Shown here: piece by piece, positions 1-64,000 of the stretch
How the letters are laid out: every line of letters begins with the position of its first letter
Position numbering within the stretch: position 1 is the first letter of the stretch
Source: Agrococcus jejuensis
Lineage (GTDB): Bacteria; Actinomycetota; Actinomycetes; Actinomycetales; Microbacteriaceae
NCBI RefSeq assembly: GCF_900099705.1
Contig: NZ_LT629695.1
Location: forward strand, 1,736,001-1,800,000
Direction of reading: 5' to 3'
Length of the DNA stretch: 64,000 nucleotides
Position numbers and translations under genes: made by a program
The notes under the pieces: generated by a model
The model's database searches: none
Seen by the model: only the letters and a program-made list of their open reading frames with translations
What the model was told of the DNA's origin: nothing

Positions 1-1
1 C

Positions 2-400
2 GCGACGCTCGTGACCGGCGGCATCCGCATCCCGGGCGCCGGCGCGTTCGTCGAGCCCGGCATCCTCACGGGCGTCACGCCCGCGATGCGCGTGTGGCAC
101 GAGGAGCTGTTCGGCCCCGTCGCGATGGTCGTGCCGGTGGCGGATGCCGAGGAGGCCGTGCGCGTGGCGAACGACTCGCCGTTCGGGCTGGGCGCGAACG
201 TGTTCGACGACGCCGACCCCGCGCGTGCGGAGTGGGTCGCCGAGCGGCTCGAGGCGGGCATGGTGTCGATCGGCGCGTTCGGCGTCTCGCGCCCCGAGCT
301 GCCGTTCGGCGGCGTGAAGCGCTCGGGCTTCGGCCGCGAGCTCGGCCCCGACGCCGTGCTGGAGTTCGCGAACCGGCGGCTGGTGACGCAGCCCGCGTGA
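2..400 (+). CDS. Aldehyde dehydrogenase, C-terminal part (truncated by window edge)
   Basis: This is the last 132 residues of an NAD(P)-dependent aldehyde dehydrogenase; the start lies before the window. The segment HEELFGPVAMV and the near-terminal FGGVKRSGFGRELG match the conserved C-terminal part of the family, most like succinate-semialdehyde dehydrogenases. The catalytic Cys and Glu region is outside the window, so substrate cannot be judged. The reading frame is open from base 2. It ends 25 bases before a repeat-rich intergenic region and is on the same strand as the next genes. Confidence 0.9.
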   Translation, partial: ATLVTGGIRIPGAGAFVEPGILTGVTPAMRVWHEELFGPVAMVVPVADAEEAVRVANDSPFGLGANVFDDADPARAEWVAERLEAGMVSIGAFGVSRPELPFGGVKRSGFGRELGPDAVLEFANRRLVTQPA

Positions 401-425
401 CGTCGAAGCGGCCTCTCGCCAGGAG

Positions 426-521
426 GAGGGGTCACGTGTTGCCACGTTGCGCGGCGTGTCGCGGCAGCAGGTGACCCCTCTTCGCACGGACGTGACCACT
501 CAGCGGCAGGAAGTGACCCAT
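426..521. repeat. Intergenic repeat cluster: one inverted plus three 21-bp direct units
   Basis: Three units carrying a GTGACC core start at 461, 482 and 503, a 21-bp period. The first and third are close (GCGGCAGCAGGTGACCCCT and GCGGCAGGAAGTGACCCAT); the middle one is degenerate. An inverted copy at 426-443 pairs with 463-480 in 16 of 18 positions. The rest of the gap up to 688 holds no gene that I can support. The same architecture with other sequences recurs at 22836 and 63066. Confidence 0.7.
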
Positions 522-606
522 CGGTGGGGTGCGGCGGCAATCCGCGAGGGTGGCGCGCGACGCATGCACAGATGGCGCCAGGATGCGGGGCGCGCGGGCG
601 CTGCGG

Positions 607-624
607 TAGCGTCGCTCGCGAGCG
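607..624 (+). promoter_or_regulatory. Possible -10 and palindromic operator before HAD/GH65 genes
   Basis: TAGCGT (607-612) looks like an actinobacterial -10 and is followed directly by the perfect 12-bp palindrome CGCTCGCGAGCG (613-624), with a central CG as in LacI-family operators. It lies 65 bases before the HAD start. No clear -35 is seen. The assignment is tentative. Confidence 0.3.
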
Positions 625-688
625 CGGCAGGGGAAGAACCGGGTCGCCATGCAAGGAACGACACCGGCTCCGAGAGGTCGCAGCACGC

Positions 689-1444
689 ATGATCCACGGC
701 TCCCGCGACGCGAGCGCGCTCGCTGACGCACGCGCCATCCTGTTCGACCTCGACGGCGTGCTCACGCCGACGGCCGAGGTGCACATGCGCGCGTGGGCGA
801 GGCTCTTCGGCCCGGTGCTCGAGGCGCACGACAAGCAGCCGTACACCGACGACGACTACTTCGCCCACATCGACGGCAAGCCCCGCTACGACGGCGTGCG
901 CAGCATGCTCGCCGCCCGCGGCATCGAGCTGCCAGAGGGTGCGCCGAGCGACAGCGCCGACGCCGACACGGTGCACGGGCTCGGCAACCGCAAGGACGTG
1001 GCGTTCAACGCCGAGATCGACGAGCACGGCGTGCAGCCGTACCCGGGCTCGCTCGCGTTCCTCGACGCCGCCGAGGCCGCCGGCCTCGCCGTCGCCGTCG
1101 TCACGAGCAGCCGCAACGGCCAGCGCGTGCTCGCCGCCGCCGGGCTCCGCGACCGCTTCGAGGTCGTCGTCGACGGCATCCACGCCGCCGCGCACGGCCT
1201 CGCGGGCAAGCCGTCGCCCGCCACCTACGTCGAAGGCGCCCAGCTGCTCGGCCTGACCCCCGCCGACTGCGTCGTCGTGGAGGACGCCCACTCGGGCGTC
1301 GCCGCCGGCCACGCGGGCGGCTTCCTGCTCACGGTCGGCGTCGACCGCGGCGCAGGCGCGGACTCCCTGCTCGCGCACGGCGCCGACCTCGTGGTCGACG
1401 ACCTCGCCGAGCTCATCGACTCGCTCCCCGGAGGTGCCGCATGA
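689..1444 (+). CDS. HAD-superfamily sugar phosphatase / beta-phosphoglucomutase-like
   Basis: A 251-residue haloacid dehalogenase-fold protein. Motif I is FDLDGVLTP (Asp20 nucleophile, Asp22 acid/base), motif II is VVTSS, motif III contains the Lys of AGKPSP, and motif IV is VVEDAHSGVAAG, giving Mg binding. Its 3' end overlaps the GH65 phosphorylase start (ATGA). This pairing is classic for beta-phosphoglucomutase, which converts the beta-glucose-1-phosphate released by an inverting GH65 phosphorylase to glucose-6-phosphate. The ATG at 689 was chosen because the conserved domain starts 16 residues later. A generic sugar phosphatase is the alternative. Confidence 0.85.
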   Translation: MIHGSRDASALADARAILFDLDGVLTPTAEVHMRAWARLFGPVLEAHDKQPYTDDDYFAHIDGKPRYDGVRSMLAARGIELPEGAPSDSADADTVHGLGNRKDVAFNAEIDEHGVQPYPGSLAFLDAAEAAGLAVAVVTSSRNGQRVLAAAGLRDRFEVVVDGIHAAAHGLAGKPSPATYVEGAQLLGLTPADCVVVEDAHSGVAAGHAGGFLLTVGVDRGAGADSLLAHGADLVVDDLAELIDSLPGGAA

Positions 1445-3921
1445 GGCGCGACGCAGCTGACCCGCTCGACCGGCAGCGGTTCCCCATCGACGAGTGGGCG
1501 CTCGTCGAGACCGAGCTCGACGCCCGAGGCCAGGGCACTGCCGAGACGCTCTTCGCCGTCGGCAACGGCTACCTCGGCCTGCGCGGCAACGTCGACGAGG
1601 CGCGCCACGGCCACGTGTTCGGCACGTACGTGAACGGCTTCCACGAGACGTGGCCCATCCGGCACGCCGAGGAGGCGTTCGGCTTCGCACGCGTCGGCCA
1701 GACGATCATCGACGCGCCCGACGCGAAGATCATCCGCCTCTACGTCGACGACGAGCCGTTCGTGCTCGCCGACGCCGACCTCACGGCGTACTCGCGTCGT
1801 CTCGACTTCCAGCGCGGCGTGCTCGAGCGCGAGTGCGAGTGGCGCATGCCCAGCGGCAAGCGCATCCACATCCGCACCTCGCGGCTCGTGTCGTTCACCG
1901 AGCGACACCTCGCGCTGCTCGAGTACGAGGTGACGCCGCTCGACGACGCGTCGATCATCATCTCCAGCCAGCTCATGAACCGGCAGGACCTGCGCGACGA
2001 CCTGCACGCGAAGCCCGAGCAGGAGGGGTTCGACCCCCGCAAGGCGGAGATCGTCGAGGGCCGCGTGCTCGAGCCGAAGGCGCAGCACGACCGCGAGCCC
2101 CGGGCGATCCTCGGCTACCGCGCCGTCAACTCGGGCATGACGATCGCCGTGGGCATCGAGCACGCCATCGAGTCCGTCGACGAGGTCTCGTGCGTCAGCC
2201 ACGTCGAGGAGGACCTCGCGAAGCACGTCTTCCGCATCGAGGCGAAGGCGGGCAACCGCATCCGCCTCACGAAGTGGGCGAGCTACCACACGGCCCGGCA
2301 CGTGCCCGTGCGCGAGCTCGTCGACCGCACGAAGCGCACGCTCGACCGCGCGAAGCGCCTCGGCGTGGATGCCGTCAAGACGGCCCAGCGCGAGTGGCTC
2401 GACGAGTTCTGGGCCCGCTCCGACGTCGAGGTCGAGGGCCAGGCGGCCGTGCAGCAGGCGGTGCGCTGGAACCTCTTCGCGCTCGCGCAGGCATCCGCCC
2501 GCACCGACGGCGGCGGCATCGCCGCGAAGGGCGTCTCGGGATCGGGCTACGGCGGCCACTACTTCTGGGACACCGAGGTGTACGTGATGCCCTTCCTCAC
2601 GTACACCTCGCCCGGCGTCGCCCGCAACGCGCTGCGCTTCCGCGAGGGCATGCTCGACGCAGCCCGCGATCGCGCGGCCGAGATGAACCAGCTCGGCGCC
2701 CTGTACCCGTGGCGCACGATCAACGGCCAGGAGTCGAGCGCCTACTACGCGGCGTCGACGGCGCAGTACCACATCGATGCCGACATCGTGCATGCGCTCA
2801 TGCAGTACGTCGAGGCCACGGGCGACGCCGAGCTGCTCGCGCGCGGCGCGATCGACATCCTCGTCGAGACGGCCCGCATGTGGGAGGACCTCGGGTTCTG
2901 GCGCACGAACGGCAGCCCCGTGTTCCACATCCATGGCGTCACGGGCCCCGACGAGTACACGACCGTCGTGAACGACAACCTGTACACGAACGTCATGGCA
3001 CGGGCGAACCTGCGCGCGGCGGCCCGCGCGGTCGAGCGGCTGCGCGAGGAGGACCCGGCGGCGCACGAGCGCATGGTCTCGCGCGTCGGCGTGACGCCGC
3101 AGGAGGTCGCGGAGTGGATCCGCGTCGCCGACGGCATGCACATCCCGTTCGACGACGAGCTGCGCGTGCACCCGCAGGATGCGCAGTTCCTCGAGCGCGA
3201 GGTGTGGGACCTGGCGAACACCCCGGCCGAGCACCGCCCGCTGCTGCTGCACTTCCACCCGCTGGTGATCTACCGCTTCCAGGTGCTGAAGCAGGCCGAT
3301 GTCGTGCTGGCGCTGCTGCTGCAGGGGCAGCACTTCACGCCCGAGGAGAAGCGCCGCGACTTCGAGTACTACGACGCGCTGACGACGGGCGACTCGACGC
3401 TGTCGGCCGTCGTGCAGTCGATCATCGCCGCCGAGGTCGGCTACCGCGAGCTCGCGCTCGAGTACCACCTCGACGCGCTGTACGTCGACCTGGCGAATCT
3501 GCACGGCAACACCCCCGACGGCGTGCACGTGGCGTCGACGGGCGGCATCTGGCTCGCGTACGCGGCCGGCTTCGGCGGCATGCGCGACCACGACGGCGAG
3601 ATCTCGTTCGACCCGCGCCTGCCAGAGGGCTGGGATGGCGTGACGTTCCGCATGACGCTGCGCGGCACCCGCATCCGCGTGCGCGTGCAGCAGGATGCGC
3701 TGACCGTGACGGTCGAGGACGGGTCGGATGCGGTCGTCTGGGTGCGCGGTGAGCGCGTGCACGCGCGCGCCGGCTCGCCCGTGACGGTCGAGCTCGACGG
3801 CCAGGGGCCGCTCGTCGACGAGGACGCCCCGTCGACCGACGACCTCGAGGGCTTCCGCCGCGCCGACGGCACGCTCATCACGGCGTCGCTGCCGACCTTC
3901 GCGCACGACGACGGCAGCTGA
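1441..3921 (+). CDS. Glycoside hydrolase family 65 disaccharide phosphorylase
   Basis: An 826-residue protein, typical length for GH65 maltose, trehalose, kojibiose or nigerose phosphorylases. An N-terminal beta-sandwich precedes the (alpha/alpha)6 barrel. KGVSGSGYGGHYFWDTE (residues 363-379) is the substrate-binding signature. GPDEY (502-506) carries the general acid Glu505, equivalent to Glu487 of Lactobacillus brevis maltose phosphorylase. TTGDSTLSA (648-656) is in the phosphate-binding region. The enzyme should split an alpha-glucobiose with phosphate to glucose plus beta-glucose-1-phosphate in the cytoplasm, feeding the upstream HAD protein. No sugar transporter is adjacent. Which disaccharide is used cannot be told by eye. 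Confidence 0.92.
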   Translation: MRRDAADPLDRQRFPIDEWALVETELDARGQGTAETLFAVGNGYLGLRGNVDEARHGHVFGTYVNGFHETWPIRHAEEAFGFARVGQTIIDAPDAKIIRLYVDDEPFVLADADLTAYSRRLDFQRGVLERECEWRMPSGKRIHIRTSRLVSFTERHLALLEYEVTPLDDASIIISSQLMNRQDLRDDLHAKPEQEGFDPRKAEIVEGRVLEPKAQHDREPRAILGYRAVNSGMTIAVGIEHAIESVDEVSCVSHVEEDLAKHVFRIEAKAGNRIRLTKWASYHTARHVPVRELVDRTKRTLDRAKRLGVDAVKTAQREWLDEFWARSDVEVEGQAAVQQAVRWNLFALAQASARTDGGGIAAKGVSGSGYGGHYFWDTEVYVMPFLTYTSPGVARNALRFREGMLDAARDRAAEMNQLGALYPWRTINGQESSAYYAASTAQYHIDADIVHALMQYVEATGDAELLARGAIDILVETARMWEDLGFWRTNGSPVFHIHGVTGPDEYTTVVNDNLYTNVMARANLRAAARAVERLREEDPAAHERMVSRVGVTPQEVAEWIRVADGMHIPFDDELRVHPQDAQFLEREVWDLANTPAEHRPLLLHFHPLVIYRFQVLKQADVVLALLLQGQHFTPEEKRRDFEYYDALTTGDSTLSAVVQSIIAAEVGYRELALEYHLDALYVDLANLHGNTPDGVHVASTGGIWLAYAAGFGGMRDHDGEISFDPRLPEGWDGVTFRMTLRGTRIRVRVQQDALTVTVEDGSDAVVWVRGERVHARAGSPVTVELDGQGPLVDEDAPSTDDLEGFRRADGTLITASLPTFAHDDGS

Positions 3922-3924
3922 CGA

Positions 3925-3974
3925 GTTGAGGGTCTCGGCCCGATGTGACCTCACATCGGGCCGATAACCTCAAC
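3925..3974. terminator. Bidirectional hairpin between convergent genes
   Basis: A 24-base left arm (3925-3948) and 24-base right arm (3951-3974) are separated by only 2 bases. A 14-bp inner stem (TCGGCCCGATGTGA) and a 7-bp outer stem (GTTGAGG) flank a 3-base internal mismatch. It sits exactly between the ends of the GH65 gene and the PAP2 gene, so it can terminate both. There is no T-run. Confidence 0.75.
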
Positions 3975-3978
3975 GCTG

Positions 3979-4881
3979 TCAGCGGAGGTGCCGGGCGCCA
4001 GGGTCGACGGCGCGGGGCCGGCGCAGCAGCCACGACAGCGTCGCGACCGCCACGAGCACGGCGGCGACGAGCCCTGCGGAGGCGGCGAGCAGCAGCCGCT
4101 GACCCGTGGCGTCGCCCGACGCGAGCATCGCCGCGATGCCGGCGACGAGCCCGGCGACGATCGCGCCGCCGACGAGCGCGAGCTCGACGATGCGATGCGG
4201 CGCGCGTCGCATGGGCGGCGCCGGCGGCCGCCACAGCGTGCCGACCGCGGTGAGGCACACGACGAGCAGCAGCGAGCCGACGACGTCGCTCGGCCGATGC
4301 CAGCCGTCGTGCACGAGCCGCACGGCGACGAGCGACAGCACGACGGATGCGACGGGCGCGGCCACGAGGCGCAGCGCGGCCGGCAGCACGACGAGCAGCC
4401 CGGCGGCGACGCCCGCGAACGCGATCATGTGGCCGCTCGGGAACGAGTTGCCCTGCTCGGCCAGGAGCGTCGGGCGGGAGAGCACGAGGTGCTTGAGCAG
4501 CTGGCCGACGCCGGTGCTGGCGGCGACGATGCCGACGGCGACGATCGCGAGGTCGCCGCGGCGCCGCACGAGGCCGACGACCACGAGGCCAGCGCAGGCG
4601 GCGGCGAGGCTCGTGACGCCGACGACGCCCAGCAGCGACGAGTCGGTCGCGAACGTCGACGCGTCGAGCACGGCGCCTTCGGCGAGACGGCCGTGCTCGG
4701 TCCACACCGCGACGGCGAAGACGACGCCGAACGCGACGGCTGCGAGTGCTGCGACGGCGATGCGCTCCACGCGGGCGCTCGCGCGGGGCAGCGCGGGCAG
4801 CGGGATGCCCCACCACCGCGTCGCGCGCGCTCGCTCGGCGACCACCTGCACCATCCCGTCCTGCTCGGCCACGAAGACCAT
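3979..4881 (-). CDS. PAP2-family membrane phosphatase
   Basis: A 300-residue integral membrane protein with about six or seven hydrophobic segments. The three-part phosphatase signature is present in order: KHLVLSRP (KX6RP), SFPSGH (PSGH) and RLVHDGWHRPSD (a variant of SRX5HX3D that keeps His and Asp). This family removes phosphate from lipids such as phosphatidic acid or undecaprenyl diphosphate at the outer membrane face. A further C-terminal membrane domain follows the catalytic part. The ATG at 4881 was chosen because sequence before it is low-complexity shadow. It lies downstream of, and in the same direction as, a LacI gene; no functional link is evident. Confidence 0.85.
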   Translation of the reverse strand: MVFVAEQDGMVQVVAERARATRWWGIPLPALPRASARVERIAVAALAAVAFGVVFAVAVWTEHGRLAEGAVLDASTFATDSSLLGVVGVTSLAAACAGLVVVGLVRRRGDLAIVAVGIVAASTGVGQLLKHLVLSRPTLLAEQGNSFPSGHMIAFAGVAAGLLVVLPAALRLVAAPVASVVLSLVAVRLVHDGWHRPSDVVGSLLLVVCLTAVGTLWRPPAPPMRRAPHRIVELALVGGAIVAGLVAGIAAMLASGDATGQRLLLAASAGLVAAVLVAVATLSWLLRRPRAVDPGARHLR

Positions 4882-4969
4882 CGGGCAGGCTAGCGCGTGC
4901 CGCGCCGGCCTCCGTCGTCGTTCGACGCGGGTCGCGTCGGGAGATGGCTTCGCGCGGCGCGCTCGCGCG

Positions 4970-6016
4970 TCAGCCCCGCGACGCCGACGCCGGCACGCGC
5001 ATCCCCGAGCAGCACGCGAGCGCTCGCGGGGCCGCGGTCGAGTCGCGCACCACGAGGTGCGTGGGATGCCGCGGTGCGCCGTCGCCGATCGCGGGGGCGT
5101 CGTCGTCGAGGGCCGCGACGGCCAGCCTCGCCATCTCCTCGATCGGCAGGTGCACCGTCGTGAGCGCCGGCGCCGCGAAGCGCGCCTCGTAGGTGTCGTC
5201 GAACCCGACGACCGACACGTCCTCGGGCACGCGCAGGCCCGCATCCCGCAGCGCCCGCATCGCGCCGACCGCGATCATGTCGGAGGCGCACAGCACCGCC
5301 GTCGGCACCTCGAGAGCGAGGATGCGACGCATGCCCTCGTCGCCCGCCGTGCGCGAGAAGGGCACGAGCTCGCACGGACCGGGCTCGACGCCGCGCTCGC
5401 GATGCGACGCCTCCCACGCGCCGAGGCGCGCGTGGAAGCCGTCGCGCCCGCCCAGGTAGGCGATGCGGGCGTGGCCGAGGTCGACGAGGTGCCGCATCGC
5501 CGCGTCGGCGCCGCTGCGCATGTCGGCGCGCACGACGGCGGCGCCCGGCACGCCCGCGCCGGCGGACAGCTGCACGACGCGCGCCTGCAGGCGGCCCGCC
5601 TCCTGCTCGTCGTCGCCGAGCAGCGCCGTCGTCACGATGATGCCGCGCACGTGGCGGTCGTCGAGCGCGCGCATGAGCGGCAGCGTGCGAGACGAGTCTC
5701 CGAGCGTGCTCATGACGATGACGCCGAGGCCGCGCGCGTCGGCCTCCTCCTGCACCGTCGCGGCGATGCTCGAGTAGTACGGGTTCGTGATGTCGTGCAC
5801 CACGAGCCCGAGCATCGTGCTGCGGCCCGTCGTGAGCGCACGCGCAGCGGCGTTCGGCGTGTAGCCGAGCTCGGCGATCGCGGCGCGCACGCGCTCGGCG
5901 GTCTCGGGCGCGACGGGGCGCGAGCCGTTGAGCGTGAAGCTCACGACGGCGGGGCTCACGCCGGCGAGGCGCGCGACGTCGGCTCGGGTGGCGCGGCGCG
6001 ACGATTCGGGCGTCAT
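4970..6016 (-). CDS. LacI-family transcriptional regulator
   Basis: A 348-residue repressor. The N-terminal helix-turn-helix reads TRADVARLAGVSPAVVSFTL, followed by the hinge helix and a periplasmic-binding-protein-like effector domain containing GLVVHDITNPYY and VVGFDDTYEARFAAP. Such proteins bind sugars or nucleosides and release operators. It is divergent from the lipoprotein gene at 6085, with a short inverted repeat in between. Its target is not evident; the GH65/HAD pair 3 kb away is a candidate by content only. Confidence 0.92.
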   Translation of the reverse strand: MTPESSRRATRADVARLAGVSPAVVSFTLNGSRPVAPETAERVRAAIAELGYTPNAAARALTTGRSTMLGLVVHDITNPYYSSIAATVQEEADARGLGVIVMSTLGDSSRTLPLMRALDDRHVRGIIVTTALLGDDEQEAGRLQARVVQLSAGAGVPGAAVVRADMRSGADAAMRHLVDLGHARIAYLGGRDGFHARLGAWEASHRERGVEPGPCELVPFSRTAGDEGMRRILALEVPTAVLCASDMIAVGAMRALRDAGLRVPEDVSVVGFDDTYEARFAAPALTTVHLPIEEMARLAVAALDDDAPAIGDGAPRHPTHLVVRDSTAAPRALACCSGMRVPASASRG

Positions 6017-6046
6017 GTCTCCATCCTGACCGAGCGTCGAGCAGAG

Positions 6047-6059
6047 CCTGTACGACAGG
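6047..6059. promoter_or_regulatory. Candidate operator in divergent spacer
   Basis: CCTGT-ACG-ACAGG is a perfect 5+3+5 inverted repeat, 31 bases upstream of the LacI start and 26 bases upstream of the lipoprotein start. Position and symmetry fit autoregulation by the LacI protein. No clear -10/-35 pair was identified. Confidence 0.4.
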
Positions 6060-6084
6060 TGTCGGATCGTGGAACGATCGCCGC

Positions 6085-6579
6085 ATGCGCCGAGCCCTCG
6101 GAATCCTCGTCCTGCCGCTGATCCTCGGGGTCTGCGCGTGCACGCCCGGTGCGCTCGGGCCCGATCCCTCCGGCGCGCCGGTGCCGTCGGCGGATCCGTC
6201 GGCGGGGCCGTCGGATGGTCCGACCGTCGAACCATCCGACGCCCCCGACGAGCTCGAGCCGCCCGTCGTCGCGACGTTCGACGTGGGCGACGAGTCGTTC
6301 CGCGTCGAGCTCGCGACGCCCGAGCTCGTCGAGCAGGCCGAGGCGGTGCTCGCGGGCACGTCGGGCTCCACGATCCCGAACGGCATCGTCGTGCGCGACG
6401 ACCCGAGCGTCAACGAGCCCTGGTCGTGGCACATCGACCCGGCGACGTTCGAGTTCGCGTTCCAGACGACCGAGGTGTGCGACGGCATCCCCTCGTTCGT
6501 CGAGGACGAGACCGTGACGAGCCCGTACTTCTGCCCGTGGTCGGCGCGACTCGTGTCGCTGGAGCCGCTCGAGGGCTGA
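6085..6579 (+). CDS. Putative lipoprotein of unknown function
   Basis: A 164-residue secreted protein. Positively charged MRR is followed by a hydrophobic stretch and the lipobox-like LGVCAC, so lipidation at a Cys near residue 18-20 is likely. A Pro/Ser/Asp-rich linker (about 25-60) leads to a small domain with two Cys near the C-terminus (EVCDGIPS and YFCPWSA) that may form a disulfide. I do not recognise the domain; it vaguely resembles beta-barrel inhibitor-like proteins carrying a VNEPWSWHID-type segment. It is divergent from the LacI gene. Confidence 0.7.
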   Translation: MRRALGILVLPLILGVCACTPGALGPDPSGAPVPSADPSAGPSDGPTVEPSDAPDELEPPVVATFDVGDESFRVELATPELVEQAEAVLAGTSGSTIPNGIVVRDDPSVNEPWSWHIDPATFEFAFQTTEVCDGIPSFVEDETVTSPYFCPWSARLVSLEPLEG

Positions 6580-6588
6580 CGCGTCGGG

Positions 6589-7182
6589 CTAGGCGGACCC
6601 GGGGTCGCGCTTGCCGAGGAGGCGGTCCTTGGCGTCCTGGAACTCCTGGTCCGTGATGGCTCGCGAGTACAGCAGCTTCTGGAGGTTCTGCAGCGCGGTC
6701 GCGGTCTCGGGGTTCGAGATCGCCGCGATCTGCGCGGCCTCCGCCTCGCTGCTGTGGACGTTGATCGTCGTCGAGTGGTGCACGCCGGGGTTCTGCGCCG
6801 CGGCCATCGCGCGCTGATGCTCGGCCTCGGACGCGAGTCGAGCGTCCACCCGCTCTGCCGCGAGGCGCGTCTCGACGCTCTTCGTGGTGGGTCCGGCGCC
6901 GCGCAGGAGGTAGACGCCGAAGGCGAGGAGGGCGATGCCGACGACGGCGGTGGTCAGCGGCGAGGCGGACTGCGAGGAGGCAGCGCCCGTGAACGAGCTG
7001 AGCACGGCGGCTCCGCCGAAGATCGTCAGCCCGATGCCCCATCCCTTGTGCGCGGCTTGGGCGGCGAAGGTCTTCCTCGGGGGTCGCGTGTCGCCGGACC
7101 AGCGTCGACCATCCCAGTACCTCGTGCCCGCGTCACCGGCGTTCGGGTACCAGCCTGGCGCGGTGTTCGAGGGCGCGGACAT
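6589..7182 (-). CDS. DUF2510 and SHOCT domain membrane protein
   Basis: A 197-residue protein with three parts. The N-terminal DUF2510 signature is PGWYPNAGDAGTRYWDGRRW (residues 9-28). Two hydrophobic segments lie at about 50-100. The C-terminal SHOCT motif has the typical short helix-turn form, LYSRAITDQEFQDAKDRLLG. Such proteins are common in actinobacteria and their function is unknown; SHOCT domains are thought to mediate oligomerisation. It converges with the lipoprotein gene with a 9-base gap. Confidence 0.85.
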   Translation of the reverse strand: MSAPSNTAPGWYPNAGDAGTRYWDGRRWSGDTRPPRKTFAAQAAHKGWGIGLTIFGGAAVLSSFTGAASSQSASPLTTAVVGIALLAFGVYLLRGAGPTTKSVETRLAAERVDARLASEAEHQRAMAAAQNPGVHHSTTINVHSSEAEAAQIAAISNPETATALQNLQKLLYSRAITDQEFQDAKDRLLGKRDPGSA

Positions 7183-7290
7183 GGGGCCTCCTTCGACGTG
7201 ACGTCGAGTCTCGACGGTCGAGGTTCATCTTGACCTGTCGCGACCGCGGAGGCCGCGTCCGACGCGCCGGGTCGCGGTCGAGCTGGGCCG

Positions 7291-7363
7291 CGCACGAGAT
7301 GCGCGTGAGCGGGGGCTCGGCTGGAATGCGCCCTCGCGGGGTCGCTCCCGCCCATCTCGTGCG
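7291..7363 (-). terminator. Long-stem hairpin downstream of LacI gene (REP-like)
   Basis: Arms 7291-7311 and 7343-7363 pair at 19 of 21 positions, around a 31-base loop. It begins 12 bases past the stop of the LacI gene at 7375, so it may act as its terminator. The inner part (GTGAGCGG ... CTCG ... GATGC/AATGC ... CCCTCG ... CGCTC) resembles the element at 27391-27439. The remaining spacer 7183-7290 holds only the upstream region of the DUF2510 gene. Confidence 0.6.
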
Positions 7364-7374
7364 GAGCGCGAGGG

Positions 7375-8382
7375 TCAGCCGGCCGCGCCGAGCGTGCTCG
7401 CGCGGTAGCGCACCGCGATCGGCAGCGGCACCTCGGCGTCGCCGGCGGCGTCGCCGCGCACGATGTCGAGCAGCAGGCGGATGCATGCCGCCCCCGCGGC
7501 GCGCGGCGTGAGGTCGATCGCCGTGACGGGCGGGTCGGTGTAGACGTACGCGGGGTTGTCGACGAGCGCGGCCACGAGCACGTCGTCGCCGACCTCGCGG
7601 CCGAGGTCCTGCAGCACGTCGACGACGACGATCGCCGAGCCGTCGGGGCCGCAGAGGAAGGCGTCGACCTCGGGCCGAGCGACGAGCAGCTCGCGCGCGG
7701 CGGCCGCGTACGCGCCCGACTCCGAGCCGAAGGGACGCTCGACCATCGCCGGCTCGACGCCGCGCTCGTCGCACCACGCGCGGTAGGCGGCCTGCACGCG
7801 CCCGCCCCAGTCGGTGACGGCGGGGGAGGCGAGCAGTGCCGGCATCGTGGCGCCGCGATCGGCGAGGTGGTCGAGCAGCTCGCGCACCGCGGCCTCGTGG
7901 TCGGCGGAGACGACGCCCACCGAGCGCGAGGCAGGGGAGCCCTCGAGCGTCACGATCGGCTGGTCGAGGGCGAGGAGGCGCTCGGCGACGGGGTCGTCGG
8001 CGAGCGGGTCGAGCAGGATGACGCCGTCGACGGCAGGCGGGGCCTGGCCGCCCGCGAGGCGCCGCGACGTGATGAGCGTGACGTCGACCTCGTCGGCCGC
8101 GGCCTGCTCGAGCGCCCCGTAGACGGTCTGCAGGTAGTACTCGATGCGCGTCATCGCCTCGGGCAGGTGGATGCCGAGCGTGCCGGTGGTCGCGGCGCGC
8201 AGCGAGCGCGCTGCCGAGTTCGGCCGGTAGCCGAGCGTCGCGGCGGCGGCCTCGACGGCGACGCGCGTCTCCTGCGAGACGCGCCCGTGGCCGCGCAGGG
8301 CGTCGGATGCCGTGGTGCGCGAGACGCCGGCGGCGCGGGCGACGTCGACGATCGTCGCGGCGCGGCTGGCTCGGGCGGGCAT
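7375..8382 (-). CDS. LacI-family transcriptional regulator
   Basis: A 335-residue regulator with the helix-turn-helix IVDVARAAGVSRTTASDAL, then NSAARSLRA and an effector domain. It is less canonical in the effector region, which lacks the usual NPFF segment and reads GIHLPEAMTRIEYYLQ. It is divergent from the peptide-importer operon that starts at 8605. A perfect palindrome lies at that operon's transcription start, so it probably represses that operon. The inducer would then be a peptide or amide breakdown product rather than a sugar, which is inference. Confidence 0.9.
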   Translation of the reverse strand: MPARASRAATIVDVARAAGVSRTTASDALRGHGRVSQETRVAVEAAAATLGYRPNSAARSLRAATTGTLGIHLPEAMTRIEYYLQTVYGALEQAAADEVDVTLITSRRLAGGQAPPAVDGVILLDPLADDPVAERLLALDQPIVTLEGSPASRSVGVVSADHEAAVRELLDHLADRGATMPALLASPAVTDWGGRVQAAYRAWCDERGVEPAMVERPFGSESGAYAAAARELLVARPEVDAFLCGPDGSAIVVVDVLQDLGREVGDDVLVAALVDNPAYVYTDPPVTAIDLTPRAAGAACIRLLLDIVRGDAAGDAEVPLPIAVRYRASTLGAAG

Positions 8383-8489
8383 GCCCCGTGTCTACCACAG
8401 GCGCGTCCCCCGGAATCGCTGGGGCCGGATCGATCCGTCATGCGGTGTTACGAGTGCGTGACGAAACGGGCCGGATGTGCGTCCGACGC

Positions 8490-8518
8490 TTGACCGCGGC
8501 GGACCCCGAGCGTAGATT
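8490..8518 (+). promoter_or_regulatory. Promoter of the NylC/C45 peptide-importer operon
   Basis: TTGACC (8490-8495), a 17-base spacer and TAGATT (8513-8518) form a good sigma-70-type promoter. Transcription would begin near 8525, 80 bases before the GTG start of the binding-protein gene. Confidence 0.7.
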
Positions 8519-8525
8519 CCCGGCA

Positions 8526-8545
8526 ATGCCGGAACGATCCGGCAT
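8526..8545. promoter_or_regulatory. Palindromic operator at the transcription start
   Basis: ATGCCGGA-ACGA-TCCGGCAT is a perfect 8+4+8 inverted repeat placed directly after the -10 box, where a bound repressor would block initiation. The divergent LacI protein (7375-8382) is the obvious candidate to bind it. Confidence 0.65.
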
Positions 8546-8604
8546 CCGGCACGAGGCATCCAGCACCCCGCCTTCGCGTCGGCCCCACCGACCGGGAGGC
8601 TCCC

Positions 8605-10212
8605 GTGCGCACCACCTCCACCGCAGCCGTCGCGGCCGCCGCCATCGCGGCGCTCGCGCTCGCAGGATGCTCGGGCGGCTCGACGCCGACCGCGTCCCAG
8701 GCCGACGTGCCCGACGGCTACGTCGCCTTCGCCGACGACTCGATCGACAGCGCGGGCGGCAGCCTGCAGGTGCAGGTCGACTACGACACCGCCGAGGCGC
8801 AGGGCCTCGACCCTGCCTACGCCGAGGTCGCCCGCTCGTGGTCGATCATGGGGCTCGTGTACGAGTCGCTCGTGACGGTCGGCCCCGGCTTCGAGATCCA
8901 GCCCGAGCTCGCCTCCGAGTGGGAGCAGCCCGACGCCACGACCTACGTCTTCACCATCCAGCCCGACGCGACGTTCTCGAACGGCCGCGCCGTGACGGCC
9001 GCCGACGTCGTCGGCTCGCTGCAGCGCCTCGTCGACTCCGGCTCCGTGTGGTCGGGCCAGCTCGGCCCCGTCGCGTCGATCGAGGACACGAGCGGCGACG
9101 CGCAGCAGGTCACCGTGACGCTCGAGACGCCGTACACGCCCTTCCTCGCCGCGCTCGCGAACACGCCCGCGGCGATCCTGCCCATGGAGGAGCTGACGGC
9201 CGGCACGTTCGACCCCGTGACCGAGATGCTCGGCACCGGCGCCTTCACGGTCGCCGAGCACCGGCAGGACGAGTCGTGGACGTTCGACGCGAACCCCGGC
9301 TGGTGGGATGCGGATGCGCTCGGCATCGACACGCTCGAGCTCGTGATCGCGGGCGACGAGCAGACGCGTCTCGCCGGCCTGCGCGACGGGTCGACGCAGC
9401 TCGCGAACTTCTCGAACCCCGACGCGCTGCAGCTGCTGCAGTCGGCGTCGAACGTCACGGCCGTGAGCCAGACGCAGAGCGACTTCTTCTACGCGATGCT
9501 CAACTCGGTGAACCCCGACTCGCCGTTCGCGGACCCCGAGGTGCGCCAGACGGTCAACGCGCTCATCGACCGCCAGGCGCTCGTCGACGTGGCCCTCGCC
9601 GGCGCCGCCGAGCCGACGGCCGTCACGCCGGCGAACCTGCCCGACGCGTGCACGCCCGACTCCGTGCCGTCCGCATCCGCCGAGGTGGATGCGGATGCGC
9701 TCGCAGGCGTCGAGGCCAGCATCCTCATCTACAACTCCGACCCGGCGCTCGCGGCGATCGCGCAGCTCATGCAGCAGCAGCTCGAGGCGGCCGGTGCCGA
9801 GATCGAGCTCGAGTCGGTCGACGACGGCACGTTCGGCGAGCGCGTGTACGTGTCGCAGCCCGGCGACTTCGACATCGCGCTCAGCTGGTTCGCGGGCTAC
9901 GGCGACGCGTCGATCGTGACGAGCTGGTGGAACCCCGAGACGGCGTTCTTCAACGTCGGCTTCACGCAGTCGCACGACGACCTCTCGGAGGCCATCGTCG
10001 CCGCGCAGCAGCTGGAGCCGGGCGCCGAGCGCGCCGAGGCGCTGCAGACGGTGTGCGACCTCGCCGACGAGTACGCCGAGATGCTGCCGCTCGCCACGCG
10101 CCCGCAGGTGATCGGGTTCGCGAGCGACCAGCTGTCGCCGTCGATCCTGGCCGACGAGGGCTACGGCGACTTCCTGCGCCTCATCGCCGACTTCCGCACG
10201 ATCGGAGGCTGA
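8605..10212 (+). CDS. Peptide ABC transporter substrate-binding lipoprotein (SBP family 5)
   Basis: A 535-residue extracytoplasmic solute receptor. The signal peptide ends in a lipobox (ALALAGCSGG) with the lipidated Cys near residue 22. The family-5 hallmarks are present: a query-loop YESLVTVGP, LASEWEQPDATTYVFTIQ and FSNGRAVTAADVV. It captures oligopeptides or related amides and delivers them to the permeases encoded next. The GTG at 8605 has a GGGAGG-like ribosome site just upstream. It is the first gene of an operon of at least nine genes. Confidence 0.93.
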   Translation: MRTTSTAAVAAAAIAALALAGCSGGSTPTASQADVPDGYVAFADDSIDSAGGSLQVQVDYDTAEAQGLDPAYAEVARSWSIMGLVYESLVTVGPGFEIQPELASEWEQPDATTYVFTIQPDATFSNGRAVTAADVVGSLQRLVDSGSVWSGQLGPVASIEDTSGDAQQVTVTLETPYTPFLAALANTPAAILPMEELTAGTFDPVTEMLGTGAFTVAEHRQDESWTFDANPGWWDADALGIDTLELVIAGDEQTRLAGLRDGSTQLANFSNPDALQLLQSASNVTAVSQTQSDFFYAMLNSVNPDSPFADPEVRQTVNALIDRQALVDVALAGAAEPTAVTPANLPDACTPDSVPSASAEVDADALAGVEASILIYNSDPALAAIAQLMQQQLEAAGAEIELESVDDGTFGERVYVSQPGDFDIALSWFAGYGDASIVTSWWNPETAFFNVGFTQSHDDLSEAIVAAQQLEPGAERAEALQTVCDLADEYAEMLPLATRPQVIGFASDQLSPSILADEGYGDFLRLIADFRTIGG

Positions 10213-10214
10213 CG

Positions 10215-11180
10215 ATGCGAGCAGCGCGATGGGTGGGCGGCCGGGTCCTCACGGGCCTCGTGACGCTGCTCGGCATCGCGCTGCTCGTCTTCGCCGCGGT
10301 GCGGGTCGTGCCCGGGCAGGCCGAGCGCGTGCTGCTCGGACCGCTCGCGACCGACGAGCAGCGCGCGGCGCTCGTGGCCGCGCTCGGCCTCGACCGCGAC
10401 CTCGTGAGCCAGTTCGGCATCTGGATGGGCAAGGTGCTCACGGGTGACCTGGGCACGTCGATCGTGTCGCGGCAGCCGGTGCTCGACGAGCTCGCGATGC
10501 GACTGCCGGTGACGGCGACCATCGCGCTCATGGCCCTCGTGATCGCGCTCGCGATCGGCATCCCGGTGGGGGTGCTGCAGGCGCTGCGCGCTCGCCGTCG
10601 CGGCGGTGCGGTCGTGAGCCGCGTCGTCGGCGGCCTCGGCATCTCGATCCCCGAGTTCGTGCTCGGCGCGCTCGTGGTGCTGCTGTTCTCGTCGGTGCCG
10701 CTCGGCATCACGATCGGGGCGTTCACGCCCGTCGCCGAGGACGTCGGCCAGGGGCTGCTCTCCTCGCTGCTGCCGGCGCTCGTGCTGTCGGTGTTCTGCG
10801 CCGCCGCCACGGCCCGCACGACGAGGGATGCCGTGCTGGGCGTGCTCGTGGAGCCGTACGTGCAAGCCGCGGTGGCGCGCGGCGAGACGCCGGGGTCGAT
10901 CGTGCGGCACCACGTGCTGCGCAACGCGACCATCCCCATCCTCACGCTCGCCGCGACGCTGCTCGCCTACCTGCTGGGAGGCGCCGTGATCGTGGAGGGG
11001 CTCTTCAACGTGCCGGGCGTCGGCTCGTACCTGCTGCTCGCGATGGACCGCCGCGACTACGCCGTCGTACAGGCGGGCGTCATGCTCGCCGCCGTCGTGT
11101 TCGTGGCGACGAGCGTGCTCGTCGAGCTCGTGTCGAGCCTCGTCGACCCGCGCGTCTCGACGATCGGGGCGAAGGCATGA
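10215..11180 (+). CDS. Peptide ABC transporter permease (DppB/OppB type)
   Basis: A 321-residue inner-membrane protein with about six membrane helices. It has the N-terminal RLxTGLVTLLGIALLVFA-like helix of OppB proteins and an EAA-type cytoplasmic loop (AAVARGETPGSIVRHHVLRN) that contacts the ATPase. It begins 2 bases after the receptor gene and overlaps the next permease by ATGA. It forms the channel with the DppC-like partner. Confidence 0.92.
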   Translation: MRAARWVGGRVLTGLVTLLGIALLVFAAVRVVPGQAERVLLGPLATDEQRAALVAALGLDRDLVSQFGIWMGKVLTGDLGTSIVSRQPVLDELAMRLPVTATIALMALVIALAIGIPVGVLQALRARRRGGAVVSRVVGGLGISIPEFVLGALVVLLFSSVPLGITIGAFTPVAEDVGQGLLSSLLPALVLSVFCAAATARTTRDAVLGVLVEPYVQAAVARGETPGSIVRHHVLRNATIPILTLAATLLAYLLGGAVIVEGLFNVPGVGSYLLLAMDRRDYAVVQAGVMLAAVVFVATSVLVELVSSLVDPRVSTIGAKA

Positions 11181-12049
11181 CCGGCGTCGCCGCGGGCCTC
11201 GCGGCCGCACCCGGTCGCCTGCAGGCGCTGCGCACGAAGGATGCGGTGCTCACCGCGGCCCTCGTCGTGCTGGCGCTGCTCGTGGTCGCGTCGCTCGCGG
11301 GCCGCGTCGTGCCGGGGTTGGACGACGGCACGACGACGGTCGGCGGCCGCTTCGAGGCGCCGAGCCTCGCGCATCCGCTCGGCACCGACTCCCTCGGCCG
11401 CTCGCTGCTCGCGCGCCTGCTCGAGGGCATCGGCACGACGTTCCTGCTCTCGGCCGTCGCCGTCGTCTGCACCGCGGTGATCGCGACGGCGCTCGGCATC
11501 CTCGCCGCCTACCTCGGCGGCTGGGTGCGCGAGGTCGTCATGCGCATCGGCGACGTGCTCTACGCCTTCCCGTCGATCCTGCTCGCGCTGCTCGTCGCCG
11601 CGGCGTTCGGCGCCGGCATCACGGCGTCGCTCGCGGCGATCGTGCTCATCACCGTGCCGCTCATGACCAGGCAGGTCGCCGCCGCGGCCGCGCAGGTCGC
11701 CCGGCGCGACTTCGTGACGTCGGCCCGCATCTCGGGCGTCCCGGCGCCCGTCATCATGGCACGGCACCTGCTCACGAACGTGTCTGGCACCGTCGTCATC
11801 CAGGCCACCTACGCGCTGTCGGTCGCGATCCTCGTCGAGGGCGGCCTGTCGTTCCTCGGCTACGGCGTGCAGCTGCCGGCGTCGTCGCTCGGCCTGCTCG
11901 CGAGCGAGGGCAACCTCTACCTGCTCACGGCGCCGTGGATCCTCGTCTCCTCGGGCGGCGCCATGGTGCTCGCGATCCTCGCCGTCACGCTCGTGGGCGA
12001 CAGCCTGCGCGACCGCCTCGAGCCCCGACAGGCGGTGGACCTCACATGA
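11177..12049 (+). CDS. Peptide ABC transporter permease (DppC/OppC type)
   Basis: A 290-residue membrane protein. HPLGTDSLGRSLLARLLEG is the OppC signature after the first helix. The EAA loop lies near SARISGVPAPVIMARHLLTN. About six membrane helices are visible. Both ends overlap neighbours by four bases, showing tight translational coupling in the importer operon. Confidence 0.92.
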   Translation: MTGVAAGLAAAPGRLQALRTKDAVLTAALVVLALLVVASLAGRVVPGLDDGTTTVGGRFEAPSLAHPLGTDSLGRSLLARLLEGIGTTFLLSAVAVVCTAVIATALGILAAYLGGWVREVVMRIGDVLYAFPSILLALLVAAAFGAGITASLAAIVLITVPLMTRQVAAAAAQVARRDFVTSARISGVPAPVIMARHLLTNVSGTVVIQATYALSVAILVEGGLSFLGYGVQLPASSLGLLASEGNLYLLTAPWILVSSGGAMVLAILAVTLVGDSLRDRLEPRQAVDLT

Positions 12050-12972
12050 GCGCCCTCATCGAGATCGACGACCTCGTCGTCGAGTTCCAGACGTCGCGCG
12101 GCACCGTGCGCGCGCTCGACGGTGCCACGCTGTCGGCGGATGCGGGCGAGGCGCTCACGATCGTGGGCGAGTCGGGCTCGGGCAAGTCGACGCTCGGCAC
12201 CGCCATCGGCGCGCTGCTGCCGGCGAACGGACGCTTCGCGAGCGGCTCGGTGCGCGTCGACGGCGTCGACGTGGGCGCGCTCGACCGGCAGGGGCTGCGC
12301 GCGCTGCGCCGCGACTCCCTCGGCTTCATCCCGCAGGACCCCATCGCGACGCTCGACCCCACGCAGCGCGTCGGCAGGCAGCTCGCCCTCGTCGTGCGCG
12401 CGCTCGGCGGCGACGCGTCGAAGGCGGCGCTCGCGCAGATGCTCGACGAGGTGCGCATCGCCGACCCCGCCGACGTGCTGCGGCGCTACCCGCACGAGCT
12501 GTCGGGCGGCATGGCGCAGCGCGTCGCCATCGCGATCGCGATGGCCCGCAGGCCGCGCATCCTCGTCGCCGACGAGCCCACCGCCGCGCTCGACGCCAAC
12601 GTGCGCCGCGAGGTGCTGCGCCTCATCTTCGAGGCCGCCGAGCAGACCGGCGCGACGGTGATCTGGCTCAGCCACGACCTCGAGGCCGTCGCCCGCTGGT
12701 GCCGCCGCGTCGCCGTGATGTACCGCGGCAAGGTCGTGGAGGTGGGCCCGCCCGACGTCGTGCTGCAGCGGCCCGAGCATCCGTACACGCGGTCGCTCAT
12801 CGCGGCGATGCCGTCGCGGCTGCAGCGCGACGTGCCCGTGCGCACCTACACCGAGCTGCTCGCGGCGCAGGGTGGGGATGCGGCCGCGCCGGTCGCGTCG
12901 GCACCTGCGCCGTCGGCGCCCGCTCCCGCAGCACCCGCACCCGCATCCGCCGACGAGGAGGCCCGCGCATGA
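12046..12972 (+). CDS. Peptide ABC transporter ATPase (DppD type)
   Basis: A 308-residue ATPase with Walker A GESGSGKST, signature LSGGMAQRV, Walker B ILVADEPTAALD and the family's C-terminal HPYTRSLIAAMPSR segment. The last about 40 residues are an Ala/Pro-rich tail without recognised function. The usual oligopeptide-transporter Cys cluster near the C-terminus is absent. It pairs with the next ATPase to energise import. Confidence 0.92.
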   Translation: MSALIEIDDLVVEFQTSRGTVRALDGATLSADAGEALTIVGESGSGKSTLGTAIGALLPANGRFASGSVRVDGVDVGALDRQGLRALRRDSLGFIPQDPIATLDPTQRVGRQLALVVRALGGDASKAALAQMLDEVRIADPADVLRRYPHELSGGMAQRVAIAIAMARRPRILVADEPTAALDANVRREVLRLIFEAAEQTGATVIWLSHDLEAVARWCRRVAVMYRGKVVEVGPPDVVLQRPEHPYTRSLIAAMPSRLQRDVPVRTYTELLAAQGGDAAAPVASAPAPSAPAPAAPAPASADEEARA

Positions 12973-13700
12973 CCCTCGTGGAGCTCGACGCCGTCTCGGT
13001 GCGCTTCGGCACCGGCGCCCGCGCGGTGCACGCGATGCGCGAGGTCTCGTTCTCGGTCGACCAGGGCCAGACGGTGGGCCTCGTCGGCGAGTCCGGCTCG
13101 GGCAAGTCGACCGCCGCATCCGTCGCCCTCGGCCTGCGCGCGCCCACGACGGGTGCCGTGCGCTTCGACGGGCAGCCGCTGCGCCGCCGCCGCGTCGCGG
13201 GCGAGATGCAGGCCGTGCTGCAGCACCCCATGTGGGCGCTGAACCCGCGCATGAGCGTCGCGGCGTCGATCGCCGAGCCGCTGCAGGTGCGCACGCGCGA
13301 CCGCGCCGCCGTGCGCGCCCGCGTCGGCGAGATGCTCGAGCAGGTGGCCCTCGCGCCCGAGCTCGGCGCACGGCATCCGCACGAGCTCTCCGGCGGCCAG
13401 CGGCAGCGCGTCGCCATCGCCCGCGCCCTCATCACGAGCCCGCGCTTCATCGTCTTCGACGAGGCCGTCAGCGCCCTCGACGTGTCGGTGCAGGCGCAGA
13501 TCCTGCAGCTCATCCAGCGGCTGCAGGCCGAGCACGGCTTCGGCGCGCTCTTCATCTCCCACGACATGGCCGTCGTGCGCTACCTCGCCGACCGCGTCGT
13601 CGTGATGCGCGGCGGCGAGGTCGTCGAGGACGCCGGCGCCGCCGACGTCGTAGCAGGCTTCACGCACCCGTACTCCCGAGCCCTCCTGGAGGAGCGATGA
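12969..13700 (+). CDS. Peptide ABC transporter ATPase (DppF type)
   Basis: A 243-residue ATPase with Walker A GESGSGKST, signature LSGGQRQRV and Walker B FIVFDEAVSALD. It ends in HPYSRALLEER. The usual DEPTSALD is DEAVSALD here, but the catalytic Glu is kept. It overlaps the DppD-type gene by ATGA and the NylC-like gene likewise, so transport and hydrolysis are translationally coupled. Confidence 0.92.
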   Translation: MTLVELDAVSVRFGTGARAVHAMREVSFSVDQGQTVGLVGESGSGKSTAASVALGLRAPTTGAVRFDGQPLRRRRVAGEMQAVLQHPMWALNPRMSVAASIAEPLQVRTRDRAAVRARVGEMLEQVALAPELGARHPHELSGGQRQRVAIARALITSPRFIVFDEAVSALDVSVQAQILQLIQRLQAEHGFGALFISHDMAVVRYLADRVVVMRGGEVVEDAGAADVVAGFTHPYSRALLEER

Positions 13701-14761
13701 CCACCACGTCGACCCAGCCCACGTTCGCGCCGCAGACCGAGTGGGATGCCGAGCCGCGACGCACGACGCGCTCGACGTTCGCGGGCCTCACGACGAACGA
13801 CGACGTCGACCTCACGCCCGTGCCCGGCAAGGGCCGCGCCGAGGTGACGTTCGACTTCCCCCGCGTGCGCATCGGCACGGCGCAGTACGACGAGGGCCCG
13901 ACGGGCGTCACCGTCATCGAGGTCGAGGGCGGCGCGCGCACGGCGATCGACGACCGCGGCGGCGCGGTGGGCATCACGGGCCGCTACCCCTTCAACCACG
14001 CCATCTGCCTCGCCGGCGGCTCGGTGCACGGCACCGCCGCCGCGTCGGGCGTGACGGATGCGCTGCTCGAGCGCGGCGGACGCCGCACGGGCTTCGGCGA
14101 CCTCGCCGTGGTGTCGGGCGCCGTCATCTACGACTTCGCCGTGCGCGACAACGCCATCACGCCCGACAACGCCCTCGGCCGCGCGGCGTTCGACCGCGCC
14201 CGCGAGGGCGTCGTCGAGGTCGGTCGCGTGGGCGCTGGCGTCGGCGGCTCGTGCGGCAAGATGCGGCCGACCGCCACGGAGTGGGCGGGCCAGGGCGCCG
14301 CGTTCCGGCAGGTCGGCGATCTCAAGATCCTCGCCCTCACCGTCGTGAACGCCGTCGGTGCCGTCATGGACCGCGACGGCTCGGTGCTGCGCGGCAACGT
14401 GCAGGAGGACGGCACGCGCCGGCACCCGTCGATCGATGGCGCCGCCGCGTTCGCCGACGGTGGCGTTCCGGGTGCCGACGGCATCCAGCGCGGCAACACC
14501 ACGTTGTCGGTCGTCGTCACGAACGCGCGGCTCGAGGAGATCGACCTGCGCCAGCTGGCCACGCAGATCCACTCGTCGATGCATCGCGGCATCCAGCCGT
14601 TCCACACGGCGCTCGACGGCGACACGCTCTTCCTGCTCACGACCGACGAGGTCGACCTGCCCGCCTACGACCCGAGGCAGGGCCTCGGCCCGTCGGTCGC
14701 GTCGTTCGGCGCGATCGCGTCGGAGGTCATGTGGGATGCCGTGATCGAGAGCGTGCGCTGA
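13697..14761 (+). CDS. P1-family autoproteolytic peptidase, NylC-like endo-amidase
   Basis: A 354-residue Ntn-type (DmpA/P1) hydrolase. GNTTLSVVVTN places a predicted autocleavage between Asn267 and Thr268, almost the same position as the Asn266/Thr267 cleavage in NylC, the 6-aminohexanoate-oligomer endo-hydrolase of about 355 residues. Other stretches I recall from NylC are matched closely: EGPTG, RGGAVGITG, FNHAICLAGG, IYDF, HSSMHRGIQPFHT and the C-terminal GAIASEVMWDAV. Family members cleave beta-peptides, N-terminal amino acids or nylon oligomers, so the substrate is open. The gene overlaps the importer ATPase, which suggests it acts on imported amides. It is the most distinctive enzyme of the window. 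Confidence 0.9.
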   Translation: MTTTSTQPTFAPQTEWDAEPRRTTRSTFAGLTTNDDVDLTPVPGKGRAEVTFDFPRVRIGTAQYDEGPTGVTVIEVEGGARTAIDDRGGAVGITGRYPFNHAICLAGGSVHGTAAASGVTDALLERGGRRTGFGDLAVVSGAVIYDFAVRDNAITPDNALGRAAFDRAREGVVEVGRVGAGVGGSCGKMRPTATEWAGQGAAFRQVGDLKILALTVVNAVGAVMDRDGSVLRGNVQEDGTRRHPSIDGAAAFADGGVPGADGIQRGNTTLSVVVTNARLEEIDLRQLATQIHSSMHRGIQPFHTALDGDTLFLLTTDEVDLPAYDPRQGLGPSVASFGAIASEVMWDAVIESVR

Positions 14762-14762
14762 C

Positions 14763-15503
14763 GTGCACACCTTCCCCGCGTACCACGCGCCCGACGGGCG
14801 TGCGCTCGTCGACCTCGTGACGCGCACGCCGTTCGCGCTCGCGGTGACGTCGCAGACGGGCGCGCCCATCGCGACGCACCTGCCGGTCGTGCTGCCGCCC
14901 ACGCTCGACCCCGCATCCGTCGACACGCTCGTGGGCCAGACGCTGTGGTCGCACATGGGCCGCGCGAACCGGCACTGGCGGGCCATGCGCAGGCATCCCG
15001 AGGTGCTGCTCATCCACACGTCGACCCACGGGTACGTGTCGCCGTCGCTGTACGGCACGCCCGGCGCGGTGCCGACCGTCGACTACGCCGCCGTGCACCT
15101 CACCGGCACCGTGCGGCTCATGGACGACGACGAGGCGCTCGACGTCGTCGTGCAGACCGTCGCGCAGCTCGAGGGCCAGCGCGGCGAGGCCGGCGGGCCG
15201 ACGTGGGACATGGCGGGCTCGATGGACGTGTTCCGCGACATCATCACGGGCGTCACGGCGTTCGCGATCGAGATCACCGGCGAGCAGGCCGTGTTCAAGC
15301 TCAGCCAGGACAAGCCCGCCGACATCCGCGGCCGCGTACGCGACGAGTTCGCCGGCGAGGGGTCGTTCGCGGGCGCCGGTGCCATCGCCGGCTGCCCGCA
15401 CGCCGACCTCGCCGGGCTCATGGACGCCCTGCCCGCCGAGCACGTGCGCCGAGGCCACCTGCCACCGCTGTCGACGCGCGTCGACGGAGAGGATCCCCGA
15501 TGA
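14763..15503 (+). CDS. PaiB-like FMN-binding split-barrel protein
   Basis: A 246-residue protein of the PaiB/FMN-binding negative regulator family. The N-terminal split barrel contains VDLVTRTPFALAVTS, then YVSPSLYG and VPTVDYAAVHLTG, which align with the PaiB core. The C-terminal helix contains KLSQDKPADIRGRV. PaiB proteins bind flavin and were described as repressors of degradative enzymes; many act as flavoenzymes. GTG 14763 is used; it starts 1 base after the NylC-like stop. It overlaps the next gene by ATGA. In this operon it may be a reductase or a modulator, which is unresolved. Confidence 0.85.
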   Translation: MHTFPAYHAPDGRALVDLVTRTPFALAVTSQTGAPIATHLPVVLPPTLDPASVDTLVGQTLWSHMGRANRHWRAMRRHPEVLLIHTSTHGYVSPSLYGTPGAVPTVDYAAVHLTGTVRLMDDDEALDVVVQTVAQLEGQRGEAGGPTWDMAGSMDVFRDIITGVTAFAIEITGEQAVFKLSQDKPADIRGRVRDEFAGEGSFAGAGAIAGCPHADLAGLMDALPAEHVRRGHLPPLSTRVDGEDPR

Positions 15504-16591
15504 AGGTCGCCGAGCTGCGCCTGCCCGCCACCGACCCCGTCTCGCGCGGCGTCGCCTACGGGTCGGCGTTCGCCGAGCCCATCCGCGAGACGATCACGCT
15601 GTACCGGGACGCGTACGAGGTCATGGGGGTGCCCGCGGGCGTGATCGCGCCGGTGGTCGAGGGATCGATCGACGCCGTGCGTGCGTGGGCGCCTTCCGTC
15701 GCCGCCGAGCTCGACGGCGTCGCGCACGGCGCCGACGTGCCGCTCGCCGACCTGTACCTGCTCACGTCGCGCACCGAGATCCTCGCCCACGCGCCCACGG
15801 CGAAGGCGCTCGAGTGCTCGACGATCGTCGCGCTGCACGACGACCGCCGCCCCATGACGATGCAGACGTGGGACTGGCACGGCGAGCTCGCGCCCACGGG
15901 CGTGCTGCTGGAGGTGCCGCTCGAGGATCGCGTCGTGCGCACCTTCACCGAGACCGGCATGGTCGGCAAGATCGGCGTCGCCCGCACGGCATCCGGCCGC
16001 GGCCTCGGCGTGCACTTCAACATCCTCCATCACGTCTCCGATCGCACGGCCGTGGGTGTGCCGGTGCACGTCGTCGCGCGCCGCATCCTCGACGAGGCGT
16101 CGACGCTCGACGAGGCGATCGCGCTCGCGCGGGATGCCGTCGTCGGGGCGTCGACGGTGCTGACGGTGGTGGAGGCATCCTCTGCGGCCGGTCCCGCTCG
16201 GGCGGCGTGCATCGAGCTCGCTCCCGCGCAGATCGCGGTGGTCGAGCCGACCGACGCGTACCTCGCGCACACGAACCACTTCCTCGACGCGGGCCTCGCC
16301 GAGGGCGAGGCGACGAGCGACACGTCGACGACCGGCCCCCGGCTCGAGCACGCGCTCGCCCAGCGCGACGGCGCGATGGCCGCGACGGATGCGGTCTCGA
16401 TGGCGGCGGGGATGTGCGGCGCCGCGGGTGCGGACGCGCCGGTGTGCGTGCGCGTGCGGCCCGCCGCCGACCTCGCCGAGCGGTGGGAGACGCTGCTCAC
16501 CGCATCCCTCGACGTCGAGGCGGGCGCGATCGACTGGTTCGCCGGCCCACCGAGCGGCCTCGACGCCGCGACGGTGCGTCGGTTCGGGTAG
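15500..16591 (+). CDS. C45-family autoproteolytic acyltransferase/hydrolase (copy 1)
   Basis: A 363-residue protein of the isopenicillin-N acyltransferase-like (C45) Ntn-hydrolase family. The likely nucleophile is Cys106 in ALECSTIVALHD, exposed by self-cleavage of the peptide bond before it. The typical downstream QTWDWHGEL and AHTNHFLD (substrate pocket Asn) segments are present. Family members hydrolyse or transfer N-acyl groups of amino acids, peptides or beta-lactams. It overlaps the PaiB gene by 4 bases and is followed by an unusual inverted repeat, then a paralogue. Direct action on NylC-type products is inferred from context. Confidence 0.88.
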   Translation: MKVAELRLPATDPVSRGVAYGSAFAEPIRETITLYRDAYEVMGVPAGVIAPVVEGSIDAVRAWAPSVAAELDGVAHGADVPLADLYLLTSRTEILAHAPTAKALECSTIVALHDDRRPMTMQTWDWHGELAPTGVLLEVPLEDRVVRTFTETGMVGKIGVARTASGRGLGVHFNILHHVSDRTAVGVPVHVVARRILDEASTLDEAIALARDAVVGASTVLTVVEASSAAGPARAACIELAPAQIAVVEPTDAYLAHTNHFLDAGLAEGEATSDTSTTGPRLEHALAQRDGAMAATDAVSMAAGMCGAAGADAPVCVRVRPAADLAERWETLLTASLDVEAGAIDWFAGPPSGLDAATVRRFG

Positions 16592-16620
16592 CGGCAGTGG
16601 CGACGTCGTCACCACCCAGC

Positions 16621-16776
16621 AGCTGGTCGAGGAGCGCAGGCGCGCAGCGCCTCCGCGTCACGAGACCACGCGACGTGCGCGCCCGACGCGACCATGAGCG
16701 TGCCTGGGCAGGAGCGGCGGTCGCGTGGTCTCGTGACGCGTGCTCGCCCGGGGGCTCGCGCGCTCCTCGACCAGCT
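16621..16776. repeat. Interrupted long inverted repeat between the two C45 genes
   Basis: Two perfectly paired blocks occur: AGCTGGTCGAGGAGCGC (16621-16637) with 16760-16776 (17 bp), and 16654-16674 with 16720-16740 (21 bp). Between the blocks the two arms differ. The left insert is itself a hairpin (AGGCGC ... GCGCCT), and the loop contains CCTG/CAGG. It lies in the 202-base gap between the C45 paralogues and ends 17 bases before the second start codon. It could be a terminator/attenuator or a structured RNA. Confidence 0.75.
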
Positions 16777-16793
16777 GGTGAGGCGCACCCCTG

Positions 16794-17888
16794 ATGCGCG
16801 TCCTCGAGATCGCAGGCGCCACGCCCCACGACCGCGGCGTCGATCGCGGGCGACAGGTGGCCGCGGTCGTGCGCGCGCACTGGCGCGTCTACCTCGACCT
16901 GTTCGCGATCGCCGGCTGGTCGGAGGCCGAGGTGCGCAGCCACGCCCTCGCCTCGCTCGACGCGCTCGGTGCCTGGTGGCCCGACGGCCGCGACGAGGTG
17001 CTGGGCGTCGCCGCCGGCGCCGAGCTGCCCGAGTGGATCGCCGCCGCCCTCGCCGCCCGCACCGAGCTGCTCGTCGCACGCGGCGGGCCCGACGCATCCG
17101 TGCAGCCGGGCCGTGAGTGCACGATCCTCGCCACCGTGTCGCCGGCCGCGGCGGCGCAGGTGTGGGACTGGCATCGCGAGCTCGGCGACGCCTGGCACGC
17201 GCAGCAGATGCGCGGCGGGCCACTGGGCTTCGCGGGCGTGACCGAGCACGGCATCTGCGCGAAGGTCGGCATGAACGACGCAGGCGTGGGCGTGCTGCTC
17301 GCGATCCTGTCGCACGTCGACGATCGCCCGGGCGGCGTGCCCATCCACTCGGTGCTGCACCGCATCCTCGCGGAGGCGACGACGGTGGAGGCGGCGCTCG
17401 CGATCGCGCGGTCGGCAGCTGTGACGTCGTCGAGCGTCGTGACGATCGTCGGCCCCACCGAGGGCGGCGGCCGCACGGCGACGGCGATCGAGCTGAGCCC
17501 TGCCGGGCCCGAGGTGGTCGAGCCCATCGTCGACCTGCACGACGCCCTGTGGCTGCCGCGGTCGAACCACTTCCTCTCCGAGCGCCTCGCGGCGGGCTCG
17601 CGCACGTTCCGCGGCGATCCGGACTCGCCCGATCGCCTCACGCTGCTGCGCCGTCGCATCGCGGCGCGGTCGACGCCGATCACGAAGGCGATGGACCTCG
17701 TGCCGATGCTGCGCACCGCGCCGGGCGAGGAGCTGGGAGACATCTGCTGCGTGGCCCGCCCCGAGCAGCCGCTCGGCCGCGCGTGGCAGACGCTCGCGAC
17801 GATCGCGATCGACGCGGCGGGGCTGACGATCCTCGAGGGCTCGCCGCTCGACGCGCCTGGCGCGCGCCTCAGGGTGCCGCTGCGCTGA
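16794..17888 (+). CDS. C45-family autoproteolytic acyltransferase/hydrolase (copy 2)
   Basis: A 364-residue paralogue of the preceding gene. The likely nucleophile is Cys109 in GRECTILATV, followed by QVWDWHREL, and RSNHFLSERL replaces AHTNHFLD. The two proteins share family architecture but look well diverged, suggesting different acyl specificities or a heteromeric pair. It is separated from copy 1 by the inverted repeat, so its expression may differ. It closes the importer/amidase gene group. Confidence 0.86.
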   Translation: MRVLEIAGATPHDRGVDRGRQVAAVVRAHWRVYLDLFAIAGWSEAEVRSHALASLDALGAWWPDGRDEVLGVAAGAELPEWIAAALAARTELLVARGGPDASVQPGRECTILATVSPAAAAQVWDWHRELGDAWHAQQMRGGPLGFAGVTEHGICAKVGMNDAGVGVLLAILSHVDDRPGGVPIHSVLHRILAEATTVEAALAIARSAAVTSSSVVTIVGPTEGGGRTATAIELSPAGPEVVEPIVDLHDALWLPRSNHFLSERLAAGSRTFRGDPDSPDRLTLLRRRIAARSTPITKAMDLVPMLRTAPGEELGDICCVARPEQPLGRAWQTLATIAIDAAGLTILEGSPLDAPGARLRVPLR

Positions 17889-18062
17889 GCGTCGGCGTCG
17901 CCGCGGGAGCGTGGGCCGCCGAGGCTCCGAGCCTGCTCGGGCTCCACGGCGAGCCCATGGCCTCGCCCGTCGCCGAGCCGCGGAAGGCACCGCCAGCGCC
18001 TTGCGCCGAGCCCGCCCTCGGCGCACCCTGGAGCGGAGCATCCGCCGAGCCCTGGAGGACCC

Positions 18063-18407
18063 GTGCCGCAGTACGCCGTGCTGATCTACGCCGATGACTC
18101 GGCGCACGCGCTCGACGCGACCGACGACGACCTCGCCGAGCCGAACGGCCACGGCGACGAGCTCGCCGCCTCGGGTGCGATGACGGCGGCGTGGGCGTTC
18201 ACGCCGCGCGCGCTCGCGCGGTCGATCCGCGCCGACGGCGTCACCGAGGAGCCGTTCGTCGACGCCGAGGTCGTCGTGGCCGGCGTCTACGTGCTCGAGG
18301 CCGACGACGAGCGGGCGGCGCTGGCGATCGCGGCCACGAACCCCGCGATCCGCGGCGCCGGCGGCGTCGAGGTGCGGCTCGTGCACAGCGGCGGCGTCAT
18401 CGACTGA
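18063..18407 (+). CDS. YCII-related domain protein
   Basis: A 114-residue single-domain protein. The start PQYAVLIYADD and the ferredoxin-like repeat ending YVLEADDERAALAIAATNP are typical of YCII-like actinobacterial proteins (often seen with ECF sigma genes). The GTG at 18063 follows GGAGGA. The family has a conserved His/Asp pair and a proposed but unproven enzymatic role. It converges with the anti-sigma gene at 18423, and the sigma/anti-sigma pair next door fits the known association. The preceding 174-base spacer is rich in CCGAGCC words but shows no gene. Confidence 0.8.
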   Translation: MPQYAVLIYADDSAHALDATDDDLAEPNGHGDELAASGAMTAAWAFTPRALARSIRADGVTEEPFVDAEVVVAGVYVLEADDERAALAIAATNPAIRGAGGVEVRLVHSGGVID

Positions 18408-18422
18408 CGCCCGCCCTTCCGG

Positions 18423-19175
18423 TCAGGCGAGCGAGCCGCGCCAGACGCTCTCGCCGCTGTGCGTGGGGTCGCCGTCGAGCGGCTCGATCGACACGTCGAC
18501 GATCGGGAACGCGTCGAGGTCGAGGTCGTCGGGCAGCACGTACTCGGCGTGATCCGCATCGAGCGTGCCGACGTTGACCATGCCCTCGACGTCGGCGTCG
18601 ATGAGCCACACGTCGAGCGTGCCGCCGGCTGCCTGCGGCAGCGCATCCGCGTCGATCACGAGCACGCGGTGCCCGTCGCGCTCGACGATGGATGCGGAGG
18701 CCGGCCCGATGCCGGACTCGAGCGGGTCGAGGGCGATCGACGCGACGACCGTCTCGGCGGGCGGCCGCTGCGCGATCCAGGTGCCGATGCCCACGCCGCC
18801 GCCGACGACGATCGCCGTCGCGACGCACGCTGCGACGAGGGTGCGCAGCGAGACGCGGCGCGGCAGGCGGCGCCGCCGCGCGCGCACGCGGGGCGGCTCC
18901 CCGGCGCTCGCGGCCGCCTCGAGCGACGACGCGCCGGCGGGGCGCGCGTCGGCCTCCGCGTCCGCATCCAGCTCCGCCGCGATGCGATCCCACAGACCTG
19001 GCGGCAGGGGAGCGGGCTCGACGGCGTCGTCGCGGATGCGCTGCACCGTGCGCTCGAACGCCTGCAGCTCGGCGGCGCACGCCGCGCAGTCGCGCAAGTG
19101 CTCGTCGAGCGTGCCCGTGACGCGCGCGCCCTCGACGGCGCGCCAGGCGAGGTCGTCATGCGAGATGTGCGGCAT
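18423..19175 (-). CDS. Anti-sigma factor (RskA-like, zinc-binding, membrane)
   Basis: A 250-residue single-pass membrane protein. The N-terminal zinc-finger motif LDEHLRDCAACAAEL (HX3CX2C) binds the sigma factor. One membrane helix lies at about 100-125 after an Arg-rich patch. The extracytoplasmic C-terminal part has the anti-sigma-K fold signature GTLDVWLIDADVEGMVNVGT. It overlaps the sigma gene by 20 bases, the usual arrangement. Regulated proteolysis of the membrane part is expected to free the sigma factor. Confidence 0.9.
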   Translation of the reverse strand: MPHISHDDLAWRAVEGARVTGTLDEHLRDCAACAAELQAFERTVQRIRDDAVEPAPLPPGLWDRIAAELDADAEADARPAGASSLEAAASAGEPPRVRARRRRLPRRVSLRTLVAACVATAIVVGGGVGIGTWIAQRPPAETVVASIALDPLESGIGPASASIVERDGHRVLVIDADALPQAAGGTLDVWLIDADVEGMVNVGTLDADHAEYVLPDDLDLDAFPIVDVSIEPLDGDPTHSGESVWRGSLA

Positions 19176-19731
19176 GGGCTCCCTCCCATCGGTCCCTCAG
19201 TCGTCGCAGCGTGCGCGACAGGTGGCTCTTCACGGTGCCTACCGGGAGTTCGAGGCGCTCGGCGATCGCGGATGCCGGCAGGTCCTCGATCACGGCGAGT
19301 CGCACGATCGTGCGTTGCGGCTCGTCCATCTCGGCGAGCGTCTGCTCGACCAGGATGCTGCCCGCGACGGCGTCGGGCACGTCGACCGGATGCGGGCGCT
19401 CGGCCCGGTCGAGCACGACGGTCGGGTCGACGACGCGCTCGTGCAGCACGGAGGCGACGCGGAAGTGGTCGGCGATGCGGCGGCGCGCGATGCGCACGAT
19501 CCACGCGCCGAGCGGGCCCGCCTCCGGGTCGTACCGCTCGCGCGATCGCCACGCCGACACGAAGGTCTGCTGCACGACGTCCTCCGCATCCGCCCGATCC
19601 ATCACCCGCAGCGCGAGGGCCAGCACGAGGCCGCCCCAGCGGTCGTACGCGAGCCGCAGGCCGACGTCGCTCGGACCGGTCGCGAAGGCGAGCGCGATCG
19701 CGTCGTCGTCGAACCCCTCCGTCGCGGTCAC
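19156..19731 (-). CDS. ECF RNA polymerase sigma factor (SigK-like)
   Basis: A 191-residue sigma factor with region 2 (DRADAEDVVQQTFVSAWRSR) and region 4 (LPASAIAERLELPVGTVKSH). GTG 19731 is used. It lies downstream of the sortase gene with a 24-base gap and overlaps its anti-sigma. The group probably controls envelope or redox genes. Its close neighbours DUF4397 and sortase are candidate targets. Confidence 0.9.
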   Translation of the reverse strand: MTATEGFDDDAIALAFATGPSDVGLRLAYDRWGGLVLALALRVMDRADAEDVVQQTFVSAWRSRERYDPEAGPLGAWIVRIARRRIADHFRVASVLHERVVDPTVVLDRAERPHPVDVPDAVAGSILVEQTLAEMDEPQRTIVRLAVIEDLPASAIAERLELPVGTVKSHLSRTLRRLRDRWEGAHAAHLA

Positions 19732-19755
19732 GCGGTCACCGTAGTCCCGTGCTGG

Positions 19756-20478
19756 TCATGCGGTCACGGGGGTGGCGGTGACGATGAGGTTGTCCTCGTA
19801 GGCGCTGGCGGCGGGGTCCCAGGCGCCCGCGCACGTCACGAGCCGCAGCAGCGGCGGGCCGTCGCGGGCGAAGAGCTCGTCGAGCGGCAGCTGCTGCTTG
19901 CCGAGCTGCTCGACCGTGTCGACGCGGAACGTCAGCACGGCGCCGCTCGCGGTCGTGACCTCGACGAGCGCCCCGGGCTCGACCTCGAGCAGGGCCGCCA
20001 TGGGTGCGCGACCCAGCTCGGAGTCGACGTGCGCCGACAGCACCGCCGAGCCCGCGGGCGCTCCGGGCGCCGGCCCGTACTCGTACCAGCCGACCTCGGT
20101 GACGAGCGTCGGGATCTCCATCTGCCCGTCGGCGCGCACGCCGACCGGCACGACGGCGAGGTCGAGGCCCACGTCGGCGATCGCGACCTCGACGGGCGCA
20201 TCCTGCACCGCCGGCTGCTGCAGCGCGATGTCGAAGTCCGAGCGGGCGACGGGCGACGGCGACGCGGATGCGGACGGCGTGGGCTCGGGCGCGCTGGGCT
20301 CGGACGCACTGGGCTCGGCGCTCGGCGGCGGCGACCCGGCGTCGGTCGCCTCGACGCCGCTCGTGCTGCGCACGAGCCACACGCCGCCGACGACGCCGAG
20401 CACGACCGCCGCGCCCGCGAGCATCGCGGCGACGCGACGACCGGTGCGCGTCAGGCTCCTCCTGCGCGCATGTCGCAC
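19756..20478 (-). CDS. Sortase (class E/F type)
   Basis: A 240-residue membrane-anchored transpeptidase from GTG 20478. An Arg-rich N-terminus and one membrane helix (MLAGAAVVLGVVGGVWLV) precede a Pro/Ser-rich linker and the sortase domain. The catalytic His is in LSAHVDS and the catalytic Cys in LRLVTCAG. The usual Arg after the Cys is not obvious in AWDPAASAYEDNLIV, which is odd. The start was chosen because the terminator of the upstream gene ends at 20502; other in-frame starts would lie inside that hairpin or gene. It would anchor surface proteins, with the adjacent DUF4397 protein as a candidate substrate. Confidence 0.8.
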   Translation of the reverse strand: MRHARRRSLTRTGRRVAAMLAGAAVVLGVVGGVWLVRSTSGVEATDAGSPPPSAEPSASEPSAPEPTPSASASPSPVARSDFDIALQQPAVQDAPVEVAIADVGLDLAVVPVGVRADGQMEIPTLVTEVGWYEYGPAPGAPAGSAVLSAHVDSELGRAPMAALLEVEPGALVEVTTASGAVLTFRVDTVEQLGKQQLPLDELFARDGPPLLRLVTCAGAWDPAASAYEDNLIVTATPVTA

Positions 20479-20501
20479 GACGCTCGGGCGCGCACGCCGC
20501 A

Positions 20502-20533
20502 CCCGGCTCCCGTCGGGGGCGACGGGAGCCGGG
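20502..20533 (-). terminator. Rho-independent-type hairpin after DUF4397 gene
   Basis: A perfect 13-bp stem (20502-20514 with 20521-20533) closes a 6-base loop. It stands 33 bases past the DUF4397 stop and just upstream of the sortase start. No T-run follows. Confidence 0.75.
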
Positions 20534-20566
20534 CGGCGGGCGTGGCGGCCGTGCGCCACGGATGGA

Positions 20567-21382
20567 TCAGCGCTCCCGCGCCTCGGCGACTCGCGTGCGT
20601 CCCCAGACCACGAGGGCTGCGGCGCCGAGCAGCGCCGCGATCGCGAGCACGATGCCGGGCGCCGTGCCACCGACTGCGCCGCCGAGGCCCGACGGCATGC
20701 CGGTCGGTGCGCCGTTCGCGCCGACGGTCTGCACGCCCACGCCGAGCGTGCCGTCCTCGGCGCTGCCCCACGCGGTCACGATCGTCGTCGTGCCCTCGGT
20801 GAGCGTGAGGTCGGCGGGGCCGATGACGACGTCCTCGGTGCCTGCGAGCACGACGTCGGCCGACACCATCCCGGCCGCCGTGACGAGCGATGCCTCGTTC
20901 GGGTTCTCGATGCCCTCGACGACGACGGTGCCGTCGGCGCGCACGTCGACCGCGGGTGCGGCGGCGAGGTGACGCACCGTGAGGCGCGCCTGGCCGGCGG
21001 GCACGGGCGACGTGTCGTTCACGAAGGCGCCGAGCGTCGGGTTGCCGTCGACGTCGAGGTGCGCGGCGAGCGTGATGTTGGCGTTCGCGGGCACCTGCAC
21101 GTCCATCGCCTCGATGGCGGGCGTCGCGGTGGCGGGGTCGTCGCCGTCGGCGAAGACCTGGATGTCGTACGCCCCCGGCGCGAGCATGATCGGCTCGGTG
21201 AGGGTGCCGGGTTCGAGGTCGGGCACCGTCTCGGCGCCGTTCACGTAGACGTCGACGGTGATGCCCGGCACGGCGTGCAGCACCGAGACGGTCGCATCGC
21301 CCTCGGCGGCGAGCGCCGGGGCGGCACCCAGCACGGACATGGCGAGCACGGCAGCGCTGCCGATCGCGATCTTGCCCTTCAT
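20567..21382 (-). CDS. DUF4397 secreted, membrane-anchored protein
   Basis: A 271-residue protein with a Sec signal peptide (about 1-25, ending APALAAEG). DUF4397 repeats are seen in ATVSVLHAVPGITVDVYVNG and ARLTVRHLAAAPAVDVRADG. A C-terminal hydrophobic helix (about 238-258) is followed by a basic tail, the layout of a sortase substrate. The classic LPXTG is missing; GAPTGMPSGLGG just before the helix could be a nonstandard sorting signal. The ATG at 21382 has AGGAG upstream. It is located directly before the sortase gene. Confidence 0.85.
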   Translation of the reverse strand: MKGKIAIGSAAVLAMSVLGAAPALAAEGDATVSVLHAVPGITVDVYVNGAETVPDLEPGTLTEPIMLAPGAYDIQVFADGDDPATATPAIEAMDVQVPANANITLAAHLDVDGNPTLGAFVNDTSPVPAGQARLTVRHLAAAPAVDVRADGTVVVEGIENPNEASLVTAAGMVSADVVLAGTEDVVIGPADLTLTEGTTTIVTAWGSAEDGTLGVGVQTVGANGAPTGMPSGLGGAVGGTAPGIVLAIAALLGAAALVVWGRTRVAEARER

Positions 21383-21524
21383 CGCTTCTCCTGACTCTGG
21401 TCGGGTCACGGGTTGCGACCCTGCACCCCTTGTATCGGAGTCCGAGGGTGGATCGATTGCACGGATGCCGACGGGGTACGGACATGCGGCAGGCGGCATG
21501 CGCGTCTGGCTCCCACAGGTCTTC

Positions 21525-21552
21525 CATGATTCACGTCAGCGTGATATTCATG
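21525..21552 (+). promoter_or_regulatory. Candidate ArsR operator and promoter region
   Basis: TCACG-TCAG-CGTGA (21531-21544) is a perfect 5+4+5 inverted repeat inside a longer imperfect dyad bounded by CATGA and TTCATG. It ends 5 bases before the ArsR start, so little leader is left and translation may be nearly leaderless. Autoregulation by the ArsR protein is the likely use. Confidence 0.5.
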
Positions 21553-21556
21553 GTGC

Positions 21557-21922
21557 ATGAAGTCCTTCGCCACCCTCGCCGATCCCGTGCGGCGCCGCAT
21601 CGTCGAGGTGCTCGCCGACGGCGCGCAGCCCGCAGGGTCGCTCGGCGCCGTCGTGCAGGCCGAGTTCGGCATCTCGCAGCCCGCCGTCTCGAACCAGCTG
21701 CGCGCGCTGCGCGAGGCCGAGGTCGTCGCCGTCGAGCCGCGCGGCACGCAGCGCATCTACTCGCTCGTGCCCGGCGCGCTCGACGACGTCACCGCGTGGG
21801 TGGAACGCTACGCGGCGCTGTGGCCGCAGCGCCTCGACGCCCTCGAGACCGAGCTCGCGCGCGGCAGGCATGCGCGCGCATCCGCATCCGCCAGCCCCGC
21901 GCCCGAGGAGGCCTCCGCATGA
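21557..21922 (+). CDS. ArsR-family transcriptional regulator
   Basis: A 121-residue winged-helix repressor: MKSFATLADPVRRRIVEVLADG followed by the recognition helix ISQPAVSNQLRALREAEVV. No metal-binding Cys cluster is present. It belongs to the group that is coupled to SRPBCC (AHSA1) proteins; the next gene overlaps by ATGA and encodes such a protein. It probably autoregulates the pair. Confidence 0.9.
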   Translation: MKSFATLADPVRRRIVEVLADGAQPAGSLGAVVQAEFGISQPAVSNQLRALREAEVVAVEPRGTQRIYSLVPGALDDVTAWVERYAALWPQRLDALETELARGRHARASASASPAPEEASA

Positions 21923-22830
21923 CCGTCCCCACCATCGGCGTCGTGCGCGCCCTCACCGGCTCGCCCGATCGCCCCGTCGTCGACGTCGAGCGGCGCCTCG
22001 CGATGCCCCCGGCGGAGGTGTGGGATGCGCTCGTGCAACCCGAGCGCCTCGCGCGCTGGCTCGGCACGATCGAGTCGGGCGAGCGGCCGCCCGTCGGGGG
22101 CGCGTTCGGCCTGCGGCTCGGCGACGAGCCCGGCGACCGCGCCGACTGCCGCCTGCTCGAGTGCGACCCGGAGCGTGGGATCGCGATCGCGTGGCGCTGG
22201 ACCGGCGAGCCCGACTCGGTCGTGCGCGTGACGGTCGACGCCGTCGAGGGCGGCTCGGTGCTGCGGCTGCGGCACGAGCTCGTGGCGCCGCAGCCCGTGC
22301 CCGACTACGGCGCCGGGTGGGAGGCGCACCTCGACGGCCTGGGCGACGACCTCGCCGGGCTCGCGCCGCGGCCGTTCGCGATGCCGGCGCACGAGACGTG
22401 GACGCGCATCGCCGACGGCGTGCTCGAGGTGGGGCGCGACGTCGCGGCGCCGATCGACGCCGTCTGGGCGGCGTTCGCGTCAGCCGAGGGGCTGCGCACC
22501 TGGTGGTGGCGGCACTGGGCCGACACGACGATCGAGGCCGACGTGCGCCCCGGCGGGGCGCTGCGCATCGCGGCGCCCGCCGCCGGCATCGTGCTGACGG
22601 GCGAGGTGCTGACCGCATCCGACCACCACCTCGCGGCGACCTGGACGTGGACCGACGCCGATGGCACGAGCGCCGACGAGGCGTTCGACGTGCGCCTGAC
22701 CGCGACCGACGCCGGCACCCGCGTGACGGTGCGGCACTCGGGCCCGTGGGCCGACGACGCCCCCGCCGAGTCCTACCGGCAGGGCTGGGAGTTCGTGCTG
22801 GGCGAGCTCGCGGCGGTCGTCGGAGCCTGA
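21919..22830 (+). CDS. Tandem SRPBCC/AHSA1-domain protein
   Basis: A 303-residue protein with two START-like hydrophobic-pocket domains. The first is about residues 20-145 (ERRLAMPPAEVWDALVQPE), the second about 170-300 (GRDVAAPIDAVWAAFASAEG with WWWRHWAD). Such fusions follow ArsR regulators in many actinobacteria; ligand and role are unknown. It is co-transcribed with the ArsR gene and ends before the repeat cluster at 22836. Confidence 0.87.
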   Translation: MTVPTIGVVRALTGSPDRPVVDVERRLAMPPAEVWDALVQPERLARWLGTIESGERPPVGGAFGLRLGDEPGDRADCRLLECDPERGIAIAWRWTGEPDSVVRVTVDAVEGGSVLRLRHELVAPQPVPDYGAGWEAHLDGLGDDLAGLAPRPFAMPAHETWTRIADGVLEVGRDVAAPIDAVWAAFASAEGLRTWWWRHWADTTIEADVRPGGALRIAAPAAGIVLTGEVLTASDHHLAATWTWTDADGTSADEAFDVRLTATDAGTRVTVRHSGPWADDAPAESYRQGWEFVLGELAAVVGA

Positions 22831-22835
22831 GCCAT

Positions 22836-22932
22836 GACTGCTCGCAGTTGCACCGGGACTGGTCGCAGTTCCCCGATGACTGGTCGCAGTTGCACCGAAG
22901 CTGCGACCAGTGTGGTGTAACTGCGACCAGTC
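22836..22932. repeat. Intergenic 21-bp tandem repeat with inverted copies
   Basis: Three direct units with core GACTGGTCGCAGTT begin at 22836, 22857 and 22878, exactly 21 bp apart. Two inverted copies follow at 22899-22912 and 22919-22932. Copies 3 and 4 form an 11-bp perfect hairpin (22879-22889 with 22901-22911). It fills the gap between two convergent genes, so it may terminate both, but a simple terminator would not need five copies. Confidence 0.85.
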
Positions 22933-22949
22933 AGGATCCTTCGGACGGG

Positions 22950-24275
22950 CTAGCGCGCCGCATCCACCAGCGTCTGCACGCGGGCGCGCTCGGCGCGGCC
23001 GAACGTCTCGCGCGTCACGAGGATGCCGACGAGGCCGATGACGCCCGCGAGCATGTAGAGGATCGACGCGCCCGGCCAGCCGAAGACGCCTACGAGCGCC
23101 GTCGCGAGCAGCGGCGCGAAGCCGCCGATCGCCGCGGCCAGCTGGTAGCCGAGCGAGGCGCCCGACGTGCGCGTCGCGGTCTGGAACTGCTCGGTGAGCA
23201 GCGAGCCCTGCACGCCCGTCAGCGAGGCGTGGATGACGCCGATGCCGATGATGAACGTCGCGACGACGAGCGCCGGGATCCCGTCGTTCGTGAGCAGGTA
23301 CAGCGGGAACGCGAAGAGGATGACGGCGATCGACGCCCCGATGTAGATGGGCCTGCGGCCGATCCTGTCGGTGAGCGATCCCATGACGAACGTCATGCCG
23401 ATGGCGATGACGCTCGCGACGGTGATGGCACCGAGGGCGATGGGCCGCAGCTCGGGGTTGCGCTCGGCGATGTAGTTCAGCAGGTACGTCGCGGTCGAGT
23501 AGTAGGCGAACGACTCGACGACGCGCAGCGCGATGACGCGCAGGATCGAGCGCCAGTCCTCGCGCAGCGTCGTGAGCAGCGGGTTCTTCACGGTCTTGCC
23601 CGTGGCCTGCGCCTCCTGGAACTCCGGCGACTCCGACAGCTTCGAGCGCACGACGAGCGCGACGATGACGAGCACCGACGAGAACAGGAAGGGCGTGCGC
23701 CACTGCCAGTCGCCCTCGAGCGTCGACGACCAGGCGAACATCGCGGTCGCGAGGGCGATGCCCAGCGGGTTGCCCGACTGCGGGATCGCGGCGAACATCC
23801 CCCTCCGGTGCCACGGCGCGTGCTCGTACGCCATCGTGATCGCGCCGCCCCATTCGGCGCCGAACGCGAGCCCCTGCACCATGCGGATGACGGTGAGGAT
23901 GATGGGCGCGGCGATGCCGATCTGGTCGAACGTCGGCAGCAGGCCGATGACGAACGTCGCGCCGCCCATGACGATCATGGCGGCGACGAGCACGGGCTTC
24001 CTGCCGTGGCGGTCGGCGAGGTAGCCGCCGATCGCGCCGCCGAGCGGACGCATGAGGAAGCCGACGGCGAGCGTCGAGAACGCGAGCAGGTTGCGCACGA
24101 GCGGGTCGTCGGCGGGGAAGAACACGACGCCGAAGTACAGCGCTGCGGCGGTGCCGTACGAGACGAAGTCGTAGTTCTCGACGCTCGTGCCGACGCCGGC
24201 GGCGATGGCGGTCTTGACGCGGTCCTTCGAGCCGAGCGGGCTCCTGCGGTCGGTGGGGGCGGTGGTGCTGGACAT
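22950..24275 (-). CDS. MFS transporter (metabolite:H+ symporter family)
   Basis: A 441-residue transporter with 12 predicted membrane helices. The metabolite-H+ symporter hallmarks are SVENYDFVSYG near the start, DRHGRKP in the loop 2-3 motif, and the second-half repeat LTDRIGRRP. The family carries organic acids, osmolytes and similar small solutes. It is downstream of an RpiB-like isomerase and a LacI regulator on the same strand, so a sugar acid or polyol derivative is likely. Confidence 0.9.
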   Translation of the reverse strand: MSSTTAPTDRRSPLGSKDRVKTAIAAGVGTSVENYDFVSYGTAAALYFGVVFFPADDPLVRNLLAFSTLAVGFLMRPLGGAIGGYLADRHGRKPVLVAAMIVMGGATFVIGLLPTFDQIGIAAPIILTVIRMVQGLAFGAEWGGAITMAYEHAPWHRRGMFAAIPQSGNPLGIALATAMFAWSSTLEGDWQWRTPFLFSSVLVIVALVVRSKLSESPEFQEAQATGKTVKNPLLTTLREDWRSILRVIALRVVESFAYYSTATYLLNYIAERNPELRPIALGAITVASVIAIGMTFVMGSLTDRIGRRPIYIGASIAVILFAFPLYLLTNDGIPALVVATFIIGIGVIHASLTGVQGSLLTEQFQTATRTSGASLGYQLAAAIGGFAPLLATALVGVFGWPGASILYMLAGVIGLVGILVTRETFGRAERARVQTLVDAAR

Positions 24276-24316
24276 GCGGATCTCCTTCGATCCGGTCGCG
24301 GATGCGGCCGTTCGGG

Positions 24317-24778
24317 TCAGTCGGTGGTGGCCGGGACGAGGTGGTCGAGCGCGTTGAGCTTGTCGACGCGGCGGTGGGTGTCGGCGTCGTCGTCGAACGT
24401 GGCGTCGAGGAACTCCTGCACGATCGACGGCACGAGCGCGTGCGGCACGAGCCAGGCGCCCATGGCGATGACGTTGGCGTCGTCGTGCTCGACGGCCTGG
24501 TGCGCCGAGTACGGCTCGTGGGCGAGGCCGCAGCGGATGCCCGGCAGCTTGTTGGCGGCCATGATGGCGCCCTGGCCGGTGCCGCACACGAGGATGGCGC
24601 GGTCTGCGTCGCCTGCCGTGACGGGCGCGCATGTGGCCTGGGTGATGTCGGGGAAGTCGACGGGGTCGGTCGAGTGCGTGCCGCAGTCGACGACCTCGTG
24701 GCCGAGGGCCTCGATGGCGGTGCGGACGGCGTCCTTGAGCGGGTAGCCGGCGTGGTCGGCGCCGAGGGCGATGCGCAT
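24317..24778 (-). CDS. RpiB/LacA/LacB-family sugar-phosphate isomerase
   Basis: A 153-residue isomerase. DHAGYPLKD near the N-terminus binds substrate, DCGTHSTDPVDFPD holds a conserved loop, and VCGTGQGAIMAANKLPGIRCG is the active-site signature with the catalytic Cys. Family members interconvert ribose-5-phosphate and ribulose-5-phosphate or related tetrose or allose phosphates. Its place between a LacI regulator and a transporter suggests a catabolic role rather than housekeeping. The ATG at 24778 follows GGAGA. Confidence 0.9.
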   Translation of the reverse strand: MRIALGADHAGYPLKDAVRTAIEALGHEVVDCGTHSTDPVDFPDITQATCAPVTAGDADRAILVCGTGQGAIMAANKLPGIRCGLAHEPYSAHQAVEHDDANVIAMGAWLVPHALVPSIVQEFLDATFDDDADTHRRVDKLNALDHLVPATTD

Positions 24779-24809
24779 GGGTCTCCTTCGCGAGGGGGTG
24801 TTCGTGGGG

Positions 24810-25796
24810 TCAGTGGCCGGAGCGGTCGACGAGCGTGGTGGCGACGCGCACCGACTCGGCCGGCTCGCCGCGCAGCAGCGCGAGCACGCCCTGCACGGCG
24901 GCGCGGCCGATGGCGGAGGCGTCGTTGCGCACGGCGGTGATGGCGGGGGAGGCGTAGGCGAACCAGTCGAAGTCGTCGAACGACACGACCTCGATCGCGG
25001 CCGCGGCATCCGCCCCGAGGCGCTCGCGCAGCGCGCGCAGCACGCCGACGGTCGTGGCGCCGTTGGCGCCGAAGACGGCGCTGGGATGCACGCCCCGGTC
25101 GAGGATGCGCAGCATCGCCGCCGCCGCTCCCTCGGTCTGGAAGTCGCCGGCCTCGACGAGCGCGTCGTCGGTCGAGATGCCGTGGGCGGCGCGACCGCCG
25201 AGGTAGGCGCGGGCGCGCTCGACGCCCGTCGACATCGTGGGCGTGCCGCCCACGTAGGCGACGTCGCGGTGGCCGCGGCGCTGCAGGTGGTCGAGCACGA
25301 GGCCGACGCCCTGCTCGTTGTCGGTGCCGAAGAACGGCAGGTCGACGCCCTCGATGCGGCGGTTGAGCAGCACGATCGGCACGTCGCGCTCGACGAGCGA
25401 CGCGAGCTGCGGCGTCGCGGGGCCCTGCGGCGACAGCATGAGGCCGTCGATGCGCTGCGACGCGAAGGTGCGCAGCACGTCGTCGGCCTGGCGCTCGTCC
25501 TCGTTGGCGTTGGCGAGCAGCACGGCGTAGCCATGGGCGCGGGCCTCCTGCTCGGCGGCGTGCGCGAGCTCGGAGAAGAAGGGGTTGCGGATGTCGCTGA
25601 CGAGCAGGCCGAGCGCGTCGGTGCGGGTACGGCGCAGGGCGCGGGCGGGGCCGTGGGCGACGTAGCCGAGCTCGGCGGCGGCGGCGAGCACGCGCTCGCG
25701 CGACGAGGGGGAGGTCTGCGTGCTGCCGTTCAGCACGCGCGATGCGGTGCCGAGTCCGACACCGGCTCGCGCCGCGACGTCCTTGATGGTCGCCAT
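24810..25796 (-). CDS. LacI-family transcriptional regulator
   Basis: A 328-residue regulator. MATIKDVAARAGVGLGTASR is the helix-turn-helix; NPFFSELAHAAEQEARAHGY and VVSFDDFDWFAYASP are effector-domain hallmarks. It heads the LacI-RpiB-MFS group on the - strand. Two operator-like palindromes lie immediately upstream, supporting autoregulation of the whole operon. Confidence 0.94.
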   Translation of the reverse strand: MATIKDVAARAGVGLGTASRVLNGSTQTSPSSRERVLAAAAELGYVAHGPARALRRTRTDALGLLVSDIRNPFFSELAHAAEQEARAHGYAVLLANANEDERQADDVLRTFASQRIDGLMLSPQGPATPQLASLVERDVPIVLLNRRIEGVDLPFFGTDNEQGVGLVLDHLQRRGHRDVAYVGGTPTMSTGVERARAYLGGRAAHGISTDDALVEAGDFQTEGAAAAMLRILDRGVHPSAVFGANGATTVGVLRALRERLGADAAAAIEVVSFDDFDWFAYASPAITAVRNDASAIGRAAVQGVLALLRGEPAESVRVATTLVDRSGH

Positions 25797-25817
25797 CGTT
25801 GCTCCTGCCTCGTTGCG

Positions 25818-25847
25818 TGGAAACGTTTCCATGACGGAAACGATTCC
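25818..25847 (-). promoter_or_regulatory. Two LacI-type operators upstream of LacI-RpiB-MFS operon
   Basis: TGGAAACGTTTCCA (25818-25831) is a perfect 14-bp palindrome with central CG, and GGAAACGATTCC (25836-25847) is a near-perfect second site. Their centres are about 17 bp apart. They lie 22-51 bases upstream of the LacI start. Confidence 0.8.
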
Positions 25848-25908
25848 ATCGTCACATGAGGGAGGGGGTTCACGCAAGCCTCGGTGGCACGGGCGGCAGC
25901 ACGACGAA

Positions 25909-25935
25909 GGGCGACGACCCGGTCGGTCGTCGCCC
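25909..25935 (-). terminator. Hairpin terminator
   Basis: GGGCGACGACC (25909-25919) and GGTCGTCGCCC (25925-25935) form a perfect 11-bp stem with a 5-base loop. It lies downstream of the - strand gene ending at 25987 and upstream of the LacI promoter, insulating the two. Confidence 0.75.
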
Positions 25936-25986
25936 ATCGATCCGCCCGCGGCTCGCCCGGCTCGGGCCCTCGAGATCTCGCGCGCG

Positions 25987-26388
25987 TCAGCCCTCGGCTC
26001 GCCGCGAGGCGACCACGTCGAGCAGCTCGATCGCGCCCGCGATCGCGGCCGCTCCGATGGCCATGACGACGCGCGGCCGACGCACGCCGCGTCGCACGAG
26101 CGCCTCGTCGACGGCACGGTCGACGCGCGCGCTCGCCTCCCATGCGCCCAACGAGACCGCGCCGACGGCGACGCCGACGCCGGCCGTGGTCGGGATCCGC
26201 TCCGACGCGACTCGCTCGCGCATCCGTCGATGCGCGAGCGACGCCGCCACGGCGGCGGGCACGAACGACAGGCCCACGCCGATGCCCCAGCGCGCGCCGC
26301 GCGGCAGCCGACCGATCGGGATCAGCGTGAACGCACCCGACGAGGCGATGGATGCGGCGGACGTGAGGATGCGGGTGCGCTCGGCCAT
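25987..26388 (-). CDS. Small membrane protein of unknown function
   Basis: A 133-residue protein with about three hydrophobic segments (residues 8-50, 70-90, 110-125) and many Arg residues between them. I do not recognise a family. The ATG at 26388 (MAERTRIL) was chosen since the codons before it look noncoding. It is followed by a terminator hairpin and is probably monocistronic. Confidence 0.6.
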   Translation of the reverse strand: MAERTRILTSAASIASSGAFTLIPIGRLPRGARWGIGVGLSFVPAAVAASLAHRRMRERVASERIPTTAGVGVAVGAVSLGAWEASARVDRAVDEALVRRGVRRPRVVMAIGAAAIAGAIELLDVVASRRAEG

Positions 26389-26502
26389 GCTCCAACGCTC
26401 GCAGCCGAGCGCGCGCGACGCGTCAGCCTCCGGTAGGACCTCGCCTGGCACCGCGGTCCCGGGCTCGGCGTCGGCCGACGGCTGCCGGCCGGCGCCGTCG
26501 GC

Positions 26503-26673
26503 TCAGTCGCCCGGCGCCTGCTCGTCCTCCTCGGGCTCGAACGTCGACTGCTCGCCCGTGTGCCCCACGGCGATGCCGTCGGGGGCGTTCGGGATCGTGC
26601 CGTCTTCGCCGACGCCGCCGGGCTTCGGCGTGCCCTCCTCGTCGCGCGCGTCGTGCTGCTGCTGGTCGCTCAT
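26503..26673 (-). CDS. Small acidic hypothetical protein
   Basis: A 56-residue, hydrophilic protein starting MSDQQQHDARDEEG and ending in FEPEEDEQAPGD. The ATG at 26673 has a GGGGG-type purine tract upstream. It is rich in Asp, Glu, Gly and Pro with no hydrophobic core, so it is probably disordered. Similar short acidic proteins occur in Microbacteriaceae as unnamed entries. Function is unknown. Confidence 0.6.
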   Translation of the reverse strand: MSDQQQHDARDEEGTPKPGGVGEDGTIPNAPDGIAVGHTGEQSTFEPEEDEQAPGD

Positions 26674-26822
26674 CGCTGCCCCCTCCATCGGATGCGTTCG
26701 CTGGTGTCCGGACCGTACGCCGCCGCCCGGCGGCGGCACGAGGCCGTTGACATGCGCCCGTCCGATCCCGTCGGGGTGACCCGCCCCTCGCGACGGGGCA
26801 TGCGCGGTGCCATGATCGGCGC

Positions 26823-27278
26823 ATGAGCGCGTACGAGGTGCACAGGACGGCCGTCATCCCCGCCGAGCAGGCGACGATCCACGCGCTGATCGACGACTTC
26901 CACGAGTGGACCGCGTGGTCACCGTGGGAGGACGTCGACCCCGGCATGTCCCGCTCCTACGAGGGCGCCGACAAGGGCGTCGGCGCGCGCTACGCCTGGT
27001 CGGGCAACCGCAAGGCCGGCACGGGCACGATGCGCATCACGGGCTCGGCGCCCGAGCGCGTCGACCTCGTCGTCGACTTCGAGAAGCCGTTCAAGGCCTC
27101 CAACCCGACCGCGTTCATCCTCAAGCCCGTCGCCGGCGGCACCGAGGTGACCTGGCAGATGACGGGCGAGCACAAGGGATTCGCGGCCCTCTTCTTCCGC
27201 TTCATGTCGATGGACAAGCTCATCGGCGGCGACTTCGAGCGCGGCCTCGCGCGCCTCGCGGCGGCCGCGAAGGACTGA
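26823..27278 (+). CDS. SRPBCC-family (polyketide cyclase-like) protein
   Basis: A 151-residue START-like domain. It begins YEVHRTAVIPAEQATIHALI and has the WSPWEDVDPGMSRSYEG segment and a C-terminal amphipathic helix (SMDKLIGGDFERGLARL). Such proteins bind hydrophobic ligands, but none is predictable here. It is a single gene, followed immediately by the strong hairpin at 27281. Confidence 0.85.
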   Translation: MSAYEVHRTAVIPAEQATIHALIDDFHEWTAWSPWEDVDPGMSRSYEGADKGVGARYAWSGNRKAGTGTMRITGSAPERVDLVVDFEKPFKASNPTAFILKPVAGGTEVTWQMTGEHKGFAALFFRFMSMDKLIGGDFERGLARLAAAAKD

Positions 27279-27280
27279 CG

Positions 27281-27353
27281 GGCACGACGTGACGCTGAGC
27301 GGGTCGCCGAGGGAAGATCGCCCTCGGCGCACCGCTCAGCGTCACTCCGTGCC
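27281..27353. terminator. Very long bidirectional hairpin
   Basis: Arms 27281-27313 and 27321-27353 pair at 29 of 33 positions, with a 7-base loop; mismatches fall in two dinucleotide bulges. It starts 2 bases after the SRPBCC stop and faces the convergent ABC ATPase gene. The inner part (TGAGCGG ... CGAGGG ... CCCTCG ... CCGCTCA) resembles the neighbouring element at 27391 and that at 7291. Confidence 0.8.
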
Positions 27354-27390
27354 AGCCATCCTCTGCAGCCGAGCCGACCGCACCGGATGA

Positions 27391-27439
27391 GCGTGAGCGG
27401 CACCTCGAGTGGGATGCACCCTCGACGGCCCGCTCACGC
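27391..27439. repeat. REP-like palindromic element
   Basis: GCGTGAGCGG (27391-27400) pairs with CCGCTCACGC (27430-27439), with further pairing of TCGAG and CTCGA inside. Aligned with 7301-7350, the words GCGTGAGCGG, CTCG, TGG, TGC, CCTCG and CGCTC recur in the same order, so the two appear to be copies of one dispersed element. It lies 24 bases before the end of the double ATPase gene. Confidence 0.6.
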
Positions 27440-27463
27440 GCGTCGCGTGCGAGCGACGAGCCC

Positions 27464-29073
<1,610 letters not shown>

Positions 29074-29077
<4 letters not shown>

Positions 29078-29652
29078 CTCTGCTCCTCCTGCGACGCCTC
29101 GGCGTCGACCTCGTCGCGGAAGCGCTGCCAGTCGGCGAGCATCTTCGCGTGGTACCCGGCAAGCCACGACATGTAGCGCTGGGCGTTCTCGAGGCGCGTG
29201 CGCGGCCCCGTCGCACCCTCGGGCACGACGTCGAGGCCGTACGCGATCGTCGACTCGATGCGCCGCAGGTACTCGCGCTCGCCGGCGAGGAACCCGCCCC
29301 ACACGTCGTCCTCGGCGCGGAAGTAGTGGTTGCGGTCGCCGGGCAGCGACACGGGCTTGAGGAATCCCACGTTCATGAGCGACCGCGTCGACATCGACAC
29401 CGCGCCTGCGGAGGCGCGCAGCAGGTCGGCGATGCGCGCCGACGACAGGTACGGCGCGTCGACGACGAGCAGCAGCCCCAGCACGCGGCCGTCCATGCGC
29501 GGGTTGCCCGCGGTGCCCCACGCGTACGCGAAGTCCTCGATGAACGCGCGCGTCGCCTCGTCGAGCTCCGTCGGCATGAGGTCGCGCTGGTCGAGCGACG
29601 CCTCGGCCGAGGCGGACGGGGCGGATGCGGCTGCGGCTGCGTCGTCGGTCAC
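29074..29652 (-). CDS. GbsR/MarR-family transcriptional regulator
   Basis: A 192-residue winged-helix protein of the GbsR type. A long first helix (ATRAFIEDFAYAWGTAG, GNPRMDGRVLGLLL) precedes the recognition region LSSARIADLLRASAGAVSM, and a C-terminal dimer helix follows. GTG 29652 overlaps the hydrolase stop. Embedded in the importer operon, it is likely to control it. Strong inverted repeats upstream of the operon (36203-36268) are candidate sites. Confidence 0.88.
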
Positions 29653-31160
29653 AGCGACACCCTAGGCAGGGCGGCGGCGAGGTCGCCCGACGCGAGCGCG
29701 GCGCGCCATGCGTCGATGCGCCAGCTCGTCATGCCGCTCGTCGTGAGCGTCTCGACGGCGCCGTCGGCATCGCGGCCGAAGACGGCGGGCTCGCCCGTCG
29801 CCCAGAAGCCGGCGACGTCGTCGGTCGCGAGCGAGTCGGCCGTGTCGGTGACGCGCAGGCGCACGACGAAGCCGGCGGGCTCGGGCGCCTTCGGGTACAG
29901 CACGACGAGGCGGCCGCCCAGAGGCACGACGTCCTCGATGCTCCACAGGTTCGCGAAGCGACCCTCGAGCTCGGCGGCGATCTCGGCGGGCACGGCGACC
30001 GACGCATCCGCCTCGACCTCCTCGGCGAGCGCGAGCGCGAGGTCGATGATCGCGAGCACGCCGCCCGCGATGACGCCGGCGGGGCCGTCGATCGCGTTCG
30101 TGAGGGCCGAGACGACGAGGTCGTCCTTCGGGTCGATCCACGTGCGCGTGATGTGGCCCGGGTAGCCGCCCGAGTGGCCCACGACCGCACGGGAGCCGAT
30201 GGTCTCGACGTCGAAGCCGAGGCCGTAGTGGCGCGTGACGCCCGCGTGCGTCACGGGCGACTCGGGCCGCTGCAGCAGGCGCTTCGACGCATCGGTCACG
30301 AGCGTCTCGTTGCCGAACGCGTGCGCCGAGCCGTACACGGTGAGGTCGGCGGCGGTCGCGAACCAGCCGGTCGCAGGCGCCATGGCGGCGGTGTCGACGT
30401 GGCGGATGCGGTGGCGGGCGTCGTCGACGCGCGTGCGGCCCGTGTGGCCACTCGCGAACTCGCCGTCGCGCTCCGCGAGCCACTCCGGGCCCATCGCGGT
30501 CGTGCCGAGCGGGCCGGTGATGCGCTCGGCGACGAGCTCGGCGTACGACATGCCCGATGCGCCCTCGAGCACGAGGCCCAGCAGCGAGTAGCCGATGTTC
30601 GAGTACTTGAAGTGCTCGTTCGTCGCGTAGACGACGCCCTCGGCCTTCGCCATGGCGATGATCGCGTCGCGGTCGGGGAAGGTGCCGCCGCCGCGCTGCC
30701 AGTAGTTCGCGTCGGAGCCGTCGCGGATGATGCCGCCCTGGTGACCGAGCAGCTCGCGCACCGTCACGGTCGCGACGCCCGAGTCCGCGAGGGCAGGCAC
30801 CCACTGCTCGATCGTGTCGTCGAGGCGCAGCTCGCCGGCCTCGATGAGCTGTAGCGCTGCGGTGGCCGTGAACGTCTTCGAGTGCGATGCGATGCGGAAG
30901 AGGTGGTCGGTCGTGAGCGGCGCCTGCGTCTCGACGTCGGCGACGCCCCACGCGAGGTCGAGCAGCAGCTCGCCCTTGTGGCGCACGGCGACCTGGATGC
31001 CGGGCGTGCCCAGCAGCTCGCCCTGGAACGCGACCCAGCGCTCGACGTAGGCGAGCGCATCCCGCATCGCTGCCGCCTTGGCGGCGCCCTTCGGAGTGTG
31101 GTCGGCGGTCGTCTCGACGGGCTGGTCGAGTGCGGTGGTGAGGTCCTCGGTGGAGGTCAT
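29649..31160 (-). CDS. Beta-lactamase-fold serine hydrolase
   Basis: A 503-residue class C beta-lactamase/D-aminopeptidase-like enzyme without a signal peptide. Ser92-His-Ser-Lys95 is the SXXK nucleophile motif, Tyr186-Ser-Asn188 the YXN motif and His329-Ser-Gly the third motif. About 130 extra C-terminal residues form a separate beta-rich part (LEGRFANLWSIEDVVPLGGR), as in EstB or D-aminopeptidases. It is cytoplasmic and sits with an importer and a carboxypeptidase, so hydrolysis of imported D-peptides or esters is likely. NylB belongs to the same fold, but the sequence gives no basis to call it that. Confidence 0.88.
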   Translation of the reverse strand: MTSTEDLTTALDQPVETTADHTPKGAAKAAAMRDALAYVERWVAFQGELLGTPGIQVAVRHKGELLLDLAWGVADVETQAPLTTDHLFRIASHSKTFTATAALQLIEAGELRLDDTIEQWVPALADSGVATVTVRELLGHQGGIIRDGSDANYWQRGGGTFPDRDAIIAMAKAEGVVYATNEHFKYSNIGYSLLGLVLEGASGMSYAELVAERITGPLGTTAMGPEWLAERDGEFASGHTGRTRVDDARHRIRHVDTAAMAPATGWFATAADLTVYGSAHAFGNETLVTDASKRLLQRPESPVTHAGVTRHYGLGFDVETIGSRAVVGHSGGYPGHITRTWIDPKDDLVVSALTNAIDGPAGVIAGGVLAIIDLALALAEEVEADASVAVPAEIAAELEGRFANLWSIEDVVPLGGRLVVLYPKAPEPAGFVVRLRVTDTADSLATDDVAGFWATGEPAVFGRDADGAVETLTTSGMTSWRIDAWRAALASGDLAAALPRVSL

Positions 31161-32050
31161 CGTCGTCCCTTCGGGTCGAGGGCGTCGCGGAGGATGTCGC
31201 CCAGCGTGATGAGCGCGAGCACCGTGACGGAGAGGAAGAGGCTCGGGAAGAGCAGCATGTGGGGAGCGGAGGAGAAGTAGGACTGCGCGTTCGACAGCTG
31301 CAGGCCCCACGAGATCGAGGGCGACTGCAGGCCGACGCCGAGGAAGGTGAGCGTCGACTCGGCCACGATGACCGAGCCGACCATCGTCGCCGCGATCGCC
31401 ATGACCGGGCCGATGGAGTTCGGCACGACGTGGCGCGCCAAGATGCGGGAGTCGGGGATGCCCATCGCCTGCGCCGCCTGCACGTACTCGGTGCCCTTGA
31501 CGCCGCGCACGGCGCCGCGCACGAGGCGCGCCATCGTGGGCCACGAGAAGAACGCGAGCACGAGCGCCACCATGACGGGGGAGCGGCCGCCGACCGAGTT
31601 CAGCACGACGATGGCGCCGAGCAGGAACGGGAAGCCGAGGAACACGTCGGTGAGGCGCGAGATGAGGCGGTCGAGCACGCCGCCGACGTAGCCGGCGAAC
31701 GTGCCGAGCACGATGGCGATCGCGAGGCACAGCACCGTCGTGAGCACGCCGATGAAGATCGAGGTGCTCGTGCCGTAGATCACGTTGGCGTAGATGTCGC
31801 AGCCCTGCAGGTCGGTGCCGAACACATGGCGAGTCGACGGCGGCTGCGACGAGTCGACGAGCATGCACGCGCGGGGATCGGGCTGGCCGAAGAGACCCGC
31901 GAACAGCTGCGGCACGAGCGCGATGACGACGAGCACGGCGAGCACGGCCGAGCAGATCCAGAACACGGGCCGCTTGCGCAGGCTCGCCCAGACGCCGCGC
32001 TGGCCCATGGTCGTGGTGGGGAGGTCGACGGGGGCGACGGCGCCGGTCAT
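31157..32050 (-). CDS. Peptide ABC transporter permease (DppC type)
   Basis: A 297-residue membrane protein. STRHVFGTDLQGCDIYANVIYG is a variant of the OppC HPLGTDxxGRD signature with a Cys, and the EAA loop is at AAQAMGIPDSRILARHVVPN. A hydrophobic N-terminal helix is followed by a short external domain with Cys (RACMLVDSSQPP). It overlaps the preceding DppB and following hydrolase genes by four bases. Confidence 0.92.
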   Translation of the reverse strand: MTGAVAPVDLPTTTMGQRGVWASLRKRPVFWICSAVLAVLVVIALVPQLFAGLFGQPDPRACMLVDSSQPPSTRHVFGTDLQGCDIYANVIYGTSTSIFIGVLTTVLCLAIAIVLGTFAGYVGGVLDRLISRLTDVFLGFPFLLGAIVVLNSVGGRSPVMVALVLAFFSWPTMARLVRGAVRGVKGTEYVQAAQAMGIPDSRILARHVVPNSIGPVMAIAATMVGSVIVAESTLTFLGVGLQSPSISWGLQLSNAQSYFSSAPHMLLFPSLFLSVTVLALITLGDILRDALDPKGRR

Positions 32051-32979
32051 GCGCGGATCCTCGGGTCGAGGGCGGAGTTGATGAGGTCGACGACGAGGCT
32101 CGTCACGAGGAAGATCAGGATCAGCGCCGTCGAGACGCCCACGACCGTCGGTCCCTCGTGCGTGCGGATGCCCTCGAACAGCATCTGGCCGATGCCCGGC
32201 AGGTTGAAGATGCCCTCGATGACGACGGTGCCGCCGAGCAGGAAGCCCAGGTCGATCGCGAGGAACGTGAGCACGGGTGCGACGGAGTTGCGCAGCACGT
32301 GCACGCCCACGATGTCGCGGCGGCGCAGGCCCTTCGCGACGAGCGTGCGCACGAAGTCCGACTGCATCGTGTCGATCACCGAGCCGCGCGTCAGTCGTGC
32401 GGTGGCGGCGAGGCCGAACAGCGCGATGACGATGGCGGGGAGGATGTACGACGTCGGCCAGCCGTCGCCCGTGCCGGCGATGGGGAACCAGCCGAGCCGC
32501 AGGCCGAAGAAGAGCTGCGCCGCCGAGCCGACCACGAAGACGGGGATCGACGTGGCGAGGATCGTGCCGACGAGCACGGTGCGGTCGAGCATCGAGCCCT
32601 TGCGCAGGCCGGCGACGAGGCCGAGCACGACGCCCACGACGACCTCGATCGCCCACGCCGTGAGCGCGAGGGTGATGGTGACGGGCCAGCGCGCCTCCAT
32701 GCGGGCCGCGACCGACGCGCCCTGGAAGGTCGTGCCGAGGTCACCCGTGAAGAGGTTGCCGAGGTAGCGCAGGTACTGCAGCCACAGCGGGTCGTCGAGG
32801 TGGTACTGCGCGCGGATCTGCGCCACGACGTTGTCGGGCAGCGGGCGGTCGCCGCCGAGCGCCGCGACGGGGTCGCCGGGCAGCGAGAACACCATCGCGT
32901 AGATGATGAACGTCACGCCGACGAACACGATGGCGAGCTCGAGCAGGCGAGCGCCGACCGCGCGGGCGGTGCCGCTCAT
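32047..32979 (-). CDS. Peptide ABC transporter permease (DppB type)
   Basis: A 310-residue membrane protein with the OppB layout: an N-terminal helix (LELAIVFVGVTFIIYAM), the QYHLDDPLWLQYLRYLGNLF segment and the loop TLVAKGLRRRDIVGVHVLRN. It partners the DppC-like permease encoded next. Overlaps with the M14 gene and the DppC gene indicate one tightly coupled operon. Confidence 0.93.
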   Translation of the reverse strand: MSGTARAVGARLLELAIVFVGVTFIIYAMVFSLPGDPVAALGGDRPLPDNVVAQIRAQYHLDDPLWLQYLRYLGNLFTGDLGTTFQGASVAARMEARWPVTITLALTAWAIEVVVGVVLGLVAGLRKGSMLDRTVLVGTILATSIPVFVVGSAAQLFFGLRLGWFPIAGTGDGWPTSYILPAIVIALFGLAATARLTRGSVIDTMQSDFVRTLVAKGLRRRDIVGVHVLRNSVAPVLTFLAIDLGFLLGGTVVIEGIFNLPGIGQMLFEGIRTHEGPTVVGVSTALILIFLVTSLVVDLINSALDPRIRA

Positions 32980-34433
32980 GCGGTGACCCCGGAGGCGAGC
33001 GTGGCGACGTCGTCGGATGCGGCGCTCGCGGTGGCGGCGCGCGCCGCGTCGAGCAGCAGCGACGACGTCGCGAGCGTCGACGCCACCTGCACGCCCACGA
33101 GGTTCGCGATCGGCAGCGGCGTGAGCCCCTCGACCGCATCCGCCGCCGCGCACCACGCGTCGTACTGGGCGCCGAGCCGCTCGCGCACGCGGCGGAGGCC
33201 CGCCGGGGCCGTGCCGGCCTGCACCTCGGCGTCGATCGCGCGCAGCAGGATGCCGCCGAAGCGCAGCTGGAACATGCGCACGACGTCGGCGTTCGAGAAG
33301 ACCTCGGCGACGGTCGCCTCGCGATCGGGGTCGATGCGGTCGAGGCGCGCGGCCTCCGACGTGCCCATGTGGGCCATGGCCGGCACGAACGCGCGGGAGG
33401 CGCGCAGGAAGGGCGTCGCGACGGGCAGGTCGGGCTCGGCGGCGTCGAGCGCCGCCTGCAGCACGGCGCCGAGCTCGGTGAGCGCGGCCGCCTTCTCGGC
33501 GATCACGTCGCGGTACTTCCGGCCGGACCCGGAGGTGTCGGTCGAGTCTGCGTGCGACCAGTACGGCAGCTCGGCGACGAGCCCGAACGTGCCGTGCTTG
33601 GCGATGTAGTCGGCCGAGCCGCCGCCGCCGACCTCGGTCGACGGGTCGAGGCCCAGCGACTCGAGGTAGTCGTAGTGCTCGCTCGACAGCGGCGAGCGGT
33701 ACACGGCCTGCGCGAGCGGCTCGAGGTCGGGCGACTCGGGCTCGCCCGCATCCAGCGGGAGGTCGAGCGCCGCGGGGATGGCGTGCAGCGCATCCACGAT
33801 CCCGTCGAGGTCGCGGGTGACGTAGTAGTAGACGCCGCCGAGCTCGGCATTGTGCAGGCCGACCATGAGCTCGGGGGTCGTGGCGTCGATGAGGCGCATG
33901 AGCGCCTGCGTCTCGGGCATGACGCGGTCGAACCAGGCGTCCTTGTGCGCGAACGGGAACGACCACTCCACCTGCTCGTCGGGCGCGGGGCGGTAGAAGC
34001 GGCGCGAGTAGGCGACGCGGTCGGAGGGGGCGGCGAACCAGCCCTCGTTGAGGCGCGTGCCGTCGGGGTCGATGCACGGCACGAGGTGCCAGGTGGCGTC
34101 GTGGGCGGCGCGGAGGTCGGCGTCGGCGACGAGCTCGCGGGCCAGGTGCTGCAGGGTGCGGAAGCCGATGGGCTCGTTGGGGTGCACGCCGCCGACGAGC
34201 ACGACGTCGCGGGCGCCCGAGCCGATCGCGTAGGCGTGGATGGGCTCGCCGAGGCGCGAGGTGCCGATGCGCTGCTCGCGCACCAGGTCGGGATGCGCGG
34301 CGGCCAGCTCGGCGAAGCCGGCGAGCAGGGCGTCGACCGTGGGGAAGTCGTGCGTCTCGGGCACACGCTGCGCCCGCGCGATGGCGTCGGCGAGAGTGCC
34401 CGGCGTGGGGGTGGTGGCGACGGTGTCGGTCAC
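32976..34433 (-). CDS. M14-family zinc carboxypeptidase
   Basis: A 485-residue metallopeptidase. His84-Pro-Asn-Glu87 (HXXE) and His194 (GLHNAE) are the zinc ligands, and Glu288 in LVAELPYW fits the catalytic base. No signal peptide is present, so it should act on peptides after import. GTG 34433 is used. It is the second gene of the importer operon. The C-terminal about 100 residues are helical and of unknown role. The likely function is removal of C-terminal residues from imported peptides or gamma-D-glutamyl muropeptides. Confidence 0.87.
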   Translation of the reverse strand: MTDTVATTPTPGTLADAIARAQRVPETHDFPTVDALLAGFAELAAAHPDLVREQRIGTSRLGEPIHAYAIGSGARDVVLVGGVHPNEPIGFRTLQHLARELVADADLRAAHDATWHLVPCIDPDGTRLNEGWFAAPSDRVAYSRRFYRPAPDEQVEWSFPFAHKDAWFDRVMPETQALMRLIDATTPELMVGLHNAELGGVYYYVTRDLDGIVDALHAIPAALDLPLDAGEPESPDLEPLAQAVYRSPLSSEHYDYLESLGLDPSTEVGGGGSADYIAKHGTFGLVAELPYWSHADSTDTSGSGRKYRDVIAEKAAALTELGAVLQAALDAAEPDLPVATPFLRASRAFVPAMAHMGTSEAARLDRIDPDREATVAEVFSNADVVRMFQLRFGGILLRAIDAEVQAGTAPAGLRRVRERLGAQYDAWCAAADAVEGLTPLPIANLVGVQVASTLATSSLLLDAARAATASAASDDVATLASGVTA

Positions 34434-34490
34434 GAAGGTCTCTCCTGATGCTGCGGGTGCTCGGCGGCGCGGCCTGCCGGGCGGGGTGCC

Positions 34491-34521
34491 GGCGGGGCGA
34501 CCCTCGTGAGGTCGCCCCGCC
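34491..34521 (-). terminator. Intra-operon hairpin after the binding-protein gene
   Basis: GGCGGGGCGACC (34491-34502) and GGTCGCCCCGCC (34510-34521) make a perfect 12-bp stem with a 7-base loop. It lies 19 bases after the receptor stop and before the M14 start. It may give more receptor than downstream mRNA, as in many ABC importers. Confidence 0.7.
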
Positions 34522-34539
34522 GGTGGGATGGGCTCGTGA

Positions 34540-36129
34540 TCAGTCGGCGAGCACGATCTCCCGCAGGGTCGGGTTGCCGACGGGCGAGGTGACGAGCTCG
34601 GCGATGCGCTCGCTCGTCACGTACGAGTACGTCTCGTTGAAGAGCGGCACGGCGGGGAACTCGGCCTGGATGAGCTCCTGCACCGCGGCGTACGCGGTGC
34701 CGTCGCCCGACGGGTCGGCGTCGGCCGTCGCCATGGCTGCCGCGACCTCGTCCGAGTAGAACGGGATGCAGTTGTCGCATCCGCCGCCCTGGATGAAGAA
34801 CACGCGCAGCGTCGCCTGCTGGCTCGGGTACAGCGCACCCCAGCGGCTGAAGTACGGGGAGTCGATGTCGCCCGCGGTGCGGGTGGCGAGGAACTCCGCC
34901 CAGTCGGCCGAGGGGTTGATCGTCGCCTCGATGCCGAGGTTCTGGCGCAGCTGGTTGGCGATGGCCTCGTACAGCGGGTCGAGTCCGCCGCCGCCGGGGA
35001 AGTAGATCTCCATCGTGCCGTCGAAGCCGCCGGCCTCCTCGAGCAGCGCCGCGGCGGCCTCGGGGTCGTACTCGCAGTACTCGCCGCAGATGCCCTCGGG
35101 CGTGCCGGGCTCGATCGTGGGCGTCCACGCCGTCGCCGGCTCGTAGGTGCCGCCGTAGACGACGTCGATGATGGTCTCGCGGTCGATGGCCATCGAGATC
35201 GCCTGGCGCACGCGCACGTCCTGGTAGCGCTCATCCCACAGCGGCAGGCCGAGGAACGAGATGCCGGGCGCCTCGAACGAGTACAGGCGGTCGCCGAAGT
35301 CGCCCGCCGCCTGCGTGAGGCGCGATGCGGGCACGCCGTTGACGTCGAGGTTGCCGGCGAGCACGTCGGTGTACGCCGTGGCCTCGTCGGTGTAGGGCAC
35401 GAACGAGATCTGGTCGATCGTCGGCTCGTCGCCCTGGAAGTCCTCGTAGGCGGTGACGACGATCGTCTCGTTCTCGACGTAGTCGTCGACGATCTCGAAC
35501 GGACCGTTGCCCGCGGGGTGCACGTTGTAGGCGTCGAAGTCGTCGAACGCCGACTCCGGCATGGGGAAGAAGGCGGTCATGGCCTGCGACACCTGCAGCG
35601 GGAACTGACCGTCGGCGCCCGAGAGCTCGACGGTGAAGGTCGTGTCGTCGACGACCGTGAGGCCCGACATCTCGTCGGTGGTGGGCTCGCCCTCCGCCGG
35701 GTTGAGGTCGCCGTAGCCGACGACGTTCGCGAGCTGGCCGGAGTTCTCCATGGCGTTGGGGCCGTAGGCGACGGCGTTCCACGAGTCGACGTAGGACTGC
35801 GCGGTCACGGGGGTGCCGTCGTGGAAGGTCCAGCCGTCGCGCAGCGTGATCGTCCACGTGACGGCGTCCTCGGTCTCCACCGACTCGGCGGCGATGTAGT
35901 CGAGCGAGCCGTCGTCGTTGAGGAACGTGAGCGGCGACCACACCGCCATGTTGAAGTCGAACGCGACCGACTGGCGGCCGGGGATGAGCAGCTGCGGGTC
36001 GGTGGTGCCGTAGCTGATGGCGTTCTCGGAGGCGGCGGCGTCGGAGTCGCCGCCACCTCCCGAACAGGCGGTGATGGCGAGCGCGGAGGCCGCGATGGCC
36101 CCCACGAGCGCGAGTCGAGTGCGTCGCAT
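34540..36129 (-). CDS. Peptide ABC transporter substrate-binding lipoprotein (SBP family 5)
   Basis: A 529-residue receptor lipoprotein. The signal ends in the lipobox ALAITACSGG with the Cys near residue 22. Family-5 features include VTWTITLRDGWTFHDGTPVTAQSYV and the DGTMEIYFPGGGGLDPLYEA domain. It opens the second importer operon, whose next genes are M14, DppB, DppC, hydrolase, GbsR and double ATPase. Cys pairs late in the protein (EGICGEYCEYD and GGCDNCIPF) may form disulfides. Confidence 0.93.
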   Translation of the reverse strand: MRRTRLALVGAIAASALAITACSGGGGDSDAAASENAISYGTTDPQLLIPGRQSVAFDFNMAVWSPLTFLNDDGSLDYIAAESVETEDAVTWTITLRDGWTFHDGTPVTAQSYVDSWNAVAYGPNAMENSGQLANVVGYGDLNPAEGEPTTDEMSGLTVVDDTTFTVELSGADGQFPLQVSQAMTAFFPMPESAFDDFDAYNVHPAGNGPFEIVDDYVENETIVVTAYEDFQGDEPTIDQISFVPYTDEATAYTDVLAGNLDVNGVPASRLTQAAGDFGDRLYSFEAPGISFLGLPLWDERYQDVRVRQAISMAIDRETIIDVVYGGTYEPATAWTPTIEPGTPEGICGEYCEYDPEAAAALLEEAGGFDGTMEIYFPGGGGLDPLYEAIANQLRQNLGIEATINPSADWAEFLATRTAGDIDSPYFSRWGALYPSQQATLRVFFIQGGGCDNCIPFYSDEVAAAMATADADPSGDGTAYAAVQELIQAEFPAVPLFNETYSYVTSERIAELVTSPVGNPTLREIVLAD

Positions 36130-36202
36130 GGGTCTCTCCTGGTGCCGGGGGATGCGGCGACGCTCGACGACGTGCTGACCGTCGAGGGCCGTTGGAGAGT
36201 CA

Positions 36203-36268
36203 GTGAACGCCTGTCGTTCACCTCTGGTCAAGCATTTCGTTCAGAAGTTTCACAAAACGGTGAAACTT
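36203..36268 (-). promoter_or_regulatory. Operator pair and promoter region of second importer operon
   Basis: Two perfect inverted repeats lie in an AT-richer stretch: GTGAACG-N5-CGTTCAC (36203-36221) and AAGTTTCAC-N6-GTGAAACTT (36245-36268). TTGACC on the - strand (36226-36231) lies between them and could be a -35. Both palindromes share the GTGAA half-site, suggesting one dimeric regulator. The GbsR protein of the operon is the best candidate. Confidence 0.65.
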
Positions 36269-36330
36269 TTACGCGCCTGAAACACGACGCGTTGCGGGCG
36301 TGGGCGCCGCTCGGTGCGGCTGGGCAGCCT

Positions 36331-36356
36331 GCACGCGGATGCCGGCCGCCGCGTGC
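36331..36356 (-). terminator. Hairpin downstream of the DipZ-like gene
   Basis: GCACGCGG (36331-36338) and CCGCGTGC (36349-36356) pair perfectly around a 10-base loop, 46 bases past the stop of the - strand gene at 36402. There is no T-run. Confidence 0.55.
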
Positions 36357-36401
36357 GATGTGCACGCGACGGCCCGCTCGTGGGCGCATCTCGCCCGACG
36401 A

Positions 36402-38159
36402 TCACCCGAAGGTGAACGAGTACGCGTTGACGCCGCTCGGCAGGGTCACCACGATCGTGCCGTCCTGGCTGGCATCGGCCCGCAGCAGCTCGTAGGCGTT
36501 CGGGGTGCCGCTGACGTCGATCTCGACGCGTTCGCCGTCGACCTCGGCCACGACGGTGCCCTCGCCCTCGAGCACCATCTGCACGACCTGCGCCGAGTAC
36601 TCGAGCGTGATCTCCGCCGAGTCGCCGCGCGGCGTGACGTACTGCGACTCGAGCTGCCAGTCGCCGTCGAGCGCGAACGTGTCCTGCGGGATCGTCTCGG
36701 GGTACGAGAACGACTCCGTGCTCGCGCCGTAGCGCTCGTCGCCACCGAAGTTCACGACCTTCGACCAGCCGAGGTACGTCTCGGGCGTGCGGTCGGGGTT
36801 CGCCGCGGTCTCGTCGGCCGTCTCGGTGGCAGCGGGCAGGTCGACGCCCGGGTTCGCCTGCTCGAGCAGCTCGCGGATCATCTGCTCGCCCTCCGCGTAC
36901 TGCCCCTCGCCGAAGTGCACGTTGCGCACGACGCCGTCGGCGTCGATGAGGTAGCGGGCCGGCCAGTAGGCGTTGCGGTAGTTCGTCCACGTCGACAGCG
37001 TGTTGTCGATCGCGACCGGGTACTCGATGCCGAGGCGGGCGGCGCCGTCGATGACGTTGTCGCGCACCTTCTCGAACGCGTACTCGGGGCTGTGCACGCC
37101 GATCACCTGCAGACCCGCATCCGCGTACGCGTCGTACCAGGCGTTGATGTGCGGCGCGGAGCGCTGGCAGTTGATGCACGAGTACGCCCAGAAGTCCACG
37201 AGCACGACCTGGCCGCGCAGCTCGGCGAGGTCGATCGGCTGATCGCCCTCGGTGTTGAACCACGACTCGATGCCGCGGATGCTCGGCGCGGTGCCGCACT
37301 CCTGCAGCTCGGTGGCGCCGGGGTCGCAGAGGTCGAGGTCCTGGTTCTCGTCGTTCTCGAGGCCGCCGATGGCGATGGCCTCCTGCACCTCGTCGTTCTC
37401 GGCGATCTGCTGCTGCAGCGCCGACGTGTAGTCGGGCACGAGCTGCTGCAGCCGGGCGGGCACGTCGAACACGAGGCCGACGGCGAGCAGGATCATGAGC
37501 AGGCCCGAGACGATGCGGATGGTCTTCTGGCGGCGGCGGAAGGCGCTGATGCGCTCGGCGAGCCTGCGGCCCGCGAGGGCGAAGAACAGCAGTGGCAGCG
37601 CGGCACCGATCGCGAACGAGACCGTGAGCACGACGGTGTCGGCGCCGATCTGGCCCGTCGCGCCCGCGACGGTGATGGCGGCGAGCACGGGGCCGGCGCA
37701 CGGCACGTAGACGGCGCCGAGGGCGAGGCCGAGCGGGAAGCCCTGCATCTTCGACGTGCCCTTGGGCTTCGGCAGCCGCTCGAACGGCTTCTCGAGCAGG
37801 TGCTGGACCTGCGGGAACATGAGGCCGACGCCGATGAGCACGAGCACCGTGATGCCCGCCCAGCGCAGCACGTCCTGCGGGAGACCCAGGGCGTTGAGGA
37901 TGAGGCTGGCCGCGAGCGTCATGATCGTGAAGCTCGTGACGATGCCGAGGATCACGAGGTACGGCCGCCAGCGCGAGACGGTGGGCGCCGCGACGCGGGT
38001 CTTCGTGGCGACGGCGCCGTCGCCGCGCTCCTCGCCGCTGGCGCCGCTGCCGCGAGCGGACTGCATGCCGCCCGACATGAGGATGACCGGCAGCACCGGG
38101 ATGATGCACGGCGAGATGCCGGTGATGAACCCACCGAGCAGACCGATGATGACGAGCAT
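36402..38159 (-). CDS. DipZ-type CcdA/thioredoxin fusion protein
   Basis: A 585-residue protein with three parts. An N-terminal CcdA-like membrane domain of about six helices carries the redox Cys pair in ISPCIIPVLP and YVPCAGPVLAA. A TlpA-like periplasmic redoxin has FWAYSCINCQRSAPH (CXXC). A C-terminal beta-sandwich domain (about 450-585) follows. This is the architecture of mycobacterial DipZ. It should pass electrons from cytoplasmic thioredoxin to extracytoplasmic thiols. Its neighbour is a thioredoxin-coupled arsenate reductase; the link may be general thiol redox. Confidence 0.92.
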   Translation of the reverse strand: MLVIIGLLGGFITGISPCIIPVLPVILMSGGMQSARGSGASGEERGDGAVATKTRVAAPTVSRWRPYLVILGIVTSFTIMTLAASLILNALGLPQDVLRWAGITVLVLIGVGLMFPQVQHLLEKPFERLPKPKGTSKMQGFPLGLALGAVYVPCAGPVLAAITVAGATGQIGADTVVLTVSFAIGAALPLLFFALAGRRLAERISAFRRRQKTIRIVSGLLMILLAVGLVFDVPARLQQLVPDYTSALQQQIAENDEVQEAIAIGGLENDENQDLDLCDPGATELQECGTAPSIRGIESWFNTEGDQPIDLAELRGQVVLVDFWAYSCINCQRSAPHINAWYDAYADAGLQVIGVHSPEYAFEKVRDNVIDGAARLGIEYPVAIDNTLSTWTNYRNAYWPARYLIDADGVVRNVHFGEGQYAEGEQMIRELLEQANPGVDLPAATETADETAANPDRTPETYLGWSKVVNFGGDERYGASTESFSYPETIPQDTFALDGDWQLESQYVTPRGDSAEITLEYSAQVVQMVLEGEGTVVAEVDGERVEIDVSGTPNAYELLRADASQDGTIVVTLPSGVNAYSFTFG

Positions 38160-38216
38160 GGCGCCCTCCTTGACGTTGGAGGGTTCGTCGTGGGCGGGGA
38201 CTCGGATGCCTCAGGA

Positions 38217-38230
38217 CGCGCAACTGCGCG
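38217..38230. repeat. Short palindrome in the DipZ-ArsC spacer
   Basis: CGCGCAACTGCGCG is a short dyad (GCGCA-AC-TGCGC at its core) in the 168-base gap between the DipZ-like start and the end of the arsenate reductase gene. It could be an operator or the base of a terminator. Nothing else is evident in this gap. Confidence 0.35.
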
Positions 38231-38327
38231 CGCCAGGCGGATTGGATCCCGCAGATGCGGCGTTCTCGTGCGACTTCGTCCGCACGTGGCCGATGTGGCG
38301 TGCTCCAGGAGGGCGACGCCCGCAGCG

Positions 38328-38741
38328 TCAGCCGAGCGGCGCGAGCTCGGCGACGAGCGCCTCGACGCGGGCGCGGATGTCGTCGCGGATCGGCCGCACC
38401 GCCTCGATGCCCTGGCCGGCGGGATCCTCGAGCCCCCAGTCCTCGTAGCGCTTGCCTGGGAAGAACGGGCACGCGTCGCCGCAGCCCATCGTGATCACGG
38501 CATCCGACGCCTGCACGGCCTCGGTCGTGAGCACCTTCGGCTGCTCGGCGGTGATGTCGATGCCGACCTCCGCCATGGCGGCGACGGCGATCGGGTTGAT
38601 CTGCTCGGCGGGCATCGAGCCTGCCGAGCGCACCTCGATGCGGTCGCCCGCGAGCGCCCGCACGAAGCCCGCGGCCATCTGCGAGCGGCCCGCGTTGTGC
38701 ACGCAGACGAAGAGCACGGAGGGGGTGGTCACGGCATCCAT
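38328..38741 (-). CDS. arsC: Thioredoxin-dependent arsenate reductase (LMW phosphatase fold)
   Basis: A 137-residue enzyme. Cys13-Val-His-Asn-Ala-Gly-Arg19 is the CX5R phosphate/arsenate loop; Cys87 and Cys91 (MGCGDACPFF) fit the resolving-cysteine relay; EDPAGQ is near the C-terminus. It would reduce arsenate to arsenite with thioredoxin or mycothiol-type thiols. No ArsR, ArsB/Acr3 or other ars genes are adjacent, so the arsenite exit step is missing here. A protein phosphatase role is less likely given the extra Cys pair. Confidence 0.88.
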   Translation of the reverse strand: MDAVTTPSVLFVCVHNAGRSQMAAGFVRALAGDRIEVRSAGSMPAEQINPIAVAAMAEVGIDITAEQPKVLTTEAVQASDAVITMGCGDACPFFPGKRYEDWGLEDPAGQGIEAVRPIRDDIRARVEALVAELAPLG

Positions 38742-38807
38742 CCTGCCGTGCGCGGCCGAGGCGGCCGCCGCATCGCCTGACCGGACGGATGCGGCGGCCG
38801 CCTCGAG

Positions 38808-39875
38808 TCAGTAGGCGCGCAGGCGCTGGGCGGGCACCCAGTCGACGTCGGCGCCGAGCTCGCGCGCCCAGCGGATGGGCGTCGACGCGTCGCGCAGCGC
38901 GGCGCGACCGATGCGCACGGCGGCGACGCCCGACGCGACGATCGCCTCCGCCTGCTCGGCCGTCTCGACGAGGCCGACGGCCGACGTCACGACGCCCTCG
39001 GCGGCGATGCGCTCCGCGAGGTGCACCTGGTAGCCGGGGCCGACGGGGATGTCGGCGAGCACGAGCCCACCCGACGACGCGTCGACGGCATCCGCTCCGG
39101 CGCCGATCGCCCACGCCGCGACCTGCGCGGCGTCGTCGGGCGTGACGCCACCCTCGGTCCAGTCGGTCGCCGACAGGCGCACGACGATCGGCAGCTCGGG
39201 CAGCTCGGCGCGGATGCGGCGCACGACGTCGAGCAGCAGCGTCGCGCGGCCGGCGAGGTCGCCGCCGAAGCGGTCGTCGCGCCGATTCGTGATGGGGGAG
39301 AGCAGCTGGTGCAGCAGGTAGCCGTGGGCGGCGTGCACCTCGACGACGTCGAAGCCCGCTGCGACCGCACGGTGCGCGGCGGCGACGAACGCGTCGGCGA
39401 TCGCCTCGAGCTCGGCCGTCGATGCCGCGCGCGGCTGCGCGAGGCCGAGGATCTGCTCGTCGGAGGCCGACACCGTCTGCCAGCCGCCCGCGTCCACCGG
39501 CACCGAGCCGCGCGCGTCGCCGTCGCGGCCGAAGCCCGCATACGTGCTCGCCTTCGCGCCCGCGTGGTTCAGCTGCACGCCGATCGCCGCGCCCTGCGCA
39601 TGCGCGAAGTCGACGATGGGGCGCCACGCATCCACCTGCGCGTCGTTCCAGATGCCCGTGTCCTGCCTCGTGATGCGACCGTCGGGCGCGATCGCCGTCG
39701 CCTCGACGACCAGCAGTCCCGTGCCGCCCGCGGCGAGCGCGCCGTAGTGCACGCGATGCCAGTCGGTCGGCACGCCGTCGTAGGCGTCGACGGAGTACTG
39801 GCACATCGGCGCGATCCAGATGCGGTTGCGCAGCGCGAGGCCGCGCAGCCGCATCGGCTCGACGATCGACGTCAC
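38808..39875 (-). CDS. Old-yellow-enzyme family NADPH dehydrogenase (YqjM-like)
   Basis: A 355-residue flavoenzyme. APMCQYS near residue 25 holds the flavin-tuning Cys of the YqjM class; IGVQLNHAGAKAS and EVHAAHGYLLHQLLSP are active-site segments; GLVETAEQAEAIV binds FMN phosphate. It reduces activated C=C bonds. GTG 39875 overlaps the M20 stop by 4 bases and it is the last gene of the six-gene catabolic operon. An enone or maleimide-like intermediate could be the substrate, which is inference. Confidence 0.93.
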   Translation of the reverse strand: MTSIVEPMRLRGLALRNRIWIAPMCQYSVDAYDGVPTDWHRVHYGALAAGGTGLLVVEATAIAPDGRITRQDTGIWNDAQVDAWRPIVDFAHAQGAAIGVQLNHAGAKASTYAGFGRDGDARGSVPVDAGGWQTVSASDEQILGLAQPRAASTAELEAIADAFVAAAHRAVAAGFDVVEVHAAHGYLLHQLLSPITNRRDDRFGGDLAGRATLLLDVVRRIRAELPELPIVVRLSATDWTEGGVTPDDAAQVAAWAIGAGADAVDASSGGLVLADIPVGPGYQVHLAERIAAEGVVTSAVGLVETAEQAEAIVASGVAAVRIGRAALRDASTPIRWARELGADVDWVPAQRLRAY

Positions 39876-41026
39876 GCCGATGCCCCGCCGAGGCGCGCGA
39901 TGAGCCCGGCGGCGAGCGCGGTGCGCTGCACCATGCCGTCGATCGAGATCCACTCGTGCCGTGCGTGCGCGCCGTCGCCGACGGCGCCGAGGCCGTCGAG
40001 CACCGGCAGGCCCAGGGCAGCGGCGAAGTTGCCGTCGCTCGCGCCGCCCACCGAGATCTCCTCGACCGTCCAGCCCTGCTCGACCGACACGTCGCGCGCG
40101 ACGGCGAAGAGCGCCGCCGTGACCTCGCTGCGCGGCATCACCGGCCGGTTCCAGCCGCCGGCGATCTCGAGGCCGGCGCCGTCGCGGTGCGGACGCATGG
40201 CAGCGAGGGCGGCGTCGATGCGATCCATCTCGGCGACGTCGGCGACGCGCACGTCGACGAGCGCCTGCGCGCGACCCGCGGTCACGTTCGAGCGCGAGCC
40301 CCCCGCGAGCGTGCCGACGTTGACGCTCGTGCCCGCCGAGAGGTCGGCGGATGCATGCAGCGCGAGCACCGCACGCGCCATCTCGTCGATGGCGCTCACG
40401 CCGCGCTCGGGGTCGAGGCCCGCGTGGCCCTCGATGCCGCGCGTCGTCACCGAGAAGATGCCGACGCCCTTGCGTGCCGTCTTCAGCGCGCCCTCGGCGC
40501 TCGCCTCGAACACGAGCACGGCGTCGCGCCCGGCGACGGCCTCCTCGATCACGGGGCGGGATGCGAGCGAGCCGATCTCCTCGTCGCCGTTGAGCACGAG
40601 GCGGATGGCCGGCAGCGGCAGCCCCTGCGCACGTGCGATCGCGATGGCGTGGGTGGCCTGCACGAGGCCGGCCTTCATGTCGAAGACGCCGGGACCGGTC
40701 AGGCGGTCGCCGTCGATGGTCACGGGCCAGTCGGCGAGGGTGCCGAGCGGCCAGACGGTGTCGTAGTGGCAGAGGATCGCGATGGATCCGGTGCCCCCGT
40801 TCGCGGCGGGCCAGTCGAGCACGGCGATGTTGCCCTGCTCGCCGCCGTCCACCGTGCGCGATGCCTCGGGCGCACCGAGGTGCTGCTCGACGTACGACCG
40901 CACCCACGTGAGCCCGGCCGCGAGGGCGGCGAGGTCGTCGGAGGGCGTCTCCTGCTCGGCGTACGCCGTCACGTCGGCGACGAGCGCATCCCTCGCGGCC
41001 TCGGCCGCCTGCACGAGCGCGCTCAT
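39872..41026 (-). CDS. M20-family metallopeptidase (carboxypeptidase G2-like)
   Basis: A 384-residue di-zinc amidohydrolase without a signal peptide. Metal and catalytic residues are visible in LCHYDTVWP (His, Asp), GVFDMKAG (Asp), NGDEEIGS (catalytic Glu pair) and the late HARHEWIS. The lid domain interrupts at about 180-290. It probably hydrolyses an N-acyl or N-carbamoyl amino acid or a dipeptide. It overlaps both neighbours by four bases. Confidence 0.9.
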   Translation of the reverse strand: MSALVQAAEAARDALVADVTAYAEQETPSDDLAALAAGLTWVRSYVEQHLGAPEASRTVDGGEQGNIAVLDWPAANGGTGSIAILCHYDTVWPLGTLADWPVTIDGDRLTGPGVFDMKAGLVQATHAIAIARAQGLPLPAIRLVLNGDEEIGSLASRPVIEEAVAGRDAVLVFEASAEGALKTARKGVGIFSVTTRGIEGHAGLDPERGVSAIDEMARAVLALHASADLSAGTSVNVGTLAGGSRSNVTAGRAQALVDVRVADVAEMDRIDAALAAMRPHRDGAGLEIAGGWNRPVMPRSEVTAALFAVARDVSVEQGWTVEEISVGGASDGNFAAALGLPVLDGLGAVGDGAHARHEWISIDGMVQRTALAAGLIARLGGASA

Positions 41027-42030
41027 GCGGTCGCCAGCCGGTCGAGCTCGGCGAGGTGCGCCTCGTCCATGGCGATCTCGTGGGTCTCGAGCGCGACGAT
41101 CGCATCCACCATCCACTGCACGAGCGGCGTGGGGATGCCGCGGCGCGCGGCCGCCTCGAGCACGGGGCCGTACTGCGTCGGCACCTCGGTGCGGCGGCCG
41201 CGCACGGCGATGTCGCGCCAGATGCCCGAGCGCTTCTTCGTCTGCCTGCCGAGCCATGCGACGAGTCCGTCGGTCGCGGCGTCGGCGGCCTCGGCCGAGC
41301 CGAGGTAGTCGTTCGGCGCGAAGGCGTCGAAGCCCTCGAGCGCGATGCCCTCGGCCGTCGCGACCGTGAGCACCTCGCGCACGAGCGCGTGCATGCCGAC
41401 GCGGTGGCGGTCGATGAGGTCGCCCATGTCGTCGTCGGCGAGGGCGGATGCGACGAGCATCGCGCCGAAGCCGAGCTTCGACCAGAGGAAGCCGGGCACG
41501 TTCTCGGAGACGATCGGCTCGCCCCAGTGGTGCAGGTCGTGCGCGAGGGTGCGCACGCGGTCGCTCGTGCCGCCGGCGTGCTCGCCGAGGGCGATGTCGC
41601 CGATGCCGCCGTCCTTCACGACGCCGGGCGCCATGACGTCGGCGAACAGGTCGACGAACGCCGCGACGGTGCGGTCGACGCCGACGTGGCGCGCGATCGT
41701 CGCCTCGTTGAGGCCGTTCTGCATCGATGCGACCCAGCCGTCGGCGGCGAGGCGCGGCGCGATCCATGCGGCGACGCCGTCGGTGGCCTGCGCCTTGACG
41801 GCGAGCAGCACGGCGCCGAGCTCGGCGGGTGCCTCGTCGGGCGTCGAGATCGGCAGTCGAGCCGTGTGCTCGCCCGTGGGGTGCTCGATGCGGAGGCCGT
41901 GCTCGCGGATGGCGGCGACGTGCTCGGGGTCGGCGTCGACGAGGTGCACGTCGGCACCCGCGAGGTGCAGGTGCACGGCGAGGGTGCCGCCGATCGCTCC
42001 TGCGCCGACGATCGTGTACTGCGAGGTCAT
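41023..42030 (-). CDS. PanE/ApbA-like 2-ketopantoate reductase family protein
   Basis: A 335-residue NADPH-binding oxidoreductase. TIVGAGAIGGTLAVHL is the Rossmann motif, SMQNGLNE contains the conserved Asn, and WSKLGFGAM supplies the catalytic Lys. Its place in a catabolic operon argues against a housekeeping pantothenate role; it may reduce a 2-oxo acid intermediate. ATG 42030 overlaps the SDR gene stop. Confidence 0.87.
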   Translation of the reverse strand: MTSQYTIVGAGAIGGTLAVHLHLAGADVHLVDADPEHVAAIREHGLRIEHPTGEHTARLPISTPDEAPAELGAVLLAVKAQATDGVAAWIAPRLAADGWVASMQNGLNEATIARHVGVDRTVAAFVDLFADVMAPGVVKDGGIGDIALGEHAGGTSDRVRTLAHDLHHWGEPIVSENVPGFLWSKLGFGAMLVASALADDDMGDLIDRHRVGMHALVREVLTVATAEGIALEGFDAFAPNDYLGSAEAADAATDGLVAWLGRQTKKRSGIWRDIAVRGRRTEVPTQYGPVLEAAARRGIPTPLVQWMVDAIVALETHEIAMDEAHLAELDRLATA

Positions 42031-42812
42031 GCCTGCTCTTCCTTGGTCGTGGCGGTCCAGTGCTGCGGGAGGTGCCAGGCGCCCGTCGACGATCCGCCGT
42101 CGACGCGCAGCACCTCCCCGGTGATCCACTCCGCCTCGTCGCCGGCGATCCAGACGACGGCGCGGGCGATGTCCGCGGGCGTGCCGCGGCGGCCGAGGGG
42201 CGTGTCGCCGACGGCGTTCGCGTACTCCTCGGTCACGGGGTTCACGCTCGAGTCGACGGTGACGAATCCGGGTGCCACGGCGTTGACGCGGATGCCGTGC
42301 CTGCCGAGCTCGAGGGCGGATGCGCGCGTGGCTGCCTCGAGCGCCGCCTTCGACGTCGAGTACGGCGCTGCACCCGGGCGGGCGCGCAGCGCGGCGCCCG
42401 ACGAGATGCTCACGACGCTCGCGCCGCGGCCCGCCGCGATGGCGTGGCGCGCGAGCGCGACCGTGAGGAGCACGGGCGCGCGGGTGTTGACGTCGAGCAC
42501 GAGGTCCCACGTCGCGGCGTCGAGCTCGAGGAACGGCGTCGCGGGGTAGACGCCCGCGCTCGACACGAGCACGTCGACGGGCGCGGTCGCCCACGCCGCC
42601 TCCATGAGCGTCTCGTGCGCGGTGTCGCCGCGCAGGTCGACCGTCTGCGTCGCGGCCGACGCCGCGCCCGCCTCGAGCGCGAGCGCGGCCGTCTCGGCGA
42701 GCGGCTCGGCGTGCAGGTCGGCGACCGTCAGGGCGTCGCCCCCGCGCGCGAACGCGAGGGCGACCTCCCTGCCGATGCCCGATCCGGCGCCGGTCACGAG
42801 CACGTGCCGCAT
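42027..42812 (-). CDS. SDR-family oxidoreductase
   Basis: A 261-residue short-chain dehydrogenase with TGAGSGIG (cofactor loop), SSAGVYP, catalytic Ser in SISSG, YSTSK (Tyr/Lys pair) and NAVAPGFV. It is probably NAD(P)-dependent alcohol/ketone oxidoreduction of the operon's substrate. It shares one base with the upstream MFS stop (TGATG) and overlaps PanE by four, which indicates translational coupling. Confidence 0.92.
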   Translation of the reverse strand: MRHVLVTGAGSGIGREVALAFARGGDALTVADLHAEPLAETAALALEAGAASAATQTVDLRGDTAHETLMEAAWATAPVDVLVSSAGVYPATPFLELDAATWDLVLDVNTRAPVLLTVALARHAIAAGRGASVVSISSGAALRARPGAAPYSTSKAALEAATRASALELGRHGIRVNAVAPGFVTVDSSVNPVTEEYANAVGDTPLGRRGTPADIARAVVWIAGDEAEWITGEVLRVDGGSSTGAWHLPQHWTATTKEEQA

Positions 42813-44125
42813 CAGTCGAGCTCCTTGCCCTTCGTCTCGGGCATCGTGAGGTAGACGACGAGCCCGATGGCGGCGGCGATGGATGCGTACAGCCACACCC
42901 AGCCGCCCAGGCCGTTCGTGTTCATCCACGTCGTGATGTACGGCGCCGTGCCGCCGAAGCACGCGACGGCCAGGGCGTACGGCAGGCCGATGCCGGTGGC
43001 GCGCACCTCCGGCGGGAACTGCTCGGCCATGATGACGGCGCAGTTCGCCGAGTAGCCGACGAGCAGCACGATGCCGATGATCTCGACGGCCAGCAGCGCC
43101 CAGAAGCCGCCACCGATGAGCTGGAACGCGGGCCACGCGAAGATGAGGAAGCCGCCGGCGAACGCCGCCATCGTGGGCTTGCGGCCGATCTTGTCGGAGA
43201 GCAGGCCGCCGAACGGCAGCAGGCAGATGAAGATGATCATCGCGATGACGTTGGCGAGCAGCGCCTGGTTCAGCGGGATGCCCGTCGTGACGGCCGCGTA
43301 CGTGGGCATGAAGTTGACCCACATGTAGTACAGCAGCGTGCCGGCGATCGTGATGCCGAAGACGCGCAGCGACGACTTGGGGTGCTCGCGCACCATGCGC
43401 ACGAAGGCGTTGCGCTGCTTGGGCTGCGCCTCGGCGGCGACGCGCTGCTTGCCGGTCGCGAACGACTCCGTCTCCTCGATGCCGCGGCGCAGCCACAGGC
43501 CGACGAAGCCGAGCGACGCGGCGAAGATGAACGCGGCGCGCCACCCCCAGCTGTCGACGGCCTCGGGCGGCAGCGCGGTCGTGATCGTGAAGCCGAGCGC
43601 CGAGGCGATGAGCACGCCCGCCGCGACCGACACCTGCTGCCACGAGCCTGCGAAGCCGCGGCGCTCGGGCGCTGCCGACTCGACGAGGAACGCGGAGGCC
43701 GAGCCGAACTCGCCGCCGGCGGCGAAGCCCTGAGCGAGGCGAGCGAGCACGAGCAGCAGCGGCGCGACGAGGCCGACCTGCTCGTAGGTGGGCGCGAGGC
43801 CGATGACGAGCGTCGCGACCGCCATGAGCGTGATCGTGAAGAGCAGGCCCTTCTTGCGGCCGAAGCGGTCGGCGTACGAGCCCATGATCGCGGCGCCGAT
43901 GGGGCGCATGATGAAGCCGACGGCGAAGATCGCGAGCGTCGACAGCAGCGCTGCGATGTCGTTGCCCGCTGGGAAGAAGTGGTGGGCGAAGATCGACGAG
44001 AACGTCGAGTAGACGGCCCAGTCGACGAACTCGACGGCGTTGCCGATCGAGCCGGCGACGATCGCCTTCTTGCCCTTCTTGCTGAGCTTCGTGCGGTGCA
44101 CGGTCTCGGGTGCGGTGGTGGTCAT
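42812..44125 (-). CDS. MFS transporter (metabolite:H+ symporter family)
   Basis: A 437-residue, 12-helix transporter. GNAVEFVDWAVYSTF is the family's first-helix signature; DRFGRKKG and SDKIGRKPT are the loop motifs of the two halves. It is the second gene of the deacetylase operon with a 28-base gap, so it probably imports the operon's carboxylated substrate. Confidence 0.92.
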   Translation of the reverse strand: MTTTAPETVHRTKLSKKGKKAIVAGSIGNAVEFVDWAVYSTFSSIFAHHFFPAGNDIAALLSTLAIFAVGFIMRPIGAAIMGSYADRFGRKKGLLFTITLMAVATLVIGLAPTYEQVGLVAPLLLVLARLAQGFAAGGEFGSASAFLVESAAPERRGFAGSWQQVSVAAGVLIASALGFTITTALPPEAVDSWGWRAAFIFAASLGFVGLWLRRGIEETESFATGKQRVAAEAQPKQRNAFVRMVREHPKSSLRVFGITIAGTLLYYMWVNFMPTYAAVTTGIPLNQALLANVIAMIIFICLLPFGGLLSDKIGRKPTMAAFAGGFLIFAWPAFQLIGGGFWALLAVEIIGIVLLVGYSANCAVIMAEQFPPEVRATGIGLPYALAVACFGGTAPYITTWMNTNGLGGWVWLYASIAAAIGLVVYLTMPETKGKELD

Positions 44126-44153
44126 GTGCGGTCTCTCTCGAGGTGGTGCGGGA

Positions 44154-45053
44154 TCAGAGGAAGGGACGGACGTGACGGGCCAGGTCGGCGTGCGTGCCGA
44201 TCCAGACGTCGTCGAAGGAGCGGATGTGGGTGAGGAGGTCGTCGAGGATCCGCAGGCGCGACCGGTGGCCGATGATGTGCGGGTGCATCGTGAGCTGGAA
44301 GACGCCGCCCTCCTCGCGGGCCGCGTCGAACTCGTCGATCCAGATCTGCAGCAGGCTGCGCGGCGGCATGTGGGGGCGGAGGCCGCCGAAGCGATCCATC
44401 ATGAGGTACGGGGCGTCGTCGCGGATCCACTCGACGGGGATCTCGACGACGCCGGTGCGCTCGCCGCGCTCGAGCAGCTCGTAGGGGTCGGCGTCGGCCA
44501 TGAGCGACGAGTCGTAGTCGAAGCCCAGCTCGCGGATGACCGAGAGCGTCGAGCCCGAGAAGTCCCATGACGGGGTGCGGATGCCGGTGGGGCGCTGGCC
44601 GATCTGGCGCTCGAACACCTCGAGGCAGCGGCTGACGAGCTCGAGCTCGTCGTCGTGGCTCAGCGCCGTGTTGCGCTCGTGGATCCAGCCGTGCACGGCC
44701 ACCTCGTGGCCACCGGCGACGTACGACGGCGCCTCGTCGGGCCGCAGCAGCGCGCAGACGGCGGGCATGTAGAACGACGACGGCGCCTCGTGGCGGGCGA
44801 GGAGGTCGAGGATGCGCGGCACGGCGAAGCGGGCGCCGAACTCGCCCTGCGCCATGCGGCCGGGCGAGGTCTCGCCGTCGCGCAGCGGGATCGACTCGTG
44901 GTCGGAGTCGAACGACAGCAGCACCGCGACGCGGGCGCCGGTCGGCCACCGGAGGGCGGGGTCGTCGTGCACGAGTCGGCGTCCGGCGCGCACGTGCTCG
45001 ACGTGACCGCGCCACACGTCCTCGGTCCACTGCCACGGCTGCTGCTCGTCCAT
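44154..45053 (-). CDS. Polysaccharide-deacetylase-family hydrolase (PuuE/imidase-like)
   Basis: A 299-residue NodB-fold metallohydrolase without signal peptide. Likely metal and catalytic residues lie in LSFDSDHES (Asp pair) and AVHGWIHERN (His-X3-His), with TPSWDFSG and LTMHPHIIGHRSR later. Cytoplasmic members in catabolic operons are often allantoinase (PuuE) or cyclic-imide hydrolases rather than glycan deacetylases. Transporter, M20 amidase and reductases next door favour such a small-molecule role. ATG 45053 was chosen because it follows the promoter/operator with a GGGAG site. Confidence 0.82.
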   Translation of the reverse strand: MDEQQPWQWTEDVWRGHVEHVRAGRRLVHDDPALRWPTGARVAVLLSFDSDHESIPLRDGETSPGRMAQGEFGARFAVPRILDLLARHEAPSSFYMPAVCALLRPDEAPSYVAGGHEVAVHGWIHERNTALSHDDELELVSRCLEVFERQIGQRPTGIRTPSWDFSGSTLSVIRELGFDYDSSLMADADPYELLERGERTGVVEIPVEWIRDDAPYLMMDRFGGLRPHMPPRSLLQIWIDEFDAAREEGGVFQLTMHPHIIGHRSRLRILDDLLTHIRSFDDVWIGTHADLARHVRPFL

Positions 45054-45071
45054 GCGCTCCCTCTCGGCGTG

Positions 45072-45131
45072 ATCGGTGACACCTGCGTCACCGATGCAGG
45101 CCACTGTAGGAAGATACGCAACCATGCGCAA
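45072..45131 (-). promoter_or_regulatory. Promoter and operator of the deacetylase operon
   Basis: On the - strand TTGCGC (45131-45126), 17 bases and TACAGT (45108-45103) form a promoter, with start near 45096. Right there begins ATCGGTGAC-N6-GTCACCGAT (45072-45095), a perfect 9+6+9 palindrome. A repressor bound there would block initiation. The divergent Lrp-type protein is a candidate, though this palindrome looks more like a GntR/TetR site. Confidence 0.75.
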
Positions 45132-45144
45132 GTGAGATGGGCAT

Positions 45145-45184
45145 ATCCGTCACGTTTCAGTCTTGTAACGGGTGAATCCGTCAC
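45145..45184 (+). promoter_or_regulatory. Direct repeats upstream of the Lrp-type gene
   Basis: ATCCGTCAC occurs at 45145-45153 and 45176-45184, 31 bp apart (about three helical turns), just upstream of the -10 of the Lrp gene. In-phase direct sites fit cooperative binding by an Lrp/AsnC protein. Confidence 0.5.
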
Positions 45185-45209
45185 GGCCGCTCGTCCAGGC
45201 GCACGTCGG

Positions 45210-45215
45210 TAGATT
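45210..45215 (+). promoter_or_regulatory. -10 box of a leaderless promoter
   Basis: TAGATT ends exactly 6 bases before the GTG at 45222, so transcription should start at or next to the first base of the start codon. The mRNA would be leaderless, consistent with no ribosome-binding site before this GTG. Confidence 0.65.
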
Positions 45216-45221
45216 GAGGCC

Positions 45222-46262
45222 GTGCATCGCTCCGCCCCTCGCGTGAGTCGGCCCCTCCTCGACGAGACCGACCTCGACATCGTCGCGGCCCTGCACATCG
45301 CGCCCCGCGTGCCCACCGCGGCGCTCGCCGAGATCCTCGGCATCCCCACGAGCACCGCGTCGCGCCGCCTCACGCGCATGCAGGACGAGCGCCTGCTGCA
45401 CGTCGTCGGCCGCTTCGCGTGGGAGCTCATCACCTCGAGCAACCCGTTCGAGCTGTGGATCACGTCGGCTCCCGGGCAGTCGCGCGCGGTGCTCGCCGAG
45501 CTGCTGCGCATCCCCGACGTGCAGTTCGTCATCCACACCTCGGGCGCCGCCGACCTGTACGTCAACCTGTTCCCGCTGCTCGGCTCCGACCACGAGGAGC
45601 TGCTCGCCGTCACGATCCCGTCGATCCCCGGCATCCGTGCGATCGACAGCCGCATGATCCTCGAGCCCGCGAAGGTCGGCCAGTCGTGGCGCTACCGCAG
45701 GCTCGACGCCGAGCGCACCGCCGCGCTCGAGGCGCACGCGTCGGTCGCGACCGAGGCCCCGATCGAGGATCTGCACCAGCTCTCCGAGCTCGAGTTCGAG
45801 ACGATGCGCATGCTCGGCGCCAACGGTCGCGTGACGGCGGCCGAGGTGGGCCGCACGCTCGGGGTCTCGGCGTCGACGGCCGCGCGCGCCATCCGCCTGC
45901 TCATCCACTCGGGCGCCGTCTCGCCGCGCGTCGAGATGCAGCCCGACCTCATGGGCTACCCGCTCAACGGCATCGTCACGATCGACGTGCGTCCGCGCGA
46001 CCTGCGCGGCACCCTCGAGGCCCTCGCGGCGCACCCGAGCGTGCGCCTGCTGTCGACCGTCACGGGCACGGCGCCCGTGAGCCTCGCGGGCGTCTTCGAG
46101 GGCCCGGCGGCGCTCGCGGCGTTCGTGCGCGACGACCTCGGCTCGATGCCGGGCGTGCGGTCGGTGCAGTCGGTCGCCGGCCTCAGGCTCGAGCGCCGCT
46201 ACTGGATCGACCGCGAGGGCCTGCGCCTCGGCGCGCAGGTGCCCGACGTGCTGCGCCGCTGA
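45222..46262 (+). CDS. Two-domain Lrp/AsnC-family regulator
   Basis: A 346-residue protein carrying two Lrp-like halves. Helix-turn-helix 1 is LAEILGIPTSTASRRLTRM (about 40-58) and helix-turn-helix 2 is AAEVGRTLGVSASTAARAIR (about 205-224). The first half has an AsnC ligand-binding (RAM) domain at about 75-145; a second is at about 245-330. Fused forms often control amino-acid or amide catabolism. It is divergent from, and likely controls, the deacetylase operon. GTG start, probably leaderless. Confidence 0.88.
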   Translation: MHRSAPRVSRPLLDETDLDIVAALHIAPRVPTAALAEILGIPTSTASRRLTRMQDERLLHVVGRFAWELITSSNPFELWITSAPGQSRAVLAELLRIPDVQFVIHTSGAADLYVNLFPLLGSDHEELLAVTIPSIPGIRAIDSRMILEPAKVGQSWRYRRLDAERTAALEAHASVATEAPIEDLHQLSELEFETMRMLGANGRVTAAEVGRTLGVSASTAARAIRLLIHSGAVSPRVEMQPDLMGYPLNGIVTIDVRPRDLRGTLEALAAHPSVRLLSTVTGTAPVSLAGVFEGPAALAAFVRDDLGSMPGVRSVQSVAGLRLERRYWIDREGLRLGAQVPDVLRR

Positions 46263-46386
46263 CGTTCGCCCGTCGCGCAGGGTTCTCACGACCGCAACGC
46301 CGCGGAAACGCGCCGCGCCTAGCGTGGAGCCCACGGGCGGACCTCCGCACCGAGCTGGGCTGCTCCGCCTCGAACGGAGGTGGACC

Positions 46387-46581
46387 ATGCACACGACCAT
46401 CGGACTCACGGCCTATCGGCGCGGCGTCATCGACTCGCTGCGCGGCTGGACGACCGCGCTCGAGATCGCGTACCGCAGCGGCGACGTCGCATCGGTGCGC
46501 ACCGCGCAGGATGCGATCGACCGGCTCTCGCGCCTCGCGGGGCTCGCGGTGCAGCCGACCGACGAGCGCGCGGCGAGCTGA
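46387..46581 (+). CDS. Small hypothetical protein
   Basis: A 64-residue, mostly helical soluble protein (MHTTIGLTAYRRGVIDSLRG to QPTDERAAS). ATG 46387 has GGAGG eight bases upstream, which supports translation. TAGCGT at 46320 may be its -10. No family is recognised. It stands alone between the Lrp gene and the GH26-like gene. Confidence 0.6.
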   Translation: MHTTIGLTAYRRGVIDSLRGWTTALEIAYRSGDVASVRTAQDAIDRLSRLAGLAVQPTDERAAS

Positions 46582-46650
46582 CGACGACCGGCGATACGCT
46601 CGCGCTCGAGCCACGAGCACCGCAGGCTCGAGGCGAGAGGAGCGGGCGGC

Positions 46651-47604
46651 ATGACGCGACGCCGACGGCTGCGCACGACCCTCGCGGTCGGCGTGGCGGT
46701 GCTGCTGCTGCTGGCGGGGTGCTCGTCGCCCGTCGGCGACGCGACCGGCGACGACGACCCGTTCGCCGACGTGCCCCTCGTGCCGGCGTCCGGCGTGTAC
46801 CTCGGCGTCTACTACGGCGACCGCGAGCCCGACGAGACCGACGATGCGATCGGTCGCGTGCCGCAGCTGCACCTGACGTACGTCGGGTGGGAGGACGCGT
46901 GGTCGACCGATCCCGTGCTCGCTCTGGATCGCGAGCGGGGCCAGCGGTCGCTCGTCAACTGGGAGCCGTTCGGCGTGGACTTCGCCGACATCGTGGCGGG
47001 CCGCTACGACGACATGCTCGTGCAGCGCGGGCAGGAGGCGGCGCTGCTGCCCGATCCCGTCTTCGTCGACTTCGCCGCCGAGATGAACGAGGAGGAGGGG
47101 TGGGGTGGCCACGACCCCGAGCTGTACGTCGCCGCCTACCGCCACGTGCACGACGTCGTCGACGCGCACGCAGGCGGCAACGTCGTCTGGGTGTGGGCAC
47201 CCAACAACGTCGACAGCGCTGGCGCCCCGCCCGCGATGGCGTACTACCCGGGCGACGACGTGGTCGACTGGACCGGCATCGACGGGTACAACTGGGGCAC
47301 GTCGGATGCCGACTTCGTCTGGCAGTCGTTCGAGGACGTCTTCCGCGACATGTACGACGAGCTGAGCGCGCTCGGCAAGCCGATCATCGTCGGCGAGACG
47401 GCATCGGCCGAGGAGGGCGGCAGCAAGCCCGACTGGATCGCCGCCATCGTGCCGACGCTCGAGCAGGACTTCCCCGACATCCGCGCGCTCGTCTGGTTCG
47501 ACGTCGACAAGGAGCGCGACTGGCGCATCGGATCGTCGGACGAGGCCGCCGCCGCGTTCCAGGCCATGGCCGCCGACCCGCTGTTCCAGACGTCCGACCG
47601 CTGA
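46651..47604 (+). CDS. GH26-like glycosidase lipoprotein
   Basis: A 317-residue secreted lipoprotein; the signal ends LLLAGCSSP with lipidated Cys near residue 24. The domain resembles GH26 (beta/alpha)8 hydrolases such as mannanases: FAAEMNEEEG supplies the likely acid/base Glu after an invariant Met/Asn, VWVWAPNN is a conserved strand, and IIVGETASAEEG the likely nucleophile Glu. WTGIDGYNWGT also fits. The protein lacks a carbohydrate-binding module. Substrate (beta-mannan or exopolysaccharide) is not determinable. Confidence 0.83.
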   Translation: MTRRRRLRTTLAVGVAVLLLLAGCSSPVGDATGDDDPFADVPLVPASGVYLGVYYGDREPDETDDAIGRVPQLHLTYVGWEDAWSTDPVLALDRERGQRSLVNWEPFGVDFADIVAGRYDDMLVQRGQEAALLPDPVFVDFAAEMNEEEGWGGHDPELYVAAYRHVHDVVDAHAGGNVVWVWAPNNVDSAGAPPAMAYYPGDDVVDWTGIDGYNWGTSDADFVWQSFEDVFRDMYDELSALGKPIIVGETASAEEGGSKPDWIAAIVPTLEQDFPDIRALVWFDVDKERDWRIGSSDEAAAAFQAMAADPLFQTSDR

Positions 47605-47697
47605 GCAGGAGTCGCGGTGCACATCGCGCGCCCCGCGTCCACCCGTCGCAGCGAGCGTCGGATGCGAGGAGCGTGGGACGCGACGCGAAGGAACACC

Positions 47698-47886
47698 ATG
47701 CAGAGGCAGCTCCTCATCCTCGGCGGCGTCGCCGCCACCGGCTTCATCCTCGGCGTCCGCGCCACGCGACCGCGCTCGAAGCGGCCACCCGAGACGCTCC
47801 GCCATCAGCTCGAGCGGCTGTGGGCCGACCCGAGGGCCCGGCGCGCACGCGCGAAGGTCGCGACGCGCGTCTCGGCGCGACGATGA
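47698..47886 (+). CDS. Small membrane protein (paralogue of 59563 gene)
   Basis: A 62-residue protein: one N-terminal helix (LLILGGVAATGFILGVRAT) followed by a very basic tail rich in Arg. The protein at 59563-59694 has the same design (LLLVVGAVAVGFVLGTRSTR), so the two are paralogues. GAAGGA precedes the ATG. It overlaps the next gene by ATGA. Unknown function, possibly envelope stress given the other copy's Asp23 context. Confidence 0.65.
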   Translation: MQRQLLILGGVAATGFILGVRATRPRSKRPPETLRHQLERLWADPRARRARAKVATRVSARR

Positions 47887-48131
47887 GCGGGGCCGACCCG
47901 ACGGCCGCGGGCGACGTCGACGCGCCCCCGCGCAACACCCTCGCCGACGGACTGCGCGGCATCGGCCGACGCGAGCCGCGAGCGGACGGCGACGAGCGCA
48001 GCGACGAGGCCGCCGACCGGCACGATCGCCGCGTGCTCCGCGCGAGCCTGCAGCGACCGCTCATCCTCGCCGTGCTCATGGGCGCGGCGGCCGTCGTCGT
48101 CGCGATCGTCGTGACGCGCGGCCACGCCTGA
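47883..48131 (+). CDS. Small tail-anchored membrane protein
   Basis: An 82-residue protein with an acidic/basic hydrophilic N-terminal two-thirds and a C-terminal helix (LILAVLMGAAAVVVAIVVT). It resembles DUF3618-type proteins, which often accompany a small basic membrane protein as here, but the match is weak. It is coupled to the preceding gene by a 4-base overlap. Confidence 0.6.
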   Translation: MSGADPTAAGDVDAPPRNTLADGLRGIGRREPRADGDERSDEAADRHDRRVLRASLQRPLILAVLMGAAAVVVAIVVTRGHA

Positions 48132-48146
48132 GCCCCGCGCGCCGTC

Positions 48147-48662
48147 TCAGGCGGCGACGAGCGGCGCGAAGGGGCTGTTCGTCTGGTCGTGCAGGTGCGC
48201 CGCCACGGCGTCGAGCGCAGGATTCGGGATGTGCGTGACGTCGTAGTCGTCGGCGAGGTCGACGTGCGTGAGCTCGAGCCATGCGAGGTGATCAGCAGCG
48301 ATGCCGAGTGCAGCGTGCATCGGCGCACCCGGCGCGAGGGTGGTGAGCGACGCGAGCGTCGCGCCGAGCGACGTCGTCACGGCGTCGACGACCGCTCGCA
48401 GCGGGGCGCGCAGGAGCGTGTCATCGGGGATGGGGGCCGCGCGCAGCTCGAGCGCTGCGGTTGCGCGATCGCTCTGGCGCACGAGGCGCGCGAGCACGTG
48501 TCGCTTGGTGCCGAGGCCGCTCGAGGCCGTCGCCGCGAGATCGGTCTCGTCGAGCTCGAGCAGCGCCAGCAGCAGCCGTCTCGTCGCGCCCTGGATGAGG
48601 TCGACGTCGGCCGCGAGGTGGGCCGAGGCGGTGCGCAGCGGCCCATGCAGCGCCATGGTCAT
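48147..48662 (-). CDS. Maleylpyruvate-isomerase-like (DinB-fold) protein
   Basis: A 171-residue four-helix protein. LGTKRHVLARLVRQSDRATAAL and HLAWLELTHVDLADDYDV resemble the mycothiol-dependent maleylpyruvate isomerase N-terminal domain, whose metal ligands are His, Glu and His. Here some ligands fit (RHVL, LELTHVD). Enzymatic activity with mycothiol is possible but not shown. ATG 48662 is one of two close starts (the other at 48656). It converges with the + strand gene at 47883. Confidence 0.6.
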   Translation of the reverse strand: MTMALHGPLRTASAHLAADVDLIQGATRRLLLALLELDETDLAATASSGLGTKRHVLARLVRQSDRATAALELRAAPIPDDTLLRAPLRAVVDAVTTSLGATLASLTTLAPGAPMHAALGIAADHLAWLELTHVDLADDYDVTHIPNPALDAVAAHLHDQTNSPFAPLVAA

Positions 48663-48765
48663 GACGTGGACTCGGCGTCGCGCTCGGGCTGCGGGGGTGC
48701 CTGGGGGTAGAGCACCGTCGCGCCGACGGCGCTCCACGGGCTGCGTTCCGGGGCCGCGCGGCGTC

Positions 48766-49089
48766 TCATGCCGCCACCTCGAGCGTCTCGACGGCGGCGA
48801 GCGGGCGGCCGAGGCACTCCACGGTCAGGCCAGTCGGCCGGTTCGTGTCGCGCACCATGCGCTCGAGGCGCGCCTTGTCGAGAGGAGCCGCGACGTCGGA
48901 TGCGTACGCCCACCGCAGCGTGCTCGCCTCGTGGATCCACACCGACTCGCGGCCGCCTGCCGAGACCGTGGTGAGCAGGAACGGCTCGCGGCGACGCAGC
49001 TTCGCGACGACGACCGCCGCGACATGCGCGAGGACGTCGTCGTCGATCTGGATGCCGGCCTCGTCGTTGCCGTAGTGCATGGTGCCCAT
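48766..49089 (-). CDS. DUF7882-family small protein
   Basis: A 107-residue protein. MGTMHYGNDEAGIQIDDDVL, VVVAKLRRREPFLLT and ESVWIHEASTLRWAYAS match the pattern of a small Microbacteriaceae/actinobacterial family often misnamed ATP-dependent DNA ligase. No ligase motif (KXDG) is present. It is divergent from a MarR gene, with an operator-like TAGTT/AACTA cluster between them. The same gene-and-motif arrangement recurs at 54292. Function is unknown. Confidence 0.75.
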   Translation of the reverse strand: MGTMHYGNDEAGIQIDDDVLAHVAAVVVAKLRRREPFLLTTVSAGGRESVWIHEASTLRWAYASDVAAPLDKARLERMVRDTNRPTGLTVECLGRPLAAVETLEVAA

Positions 49090-49154
49090 GTCCGTGCTCC
49101 CATCCTCGGTGGTCGGTCGGATACGCTGGCGACGATCGGTAGATCGTCACATCG

Positions 49155-49176
49155 TTAGTTCAACTAGCAAACTAGT
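49155..49176. promoter_or_regulatory. MarR-type operator cluster (site A)
   Basis: The stretch 49155-49176 contains TTAGTTCAACTAG and CTAGCAAACTAGT. On the - strand it reads ACTAGTTTGCTAGTTGAACT, nearly the same as site B at 54292 apart from single-base gaps. It lies between the divergent DUF7882 and MarR genes. Confidence 0.7.
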
Positions 49177-49237
49177 CGACGAAATGAGCGTCGGCTGGGC
49201 ATGGACTGAGAGGTCCTGCGAGTGGTAGGAGGTGCAC

Positions 49238-49732
49238 GTGGAGCGAACGGAAGGTCGACGCGCGACGCGTGCGCCGACGTCGCGGCCATCGACGGATGCG
49301 GGCGCTGCCCGTGCCGTGCGTGCCGTCGAGGACCTGCGCATGGCGGAGGCCCAGCTCGCGCGGCGTCGCCAGCAGGACGATCGCGGCCCGAGCCAGACGA
49401 CGCTCGACGTGCTGCGGCTCGTCGTCGAGGCAGCCGAGCGCGACGAGCTCATCACGCCGACCGACATCGCGAGGCAGACGGGACTCACCGGCTCGGGCAT
49501 CACCCCGGTGCTCAAGCGCCTGGTGGTCGACGGCCTCGTCTCGTTCACGCCGTCGCCGCAGGACGCGCGCAGCAAGACCGTGCAGCCGACCGAGCGAGGC
49601 GGCGACCAGCTGGCTGCCACGCTCGACGCACGCATCGTCGAGGCGGCTGCCGATCTCGATCCCGCGTCGGCGGATGCGGTCGCGCGATTCCTCGATCGGG
49701 TGCGAGCGATCGTCGACGAGGAGTGCACCTAG
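49238..49732 (+). CDS. MarR-family transcriptional regulator
   Basis: A 164-residue winged-helix protein. ITPTDIARQTGLTGSGITPV is the DNA-binding helix region, followed by KRLVVDGLVSFTPSPQDARS, the wing. GTG 49238 is preferred over GTG 49232 because AGGAGG (49227-49232) then sits 5 bases upstream. A long Arg/Ala-rich N-terminus precedes the fold. It is divergent from a DUF7882 gene and probably binds site A. Confidence 0.87.
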   Translation: MERTEGRRATRAPTSRPSTDAGAARAVRAVEDLRMAEAQLARRRQQDDRGPSQTTLDVLRLVVEAAERDELITPTDIARQTGLTGSGITPVLKRLVVDGLVSFTPSPQDARSKTVQPTERGGDQLAATLDARIVEAAADLDPASADAVARFLDRVRAIVDEECT

Positions 49733-49775
49733 CCGACGCGAGTCCCGCGCGATCCTGGCGTGCCGGAGCAGCGCC

Positions 49776-50534
49776 TCAGCTGCGCGCGGGCACCGCCGCC
49801 ACGAGCGCGGCGACGAGCCCCTCGGGCGTCGGCGTCTTCGCGATCGCCGACACGTGCAGGCCCGCGCGGCGGCAGTCCTCGGCCGTCTGCTCGCCGATCG
49901 TCACGACCGTGACGCCGTCGGGCAGTCCGAGGCGCAGCACCTGCTTCGCGACCGAGCCGCTCGTCACGAGCACCGCGTCCACGGGCGTCTCGCGCGGCTC
50001 GAACGCCGTGAGCGCCTGGTCGTCGCCCGCGAGCACGCCGAGGTCGTCGAGCTCGTGCTCGTCGGCGTCGAGCACCGACACCGTGCGGTAGGCGACGACG
50101 TCGACGACGTCCATGCCCTTCGCCCGCAGGCCGGCCTCGATCGTCGGCTTCGCATCCTCCGACCGCGGCCACAGCACGCGGCCCGACGGGATGGGCCACT
50201 CGTCGACGAGCCCGGCCGCCGACTGCGTGCGCGGCACGAACGCCACGGGGATGCCGCGCTCGCGCAGCGCCGCCGCCGTCACGTTGCCCACCGCGGCGAC
50301 CGACACGGCCGCAGGCACGCGGGGCAGGTAGCGCACGGTCGACTGCGACGTCACGACGAGCCAGTCGAACCGCCCGGCGCCGAGCTCGTCGATCTGCGCG
50401 CGCAGCGCATCCTGATCCTCGGCGGGCGCGATCTGGATGAGCGGCAGCACGAGCGGCTCGAAGCCCGCGTCGGTCACGAGCGCAGACACCGCCTCGCCCC
50501 ACGACCCGCCGCGGGGGATGAGCACGCGGGTCAT
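49776..50534 (-). CDS. hemD: Uroporphyrinogen-III synthase
   Basis: A 252-residue two-lobed enzyme that cyclises hydroxymethylbilane to uroporphyrinogen III. Sequence conservation in the family is low; LVTSGSVAKQVLRLGLPDGVTVVTIGEQTAED and WLVVTSQSTVRYL are typical. Its position overlapping hemC by ATGA settles the assignment. It is the last heme gene in the window; hemB and hemL, often downstream, are absent here. Confidence 0.92.
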   Translation of the reverse strand: MTRVLIPRGGSWGEAVSALVTDAGFEPLVLPLIQIAPAEDQDALRAQIDELGAGRFDWLVVTSQSTVRYLPRVPAAVSVAAVGNVTAAALRERGIPVAFVPRTQSAAGLVDEWPIPSGRVLWPRSEDAKPTIEAGLRAKGMDVVDVVAYRTVSVLDADEHELDDLGVLAGDDQALTAFEPRETPVDAVLVTSGSVAKQVLRLGLPDGVTVVTIGEQTAEDCRRAGLHVSAIAKTPTPEGLVAALVAAVPARS

Positions 50535-51457
50535 GCCGCGTCCAGCTCCATGGCGCCGGCGTCGACGAGCTCGCGCACGGCGCGGCCGGCGACGTCCATC
50601 GCCGCCTCCGACAGCTCAGGCCCGCTCTGCCCGTCGAGCGTGTACGCGTGGGATGCGGTGAGGTGCTTCGAGCCGTCGAGCGCGTAGACGGTGGCGGTGA
50701 GGAAGAGCATGCCGTCGTCGACCTGGGCGCTCGCCGCGATCGGCGCCGAGCAGCCGGCCTCGAGGCCCGCGAGCACGAGGCGCTCGGCGTCGGCGCACGC
50801 GCGGGTGACGGCGTGGTCGGCCTTCGCGACGGCGCGGATCGAGGCGGCGTCGCCGTCGCGCGTCTCGACGGCGAGCGCACCCTGTGCGGGCGCGGTGGGG
50901 AAGCGGCCGAGGCTCAGCACCTCGGTGACGGCGTCGGTGCGGCCGAGGCGCGTGAGGCCCGCGAGGGCCAGCACGACGGCGTCGAGGTCGGCGTCGGGGC
51001 CCTGCGCGCGCGCGAGGCGCGTCTCGACGTTGCCGCGGATGTCGACGACGTCGAGGTCGGGGCGCACGCGCCGCAGCTGCGCGGCCCGGCGCGGGGATCC
51101 CGTGCCGACCTTCGCGCCCTCGGGCAGGTCGTCGAAGCCGAGGCCGTCGCGGGCGCACAGCGCGTCACGTGCATCCTCGCGCTTCGCGACCGCCGCGAGC
51201 ACGATGCCCGGATGCGGCGCCGTCGGCAGGTCCTTCATGGAGTGCACGATGACGTCGACCTCGTCGGCGAGCAGCGCCTCGCGCAGCGCCGACGTGAAGA
51301 CGCCCGTGCCGCCGATCTGCGCGAGCGGCGCCCGGTCGACGTCGCCCTGGGTCGTGATCTCGACGATCTCGACCTCGCCCGCGAAGCGCGCGGCGAGGGC
51401 CGTGGTCTGCGCGAGCGCGAGCGCCGATCCGCGCGTGCCGACCCGCAGCGCGCTCAC
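50531..51457 (-). CDS. hemC: Hydroxymethylbilane synthase (porphobilinogen deaminase)
   Basis: A 308-residue enzyme that joins four porphobilinogens. RVGTRGSALALAQT opens the fold, HSMKDLPT has catalytic Asp76, GTGSPRRAAQL binds the propionates, and Cys236 in GLEAGCSAPI anchors the dipyrromethane cofactor. GTG 51457 overlaps the ferrochelatase stop. Confidence 0.96.
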   Translation of the reverse strand: MSALRVGTRGSALALAQTTALAARFAGEVEIVEITTQGDVDRAPLAQIGGTGVFTSALREALLADEVDVIVHSMKDLPTAPHPGIVLAAVAKREDARDALCARDGLGFDDLPEGAKVGTGSPRRAAQLRRVRPDLDVVDIRGNVETRLARAQGPDADLDAVVLALAGLTRLGRTDAVTEVLSLGRFPTAPAQGALAVETRDGDAASIRAVAKADHAVTRACADAERLVLAGLEAGCSAPIAASAQVDDGMLFLTATVYALDGSKHLTASHAYTLDGQSGPELSEAAMDVAGRAVRELVDAGAMELDAA

Positions 51458-52830
51458 GGCTCGAGACCCGCGATGGCCGGCTTGAAGCCGAGGCGGGGGT
51501 TCTCGCAGCAGCCGGGGCGGCACACGTCGAACCACGGTCCGATGCTCGTCACCGAGCCGCGCTCGTCGACGGGGCGGCCCTCGATGCGCTCCTGCACGAG
51601 GTCGACGAGCGCCGACACGTACGCGGGATGCGTGCCCGGCGTCGGCGTGCGACGCGCCCACAGGCCGTGCTCCTCGGCGGTCTCGAGCGCCTCCTCGTCG
51701 AGGTCCCACATGACCTCCATGTGGTCGCTCACGAACCCGAGCGGCACGATGATGACGGCCGTGCGACCCTCGAGCGCCTCGATGGCGTCGTTGATGTCGG
51801 GCTCGAGCCACGGCTGCGACGGCGGGCCGGAGCGCGACTGGTACACGAGCTGCCACGCCACCTCGGGCGCCGTCTGCTGCATGACGTGCTCGGCGACGGC
51901 GAGGTGCTGGCCCTCGTAGCCGCCGCCCTCGCCCCACGAGAACAGGTCGGGTGCACCCGATCGCTCGGCGTCGGCCGTCGGGATGGAGTGGGTCGCGAAG
52001 AGCACCTCGATGGCGTCGTCGGCGTGGCCGGCGCCGCGCGCCTCCGCCACGGCCGCCTCGACGCCCTCGACGAACGGCTGCACGAAGCCGGGGTGGTCGA
52101 AGAACTGGCGCACCTTGTCGATCTGCATCGAGCCCTGCAGGCCCGTCGCCTCGAGCGCATCCGCCCAGTCCTCGCGGTACTGACGGCACGACGAGTACGA
52201 CGAGTACGCGCTCGTGGGGATCGCGAGCATGGTGCGCACGCCGTCGGCGGCGGCCTGCTCGAGCGCCTCGTCGAGGTACGGCGCCCAGTTGCGGTTGCCC
52301 CAGTAGATCGGCAGGTCGACGCCCGCGGCGACGAAGGCCTTGCGCATGGCGTCGAGCAGCGCGCGGTTCTGGTCGTTGATGGGGCTCACGCCGCCGAAGT
52401 GGCGGTAGTGGTGCGAGACCTCCTCGAGGCGCTCGTCGGGGATGCCGCGGCCGCGCGTGACGTTGCGCAGGAACGGGATGACGTCGTCCTGCCCCTCGGG
52501 GCCGCCGAAGCCCGACAGCAGCACGGCGTCGTAGCGCGTCGGCTCGGTGACGTGGGCGGGGCCGGCCTGCGCGGCGGGCGTCGCGCTCGCGACGGCGGCG
52601 CCGGGCTCGCGGTGCACGCTCGTCGCAGCGGCCGGCTTGACCTCGCGGCGCTCGGGCGCGGCGGGTGCGTCGGTCGCCTGGGCCTGCTGCTGCATCGCCT
52701 GCTCCTGCAGCGTGACGCCCGGGGTCGTGATCGGCGCGACGCTCGGCATCACGCTGGGCATCGACTCGATCGAGACGTCCTGCGTGTCCGCAGCACCGCC
52801 TCCGCAGCATCCTCCACCGCAGCAGCTCAC
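51454..52830 (-). CDS. hemH: Coproporphyrin III ferrochelatase with Cys-rich N-terminal extension
   Basis: A 458-residue protein if translated from GTG 52830, which overlaps the hemQ stop (GTGA). The first residues MSCCGGGCCGGG hold two Cys pairs; a low-complexity Ala/Pro/Gln linker follows up to about residue 90. The ferrochelatase core begins YDAVLLSGFGGPEGQ, with the catalytic His in LFATHSIP. YSSCRQYRED and FDVCRPGCCENPR fit the four Cys of the [2Fe-2S] cluster of actinobacterial enzymes. It inserts iron into coproporphyrin III. An internal start (MPSVMPSV) would drop the Cys pairs. Confidence 0.93.
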   Translation of the reverse strand: MSCCGGGCCGGGAADTQDVSIESMPSVMPSVAPITTPGVTLQEQAMQQQAQATDAPAAPERREVKPAAATSVHREPGAAVASATPAAQAGPAHVTEPTRYDAVLLSGFGGPEGQDDVIPFLRNVTRGRGIPDERLEEVSHHYRHFGGVSPINDQNRALLDAMRKAFVAAGVDLPIYWGNRNWAPYLDEALEQAAADGVRTMLAIPTSAYSSYSSCRQYREDWADALEATGLQGSMQIDKVRQFFDHPGFVQPFVEGVEAAVAEARGAGHADDAIEVLFATHSIPTADAERSGAPDLFSWGEGGGYEGQHLAVAEHVMQQTAPEVAWQLVYQSRSGPPSQPWLEPDINDAIEALEGRTAVIIVPLGFVSDHMEVMWDLDEEALETAEEHGLWARRTPTPGTHPAYVSALVDLVQERIEGRPVDERGSVTSIGPWFDVCRPGCCENPRLGFKPAIAGLEP

Positions 52831-53558
52831 GCCAGCACCTCCATGACGTCGGTCGTCTCGATCCTGCGCCCCGTGAAGAACGGGATCTCGTCGCGCACGT
52901 GCATGCGTGCCTCGACGGCGCGCAGGTCGCGCATCATGTCCACGAGCTCGACGAGGTCGTCGGACTCGAGCGGCAGGATCCACTCCCAGTCGCCGAGCGC
53001 GAACGCGCTGACCGTGTTCGCGATGACGCCCGTGTAGGCCGCGCCCCGGCGGCCGTGCTCGGCGAGCATGCGCGCGCGATCCTCGGCGGGCAGCAGGTAC
53101 CACTCGTACGAGCGGTTGAACGGGTACACGGTCACCCAGGCGCGGGGCTCGATGCCGCGCAGGAAGCCGGGCACGTGGCGCTTGTTGAACTCGGCGTCGC
53201 GGTGCACGCCCATCGCGGCCCACGTCTGCTCGGTGCCCGCGAGCTCGGCGGTGCGGCGCAGGCGGCGCACGGCGTGCTGCAGCGCTGCGGCGTCGGGGCC
53301 ATGCAGCCAGAGCATGAGGTCGGCGTCGCCGCGGAACCCCGTCAGGTCGTAGATGCCGCGCAGCGTCACGTCGCCGAGGTCGGCGGCGGCCGCCTCGATC
53401 GACTCCTTGCCGGCGGTGCCGGTCGACTCCGTGCGGCGCAGCACGATCCAGGTGGCGAAGCCCTGCGGCTCCTCCAGGTCGCGGCCGCTGGGGTGCCGGA
53501 TGATCTCGATGGGTGCCGTGCCGATGGGCACGACCGGTGCCATCTTGTCGTCGCTCAC
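52827..53558 (-). CDS. hemQ: Coproheme decarboxylase (HemQ/ChdC)
   Basis: A 243-residue chlorite-dismutase-family enzyme that oxidatively decarboxylates coproheme to heme b. YPFNRSYEWYLLP has the catalytic Tyr region, RMLAEHGRRG the proximal heme His, and ALGDWEWILPLESDD and HVRDEIPFFTGR the conserved end. GTG 53558 follows GGATGG. It is coupled to hemH by a 4-base overlap. Its presence shows the coproporphyrin-dependent pathway. Confidence 0.95.
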   Translation of the reverse strand: MSDDKMAPVVPIGTAPIEIIRHPSGRDLEEPQGFATWIVLRRTESTGTAGKESIEAAAADLGDVTLRGIYDLTGFRGDADLMLWLHGPDAAALQHAVRRLRRTAELAGTEQTWAAMGVHRDAEFNKRHVPGFLRGIEPRAWVTVYPFNRSYEWYLLPAEDRARMLAEHGRRGAAYTGVIANTVSAFALGDWEWILPLESDDLVELVDMMRDLRAVEARMHVRDEIPFFTGRRIETTDVMEVLA

Positions 53559-53617
53559 CCGTCCATCCTCTCGCGTTCCACGTGCTGCGGTCACATCGCG
53601 GCGAGCCGCGACCGGCG

Positions 53618-54184
53618 TCAGGCGGTCGGTGCGGATCCGGCGGGGGACGTGCTCGACTCCTCGACGGCCTCGACCATGCCCGCGAGGAACGTGCCGACGG
53701 CGACGAGCTGCTCGTCGCTCATGCCGTCGACGACGGCGATCATGCGCTGATGCATGTCGCCGAGCGTCTCGCGCACCTCGCGGTCGGTCTCGGCGGTCGG
53801 CACGACGATGACGGATCGTCGGTCGGTGGGATGCGGCTGCCGCGCGACGTGGCCGGAGCGCTCGAGGCGGTCGACGAGGGCCGTGACGGATGCGGAGGAG
53901 ATGTCGAGCAGCGTCGACAGATCGCGCTGGCGCACGAGCTCGCCGCGCTGCTGCGAGCGCAGCAGGTGGCGCAGCGCGAGCAGGTCGGTCTCGTTCATGT
54001 GCATCGACGAGCGCGTGCGGGCGCGCATCGCGGTCTCGGCGGCGCGGTAGCGGCGCAGCAGGTTGAGCACGTCGACGGCCGACGGCGTGTGGCCCTCGGG
54101 GTACCAGTACTCCGAGGAGCGGGGCGTCGCGGCGCCGCCGTGCGTCGCTTCGGTCGCGGGCGTGACGGTTCGCGTCTGCTCCAC
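53618..54184 (-). CDS. MarR-family transcriptional regulator
   Basis: A 188-residue regulator. MNETDLLALRHLL, RQRDLSTLLDISSASVTALV (recognition helix), DRLERSGHVARQPHPTDRRS (wing). It has a 30-residue N-terminal extension with SEYWYPEGHTPSAVDVLN. GTG start at 54184. It interrupts the heme cluster between hemQ and hemG and is divergent from the small gene at 54311; site B lies between them. Confidence 0.9.
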   Translation of the reverse strand: MEQTRTVTPATEATHGGAATPRSSEYWYPEGHTPSAVDVLNLLRRYRAAETAMRARTRSSMHMNETDLLALRHLLRSQQRGELVRQRDLSTLLDISSASVTALVDRLERSGHVARQPHPTDRRSVIVVPTAETDREVRETLGDMHQRMIAVVDGMSDEQLVAVGTFLAGMVEAVEESSTSPAGSAPTA

Positions 54185-54291
54185 GGCTGGCCTCCGGATG
54201 GGTCTGAAGTCGCACGAGGGATCGCTCGTTCGATCGTCGAAGGATACTCACCGAAGAGGCATGTGGACAACTCGGCATGCTACTCAGGCGG

Positions 54292-54310
54292 CTAGTTGCT
54301 AGTCTGACTA
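54292..54310 (+). promoter_or_regulatory. MarR-type operator (site B) with leaderless -10
   Basis: CTAGTTGCTAGTCTGACTA ends at the base before the ATG at 54311. It matches site A (49155) read on the - strand. TAGTCT (54300-54305) within it is a good -10 placed for transcription from the start codon itself, so operator and promoter coincide and the mRNA should be leaderless. Confidence 0.7.
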
Positions 54311-54610
54311 ATGATCATGCCTGCAGCAGTCCTGACGGAGCCTCAGCCTCCGACCCCGCCCTCGCCCGCCGCCGACGCGCACGAGCTCGTGTGGGAGGTC
54401 GCGGAGGCGGGCGTCTGGGCGGCCGCGGAGCCCGGCCCGCGCCGCGCCATGCACGCCGGCTTCGTGCACCACGTCGGCGACCGCTATCTCGCCGTCGACG
54501 GCCTCGGGGCCGGCATCGGCGCGTTCGTCGACCTCGTCGTCGCGCAGTCGGCCGTGGCGCTCGCGTTCCGCACGACGTTCGTGCCCTCGATCTGGATGCG
54601 CGAGGTCTGA
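54311..54610 (+). CDS. Small protein, likely DUF7882-like relative, coupled to MarR
   Basis: A 99-residue protein: a Pro-rich start, then a compact alpha/beta domain (HELVWEVAEAGVWAAAEPG ... GIGAFVDLVVAQSAVALAFR ... VPSIWMREV). I do not firmly recognise it. Position relative to a MarR gene and to site B mirrors the 48766 gene. The predicted mRNA is leaderless. The next gene begins 1 base after its stop. Confidence 0.6.
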   Translation: MIMPAAVLTEPQPPTPPSPAADAHELVWEVAEAGVWAAAEPGPRRAMHAGFVHHVGDRYLAVDGLGAGIGAFVDLVVAQSAVALAFRTTFVPSIWMREV

Positions 54611-54611
54611 C

Positions 54612-55064
54612 GTGGACTTCATCGTCGATCCGCTCATCGGTCGCCCCGAGACCGACGTCGTGCAGGCGCTCACGCGACTCCGCACCGCCGAGTCGCACAT
54701 GATGCGTCGTCGCCAGGCGATGCAGGGGCTCGGCGAGTCCGACGGCGCCGCGCTGCGGCTGATCGTGGAGCGCTACGAGGACGAGCCCGTCACGCCCACC
54801 GACGTCGCGACGCACCTCGGCCTCACGACGTCGGCGGTGACGTCGCTCGTCGACCGCCTCGTGAAGGCCGGCCTCATCGAGACGCTGCCGCACCCGACCG
54901 ACCGCCGCCGCAAGGTCATCATGCCCACGGATGCCGCGCTCGCGGTCGACCCGCTCGAGGCGCACGTGCAGGAGCTCGTCGAGGAGCTCTCGACCCGGTC
55001 GCGCCTGCTCGTGGTCGGCTTCCTCGATCGCGTGGCCATGGCCATCGAGCGCGAGGCGCGCTGA
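54612..55064 (+). CDS. MarR-family transcriptional regulator
   Basis: A 150-residue regulator with VTPTDVATHLGLTTSAVTSL (recognition helix) and RLVKAGLIETLPHPTDRRRK (wing). GTG 54612 starts 1 base after the stop of the small gene, so they form a two-gene unit. It converges with hemG, ending 6 bases from its stop. It is similar in layout to the 49238 protein, including a REYED/EAAERDE-like segment before the helix-turn-helix. Confidence 0.9.
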   Translation: MDFIVDPLIGRPETDVVQALTRLRTAESHMMRRRQAMQGLGESDGAALRLIVERYEDEPVTPTDVATHLGLTTSAVTSLVDRLVKAGLIETLPHPTDRRRKVIMPTDAALAVDPLEAHVQELVEELSTRSRLLVVGFLDRVAMAIEREAR

Positions 55065-55070
55065 CGCGAG

Positions 55071-56543
55071 TCAGGCGTCGGCGTCGTCGCTGACGGCGTC
55101 GGGCTCGTCCTCCTGCTCCTGCGGGCCGAATCGCTCGCGGCGGATGCGCAGCGCAGCCTCCTTCGCGTCCGGCACGACCTGCGCGAGGCCCGTGCCCGCG
55201 ATCCACGCGCCCACGACCTCGAGCGTCGGCTCGTCGGCGACCGCATCCCGCACGCGTCGCTGCAGCGCGCGAGCGCCGACCGACGACGACGGCTGCGCCT
55301 GCTCCCACCGCACCCTGTCGGCCGCGATGGGCTCGGGCACGGCGATGCCGAGGATCGCGGATGCGTCGCGCCGTGCGAGCGCGATGGCGTCGGCGTCGCT
55401 GAGGTCGGCGGTCGCGGGCGCCTGGCCGGCTCGGCCGTACGAGACGCGCACGACGGCGCGCTCGCCCGCATCCTCGGCGAGCCAGCCCCACTTCGCGGTC
55501 GCGTGCGTGAGGGCCTTCGCGGCGATGCCGGCGTCCTCGGCGACGAGCGCACCCGAGCCCGCCGGGGCGCCGACGAGGGGCGGCAGCACGAGCGTCACGA
55601 GCTCGACGGTCGTCGCCGGCGCGGCCTCGACCGGGATGCCCGCGCTCGCGAGCAGCGTCGCCGCGGGGGCGCCGGGCGTCGCGAGGACGAGCGCCGACGA
55701 CGTCCAGCGCCGCTCGCCCGCCTGCACCGCCCATCCGAGCTCGGTGCGCTCGACGTGGTCGACCGTCGCATCCGTCACGATCGTCGCGCGCCGCTCGACC
55801 TCGGCGCGCAGCGCCTCGGGCAGGCGGTGCATGCCGCCGCGGATGCCGCGCACGGCCGAGCCGGGGCGCGCGCCGTCGCCGATGCGCAGCGCGACGCCGC
55901 CCGACAGCGAGCCGGCGCGCGTCATGGCCTCGTTGAGGCCCGGCGCGACGACGGCGACGTCGAGGTCGCGCGCGTTCGACGAGTAGACGCCGCCCGAGAT
56001 GGGCGCGACGAGGCGCTCGAGCACGGCCTTACCCATGCGGCGCTCGACGAGCGGGCCGAGGCGGTCGTCCTTGCCGACCTTGAGCACGGGCATGAGGCGG
56101 TCGAGGTAGGCGCGCAGGGCGCCGCGCCAGCCGAGCACGGCGATGACGTCCTCGGCGAGCGGCACCGACGGGATGCCGAGCATCGTGCGCTTCGGCAGCG
56201 GCACCGAGCGGTCGGCGAGGCGCAGCCACGCGCCGCCCGGCTCGGGGTCGACGAGGTCGTCGCCCAGGCCCACCTGCTCCGCGAGCTCGGCGACGGCGCC
56301 GCCGCGCACCGCGAACGACTCGGCGCCCGCGTCGAGCGCGATGCCGTCGAGGTCGTGCCGCGAGACGATGCCGCCGACGCGGCCCTGCGCCTCGAGCACG
56401 AGCACGTCGTAGCCCCGGCGCGCGAGCGCGTCGGCCGTGACGAGCCCGGCGACGCCAGCGCCGACGACGATCACCTCGTGCTGCGGCGCCTCGGGCTCGG
56501 GTGCCTCCGCGTCCGCCCCCTCGGGCACCGTCGGCTCGCTCAT
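55071..56543 (-). CDS. hemG: Coproporphyrinogen III oxidase (HemG/HemY type, CgoX)
   Basis: A 490-residue FAD enzyme. IVVGAGVAGLVTADALARRG is the dinucleotide-binding motif and VLEAQGRVGG follows; GGVYSSNARDLDV and GLAQVVPDAKEAA are family segments. In actinobacteria this oxidase acts on coproporphyrinogen III before ferrochelatase. It overlaps hemE by ATGA. An acidic tail (QEDEPDAVSDDADA) is unusual but harmless. Confidence 0.94.
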   Translation of the reverse strand: MSEPTVPEGADAEAPEPEAPQHEVIVVGAGVAGLVTADALARRGYDVLVLEAQGRVGGIVSRHDLDGIALDAGAESFAVRGGAVAELAEQVGLGDDLVDPEPGGAWLRLADRSVPLPKRTMLGIPSVPLAEDVIAVLGWRGALRAYLDRLMPVLKVGKDDRLGPLVERRMGKAVLERLVAPISGGVYSSNARDLDVAVVAPGLNEAMTRAGSLSGGVALRIGDGARPGSAVRGIRGGMHRLPEALRAEVERRATIVTDATVDHVERTELGWAVQAGERRWTSSALVLATPGAPAATLLASAGIPVEAAPATTVELVTLVLPPLVGAPAGSGALVAEDAGIAAKALTHATAKWGWLAEDAGERAVVRVSYGRAGQAPATADLSDADAIALARRDASAILGIAVPEPIAADRVRWEQAQPSSSVGARALQRRVRDAVADEPTLEVVGAWIAGTGLAQVVPDAKEAALRIRRERFGPQEQEDEPDAVSDDADA

Positions 56544-57637
56544 GCCGCGTGCACGTGCTCGACGATGCGCGTCAGCACGGTCGGGTCGGTCTCGGGCGGC
56601 ACGCCGTGGCCGAGGTTGAAGACGTGCGCGCGCGCCGCCGAGCCCTGACGCAGCACCTCGTCGATCGCCGCCGCGATGGTCTCCCACGGGGCGCCGAGCA
56701 GCGCCGGGTCGAGGTTGCCCTGCACCGTCACGTCGCCACCCATGCGCGCGTGCGCGACGTCGAGCGGCGTGCGCCAGTCGACGCCGATCGCATCCACGCC
56801 CAGCTGCATGGCGCCGTACAGCTCCATCGCGCCGACGCCGAAGTGCACGAGCGGCAGCGGTCGGCCGTCGGATGCCGTGAGCCCGCGCACGTGGTCGAGC
56901 GCACGCGACGACGCGGGCGCGACGTGCTGCACGTACGCGTCGAGCGGCAGCGAGCCCGCCCACGAGTCGAACAGCTGCGCGGCCGAGGCGCCTGCATCCA
57001 CCTGCGCGCGCACGAAGCGGCCGGTGACGTCGGCGCACCAGTCGGTGAGGCGCGCCCACGCGACGGGATGCGCGCGCATGAGCGTGCGGGCCGCGAGGTG
57101 GTCCTTCGAAGGGCGGCCGGCGACGAGGTAGGCGGCGAGCGTGAAGGGGGCGCCGGCGAAGCCGATGAGCGGCGTCGAGCCGTCGCCGATCTCGGCGAGG
57201 CCCGCGACGGTGCGGCGCACGCCCTCGCGCACCGGCTCGAGCGCCTCGTCGAGCACGGCCGGGTCGGTCGCGACGAGCCGCTCGACGGCCTCGGGCGTCT
57301 GGATGGGCGTGCCGATGACGGGGCCGACGCCCGACTCGATGCGCACGTCGACGCCGGCGAGCAGCAGCGGCACCATGATGTCCGAGAAGAAGATCGCCGC
57401 GTCGACGCCGTGACGGCGGATGGGCTGCAGCGTGATCTCGCTCGACAGCGCCGGGTCGAGGCACGAGTCGAGCATGTCGGTGCCCGTGCGCAGCTCGCGG
57501 TACTCGGGCAGCGAGCGGCCCGCCTGCCGCATGAACCACACGGGCGTCACCTCGGGCCGGTCGCCGCGGTAGGCCCGGATGAGCCTGGAGTCGGCGGTCG
57601 TCGAGTGGAGCGGGTGGTGCTGCGGCAGCGTCGTCAT
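56540..57637 (-). CDS. hemE: Uroporphyrinogen decarboxylase
   Basis: A 365-residue enzyme converting uroporphyrinogen III to coproporphyrinogen III. VWFMRQAGRSLPEYRELR is the N-terminal signature, IIFFSDIMVPL (here AAIFFSDIMVPL) carries the catalytic Asp, and LVHFGVGAMELYG and FNLGHGVPPETDP are conserved. It is the first heme gene in transcription order here. Confidence 0.97.
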   Translation of the reverse strand: MTTLPQHHPLHSTTADSRLIRAYRGDRPEVTPVWFMRQAGRSLPEYRELRTGTDMLDSCLDPALSSEITLQPIRRHGVDAAIFFSDIMVPLLLAGVDVRIESGVGPVIGTPIQTPEAVERLVATDPAVLDEALEPVREGVRRTVAGLAEIGDGSTPLIGFAGAPFTLAAYLVAGRPSKDHLAARTLMRAHPVAWARLTDWCADVTGRFVRAQVDAGASAAQLFDSWAGSLPLDAYVQHVAPASSRALDHVRGLTASDGRPLPLVHFGVGAMELYGAMQLGVDAIGVDWRTPLDVAHARMGGDVTVQGNLDPALLGAPWETIAAAIDEVLRQGSAARAHVFNLGHGVPPETDPTVLTRIVEHVHAA

Positions 57638-57680
57638 CGTGCCTCCATCCTCCCACCCGCCCTCGGCGCCGGATCCTGTG

Positions 57681-57749
57681 CGTATCGCAGGCGATCACGG
57701 GGGTCAGAGGGGCATCTTCCCTCGGCCACCCCTGATCGCCTGCGAAACG
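57681..57749 (-). terminator. Long hairpin between the Asp23 operon and hemE
   Basis: Arms 57681-57711 and 57719-57749 (31 bases each) pair closely with a few mismatches; TCGCAGGCGATCA is the longest perfect block. The loop is 7 bases. It lies 17 bases beyond the stop of the gene at 57766 and 44 bases before the hemE start, so it may isolate the heme genes. Confidence 0.7.
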
Positions 57750-57765
57750 CGAACGAGCGTCAGCG

Positions 57766-58065
57766 TCAGTCGCGCTCGATGCGGCGCACCTGCACCGTGA
57801 GTCGCGCATCCGACCAGTCGTCGGGCAGCACCGCGCGCACCGCGGCGGCGGCGGCGCGCGTCACGGCACGCACGTCGGCCGACTCGTGCACGCCGATCGC
57901 CACGCGGATCGCTTGCGGGAACGGCGTGACGTGCGCGAGCACGTCGCGCCTGCCGGCCTCCACGACCTGGGCGATCGCCGGCGCGGCGACGTAGACGTCT
58001 GCGACGCCGCCGACCGTCGCCACGGCGACGTCGACGAGTCGGGCGACCTGGGTGGGATCGGTCAT
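57766..58065 (-). CDS. Small Asp23-operon protein
   Basis: A 99-residue alpha/beta protein (VDVAVATVGGVADVYVAAPA; IRVAIGVHESADVRAVTRAA), reminiscent of a stripped Asp23/Gls24 fold. It overlaps the Asp23-type gene by ATGA. Family identity is not certain; co-occurrence suggests it partners the Asp23 protein at the membrane. Confidence 0.65.
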   Translation of the reverse strand: MTDPTQVARLVDVAVATVGGVADVYVAAPAIAQVVEAGRRDVLAHVTPFPQAIRVAIGVHESADVRAVTRAAAAAVRAVLPDDWSDARLTVQVRRIERD

Positions 58066-58895
58066 CGTGTCGCTCCCATCAGCACGTCGTCGACCACGAC
58101 GTCGATCGTGCCCACGGCCATCGGCGCGTGCGTCAGCAGCGCGTGATGCACTGCGAGGCGCACGGCCTCGGCGGTCGGCACGAGCGCGTTGCCGAAGCGC
58201 ACGCCGATCGAGATGCGCACGTCGAGCACGCCGTCGGCCTCGCGCAGGTGGACGCGCCCGACCAGAACGCCGTCGACGCCGTCGCCCGCGGTGCGTGCGA
58301 TCTCGCGCAGCGCACCCTCGGTGATCGTCGTCGAGGTGCGCTCGTCGGGATCCTCGATCGGCAGGTCGCGTCCAGCGCGGACCTCCGACCGGATGACGCC
58401 GAGCAGCCCGTCGAGCCACTGCTCGTCGAGATCGCCCGCTGCGGCGGCATCCTCGTTCGCCATCGTCGTGCTGAGACGGTCGAGCCGCTCCATCGAGTCG
58501 AGCAGCGCCCGCGCCTCCGCGTCGTGCTCGAGCGCCGCGATCCTCGGCGTCCGACCGCGGTCGAAGTAGGCCGAGAGCTCCTCGAGCGTGTGACCGGTGC
58601 CGCCGATCGTCTCGGGCGCCTCGGACTCGTCCGCGTCCGTCTCGCCGTCCGAGACCGCGTCGGCGTCGACCTCCACCGACACGGCGTCGACCTCGGTCGT
58701 CTCATCGGGCGTGACCGCGGCGACGAGCTCGTCGTGCTCGGCCGCGCGGGCCTCCACCGCATCCTGCGCCGCGACCTCTGCCTCGACCTGGGCGACCACG
58801 TCGTCGGTGGTCGCCTCGGTCGTCGCCGAGGATGCGTCGTCCGGTCCATCGGGTGCTGCGCGAGCGTCGTCGCGGGGCGTCGGGTCCTCGTGCAT
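58062..58895 (-). CDS. Asp23/Gls24-family protein with long acidic N-terminus
   Basis: A 277-residue protein. The first about 105 residues are Asp/Glu/Ala/Thr-rich and probably disordered. Then GHTLEELSAYFDRGRTPRIA resembles a zinc-less anti-sigma-like or DUF segment, and the C-terminal about 100 residues (ITEGALREIARTAGDGVDGV ... VRISIGVRFGNALVPTAEAV) are an Asp23 domain. It starts 2 bases after the sigma stop, so it may act as that sigma factor's regulator as well as an envelope-stress protein. Confidence 0.75.
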   Translation of the reverse strand: MHEDPTPRDDARAAPDGPDDASSATTEATTDDVVAQVEAEVAAQDAVEARAAEHDELVAAVTPDETTEVDAVSVEVDADAVSDGETDADESEAPETIGGTGHTLEELSAYFDRGRTPRIAALEHDAEARALLDSMERLDRLSTTMANEDAAAAGDLDEQWLDGLLGVIRSEVRAGRDLPIEDPDERTSTTITEGALREIARTAGDGVDGVLVGRVHLREADGVLDVRISIGVRFGNALVPTAEAVRLAVHHALLTHAPMAVGTIDVVVDDVLMGATR

Positions 58896-58897
58896 GG

Positions 58898-59482
58898 TCA
58901 CCTCCACTGCTCCATCGTGGCGAGCACGCTCTGCCGCGCTCGCGCAAGCCTGCCGCGCACGGTCGCGGGTGTCGACCCCGTCCGTGCCGCGATCTCCTCG
59001 TACGACAGCCCAGCGAGCTGTCGCAGGATCCACACGTCGCGCTGCTCCTCGGGCAGCGCCTCGACGGCGCGACCCAGCGCACGAGTCGCCTCGCGGCGCT
59101 CGAGGGTGCGCTCCGGGCCGTCGCGGCCGTCCTCGATCTCGCGCTCCTCGATGCCGCCGTCCGTGCGTCGGCGCGCGCGCGTGCGGATGACGTCGGTCGC
59201 ACGCCGCGCCACCGACGCCATGAGCCACGAGCGCACCTGCGCAGGGTCCCGCAGCTCGCCCATGCGGCGCCACGCGTTCACGAGCGCCTCCTGCACGACG
59301 TCGTCGGCCTCGAGGGTCGAGCCGAGGTAGCGCGACGCGAAGCCTCGCAAGGCGGGGGCGTACCGGCGCACGAGCACGGCGAAGGCGCGGTCGTCGCCAT
59401 CGGCGGATCGTTGCGCGAGCAGCGCGTCAGGCGCTTCCTCGAGCCGCATCGCGGCCTCCTCTCGTCGTTCGTCGGCGTCCAT
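58898..59482 (-). CDS. ECF-type RNA polymerase sigma factor
   Basis: A 194-residue sigma factor. Region 2: YLGSTLEADDVVQEALVNAW; region 4: LSYEEIAARTGSTPATVRGR. ATG 59482 is taken; a GTG at 59554 would add 24 residues of unusual composition and cannot be excluded. The adjacent Asp23-type gene, 2 bases downstream, may encode its regulator. Targets could be the Asp23/CsbD genes upstream on the same strand. Confidence 0.87.
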   Translation of the reverse strand: MDADERREEAAMRLEEAPDALLAQRSADGDDRAFAVLVRRYAPALRGFASRYLGSTLEADDVVQEALVNAWRRMGELRDPAQVRSWLMASVARRATDVIRTRARRRTDGGIEEREIEDGRDGPERTLERREATRALGRAVEALPEEQRDVWILRQLAGLSYEEIAARTGSTPATVRGRLARARQSVLATMEQWR

Positions 59483-59562
59483 CGTCGGATCGCCGAGGCG
59501 GTTCGGGCGTCGACGCCCAGCCGATCGTGGCCTCGGGTCGTCGACATCGTGCACGCTTACGA

Positions 59563-59694
59563 TCAGCGGCGTCGCGTGACGCGCCGCAGCGCGCGGCGCG
59601 GGGTGGACTCGCGCACGACCGGTCGTGTCGACCGCGTGCCGAGGACGAAGCCGACGGCGACGGCGCCGACGACCAGGAGCAGGGTGCTGCGCAT
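59563..59694 (-). CDS. Very small basic membrane protein (paralogue of 47698 gene)
   Basis: A 43-residue protein: one helix (TLLLVVGAVAVGFVLGTRS) plus the basic tail RPVVRESTPRRALRRVTRRR. Same design as the protein at 47698-47886. GGAG lies upstream of the ATG. Co-location with CsbD and Asp23 genes suggests a stress role. Confidence 0.6.
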   Translation of the reverse strand: MRSTLLLVVGAVAVGFVLGTRSTRPVVRESTPRRALRRVTRRR

Positions 59695-59725
59695 GGTGAG
59701 TCTCCTTCGAGAGGTGGGTCGTCGG

Positions 59726-60112
59726 TCAGACGACCATGCCGATGAGCTCGGCGATGAACGGGATGACGTCGCCGACGCGATCGACCGCTGCGCCCGCCGT
59801 GGCCACGATGGGCCAGGTCGAGCCGATGAGCGATGCGATCCATGCCGCGACCACGAGGATCCAGCAGAGCCGTGGTCGTCGGGAGATCGCGGCGAGCAGC
59901 ACGCAGCCGACGGCCACGAGGAAGCCCACGACGATCGCGACGGCGATGGCGCCGTACGGCAGCTGGAGCACCGGGCCGACGCCGGCGGCGGTGCCGACGA
60001 GCCCCAGCACGGGGCCGAGCACGAGCAGTGCGTTGCCGAGCACGAGCACGGCACCGACGGCCGCGGCGACGTAGCGCGTCGGGATGCTGCGACGACGAGT
60101 GGTCCCTCGCAT
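59726..60112 (-). CDS. Hypothetical multi-pass membrane protein
   Basis: A 128-residue protein with about three or four hydrophobic helices (residues 15-40, 50-72, 82-100, 112-128). No catalytic motif or known family is seen. GAGGAG precedes the ATG. It lies between CsbD and the small membrane protein in a block of stress-type genes. Confidence 0.65.
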   Translation of the reverse strand: MRGTTRRRSIPTRYVAAAVGAVLVLGNALLVLGPVLGLVGTAAGVGPVLQLPYGAIAVAIVVGFLVAVGCVLLAAISRRPRLCWILVVAAWIASLIGSTWPIVATAGAAVDRVGDVIPFIAELIGMVV

Positions 60113-60149
60113 GGTCGGAGCTCCTCTCGCGACACGGGGTGCGGATGAC

Positions 60150-60192
60150 GACGGCCGCGGGGCTCGCCTGCGGGGCGTGCGCCGCGGCCGTC
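60150..60192 (-). terminator. Hairpin downstream of CsbD
   Basis: GACGGCCGCGG (60150-60160) pairs perfectly with CCGCGGCCGTC (60182-60192) around a 21-base GC-rich loop. It is 20 bases past the CsbD stop. Confidence 0.6.
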
Positions 60193-60212
60193 GCTGCGAC
60201 CGTGGTCGGCCG

Positions 60213-60404
60213 CTACCTCTTGTCGCCGAAGACGTCCTTGGCGGCGTCCTTGACGTGCTCGCCGGCCTGCTTGGCCTTGGCGGCGGCCTGCTCCTTCTGG
60301 CCCTCCGCAGCGAGGCGGTCGTCGTCGGTCGCGTTGCCGACGGCCTCCTTGGCCTTGCCGCCCAGCTCCTCGGCCTTGTTCGCGATCTTGTCTCCGAGTC
60401 CCAT
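60213..60404 (-). CDS. CsbD-family stress protein
   Basis: A 63-residue hydrophilic protein: MGLGDKIANKAEELGGKAKE ... GEHVKDAAKDVFGDKR. CsbD proteins are general-stress proteins controlled by alternative sigma factors in Bacillus. A near-identical paralogue is at 62811-63005 on the other strand, so the two bracket the Asp23 block. AGGAGG is just upstream. Confidence 0.92.
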   Translation of the reverse strand: MGLGDKIANKAEELGGKAKEAVGNATDDDRLAAEGQKEQAAAKAKQAGEHVKDAAKDVFGDKR

Positions 60405-60463
60405 GACTCCTCCTTCGGTGGTGGTGATGGTGGATGCCGACGGATGCCGGCATCGCGGTGGGT

Positions 60464-61066
60464 CTATGCGGCGCGAGCCGTCTTCGACACCGACGCGCGG
60501 ATGCTGCTCGTGAGGTGCACGACGACGGGCGCGTCGATGCCGATGCGCTGTCGCGTGGCGGTCGCGGCCGCTGCGGCGCGGTCGGCGACCTCGTCGAGAC
60601 GAGCGTGGTCGCGCACGTCGACGCTGGCGCGCCAGGCGTTCGCGCCGCGGTGGCGCCACGAGGTGACCTTGACGTGCAGGACGTCGGGGTGGGCGCCGAG
60701 CGCGTGGCGGTAGACGTCCTCGACCGCGCCCGCATCGATGACGACGTCATCCTGCTCGACGGCGTCGTGGGTGCGCCCCCTGCCCCGCGTGGCGGCGTGG
60801 ACGATGGCCCACACGAGCACGAGCACGGTTGCGGCCACGAGGGCCACGGTGGAGAGCGCGGTCGGGTCGAGCGCACCGACCTCGAGTCCGAGCTGCGCGG
60901 TGAGCGATGCCCAGCCGTCGGCGGCGGCCTGCGGTGCCGCCTCCCATGCCTGCACGACCTGGTCGGGCCAGAGCTGGCGGGCCAGGAGGCCTGCGCCGGC
61001 GCCGAGCCAGACGATGCCCAGCAGCACGAGCACGATGCGGTTCCATCCGCGGTTCGTGGTGGTCAC
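60464..61066 (-). CDS. DUF6286-like membrane protein of Asp23 cluster
   Basis: A 200-residue protein with two helices: IVLVLLGIVWLGAGAGLLAR (about 10-30) and STVALVAATVLVLVWAIVHA (about 70-90). The soluble C-terminal half (about 110-200) ends VVVHLTSSIRASVSKTARAA. The layout fits DUF6286/AmaP-related proteins in actinobacterial Asp23 operons. GTG 61066 overlaps the preceding gene by four bases. Confidence 0.72.
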   Translation of the reverse strand: MTTTNRGWNRIVLVLLGIVWLGAGAGLLARQLWPDQVVQAWEAAPQAAADGWASLTAQLGLEVGALDPTALSTVALVAATVLVLVWAIVHAATRGRGRTHDAVEQDDVVIDAGAVEDVYRHALGAHPDVLHVKVTSWRHRGANAWRASVDVRDHARLDEVADRAAAAATATRQRIGIDAPVVVHLTSSIRASVSKTARAA

Positions 61067-61605
61067 GAGATGCTCGCCTTCACGTCGGCGCGGAGGCCCC
61101 GCTTGGGCCGCAGCGCATCGATGGTGCTGGTGGCCGCAGCGCGTGCGGCGTCGACGTCGGCCTCGAAGCCGGCGTCGGGGCGCAGGGTCGTCGCCGCGCG
61201 GCGGCGACCGAGCACGGTGCTCGCAGCGCCGGAGCCGACGCGTGCCGCCCTCGCGGCGGTGCCCGACAGCGCGCTGGCGAACGTCGAGTCGTCGACGATG
61301 AGCACGACGCCGTCCCGTTCGAGGGCGCGTCGGCTCCGTCGCCCGGCCGACAGGCCGAGCACGAGCCACACGAGGCCCACGACCATGACGCCGACGCCGG
61401 TGCCGATGCTCGCGGCACCCGCCGAGACGAGGAAGGTGCCGACGCCCTCGCCCGTGATCCCCGAGGGGAGCAGGCCGAGCGGTCCGAGGATCGCCACGAG
61501 CGATCCGCACACCAGCACGATCGCAGAGACGATCAGCGCCAGGGACGACGAGAGCGAGCGCGAGCGATGCAGCTCGCGCCGCTCGTAGCGGCGCATCCAG
61601 CTCAC
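61063..61605 (-). CDS. AmaP-like membrane protein of Asp23 cluster
   Basis: A 180-residue protein: a basic start, two helices (SSLALIVSAIVLVCGSLVAI; GVGVMVVGLVWLVLGLSAG) and a cytoplasmic tail (VVLIVDDSTFASALSG). In Firmicutes AmaP anchors Asp23 at the membrane; this protein has a comparable two-helix plus tail plan. GTG 61605, with an alternative ATG nine bases downstream. Tight overlaps to both neighbours. Confidence 0.65.
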   Translation of the reverse strand: MSWMRRYERRELHRSRSLSSSLALIVSAIVLVCGSLVAILGPLGLLPSGITGEGVGTFLVSAGAASIGTGVGVMVVGLVWLVLGLSAGRRSRRALERDGVVLIVDDSTFASALSGTAARAARVGSGAASTVLGRRRAATTLRPDAGFEADVDAARAAATSTIDALRPKRGLRADVKASIS

Positions 61606-61907
61606 GAGACCCTCCTACGGTCGTCGATGTCGGTCAGGGAGGTGATGCGCAGCCGCACCCGGTCGAATCGGGCTCCCGTCAGCTCGCTCGCGCGAGCGGA
61701 GACGGCGTCGCGGCCACTGGTGGCGGCACCGAGCAGGGGCTCGGCGCCGCCGTACGGCGTCGCGATCTCGAGCTCGAGCCGTCCGCCGTCGGCGTGCACC
61801 TTCGCCCGGACGCCCTTGGTCGGCGCGTCGAACGTCTCGGCGGTCGCGGCCTCGACCACGGACCGGATCGCTCGCGGCTCGATCGAGATGCGTCCGGGGA
61901 TGGTCAT
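61602..61907 (-). CDS. Small Asp23-operon protein
   Basis: A 101-residue soluble protein (ISIEPRAIRSVVEAATAETF; VRAKVHADGGRLELEIATPY; RVRLRITSL). The alternating hydrophobic strands and its position in the cluster suggest a degenerate Asp23-type fold. It overlaps both neighbours by 4 bases. Confidence 0.65.
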   Translation of the reverse strand: MTIPGRISIEPRAIRSVVEAATAETFDAPTKGVRAKVHADGGRLELEIATPYGGAEPLLGAATSGRDAVSARASELTGARFDRVRLRITSLTDIDDRRRVS

Positions 61908-62092
61908 CCTCGGCTCCGGCCCTGGGCGGCGTCGACCGCCGCGCGGAGGTTGAGTCGGCCGGAGACGACGCCTCCGACGATGGCGCCGATCGCACCGAGC
62001 AGGAGGGCGATGAGGAATCCGCCGATGCCGAATGCCAGGCCGAAGAAGGCGAGGATCAGGCCGGCGAGCGCGCCCAGCGTGTAGCCGTTCAT
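61904..62092 (-). CDS. DUF2273-like small membrane protein
   Basis: A 62-residue protein with two closely spaced helices (LGALAGLILAFFGLAFGIGG and IALLLGAIGAIVGGVVSG) and a short polar tail. It fits the DUF2273 proteins encoded next to Asp23. ATG 62092 overlaps the Asp23 gene by ATGA. Confidence 0.75.
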   Translation of the reverse strand: MNGYTLGALAGLILAFFGLAFGIGGFLIALLLGAIGAIVGGVVSGRLNLRAAVDAAQGRSRG

Positions 62093-62529
62093 GCGACGCG
62101 GGTCTCCTCGACGGCGTCATCCTCGGTGCCCGGGATGTGCACGTCGGAGACGGTGACGTTGATCTCGGCGACGTCCATGCCGATGAGCTCGGTGATCGCG
62201 CGAGCGACGGCGGTGCGCACGCCCTCGGCCACGACCTGCAGTCGCTCGGGGTAGTGCACGACGATCGTCACGTCGGCGGCGACCTGCGTCTCGCCGACCT
62301 CGACGCGCACGCCCTGACCCAGGTCGGTCTGGCCGATGGCGTCGCGGATGTTGCCGACGATGCGCGCTGCGCCACCGCCGAGCGCGTAGACGCCGGGGAC
62401 CTCGCGGGCAGCGATGCCCGCGATCTTCGCGACGACGGGGTCGACGACGGTCGTGGTGCCGGTGATGCCGGTCGTCGACGTGGCGACCGTGGTCTTCGGG
62501 GTGCCTGCGGTGGGGGTGGTGGTGGCCAT
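62089..62529 (-). CDS. Asp23/Gls24-family envelope stress protein
   Basis: A 146-residue protein. After a Thr-rich start, VVAKIAGIAAREVPGVYALG begins the Asp23 domain; GVRVEVGETQVAADVTIVVH and INVTVSDVHIPGTED complete it. It is the most canonical Asp23 protein of the window and the first gene of the - strand cluster that continues to 60464. It is expected at the inner membrane face with the DUF2273/AmaP-like partners. Confidence 0.92.
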   Translation of the reverse strand: MATTTPTAGTPKTTVATSTTGITGTTTVVDPVVAKIAGIAAREVPGVYALGGGAARIVGNIRDAIGQTDLGQGVRVEVGETQVAADVTIVVHYPERLQVVAEGVRTAVARAITELIGMDVAEINVTVSDVHIPGTEDDAVEETRVA

Positions 62530-62638
62530 GATGGCTGCCTTCCTGTCGTGATCGTGGGGTGCTTCGTCAGTGAGACGTCACGTCGAGCGGATTCGTCACG
62601 AAGATCTTGAGCCGATCTCGGACGACGTCGCTGAGCGC

Positions 62639-62667
62639 TTGTCAGCGGTGACTCGGAGCGGTAGGGC
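62639..62667 (+). promoter_or_regulatory. Candidate promoter of the CsbD gene
   Basis: TTGTCA (62639-62644), 17 bases, TAGGGC (62662-62667) lies in the 281-base divergent spacer between Asp23 and CsbD. It would give a leader of about 135 bases, with AAGGAGGAG before the ATG. Nothing else is evident in the spacer. An alternative sigma promoter cannot be excluded. Confidence 0.35.
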
Positions 62668-62810
62668 GCGCGGTCGGCTCGGCGACCGTCGTCCGACGTT
62701 GCATCGACGACCTCATCGCGCAACCCGTGGCGATGCACAGGCACGGGCGGCACCGTGGGAGGCAGACCACGCGAGGGAGACCTCGATCGCAAGAGGAGAA
62801 GGAGGAGCCC

Positions 62811-63005
62811 ATGGGACTCGGAGACAAGATCTCGAACAAGGCCGAAGAGCTGGGCGGCAAGGCCAAGGAGGCCTTCGGCGACGCCACCGACAACGAGCGT
62901 CTGCAGGCGGAGGGCCAGGCCGATCAGGCCAAGGCCAACACGAAGCAGGCGGGCGAGAACGTGAAGGACGCCGCGAAGAACGTCTTCGGCGACGACAAGA
63001 AGTAG
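62811..63005 (+). CDS. CsbD-family stress protein
   Basis: A 64-residue protein (MGLGDKISNKAEELGGKAKE ... NVKDAAKNVFGDDKK), nearly the same as the 60213 protein. An exceptionally good ribosome site (AAGGAGGAG) precedes the ATG, fitting high expression. A strong terminator follows. Confidence 0.93.
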   Translation: MGLGDKISNKAEELGGKAKEAFGDATDNERLQAEGQADQAKANTKQAGENVKDAAKNVFGDDKK

Positions 63006-63015
63006 CGACTCGCAC

Positions 63016-63047
63016 GAAGCCCCCGACCCCTTGCGGTCGGGGGCTTC
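63016..63047 (+). terminator. Strong terminator after CsbD
   Basis: GAAGCCCCCGACC (63016-63028) and GGTCGGGGGCTTC (63035-63047) form a perfect 13-bp stem with a 6-base loop, 10 bases past the stop. Confidence 0.9.
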
Positions 63048-63065
63048 GTCGCGTCCGGCGTCGTC

Positions 63066-63122
63066 GATTGGCCAACTCTTGCGGTGATTGGCGACTTCGT
63101 GCGGGGTCATCCCGCGCGAAGT
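63066..63122. repeat. Intergenic 20-bp tandem repeat with inverted copy
   Basis: GATTGGCCAACTCTTGCGGT (63066-63085) is followed directly by a related unit at 63086-63105. Its end ACTTCGTGCGGG (63094-63105) pairs with an inverted copy CCCGCGCGAAGT (63111-63122) over a 5-base loop. Another ACTTCGTGCG lies at 63176, inside the next gene's end. It sits between convergent genes. Confidence 0.6.
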
Positions 63123-63167
63123 GCTTCGGAGGCGACAGGCACGTGCACTCTGCGCATGCATGCCCGC

Positions 63168-64000
63168 TCACGAGCACTTCGTGCGCCGAGGACGACGGTG
63201 GGCGCCGCGGCGGATGATCGCGAGCAGGTCTCGCTCGACGGTCGGCCAATCGTCGACGATCTGCCGGTAGGTGAGGCGCACGACGACGTATCCGTCTGCC
63301 ACGAGGATGCGATCGCGCTCTCGGTCCGCCGAGTGCGCCTGCCAGCTGCCGTGATGCTCATCGCTGTCGCACTCGATGACGAGCAGATCGCCGACGACCA
63401 TGTCGACGCGTCGCCGCCCGATCCAGACCTGCGTCCGCACGCGGACGTTGCGCCGGCGGAGACGGAAGCGCGTCATGCTCTCCGTCCCGGACTCCGCGAC
63501 GTCCACCTCGTCGAGCAGCGCTCGGATCCGAGACGGCGCACCGCGCATCCACGAGTTCAGCTCGTCACGGGTGGCGAGTCTGCGATGCAGCAGCGAGTCG
63601 GCGACGACCACGACGTCCTCGATCGATCCGCAGCGCAGCAGGCACCGGAAGGCCGTCTCGAGGTCGTCGATGGCACTCGTGACCGGAGGGAGGGGGCCAT
63701 GCGGACGGCAGTCGCGCGGCGGCCTGATGCCGTCGCTCCGTCGTGCACGTCGCACGTGCGTCCGGTCCAGCGCGGCCGGGACCCATGCCCCTCGAAGCCG
63801 CAGCGCGCTGGCGCACGAGACGCAGCCGCCGGCCTTGACGGCGGCGACCACCGTCGGGCTCGCATCGGCACGCGCGTACCAACCGGGCCGAACTCGCAGC
63901 AGGGCGCCTGCGCGCACCGCGGCCTCACGGCTCGCGCGATCGAGGCCGAGGCGTTCGAGCTGGGCGACGGTGAGGACACCGTGCTGGCGGATGAGGGGAT
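63168..64000 (-). CDS. AbiEi-like N-terminal / DUF559 C-terminal protein (5' end outside window)
   Basis: The visible 277 residues lack the true start. The N-terminal part (LIRQHGVLTVAQLERLGLDR, VRPGWYARAD) looks like the winged-helix domain of AbiEi-type antitoxin proteins. The C-terminal part (VDMVVGDLLVIECDSDEHHG ... RDRILVADGYVVVRLTYRQI) is a DUF559 domain with the D...EXD...H arrangement of restriction-like (PD-D/E-XK, Vsr-like) nucleases. Such fusions are frequent in actinobacteria and usually lack a toxin partner. Its role may be nucleic-acid cleavage, but this is unproven. Confidence 0.85.
   Translation of the reverse strand, partial: PLIRQHGVLTVAQLERLGLDRASREAAVRAGALLRVRPGWYARADASPTVVAAVKAGGCVSCASALRLRGAWVPAALDRTHVRRARRSDGIRPPRDCRPHGPLPPVTSAIDDLETAFRCLLRCGSIEDVVVVADSLLHRRLATRDELNSWMRGAPSRIRALLDEVDVAESGTESMTRFRLRRRNVRVRTQVWIGRRRVDMVVGDLLVIECDSDEHHGSWQAHSADRERDRILVADGYVVVRLTYRQIVDDWPTVERDLLAIIRRGAHRRPRRTKCS

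Follow-up and report, generated by a model that had tools for sequence, protein, structure and literature searches.

NylC, the 6-aminohexanoate-oligomer endohydrolase of Arthrobacter (pOAD2), Agromyces and Kocuria, acts on linear aliphatic amides and is a leading enzyme for nylon recycling; nylon-6 itself has the backbone -NH-(CH2)5-CO-. The passages seen name Thr267, Lys189 and Asn219 as NylC residues (PMC6021441) and place opp genes next to nylB/nylC in Arthrobacter and Agromyces (PMC7019077). In the passages retrieved from the literature searched, no natural substrate is given for NylC, and those pairing 'NylC' with 'natural substrate' mean other things.

The window (the whole 64 kb stretch of Agrococcus jejuensis DNA that was analysed) carries a NylC-type P1 hydrolase gene within a tightly packed operon on the + strand (8605-17888). 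Sequence and profile searches found every gene present, with 4-nt overlaps or 1-2 nt gaps at the gene junctions from the solute-binding protein (SBP) gene through the first C45 gene (Table 1). A first-pass annotation had described an importer overlapping a P1 gene (length 354) with a predicted Asn267/Thr268 cleavage site, followed by PaiB and two C45 genes, all of which we confirmed in the sequence.

Table 1. Features of the operon and its neighbours (window positions; seven-digit positions refer to the contig).
Feature	Position	Strand	Evidence or remark
LacI-family regulator, divergent from operon	7375-8382	-	49% to operon LacI family
SBP, family-5 solute-binding lipoprotein	8605-10212	+	Pfam PF00496 (SBP_bac_5) E 1.7e-60; LAGC lipobox by eye
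ABC permease 1	10215-11180	+	PF00528 (BPD_transp_1)/PF19300
ABC permease 2	11177-12049	+	PF00528 (BPD_transp_1)
ABC ATPase 1, OppD-like	12046-12972	+	PF00005, NCBIfam
ABC ATPase 2, DppF/OppF-like	12969-13700	+	PF00005, NCBIfam
NylC-type P1 (S58) self-cleaving amide hydrolase, 354 aa	13697-14761	+	predicted cleavage N267 (14495-14497) / T268 (14498-14500)
'PaiB' (FMN_bind_2), predicted heme N-hydroxylamine dehydratase, NohD/piperazate-synthase family	14763-15503	+	predicted heme ligand H64 (14952-14954); N69, T105, K179
C45a, self-cleaving (Ntn) hydrolase	15500-16591	+	nucleophile Cys106 (15815-15817); NF040521 204 bits, cut-off 85
Dispersed palindromic element between both C45 genes	16595-16790	none	
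C45b, self-cleaving hydrolase, lineage-specific	16794-17888	+	nucleophile Cys109; NF040521 157 bits, cut-off 85
Aldehyde dehydrogenase (SSADH-like), 3' end	1..400	+	whole gene G000:C1:1735033-1736400
CoA-transferase family III gene, left of window	1733734-1734912	-	adjoins aldehyde dehydrogenase gene
Glutaryl-CoA-dehydrogenase-like gene, left of window	1732509-1733666	-	

A conserved operon, probably for import and degradation, around a NylC-type hydrolase

The P1 protein finds NylC in the PDB at E 8e-108; the two are 55% identical over 339 positions, fall in one length class and share the Asn/Thr cleavage site as well as the Lys and Asn residues. Asn267, Thr268 and Lys188 are invariant in 31/31 aligned P1 sequences, the window's included, and Asn218 is kept in 30/31; no other S58 match was found in the genome of the window. 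Phylogenetic analysis (105 rows), which could have refuted the first-pass annotation, placed the protein with NylC and apart from the DmpA-type P1 proteins, with branch support 100/100. NylC itself is nested within the operon P1 clade. For this tree, 'DmpA-type' is our label for an outgroup of high-scoring PF03576 matches, 12 of whose 27 rows were usable, and loci L149-L154 and L156-L158, for the most part repeat fetches of loci that it contains, were omitted. The DmpA/BapA-type aminopeptidases thus share the Pfam family S58 with the window protein but form a separate clade, and identity as a DmpA-type aminopeptidase is ruled out by this placement. A search of PLSDB plasmids for close P1 relatives returned 8 records, all below 60% identity and pOAD2 not among them.

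Upstream of P1, the SBP_bac_5 protein, two permeases and two ATPases have the composition of Dpp/Opp-type peptide importers, although no NCBIfam cut-off was reached among the matches listed. The closest solved SBP is AapF, on which a literature search gave no useful paper. Downstream, C45a resembles isopenicillin N acyltransferase in fold, then acid ceramidase and N-acylethanolamine amidase. The conserved Cys/Asp/Asn of the C45 family are present, with Cys106 invariant in 35 rows and cleavage predicted, whereas identity to isopenicillin N acyltransferase is about 20%; a hydrolase role is suggested because the gene sits in an importer operon. C45a and C45b are the only C45 matches in the genome. 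Among 80 fetched loci, C45 matches nearest to C45b are confined to Agrococcus and Leucobacter, so that, of the two C45 hydrolases described earlier, both are present in the window but the conserved unit has one and the second is lineage-specific. The palindromic element (0.2 kb) that separates C45b from C45a has matches at no fewer than 40 sites in the genome; Rfam gave no match to the window at gathering score.

Importer, P1 and C45 genes occur together in 61 of the 80 relative loci (21 genus labels, taken from the record titles), a linkage whose absence would have spoken against the first-pass annotation. In an even class survey of 246 genomes, a C45 gene lay within 1.1 kb of P1 for 8/9 NylC-range P1 genes versus 2/130 other P1 matches. 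Neither a C45 nor an SBP neighbour was found at any of 20 DmpA-type loci (0/20 each), and P1 stands with neither importer nor C45 in 11/80 loci (7 labels). Chance assembly of the genes is ruled out by this linkage, the survey and the DmpA-type control. The genes, their order and their conservation mark a conserved operon, predicted to serve import and degradation. Since both the NylC placement and the linkage hold, the oligoamide-scavenging role proposed in the first-pass annotation is well supported by genomics; the beta-peptides and N-acyl peptides it named are not the substrate that the partner genes suggest.

A PaiB-like protein related to NohD and piperazate synthase

The PaiB gene, which the first-pass annotation had passed over, encodes a protein closer to NohD (E 4e-46; 46.5% identity, same fold) and piperazate synthase (PZS; E 4e-40) than to Bacillus PAI2/PaiB (E 1e-14). 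It has the split-barrel fold of NohD and PZS (KtzT, PipS) and their heme His with Asn, Thr and Lys: H64, N69, T105 and K179 are kept in 24/24 aligned operon PaiBs, heme binding being predicted, whereas in our alignment the residue opposite PZS Lys-178 is a Lys in just 7/24. The passages seen of PMC13274692 name these heme, Asn, Thr and Lys residues, and report that Bacillus PaiB, although it has all four, does not form N-N bonds; they and those of PMC11705231 describe PZS as acting on N5-hydroxyornithine.

NohD is represented in the PDB by 9oqs and others, of which 9oqt and 9oqu contain N-hydroxylated ornithine; its activity is taken from the PDB names, a literature search having given no relevant paper among the 20 listed of 141. 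A protein from Actinomadura sp. ATCC 31491 matches its sequence at 100%, and one of our loci (L171) encodes NohD at 99% inside a complete operon ordered LacI-CuAO-SBP-PERM-PERM-ATP-ATP-P1-NohD-C45-ACAD-ALDH-CoAT3. Because the family includes NohD and PZS, and NohD is encoded in such an operon, we regard PaiB as the strongest clue to the substrate. By analogy with NohD of the same operon type, we infer that the window PaiB would catalyse heme-dependent N-hydroxylamine dehydration. A role as transcriptional regulator is less likely, given that the protein is closer to NohD/PZS than to Bacillus PaiB and that NohD lies within such an operon.

Across the 61 linked loci, PaiB and a MOSC reductase replace one another (PaiB only 44, MOSC only 11, both 0, neither 6). 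The MOSC group carries a phospho-lyase-like aminotransferase, and none of its 11 loci is among those with glutarate-type genes; for these two reasons it may act on another compound.

Catabolic neighbours and candidate substrates

An AGAO-like copper amine oxidase adjoins the operon in 38/80 loci. It is nearest to phenylethylamine oxidase, of a family known for aromatic amines, and a search of the window's genome gave no copper amine oxidase match. A C5/glutarate branch, set down as a test together with the queries, was found in the form of the ACAD, the CoA-transferase and their orthologues in the window's genome. By PDB matches the ACAD of the Nonomuraea operon is a glutaryl-CoA dehydrogenase (E 5e-189), and the genome of the window holds a likely orthologue 11 kb from the operon; both dehydrogenases fall short of the NCBIfam glutaryl-CoA dehydrogenase cut-off. 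The genome also holds a likely orthologue of the CoA-transferase, plus the aldehyde dehydrogenase (ALDH) at the window's left edge. The best NCBIfam model for the CoA-transferase is succinate-glutarate CoA-transferase (304-329 bits, below the curated cut-off of 750), and among PDB entries a formyl-CoA transferase is a slightly better match than the succinate-hydroxymethylglutarate enzyme. In A. baldri (L011, L164), a similar trio of ALDH, CoA-transferase and dehydrogenase abuts the LacI gene and the operon.

The building blocks of desferrioxamine are N-hydroxycadaverine and succinate, both of which P1/C45 hydrolysis would release. According to the passages seen of PMC11800396, bacterial amidases break down desferrioxamines, which serve as a carbon and nitrogen source. 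Judging from the gene content, we put at about even the chance that the operon catabolises N-hydroxylated C5-diamine oligoamides, likely desferrioxamine-type hydroxamate oligomers. In such a pathway, the SBP-dependent ABC importer would bring the nylon-like oligoamide into the cell, P1 would cut amide bonds and C45 amide or hydroxamate bonds, and the NohD-family heme protein would dehydrate the released N-hydroxylamine; in the second operon group, the MOSC/2Fe-2S reductase would handle the N-OH end instead. Copper amine oxidase (where present), aldehyde dehydrogenase, CoA-transferase and glutaryl-CoA dehydrogenase could then take the C5 chain to crotonyl-CoA, and nylon-6 would be an accidental substrate. 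The LacI-family protein, matched in 67/80 loci, likely regulates the operon, and a regulator of this family fits a carbon/nitrogen role better than one in iron uptake.

Two other classes of compound are each unlikely, to much the same degree. Degradation of N-acylated primary amines (amides of phenylethylamine, tyramine, cadaverine or polyamines), freeing the amine for copper amine oxidase, agrees with the AGAO-like oxidase beside the operon and with the fold of C45a, but leaves the NohD-type PaiB, the MOSC reductase that replaces it and an endo-acting oligoamide hydrolase unexplained, and the oxidase is the very gene for which the window's genome has no match. Other N-hydroxylated peptides, such as N5-hydroxyornithine or N6-hydroxylysine siderophores or antibiotics, would suit an importer of the peptide family, the N-hydroxylated ornithine crystallised with NohD and the substrate of PZS. 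However, ornithine would not lead to glutaryl-CoA, hydroxylysine could do so without need for an amine oxidase, and the amides for which NylC is known are linear aliphatic ones.

Scavenging of 6-aminohexanoate (nylon) or other omega-amino-acid oligomers as such appears less probable still. P1 is of NylC type, and in the passages seen of PMC10858056 Tt-NylC from T. tengchongensis is active on PA6 and on nylon-6 trimer, the latter being cut slowly (67% left after 5 h). The genome of that species has one NylC-type P1, beside an operon-type importer, its tie to the tested enzyme being by species. A Microcella contig (L039), as assembled, carries the importer, nylC (a P1 gene whose product is 96% identical to NylC), a C45 gene that breaks off at about codon 34, and next nylB (fragment). 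In its left part, this nylC-nylB contig shares 93% identity with an intact Leucobacter operon, and the break falls within the C45 gene. Yet this pOAD2-type cluster, with nylB beside importer and nylC, is the only one of the 80 loci with a nylB match; the C45 genes of the window are intact and nothing in its 64 kb matches the L039 nylB fragment. Moreover, the operon spans many genera, and neither its C5/glutarate nor its N-hydroxylamine partners would obviously serve a C6 chain lacking N-OH.

Proposed origin of NylC and implications

Import and dismantling of natural nylon-like molecules, probably hydroxamate iron-binders, by this gene set is likely and would explain where a nylon-eating enzyme came from. 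It is a fair possibility, though one we hold somewhat short of even, that the native operon of NylC is a widespread desferrioxamine-catabolic system, the nylon cluster being a captured copy with C45 broken and nylB added, and nylon-eating a by-product. Our analysis assigns NylC to a conserved operon of the chromosome and puts forward specific enzymes as candidates for breaking down desferrioxamine. A further suggestion is that many of the proteins labelled 'FMN-binding negative transcriptional regulator' are N-hydroxylamine dehydratases, and the natural P1 relatives found here (252 stretches in one search, 1348 proteins in another) are possible nylonase starting points.

Operon layout and affiliation of the P1 hydrolase

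Gene positions and domain matches bear out the operon arrangement claimed in the first-pass annotation. The last ATPase gene and the P1 gene share 4 nt, as do PaiB and the first C45 gene, and PaiB starts 1 nt past the P1 gene. The second C45 gene is set off from the first by a 0.2 kb palindromic element that is dispersed in the chromosome, with at least 40 matching places (a lower bound, 40 of 429 candidate places having been scored). In the whole genome (3.40 Mb, one contig), the window P1 is the only S58 match, and the only two C45 matches both lie in this operon region.

Features of the operon region and of related loci (L-numbers, loci of relatives)
Feature	Location	Strand	Remarks
HAD phosphatase-like, 826-aa glycoside-phosphorylase-like, PAP2-like and second LacI genes	window 689-6016		between glutarate-type genes and operon; names by eye
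Importer	window 8605-13700		complete
P1	window 13697-14761		354 aa
PaiB	window 14763-15503
First C45 (C45a)	window 15500-16591
Palindromic element	window 16595-16790		about 165-195 bp, between both C45 genes, MITE/REP-like
Second C45 (C45b)	window 16794-17888
Anti-sigma-like, ECF sigma-like and DUF4397-like genes	window 18423-21382	-	right of operon; names by eye
Interval between ALDH and LacI, A. baldri			no gene called
Broken C45, purine permease fragment and nylB	L039:6464-7407
MOSC + FAD/NAD + 2Fe-2S reductase	L017:12485-13897; L052:1509-3323		replaces PaiB in a second operon group, which also carries an APH-aminotransferase fusion and often has P1 as a tandem pair
Second ATPase-C45b-PaiB group	L021 and L048, about 0.6-3.6 kb		Leucobacter; directly upstream of operon

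Searched against the PDB, the window P1 matched 17 sequences, with NylC entries at the top (E near 1e-107) and non-NylC P1 enzymes at 1e-48 and weaker. Asn267, Thr268 and Lys188 are invariant in all 31 aligned sequences and Asn218 is present in 30 of the 31 (window's included in both counts). A maximum-likelihood P1 tree of 105 rows, with a long-branch warning for some distant rows, included 12 outgroup rows that we labelled DmpA-type as high-scoring PF03576 matches; a branch with 100/100 support splits these from the remainder. NylC (5xyg) is placed deep among the operon P1 proteins, next to those of Microcella (L039, 96% identity) and Leucobacter celer (L048, 93%) with support 100/98, and the window P1 falls in a six-row Agrococcus/Zimmermannella clade. 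Its closest named relative, among the best 80 of 252 loci, is from Agrococcus jejuensis (96%). The tree and the PDB matches thus uphold the proposed kinship with NylC rather than with plain DmpA-type enzymes.

Linkage of importer, P1 and C45 in other genomes

Relatives were sought in one genome per species (84,980 species); 252 stretches matched and the best 80 were kept. Counting same-strand genes, all five importer genes lie upstream of P1 in 66 of the 80 loci, a C45 gene lies within 4.5 kb downstream in 64, and both accompany P1 in 61. These 61 carry 21 of the 32 genus labels; Aestuariivirga, from the Pseudomonadota, is one of the 21. Five loci have the importer without C45 at threshold (L024, where the contig ends; L039, where C45 is broken; L049, L055 and L062), and three have C45 without the full importer (L076, L079 and L056, the last on a contig that begins at P1). 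The remaining 11, from four genomes of Micromonospora, one of Arthrobacter and six from outside the Actinobacteria, lack both.

Because these loci had been picked by similarity, 246 genomes were also drawn evenly from the class. P1 rows of 45-75 bits defined the NylC range: ten rows, with one further fragment dropped; setting aside a row that covers half of a split match leaves nine. C45 lies within 1.1 kb of P1 in 8/9 (seven genomes, the window's own included, five of them also among the 80 loci, so that both counts overlap); the remaining P1, in genome G392, lacks a C45 neighbour and belongs to the Micromonospora clade of the tree. Among higher-scoring P1 matches, C45 occurs within 10 kb in 2 of 130, contig ends disregarded. 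As controls, 20 DmpA-type loci (two cut by contig ends) were scanned up to 10 kb each side at the same thresholds; they gave no match to C45, PaiB, permease, SBP, copper amine oxidase, MOSC reductase, CoA-transferase or glutaryl-CoA dehydrogenase, and aldehyde dehydrogenase, an ATPase pair and aminotransferase in one each. The 80 loci, the even survey and these controls together show that the linkage, whose absence would have refuted the first-pass annotation, is conserved. NylC-like P1 occurs in 5 of 299 genomes of the window's family (own genome included) and in none of five other genomes sampled from its genus.

L039 is a contig of 7.4 kb from a Microcella MAG, and such contigs can be chimaeric. 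It matches the intact Leucobacter celer operon (93.3% identity, 6,568 alignment columns) from upstream of SBP through nylC; the likeness ends some 34 codons inside C45, whose frame then continues into a fragment of a cytosine/purine permease. The right end encodes residues 1-121 of nylB (6-aminohexanoate-dimer hydrolase, E 1e-63) before the contig stops; this piece has no match in the other 79 loci or the 64 kb window. L039 likely represents an intermediate stage in the assembly of the nylon gene cluster. In both Arthrobacter and Agromyces, opp genes adjoin nylB and nylC (PMC7019077). The tested Tt-NylC comes from T. tengchongensis (PMC10858056), a species whose one NylC-type P1 adjoins an importer and copper amine oxidase, with no C45 or PaiB at threshold.

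Partner genes and the PaiB protein

At set thresholds, matches across the 80 loci were LacI regulator in 67, PaiB in 46, copper amine oxidase in 38 (11 labels; nearest, phenylethylamine oxidase), CoA-transferase in 28 (5 labels), glutaryl-CoA-dehydrogenase-like in 18 (3 labels), APH-aminotransferase in 15 (nearest, ethanolamine-phosphate phospho-lyase), aldehyde dehydrogenase of the Nonomuraea kind in 15 and MOSC/FAD/2Fe-2S reductase in 11 (7 labels). The 61 full-unit loci comprise 44 with PaiB only, 11 with MOSC reductase only, none with both and six with neither (Fisher p 3e-8, related genomes not being independent). The MOSC proteins YcbX and mARC reduce N-hydroxylated compounds. Given this and that the two never occur together, PaiB and the MOSC reductase may be alternative treatments of an N-OH group.

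C45a and C45b each carry the nucleophile Cys (C106 and C109, respectively) together with conserved Asp and Asn. The predicted C45 structure (pLDDT 95) matches isopenicillin N acyltransferase first, then acid ceramidase and N-acylethanolamine amidase. Among the 80 loci, Agrococcus and Leucobacter are the only sources of matches nearest to C45b.

By sequence, the window PaiB is of the NohD kind (E 4e-46, against 4e-40 for piperazate synthase and a weaker 1e-14 for Bacillus PaiB); its predicted structure (pLDDT 87) has KtzT as top match and NohD as close second. His64, Asn69, Thr105 and Lys179, kept in 24/24 aligned operon PaiBs, align with His-61, Asn-66, Thr-102 and Lys-173, named for SbPZS (PMC13274692), and the alignment also meets T98 and K167, mutated in NohD PDB entries. 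Since a literature search for NohD gave no relevant paper among the matches listed, its activity is taken from the PDB title ('N-hydroxylamine dehydratase'). The NohD sequence is 100% identical to a protein of Actinomadura sp. ATCC 31491, and genome G563 encodes it at 99% inside an operon of this type: LacI, copper amine oxidase, SBP, two permeases, two ATPases, P1, NohD, C45, GCDH-kind acyl-CoA dehydrogenase, aldehyde dehydrogenase and CoA-transferase.

Proposed glutarate branch and role of the operon

Desferrioxamines are degraded by bacterial amidases for carbon and nitrogen (PMC11800396). If the substrate is desferrioxamine-like, its cadaverine part should end as glutarate, an expectation set down as a test alongside the queries. 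In the PDB, glutaryl-CoA dehydrogenases are the leading matches of the Nonomuraea acyl-CoA dehydrogenase (best E 5e-189), with other subfamilies at 2.5e-70 or weaker. The top NCBIfam model of the CoA-transferase is succinate-glutarate CoA-transferase, at a score below the curated cut-off, and in the PDB formyl-CoA transferase (3e-90) is slightly ahead of succinate-hydroxymethylglutarate CoA-transferase (3.5e-84). The best match to the Nonomuraea enzyme in the window genome shares 58% identity with it, ahead of two paralogues at 34% and 32%. Its gene, about 11 kb to the left of the operon, has as neighbours a CoA-transferase gene and one for an SSADH-like aldehyde dehydrogenase, the end of which occupies window 1-400. 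Against the NCBIfam glutaryl-CoA dehydrogenase model, the 58% match and the Nonomuraea enzyme both score below the cut-off. In A. baldri a similar trio lies right next to the LacI gene and the operon, so the genes at window 689-7182 may be a later insertion.

Among the matches listed in a literature search, no paper linked a nylon term with a desferrioxamine term. In the proposed pathway, the importer would take up a linear N-hydroxylated oligoamide, the two self-cleaving hydrolases (P1 and C45) would cleave its amides, the N-OH group would then be removed and the C5 chain would enter glutaryl-CoA; we infer that desferrioxamine fits each of these steps.
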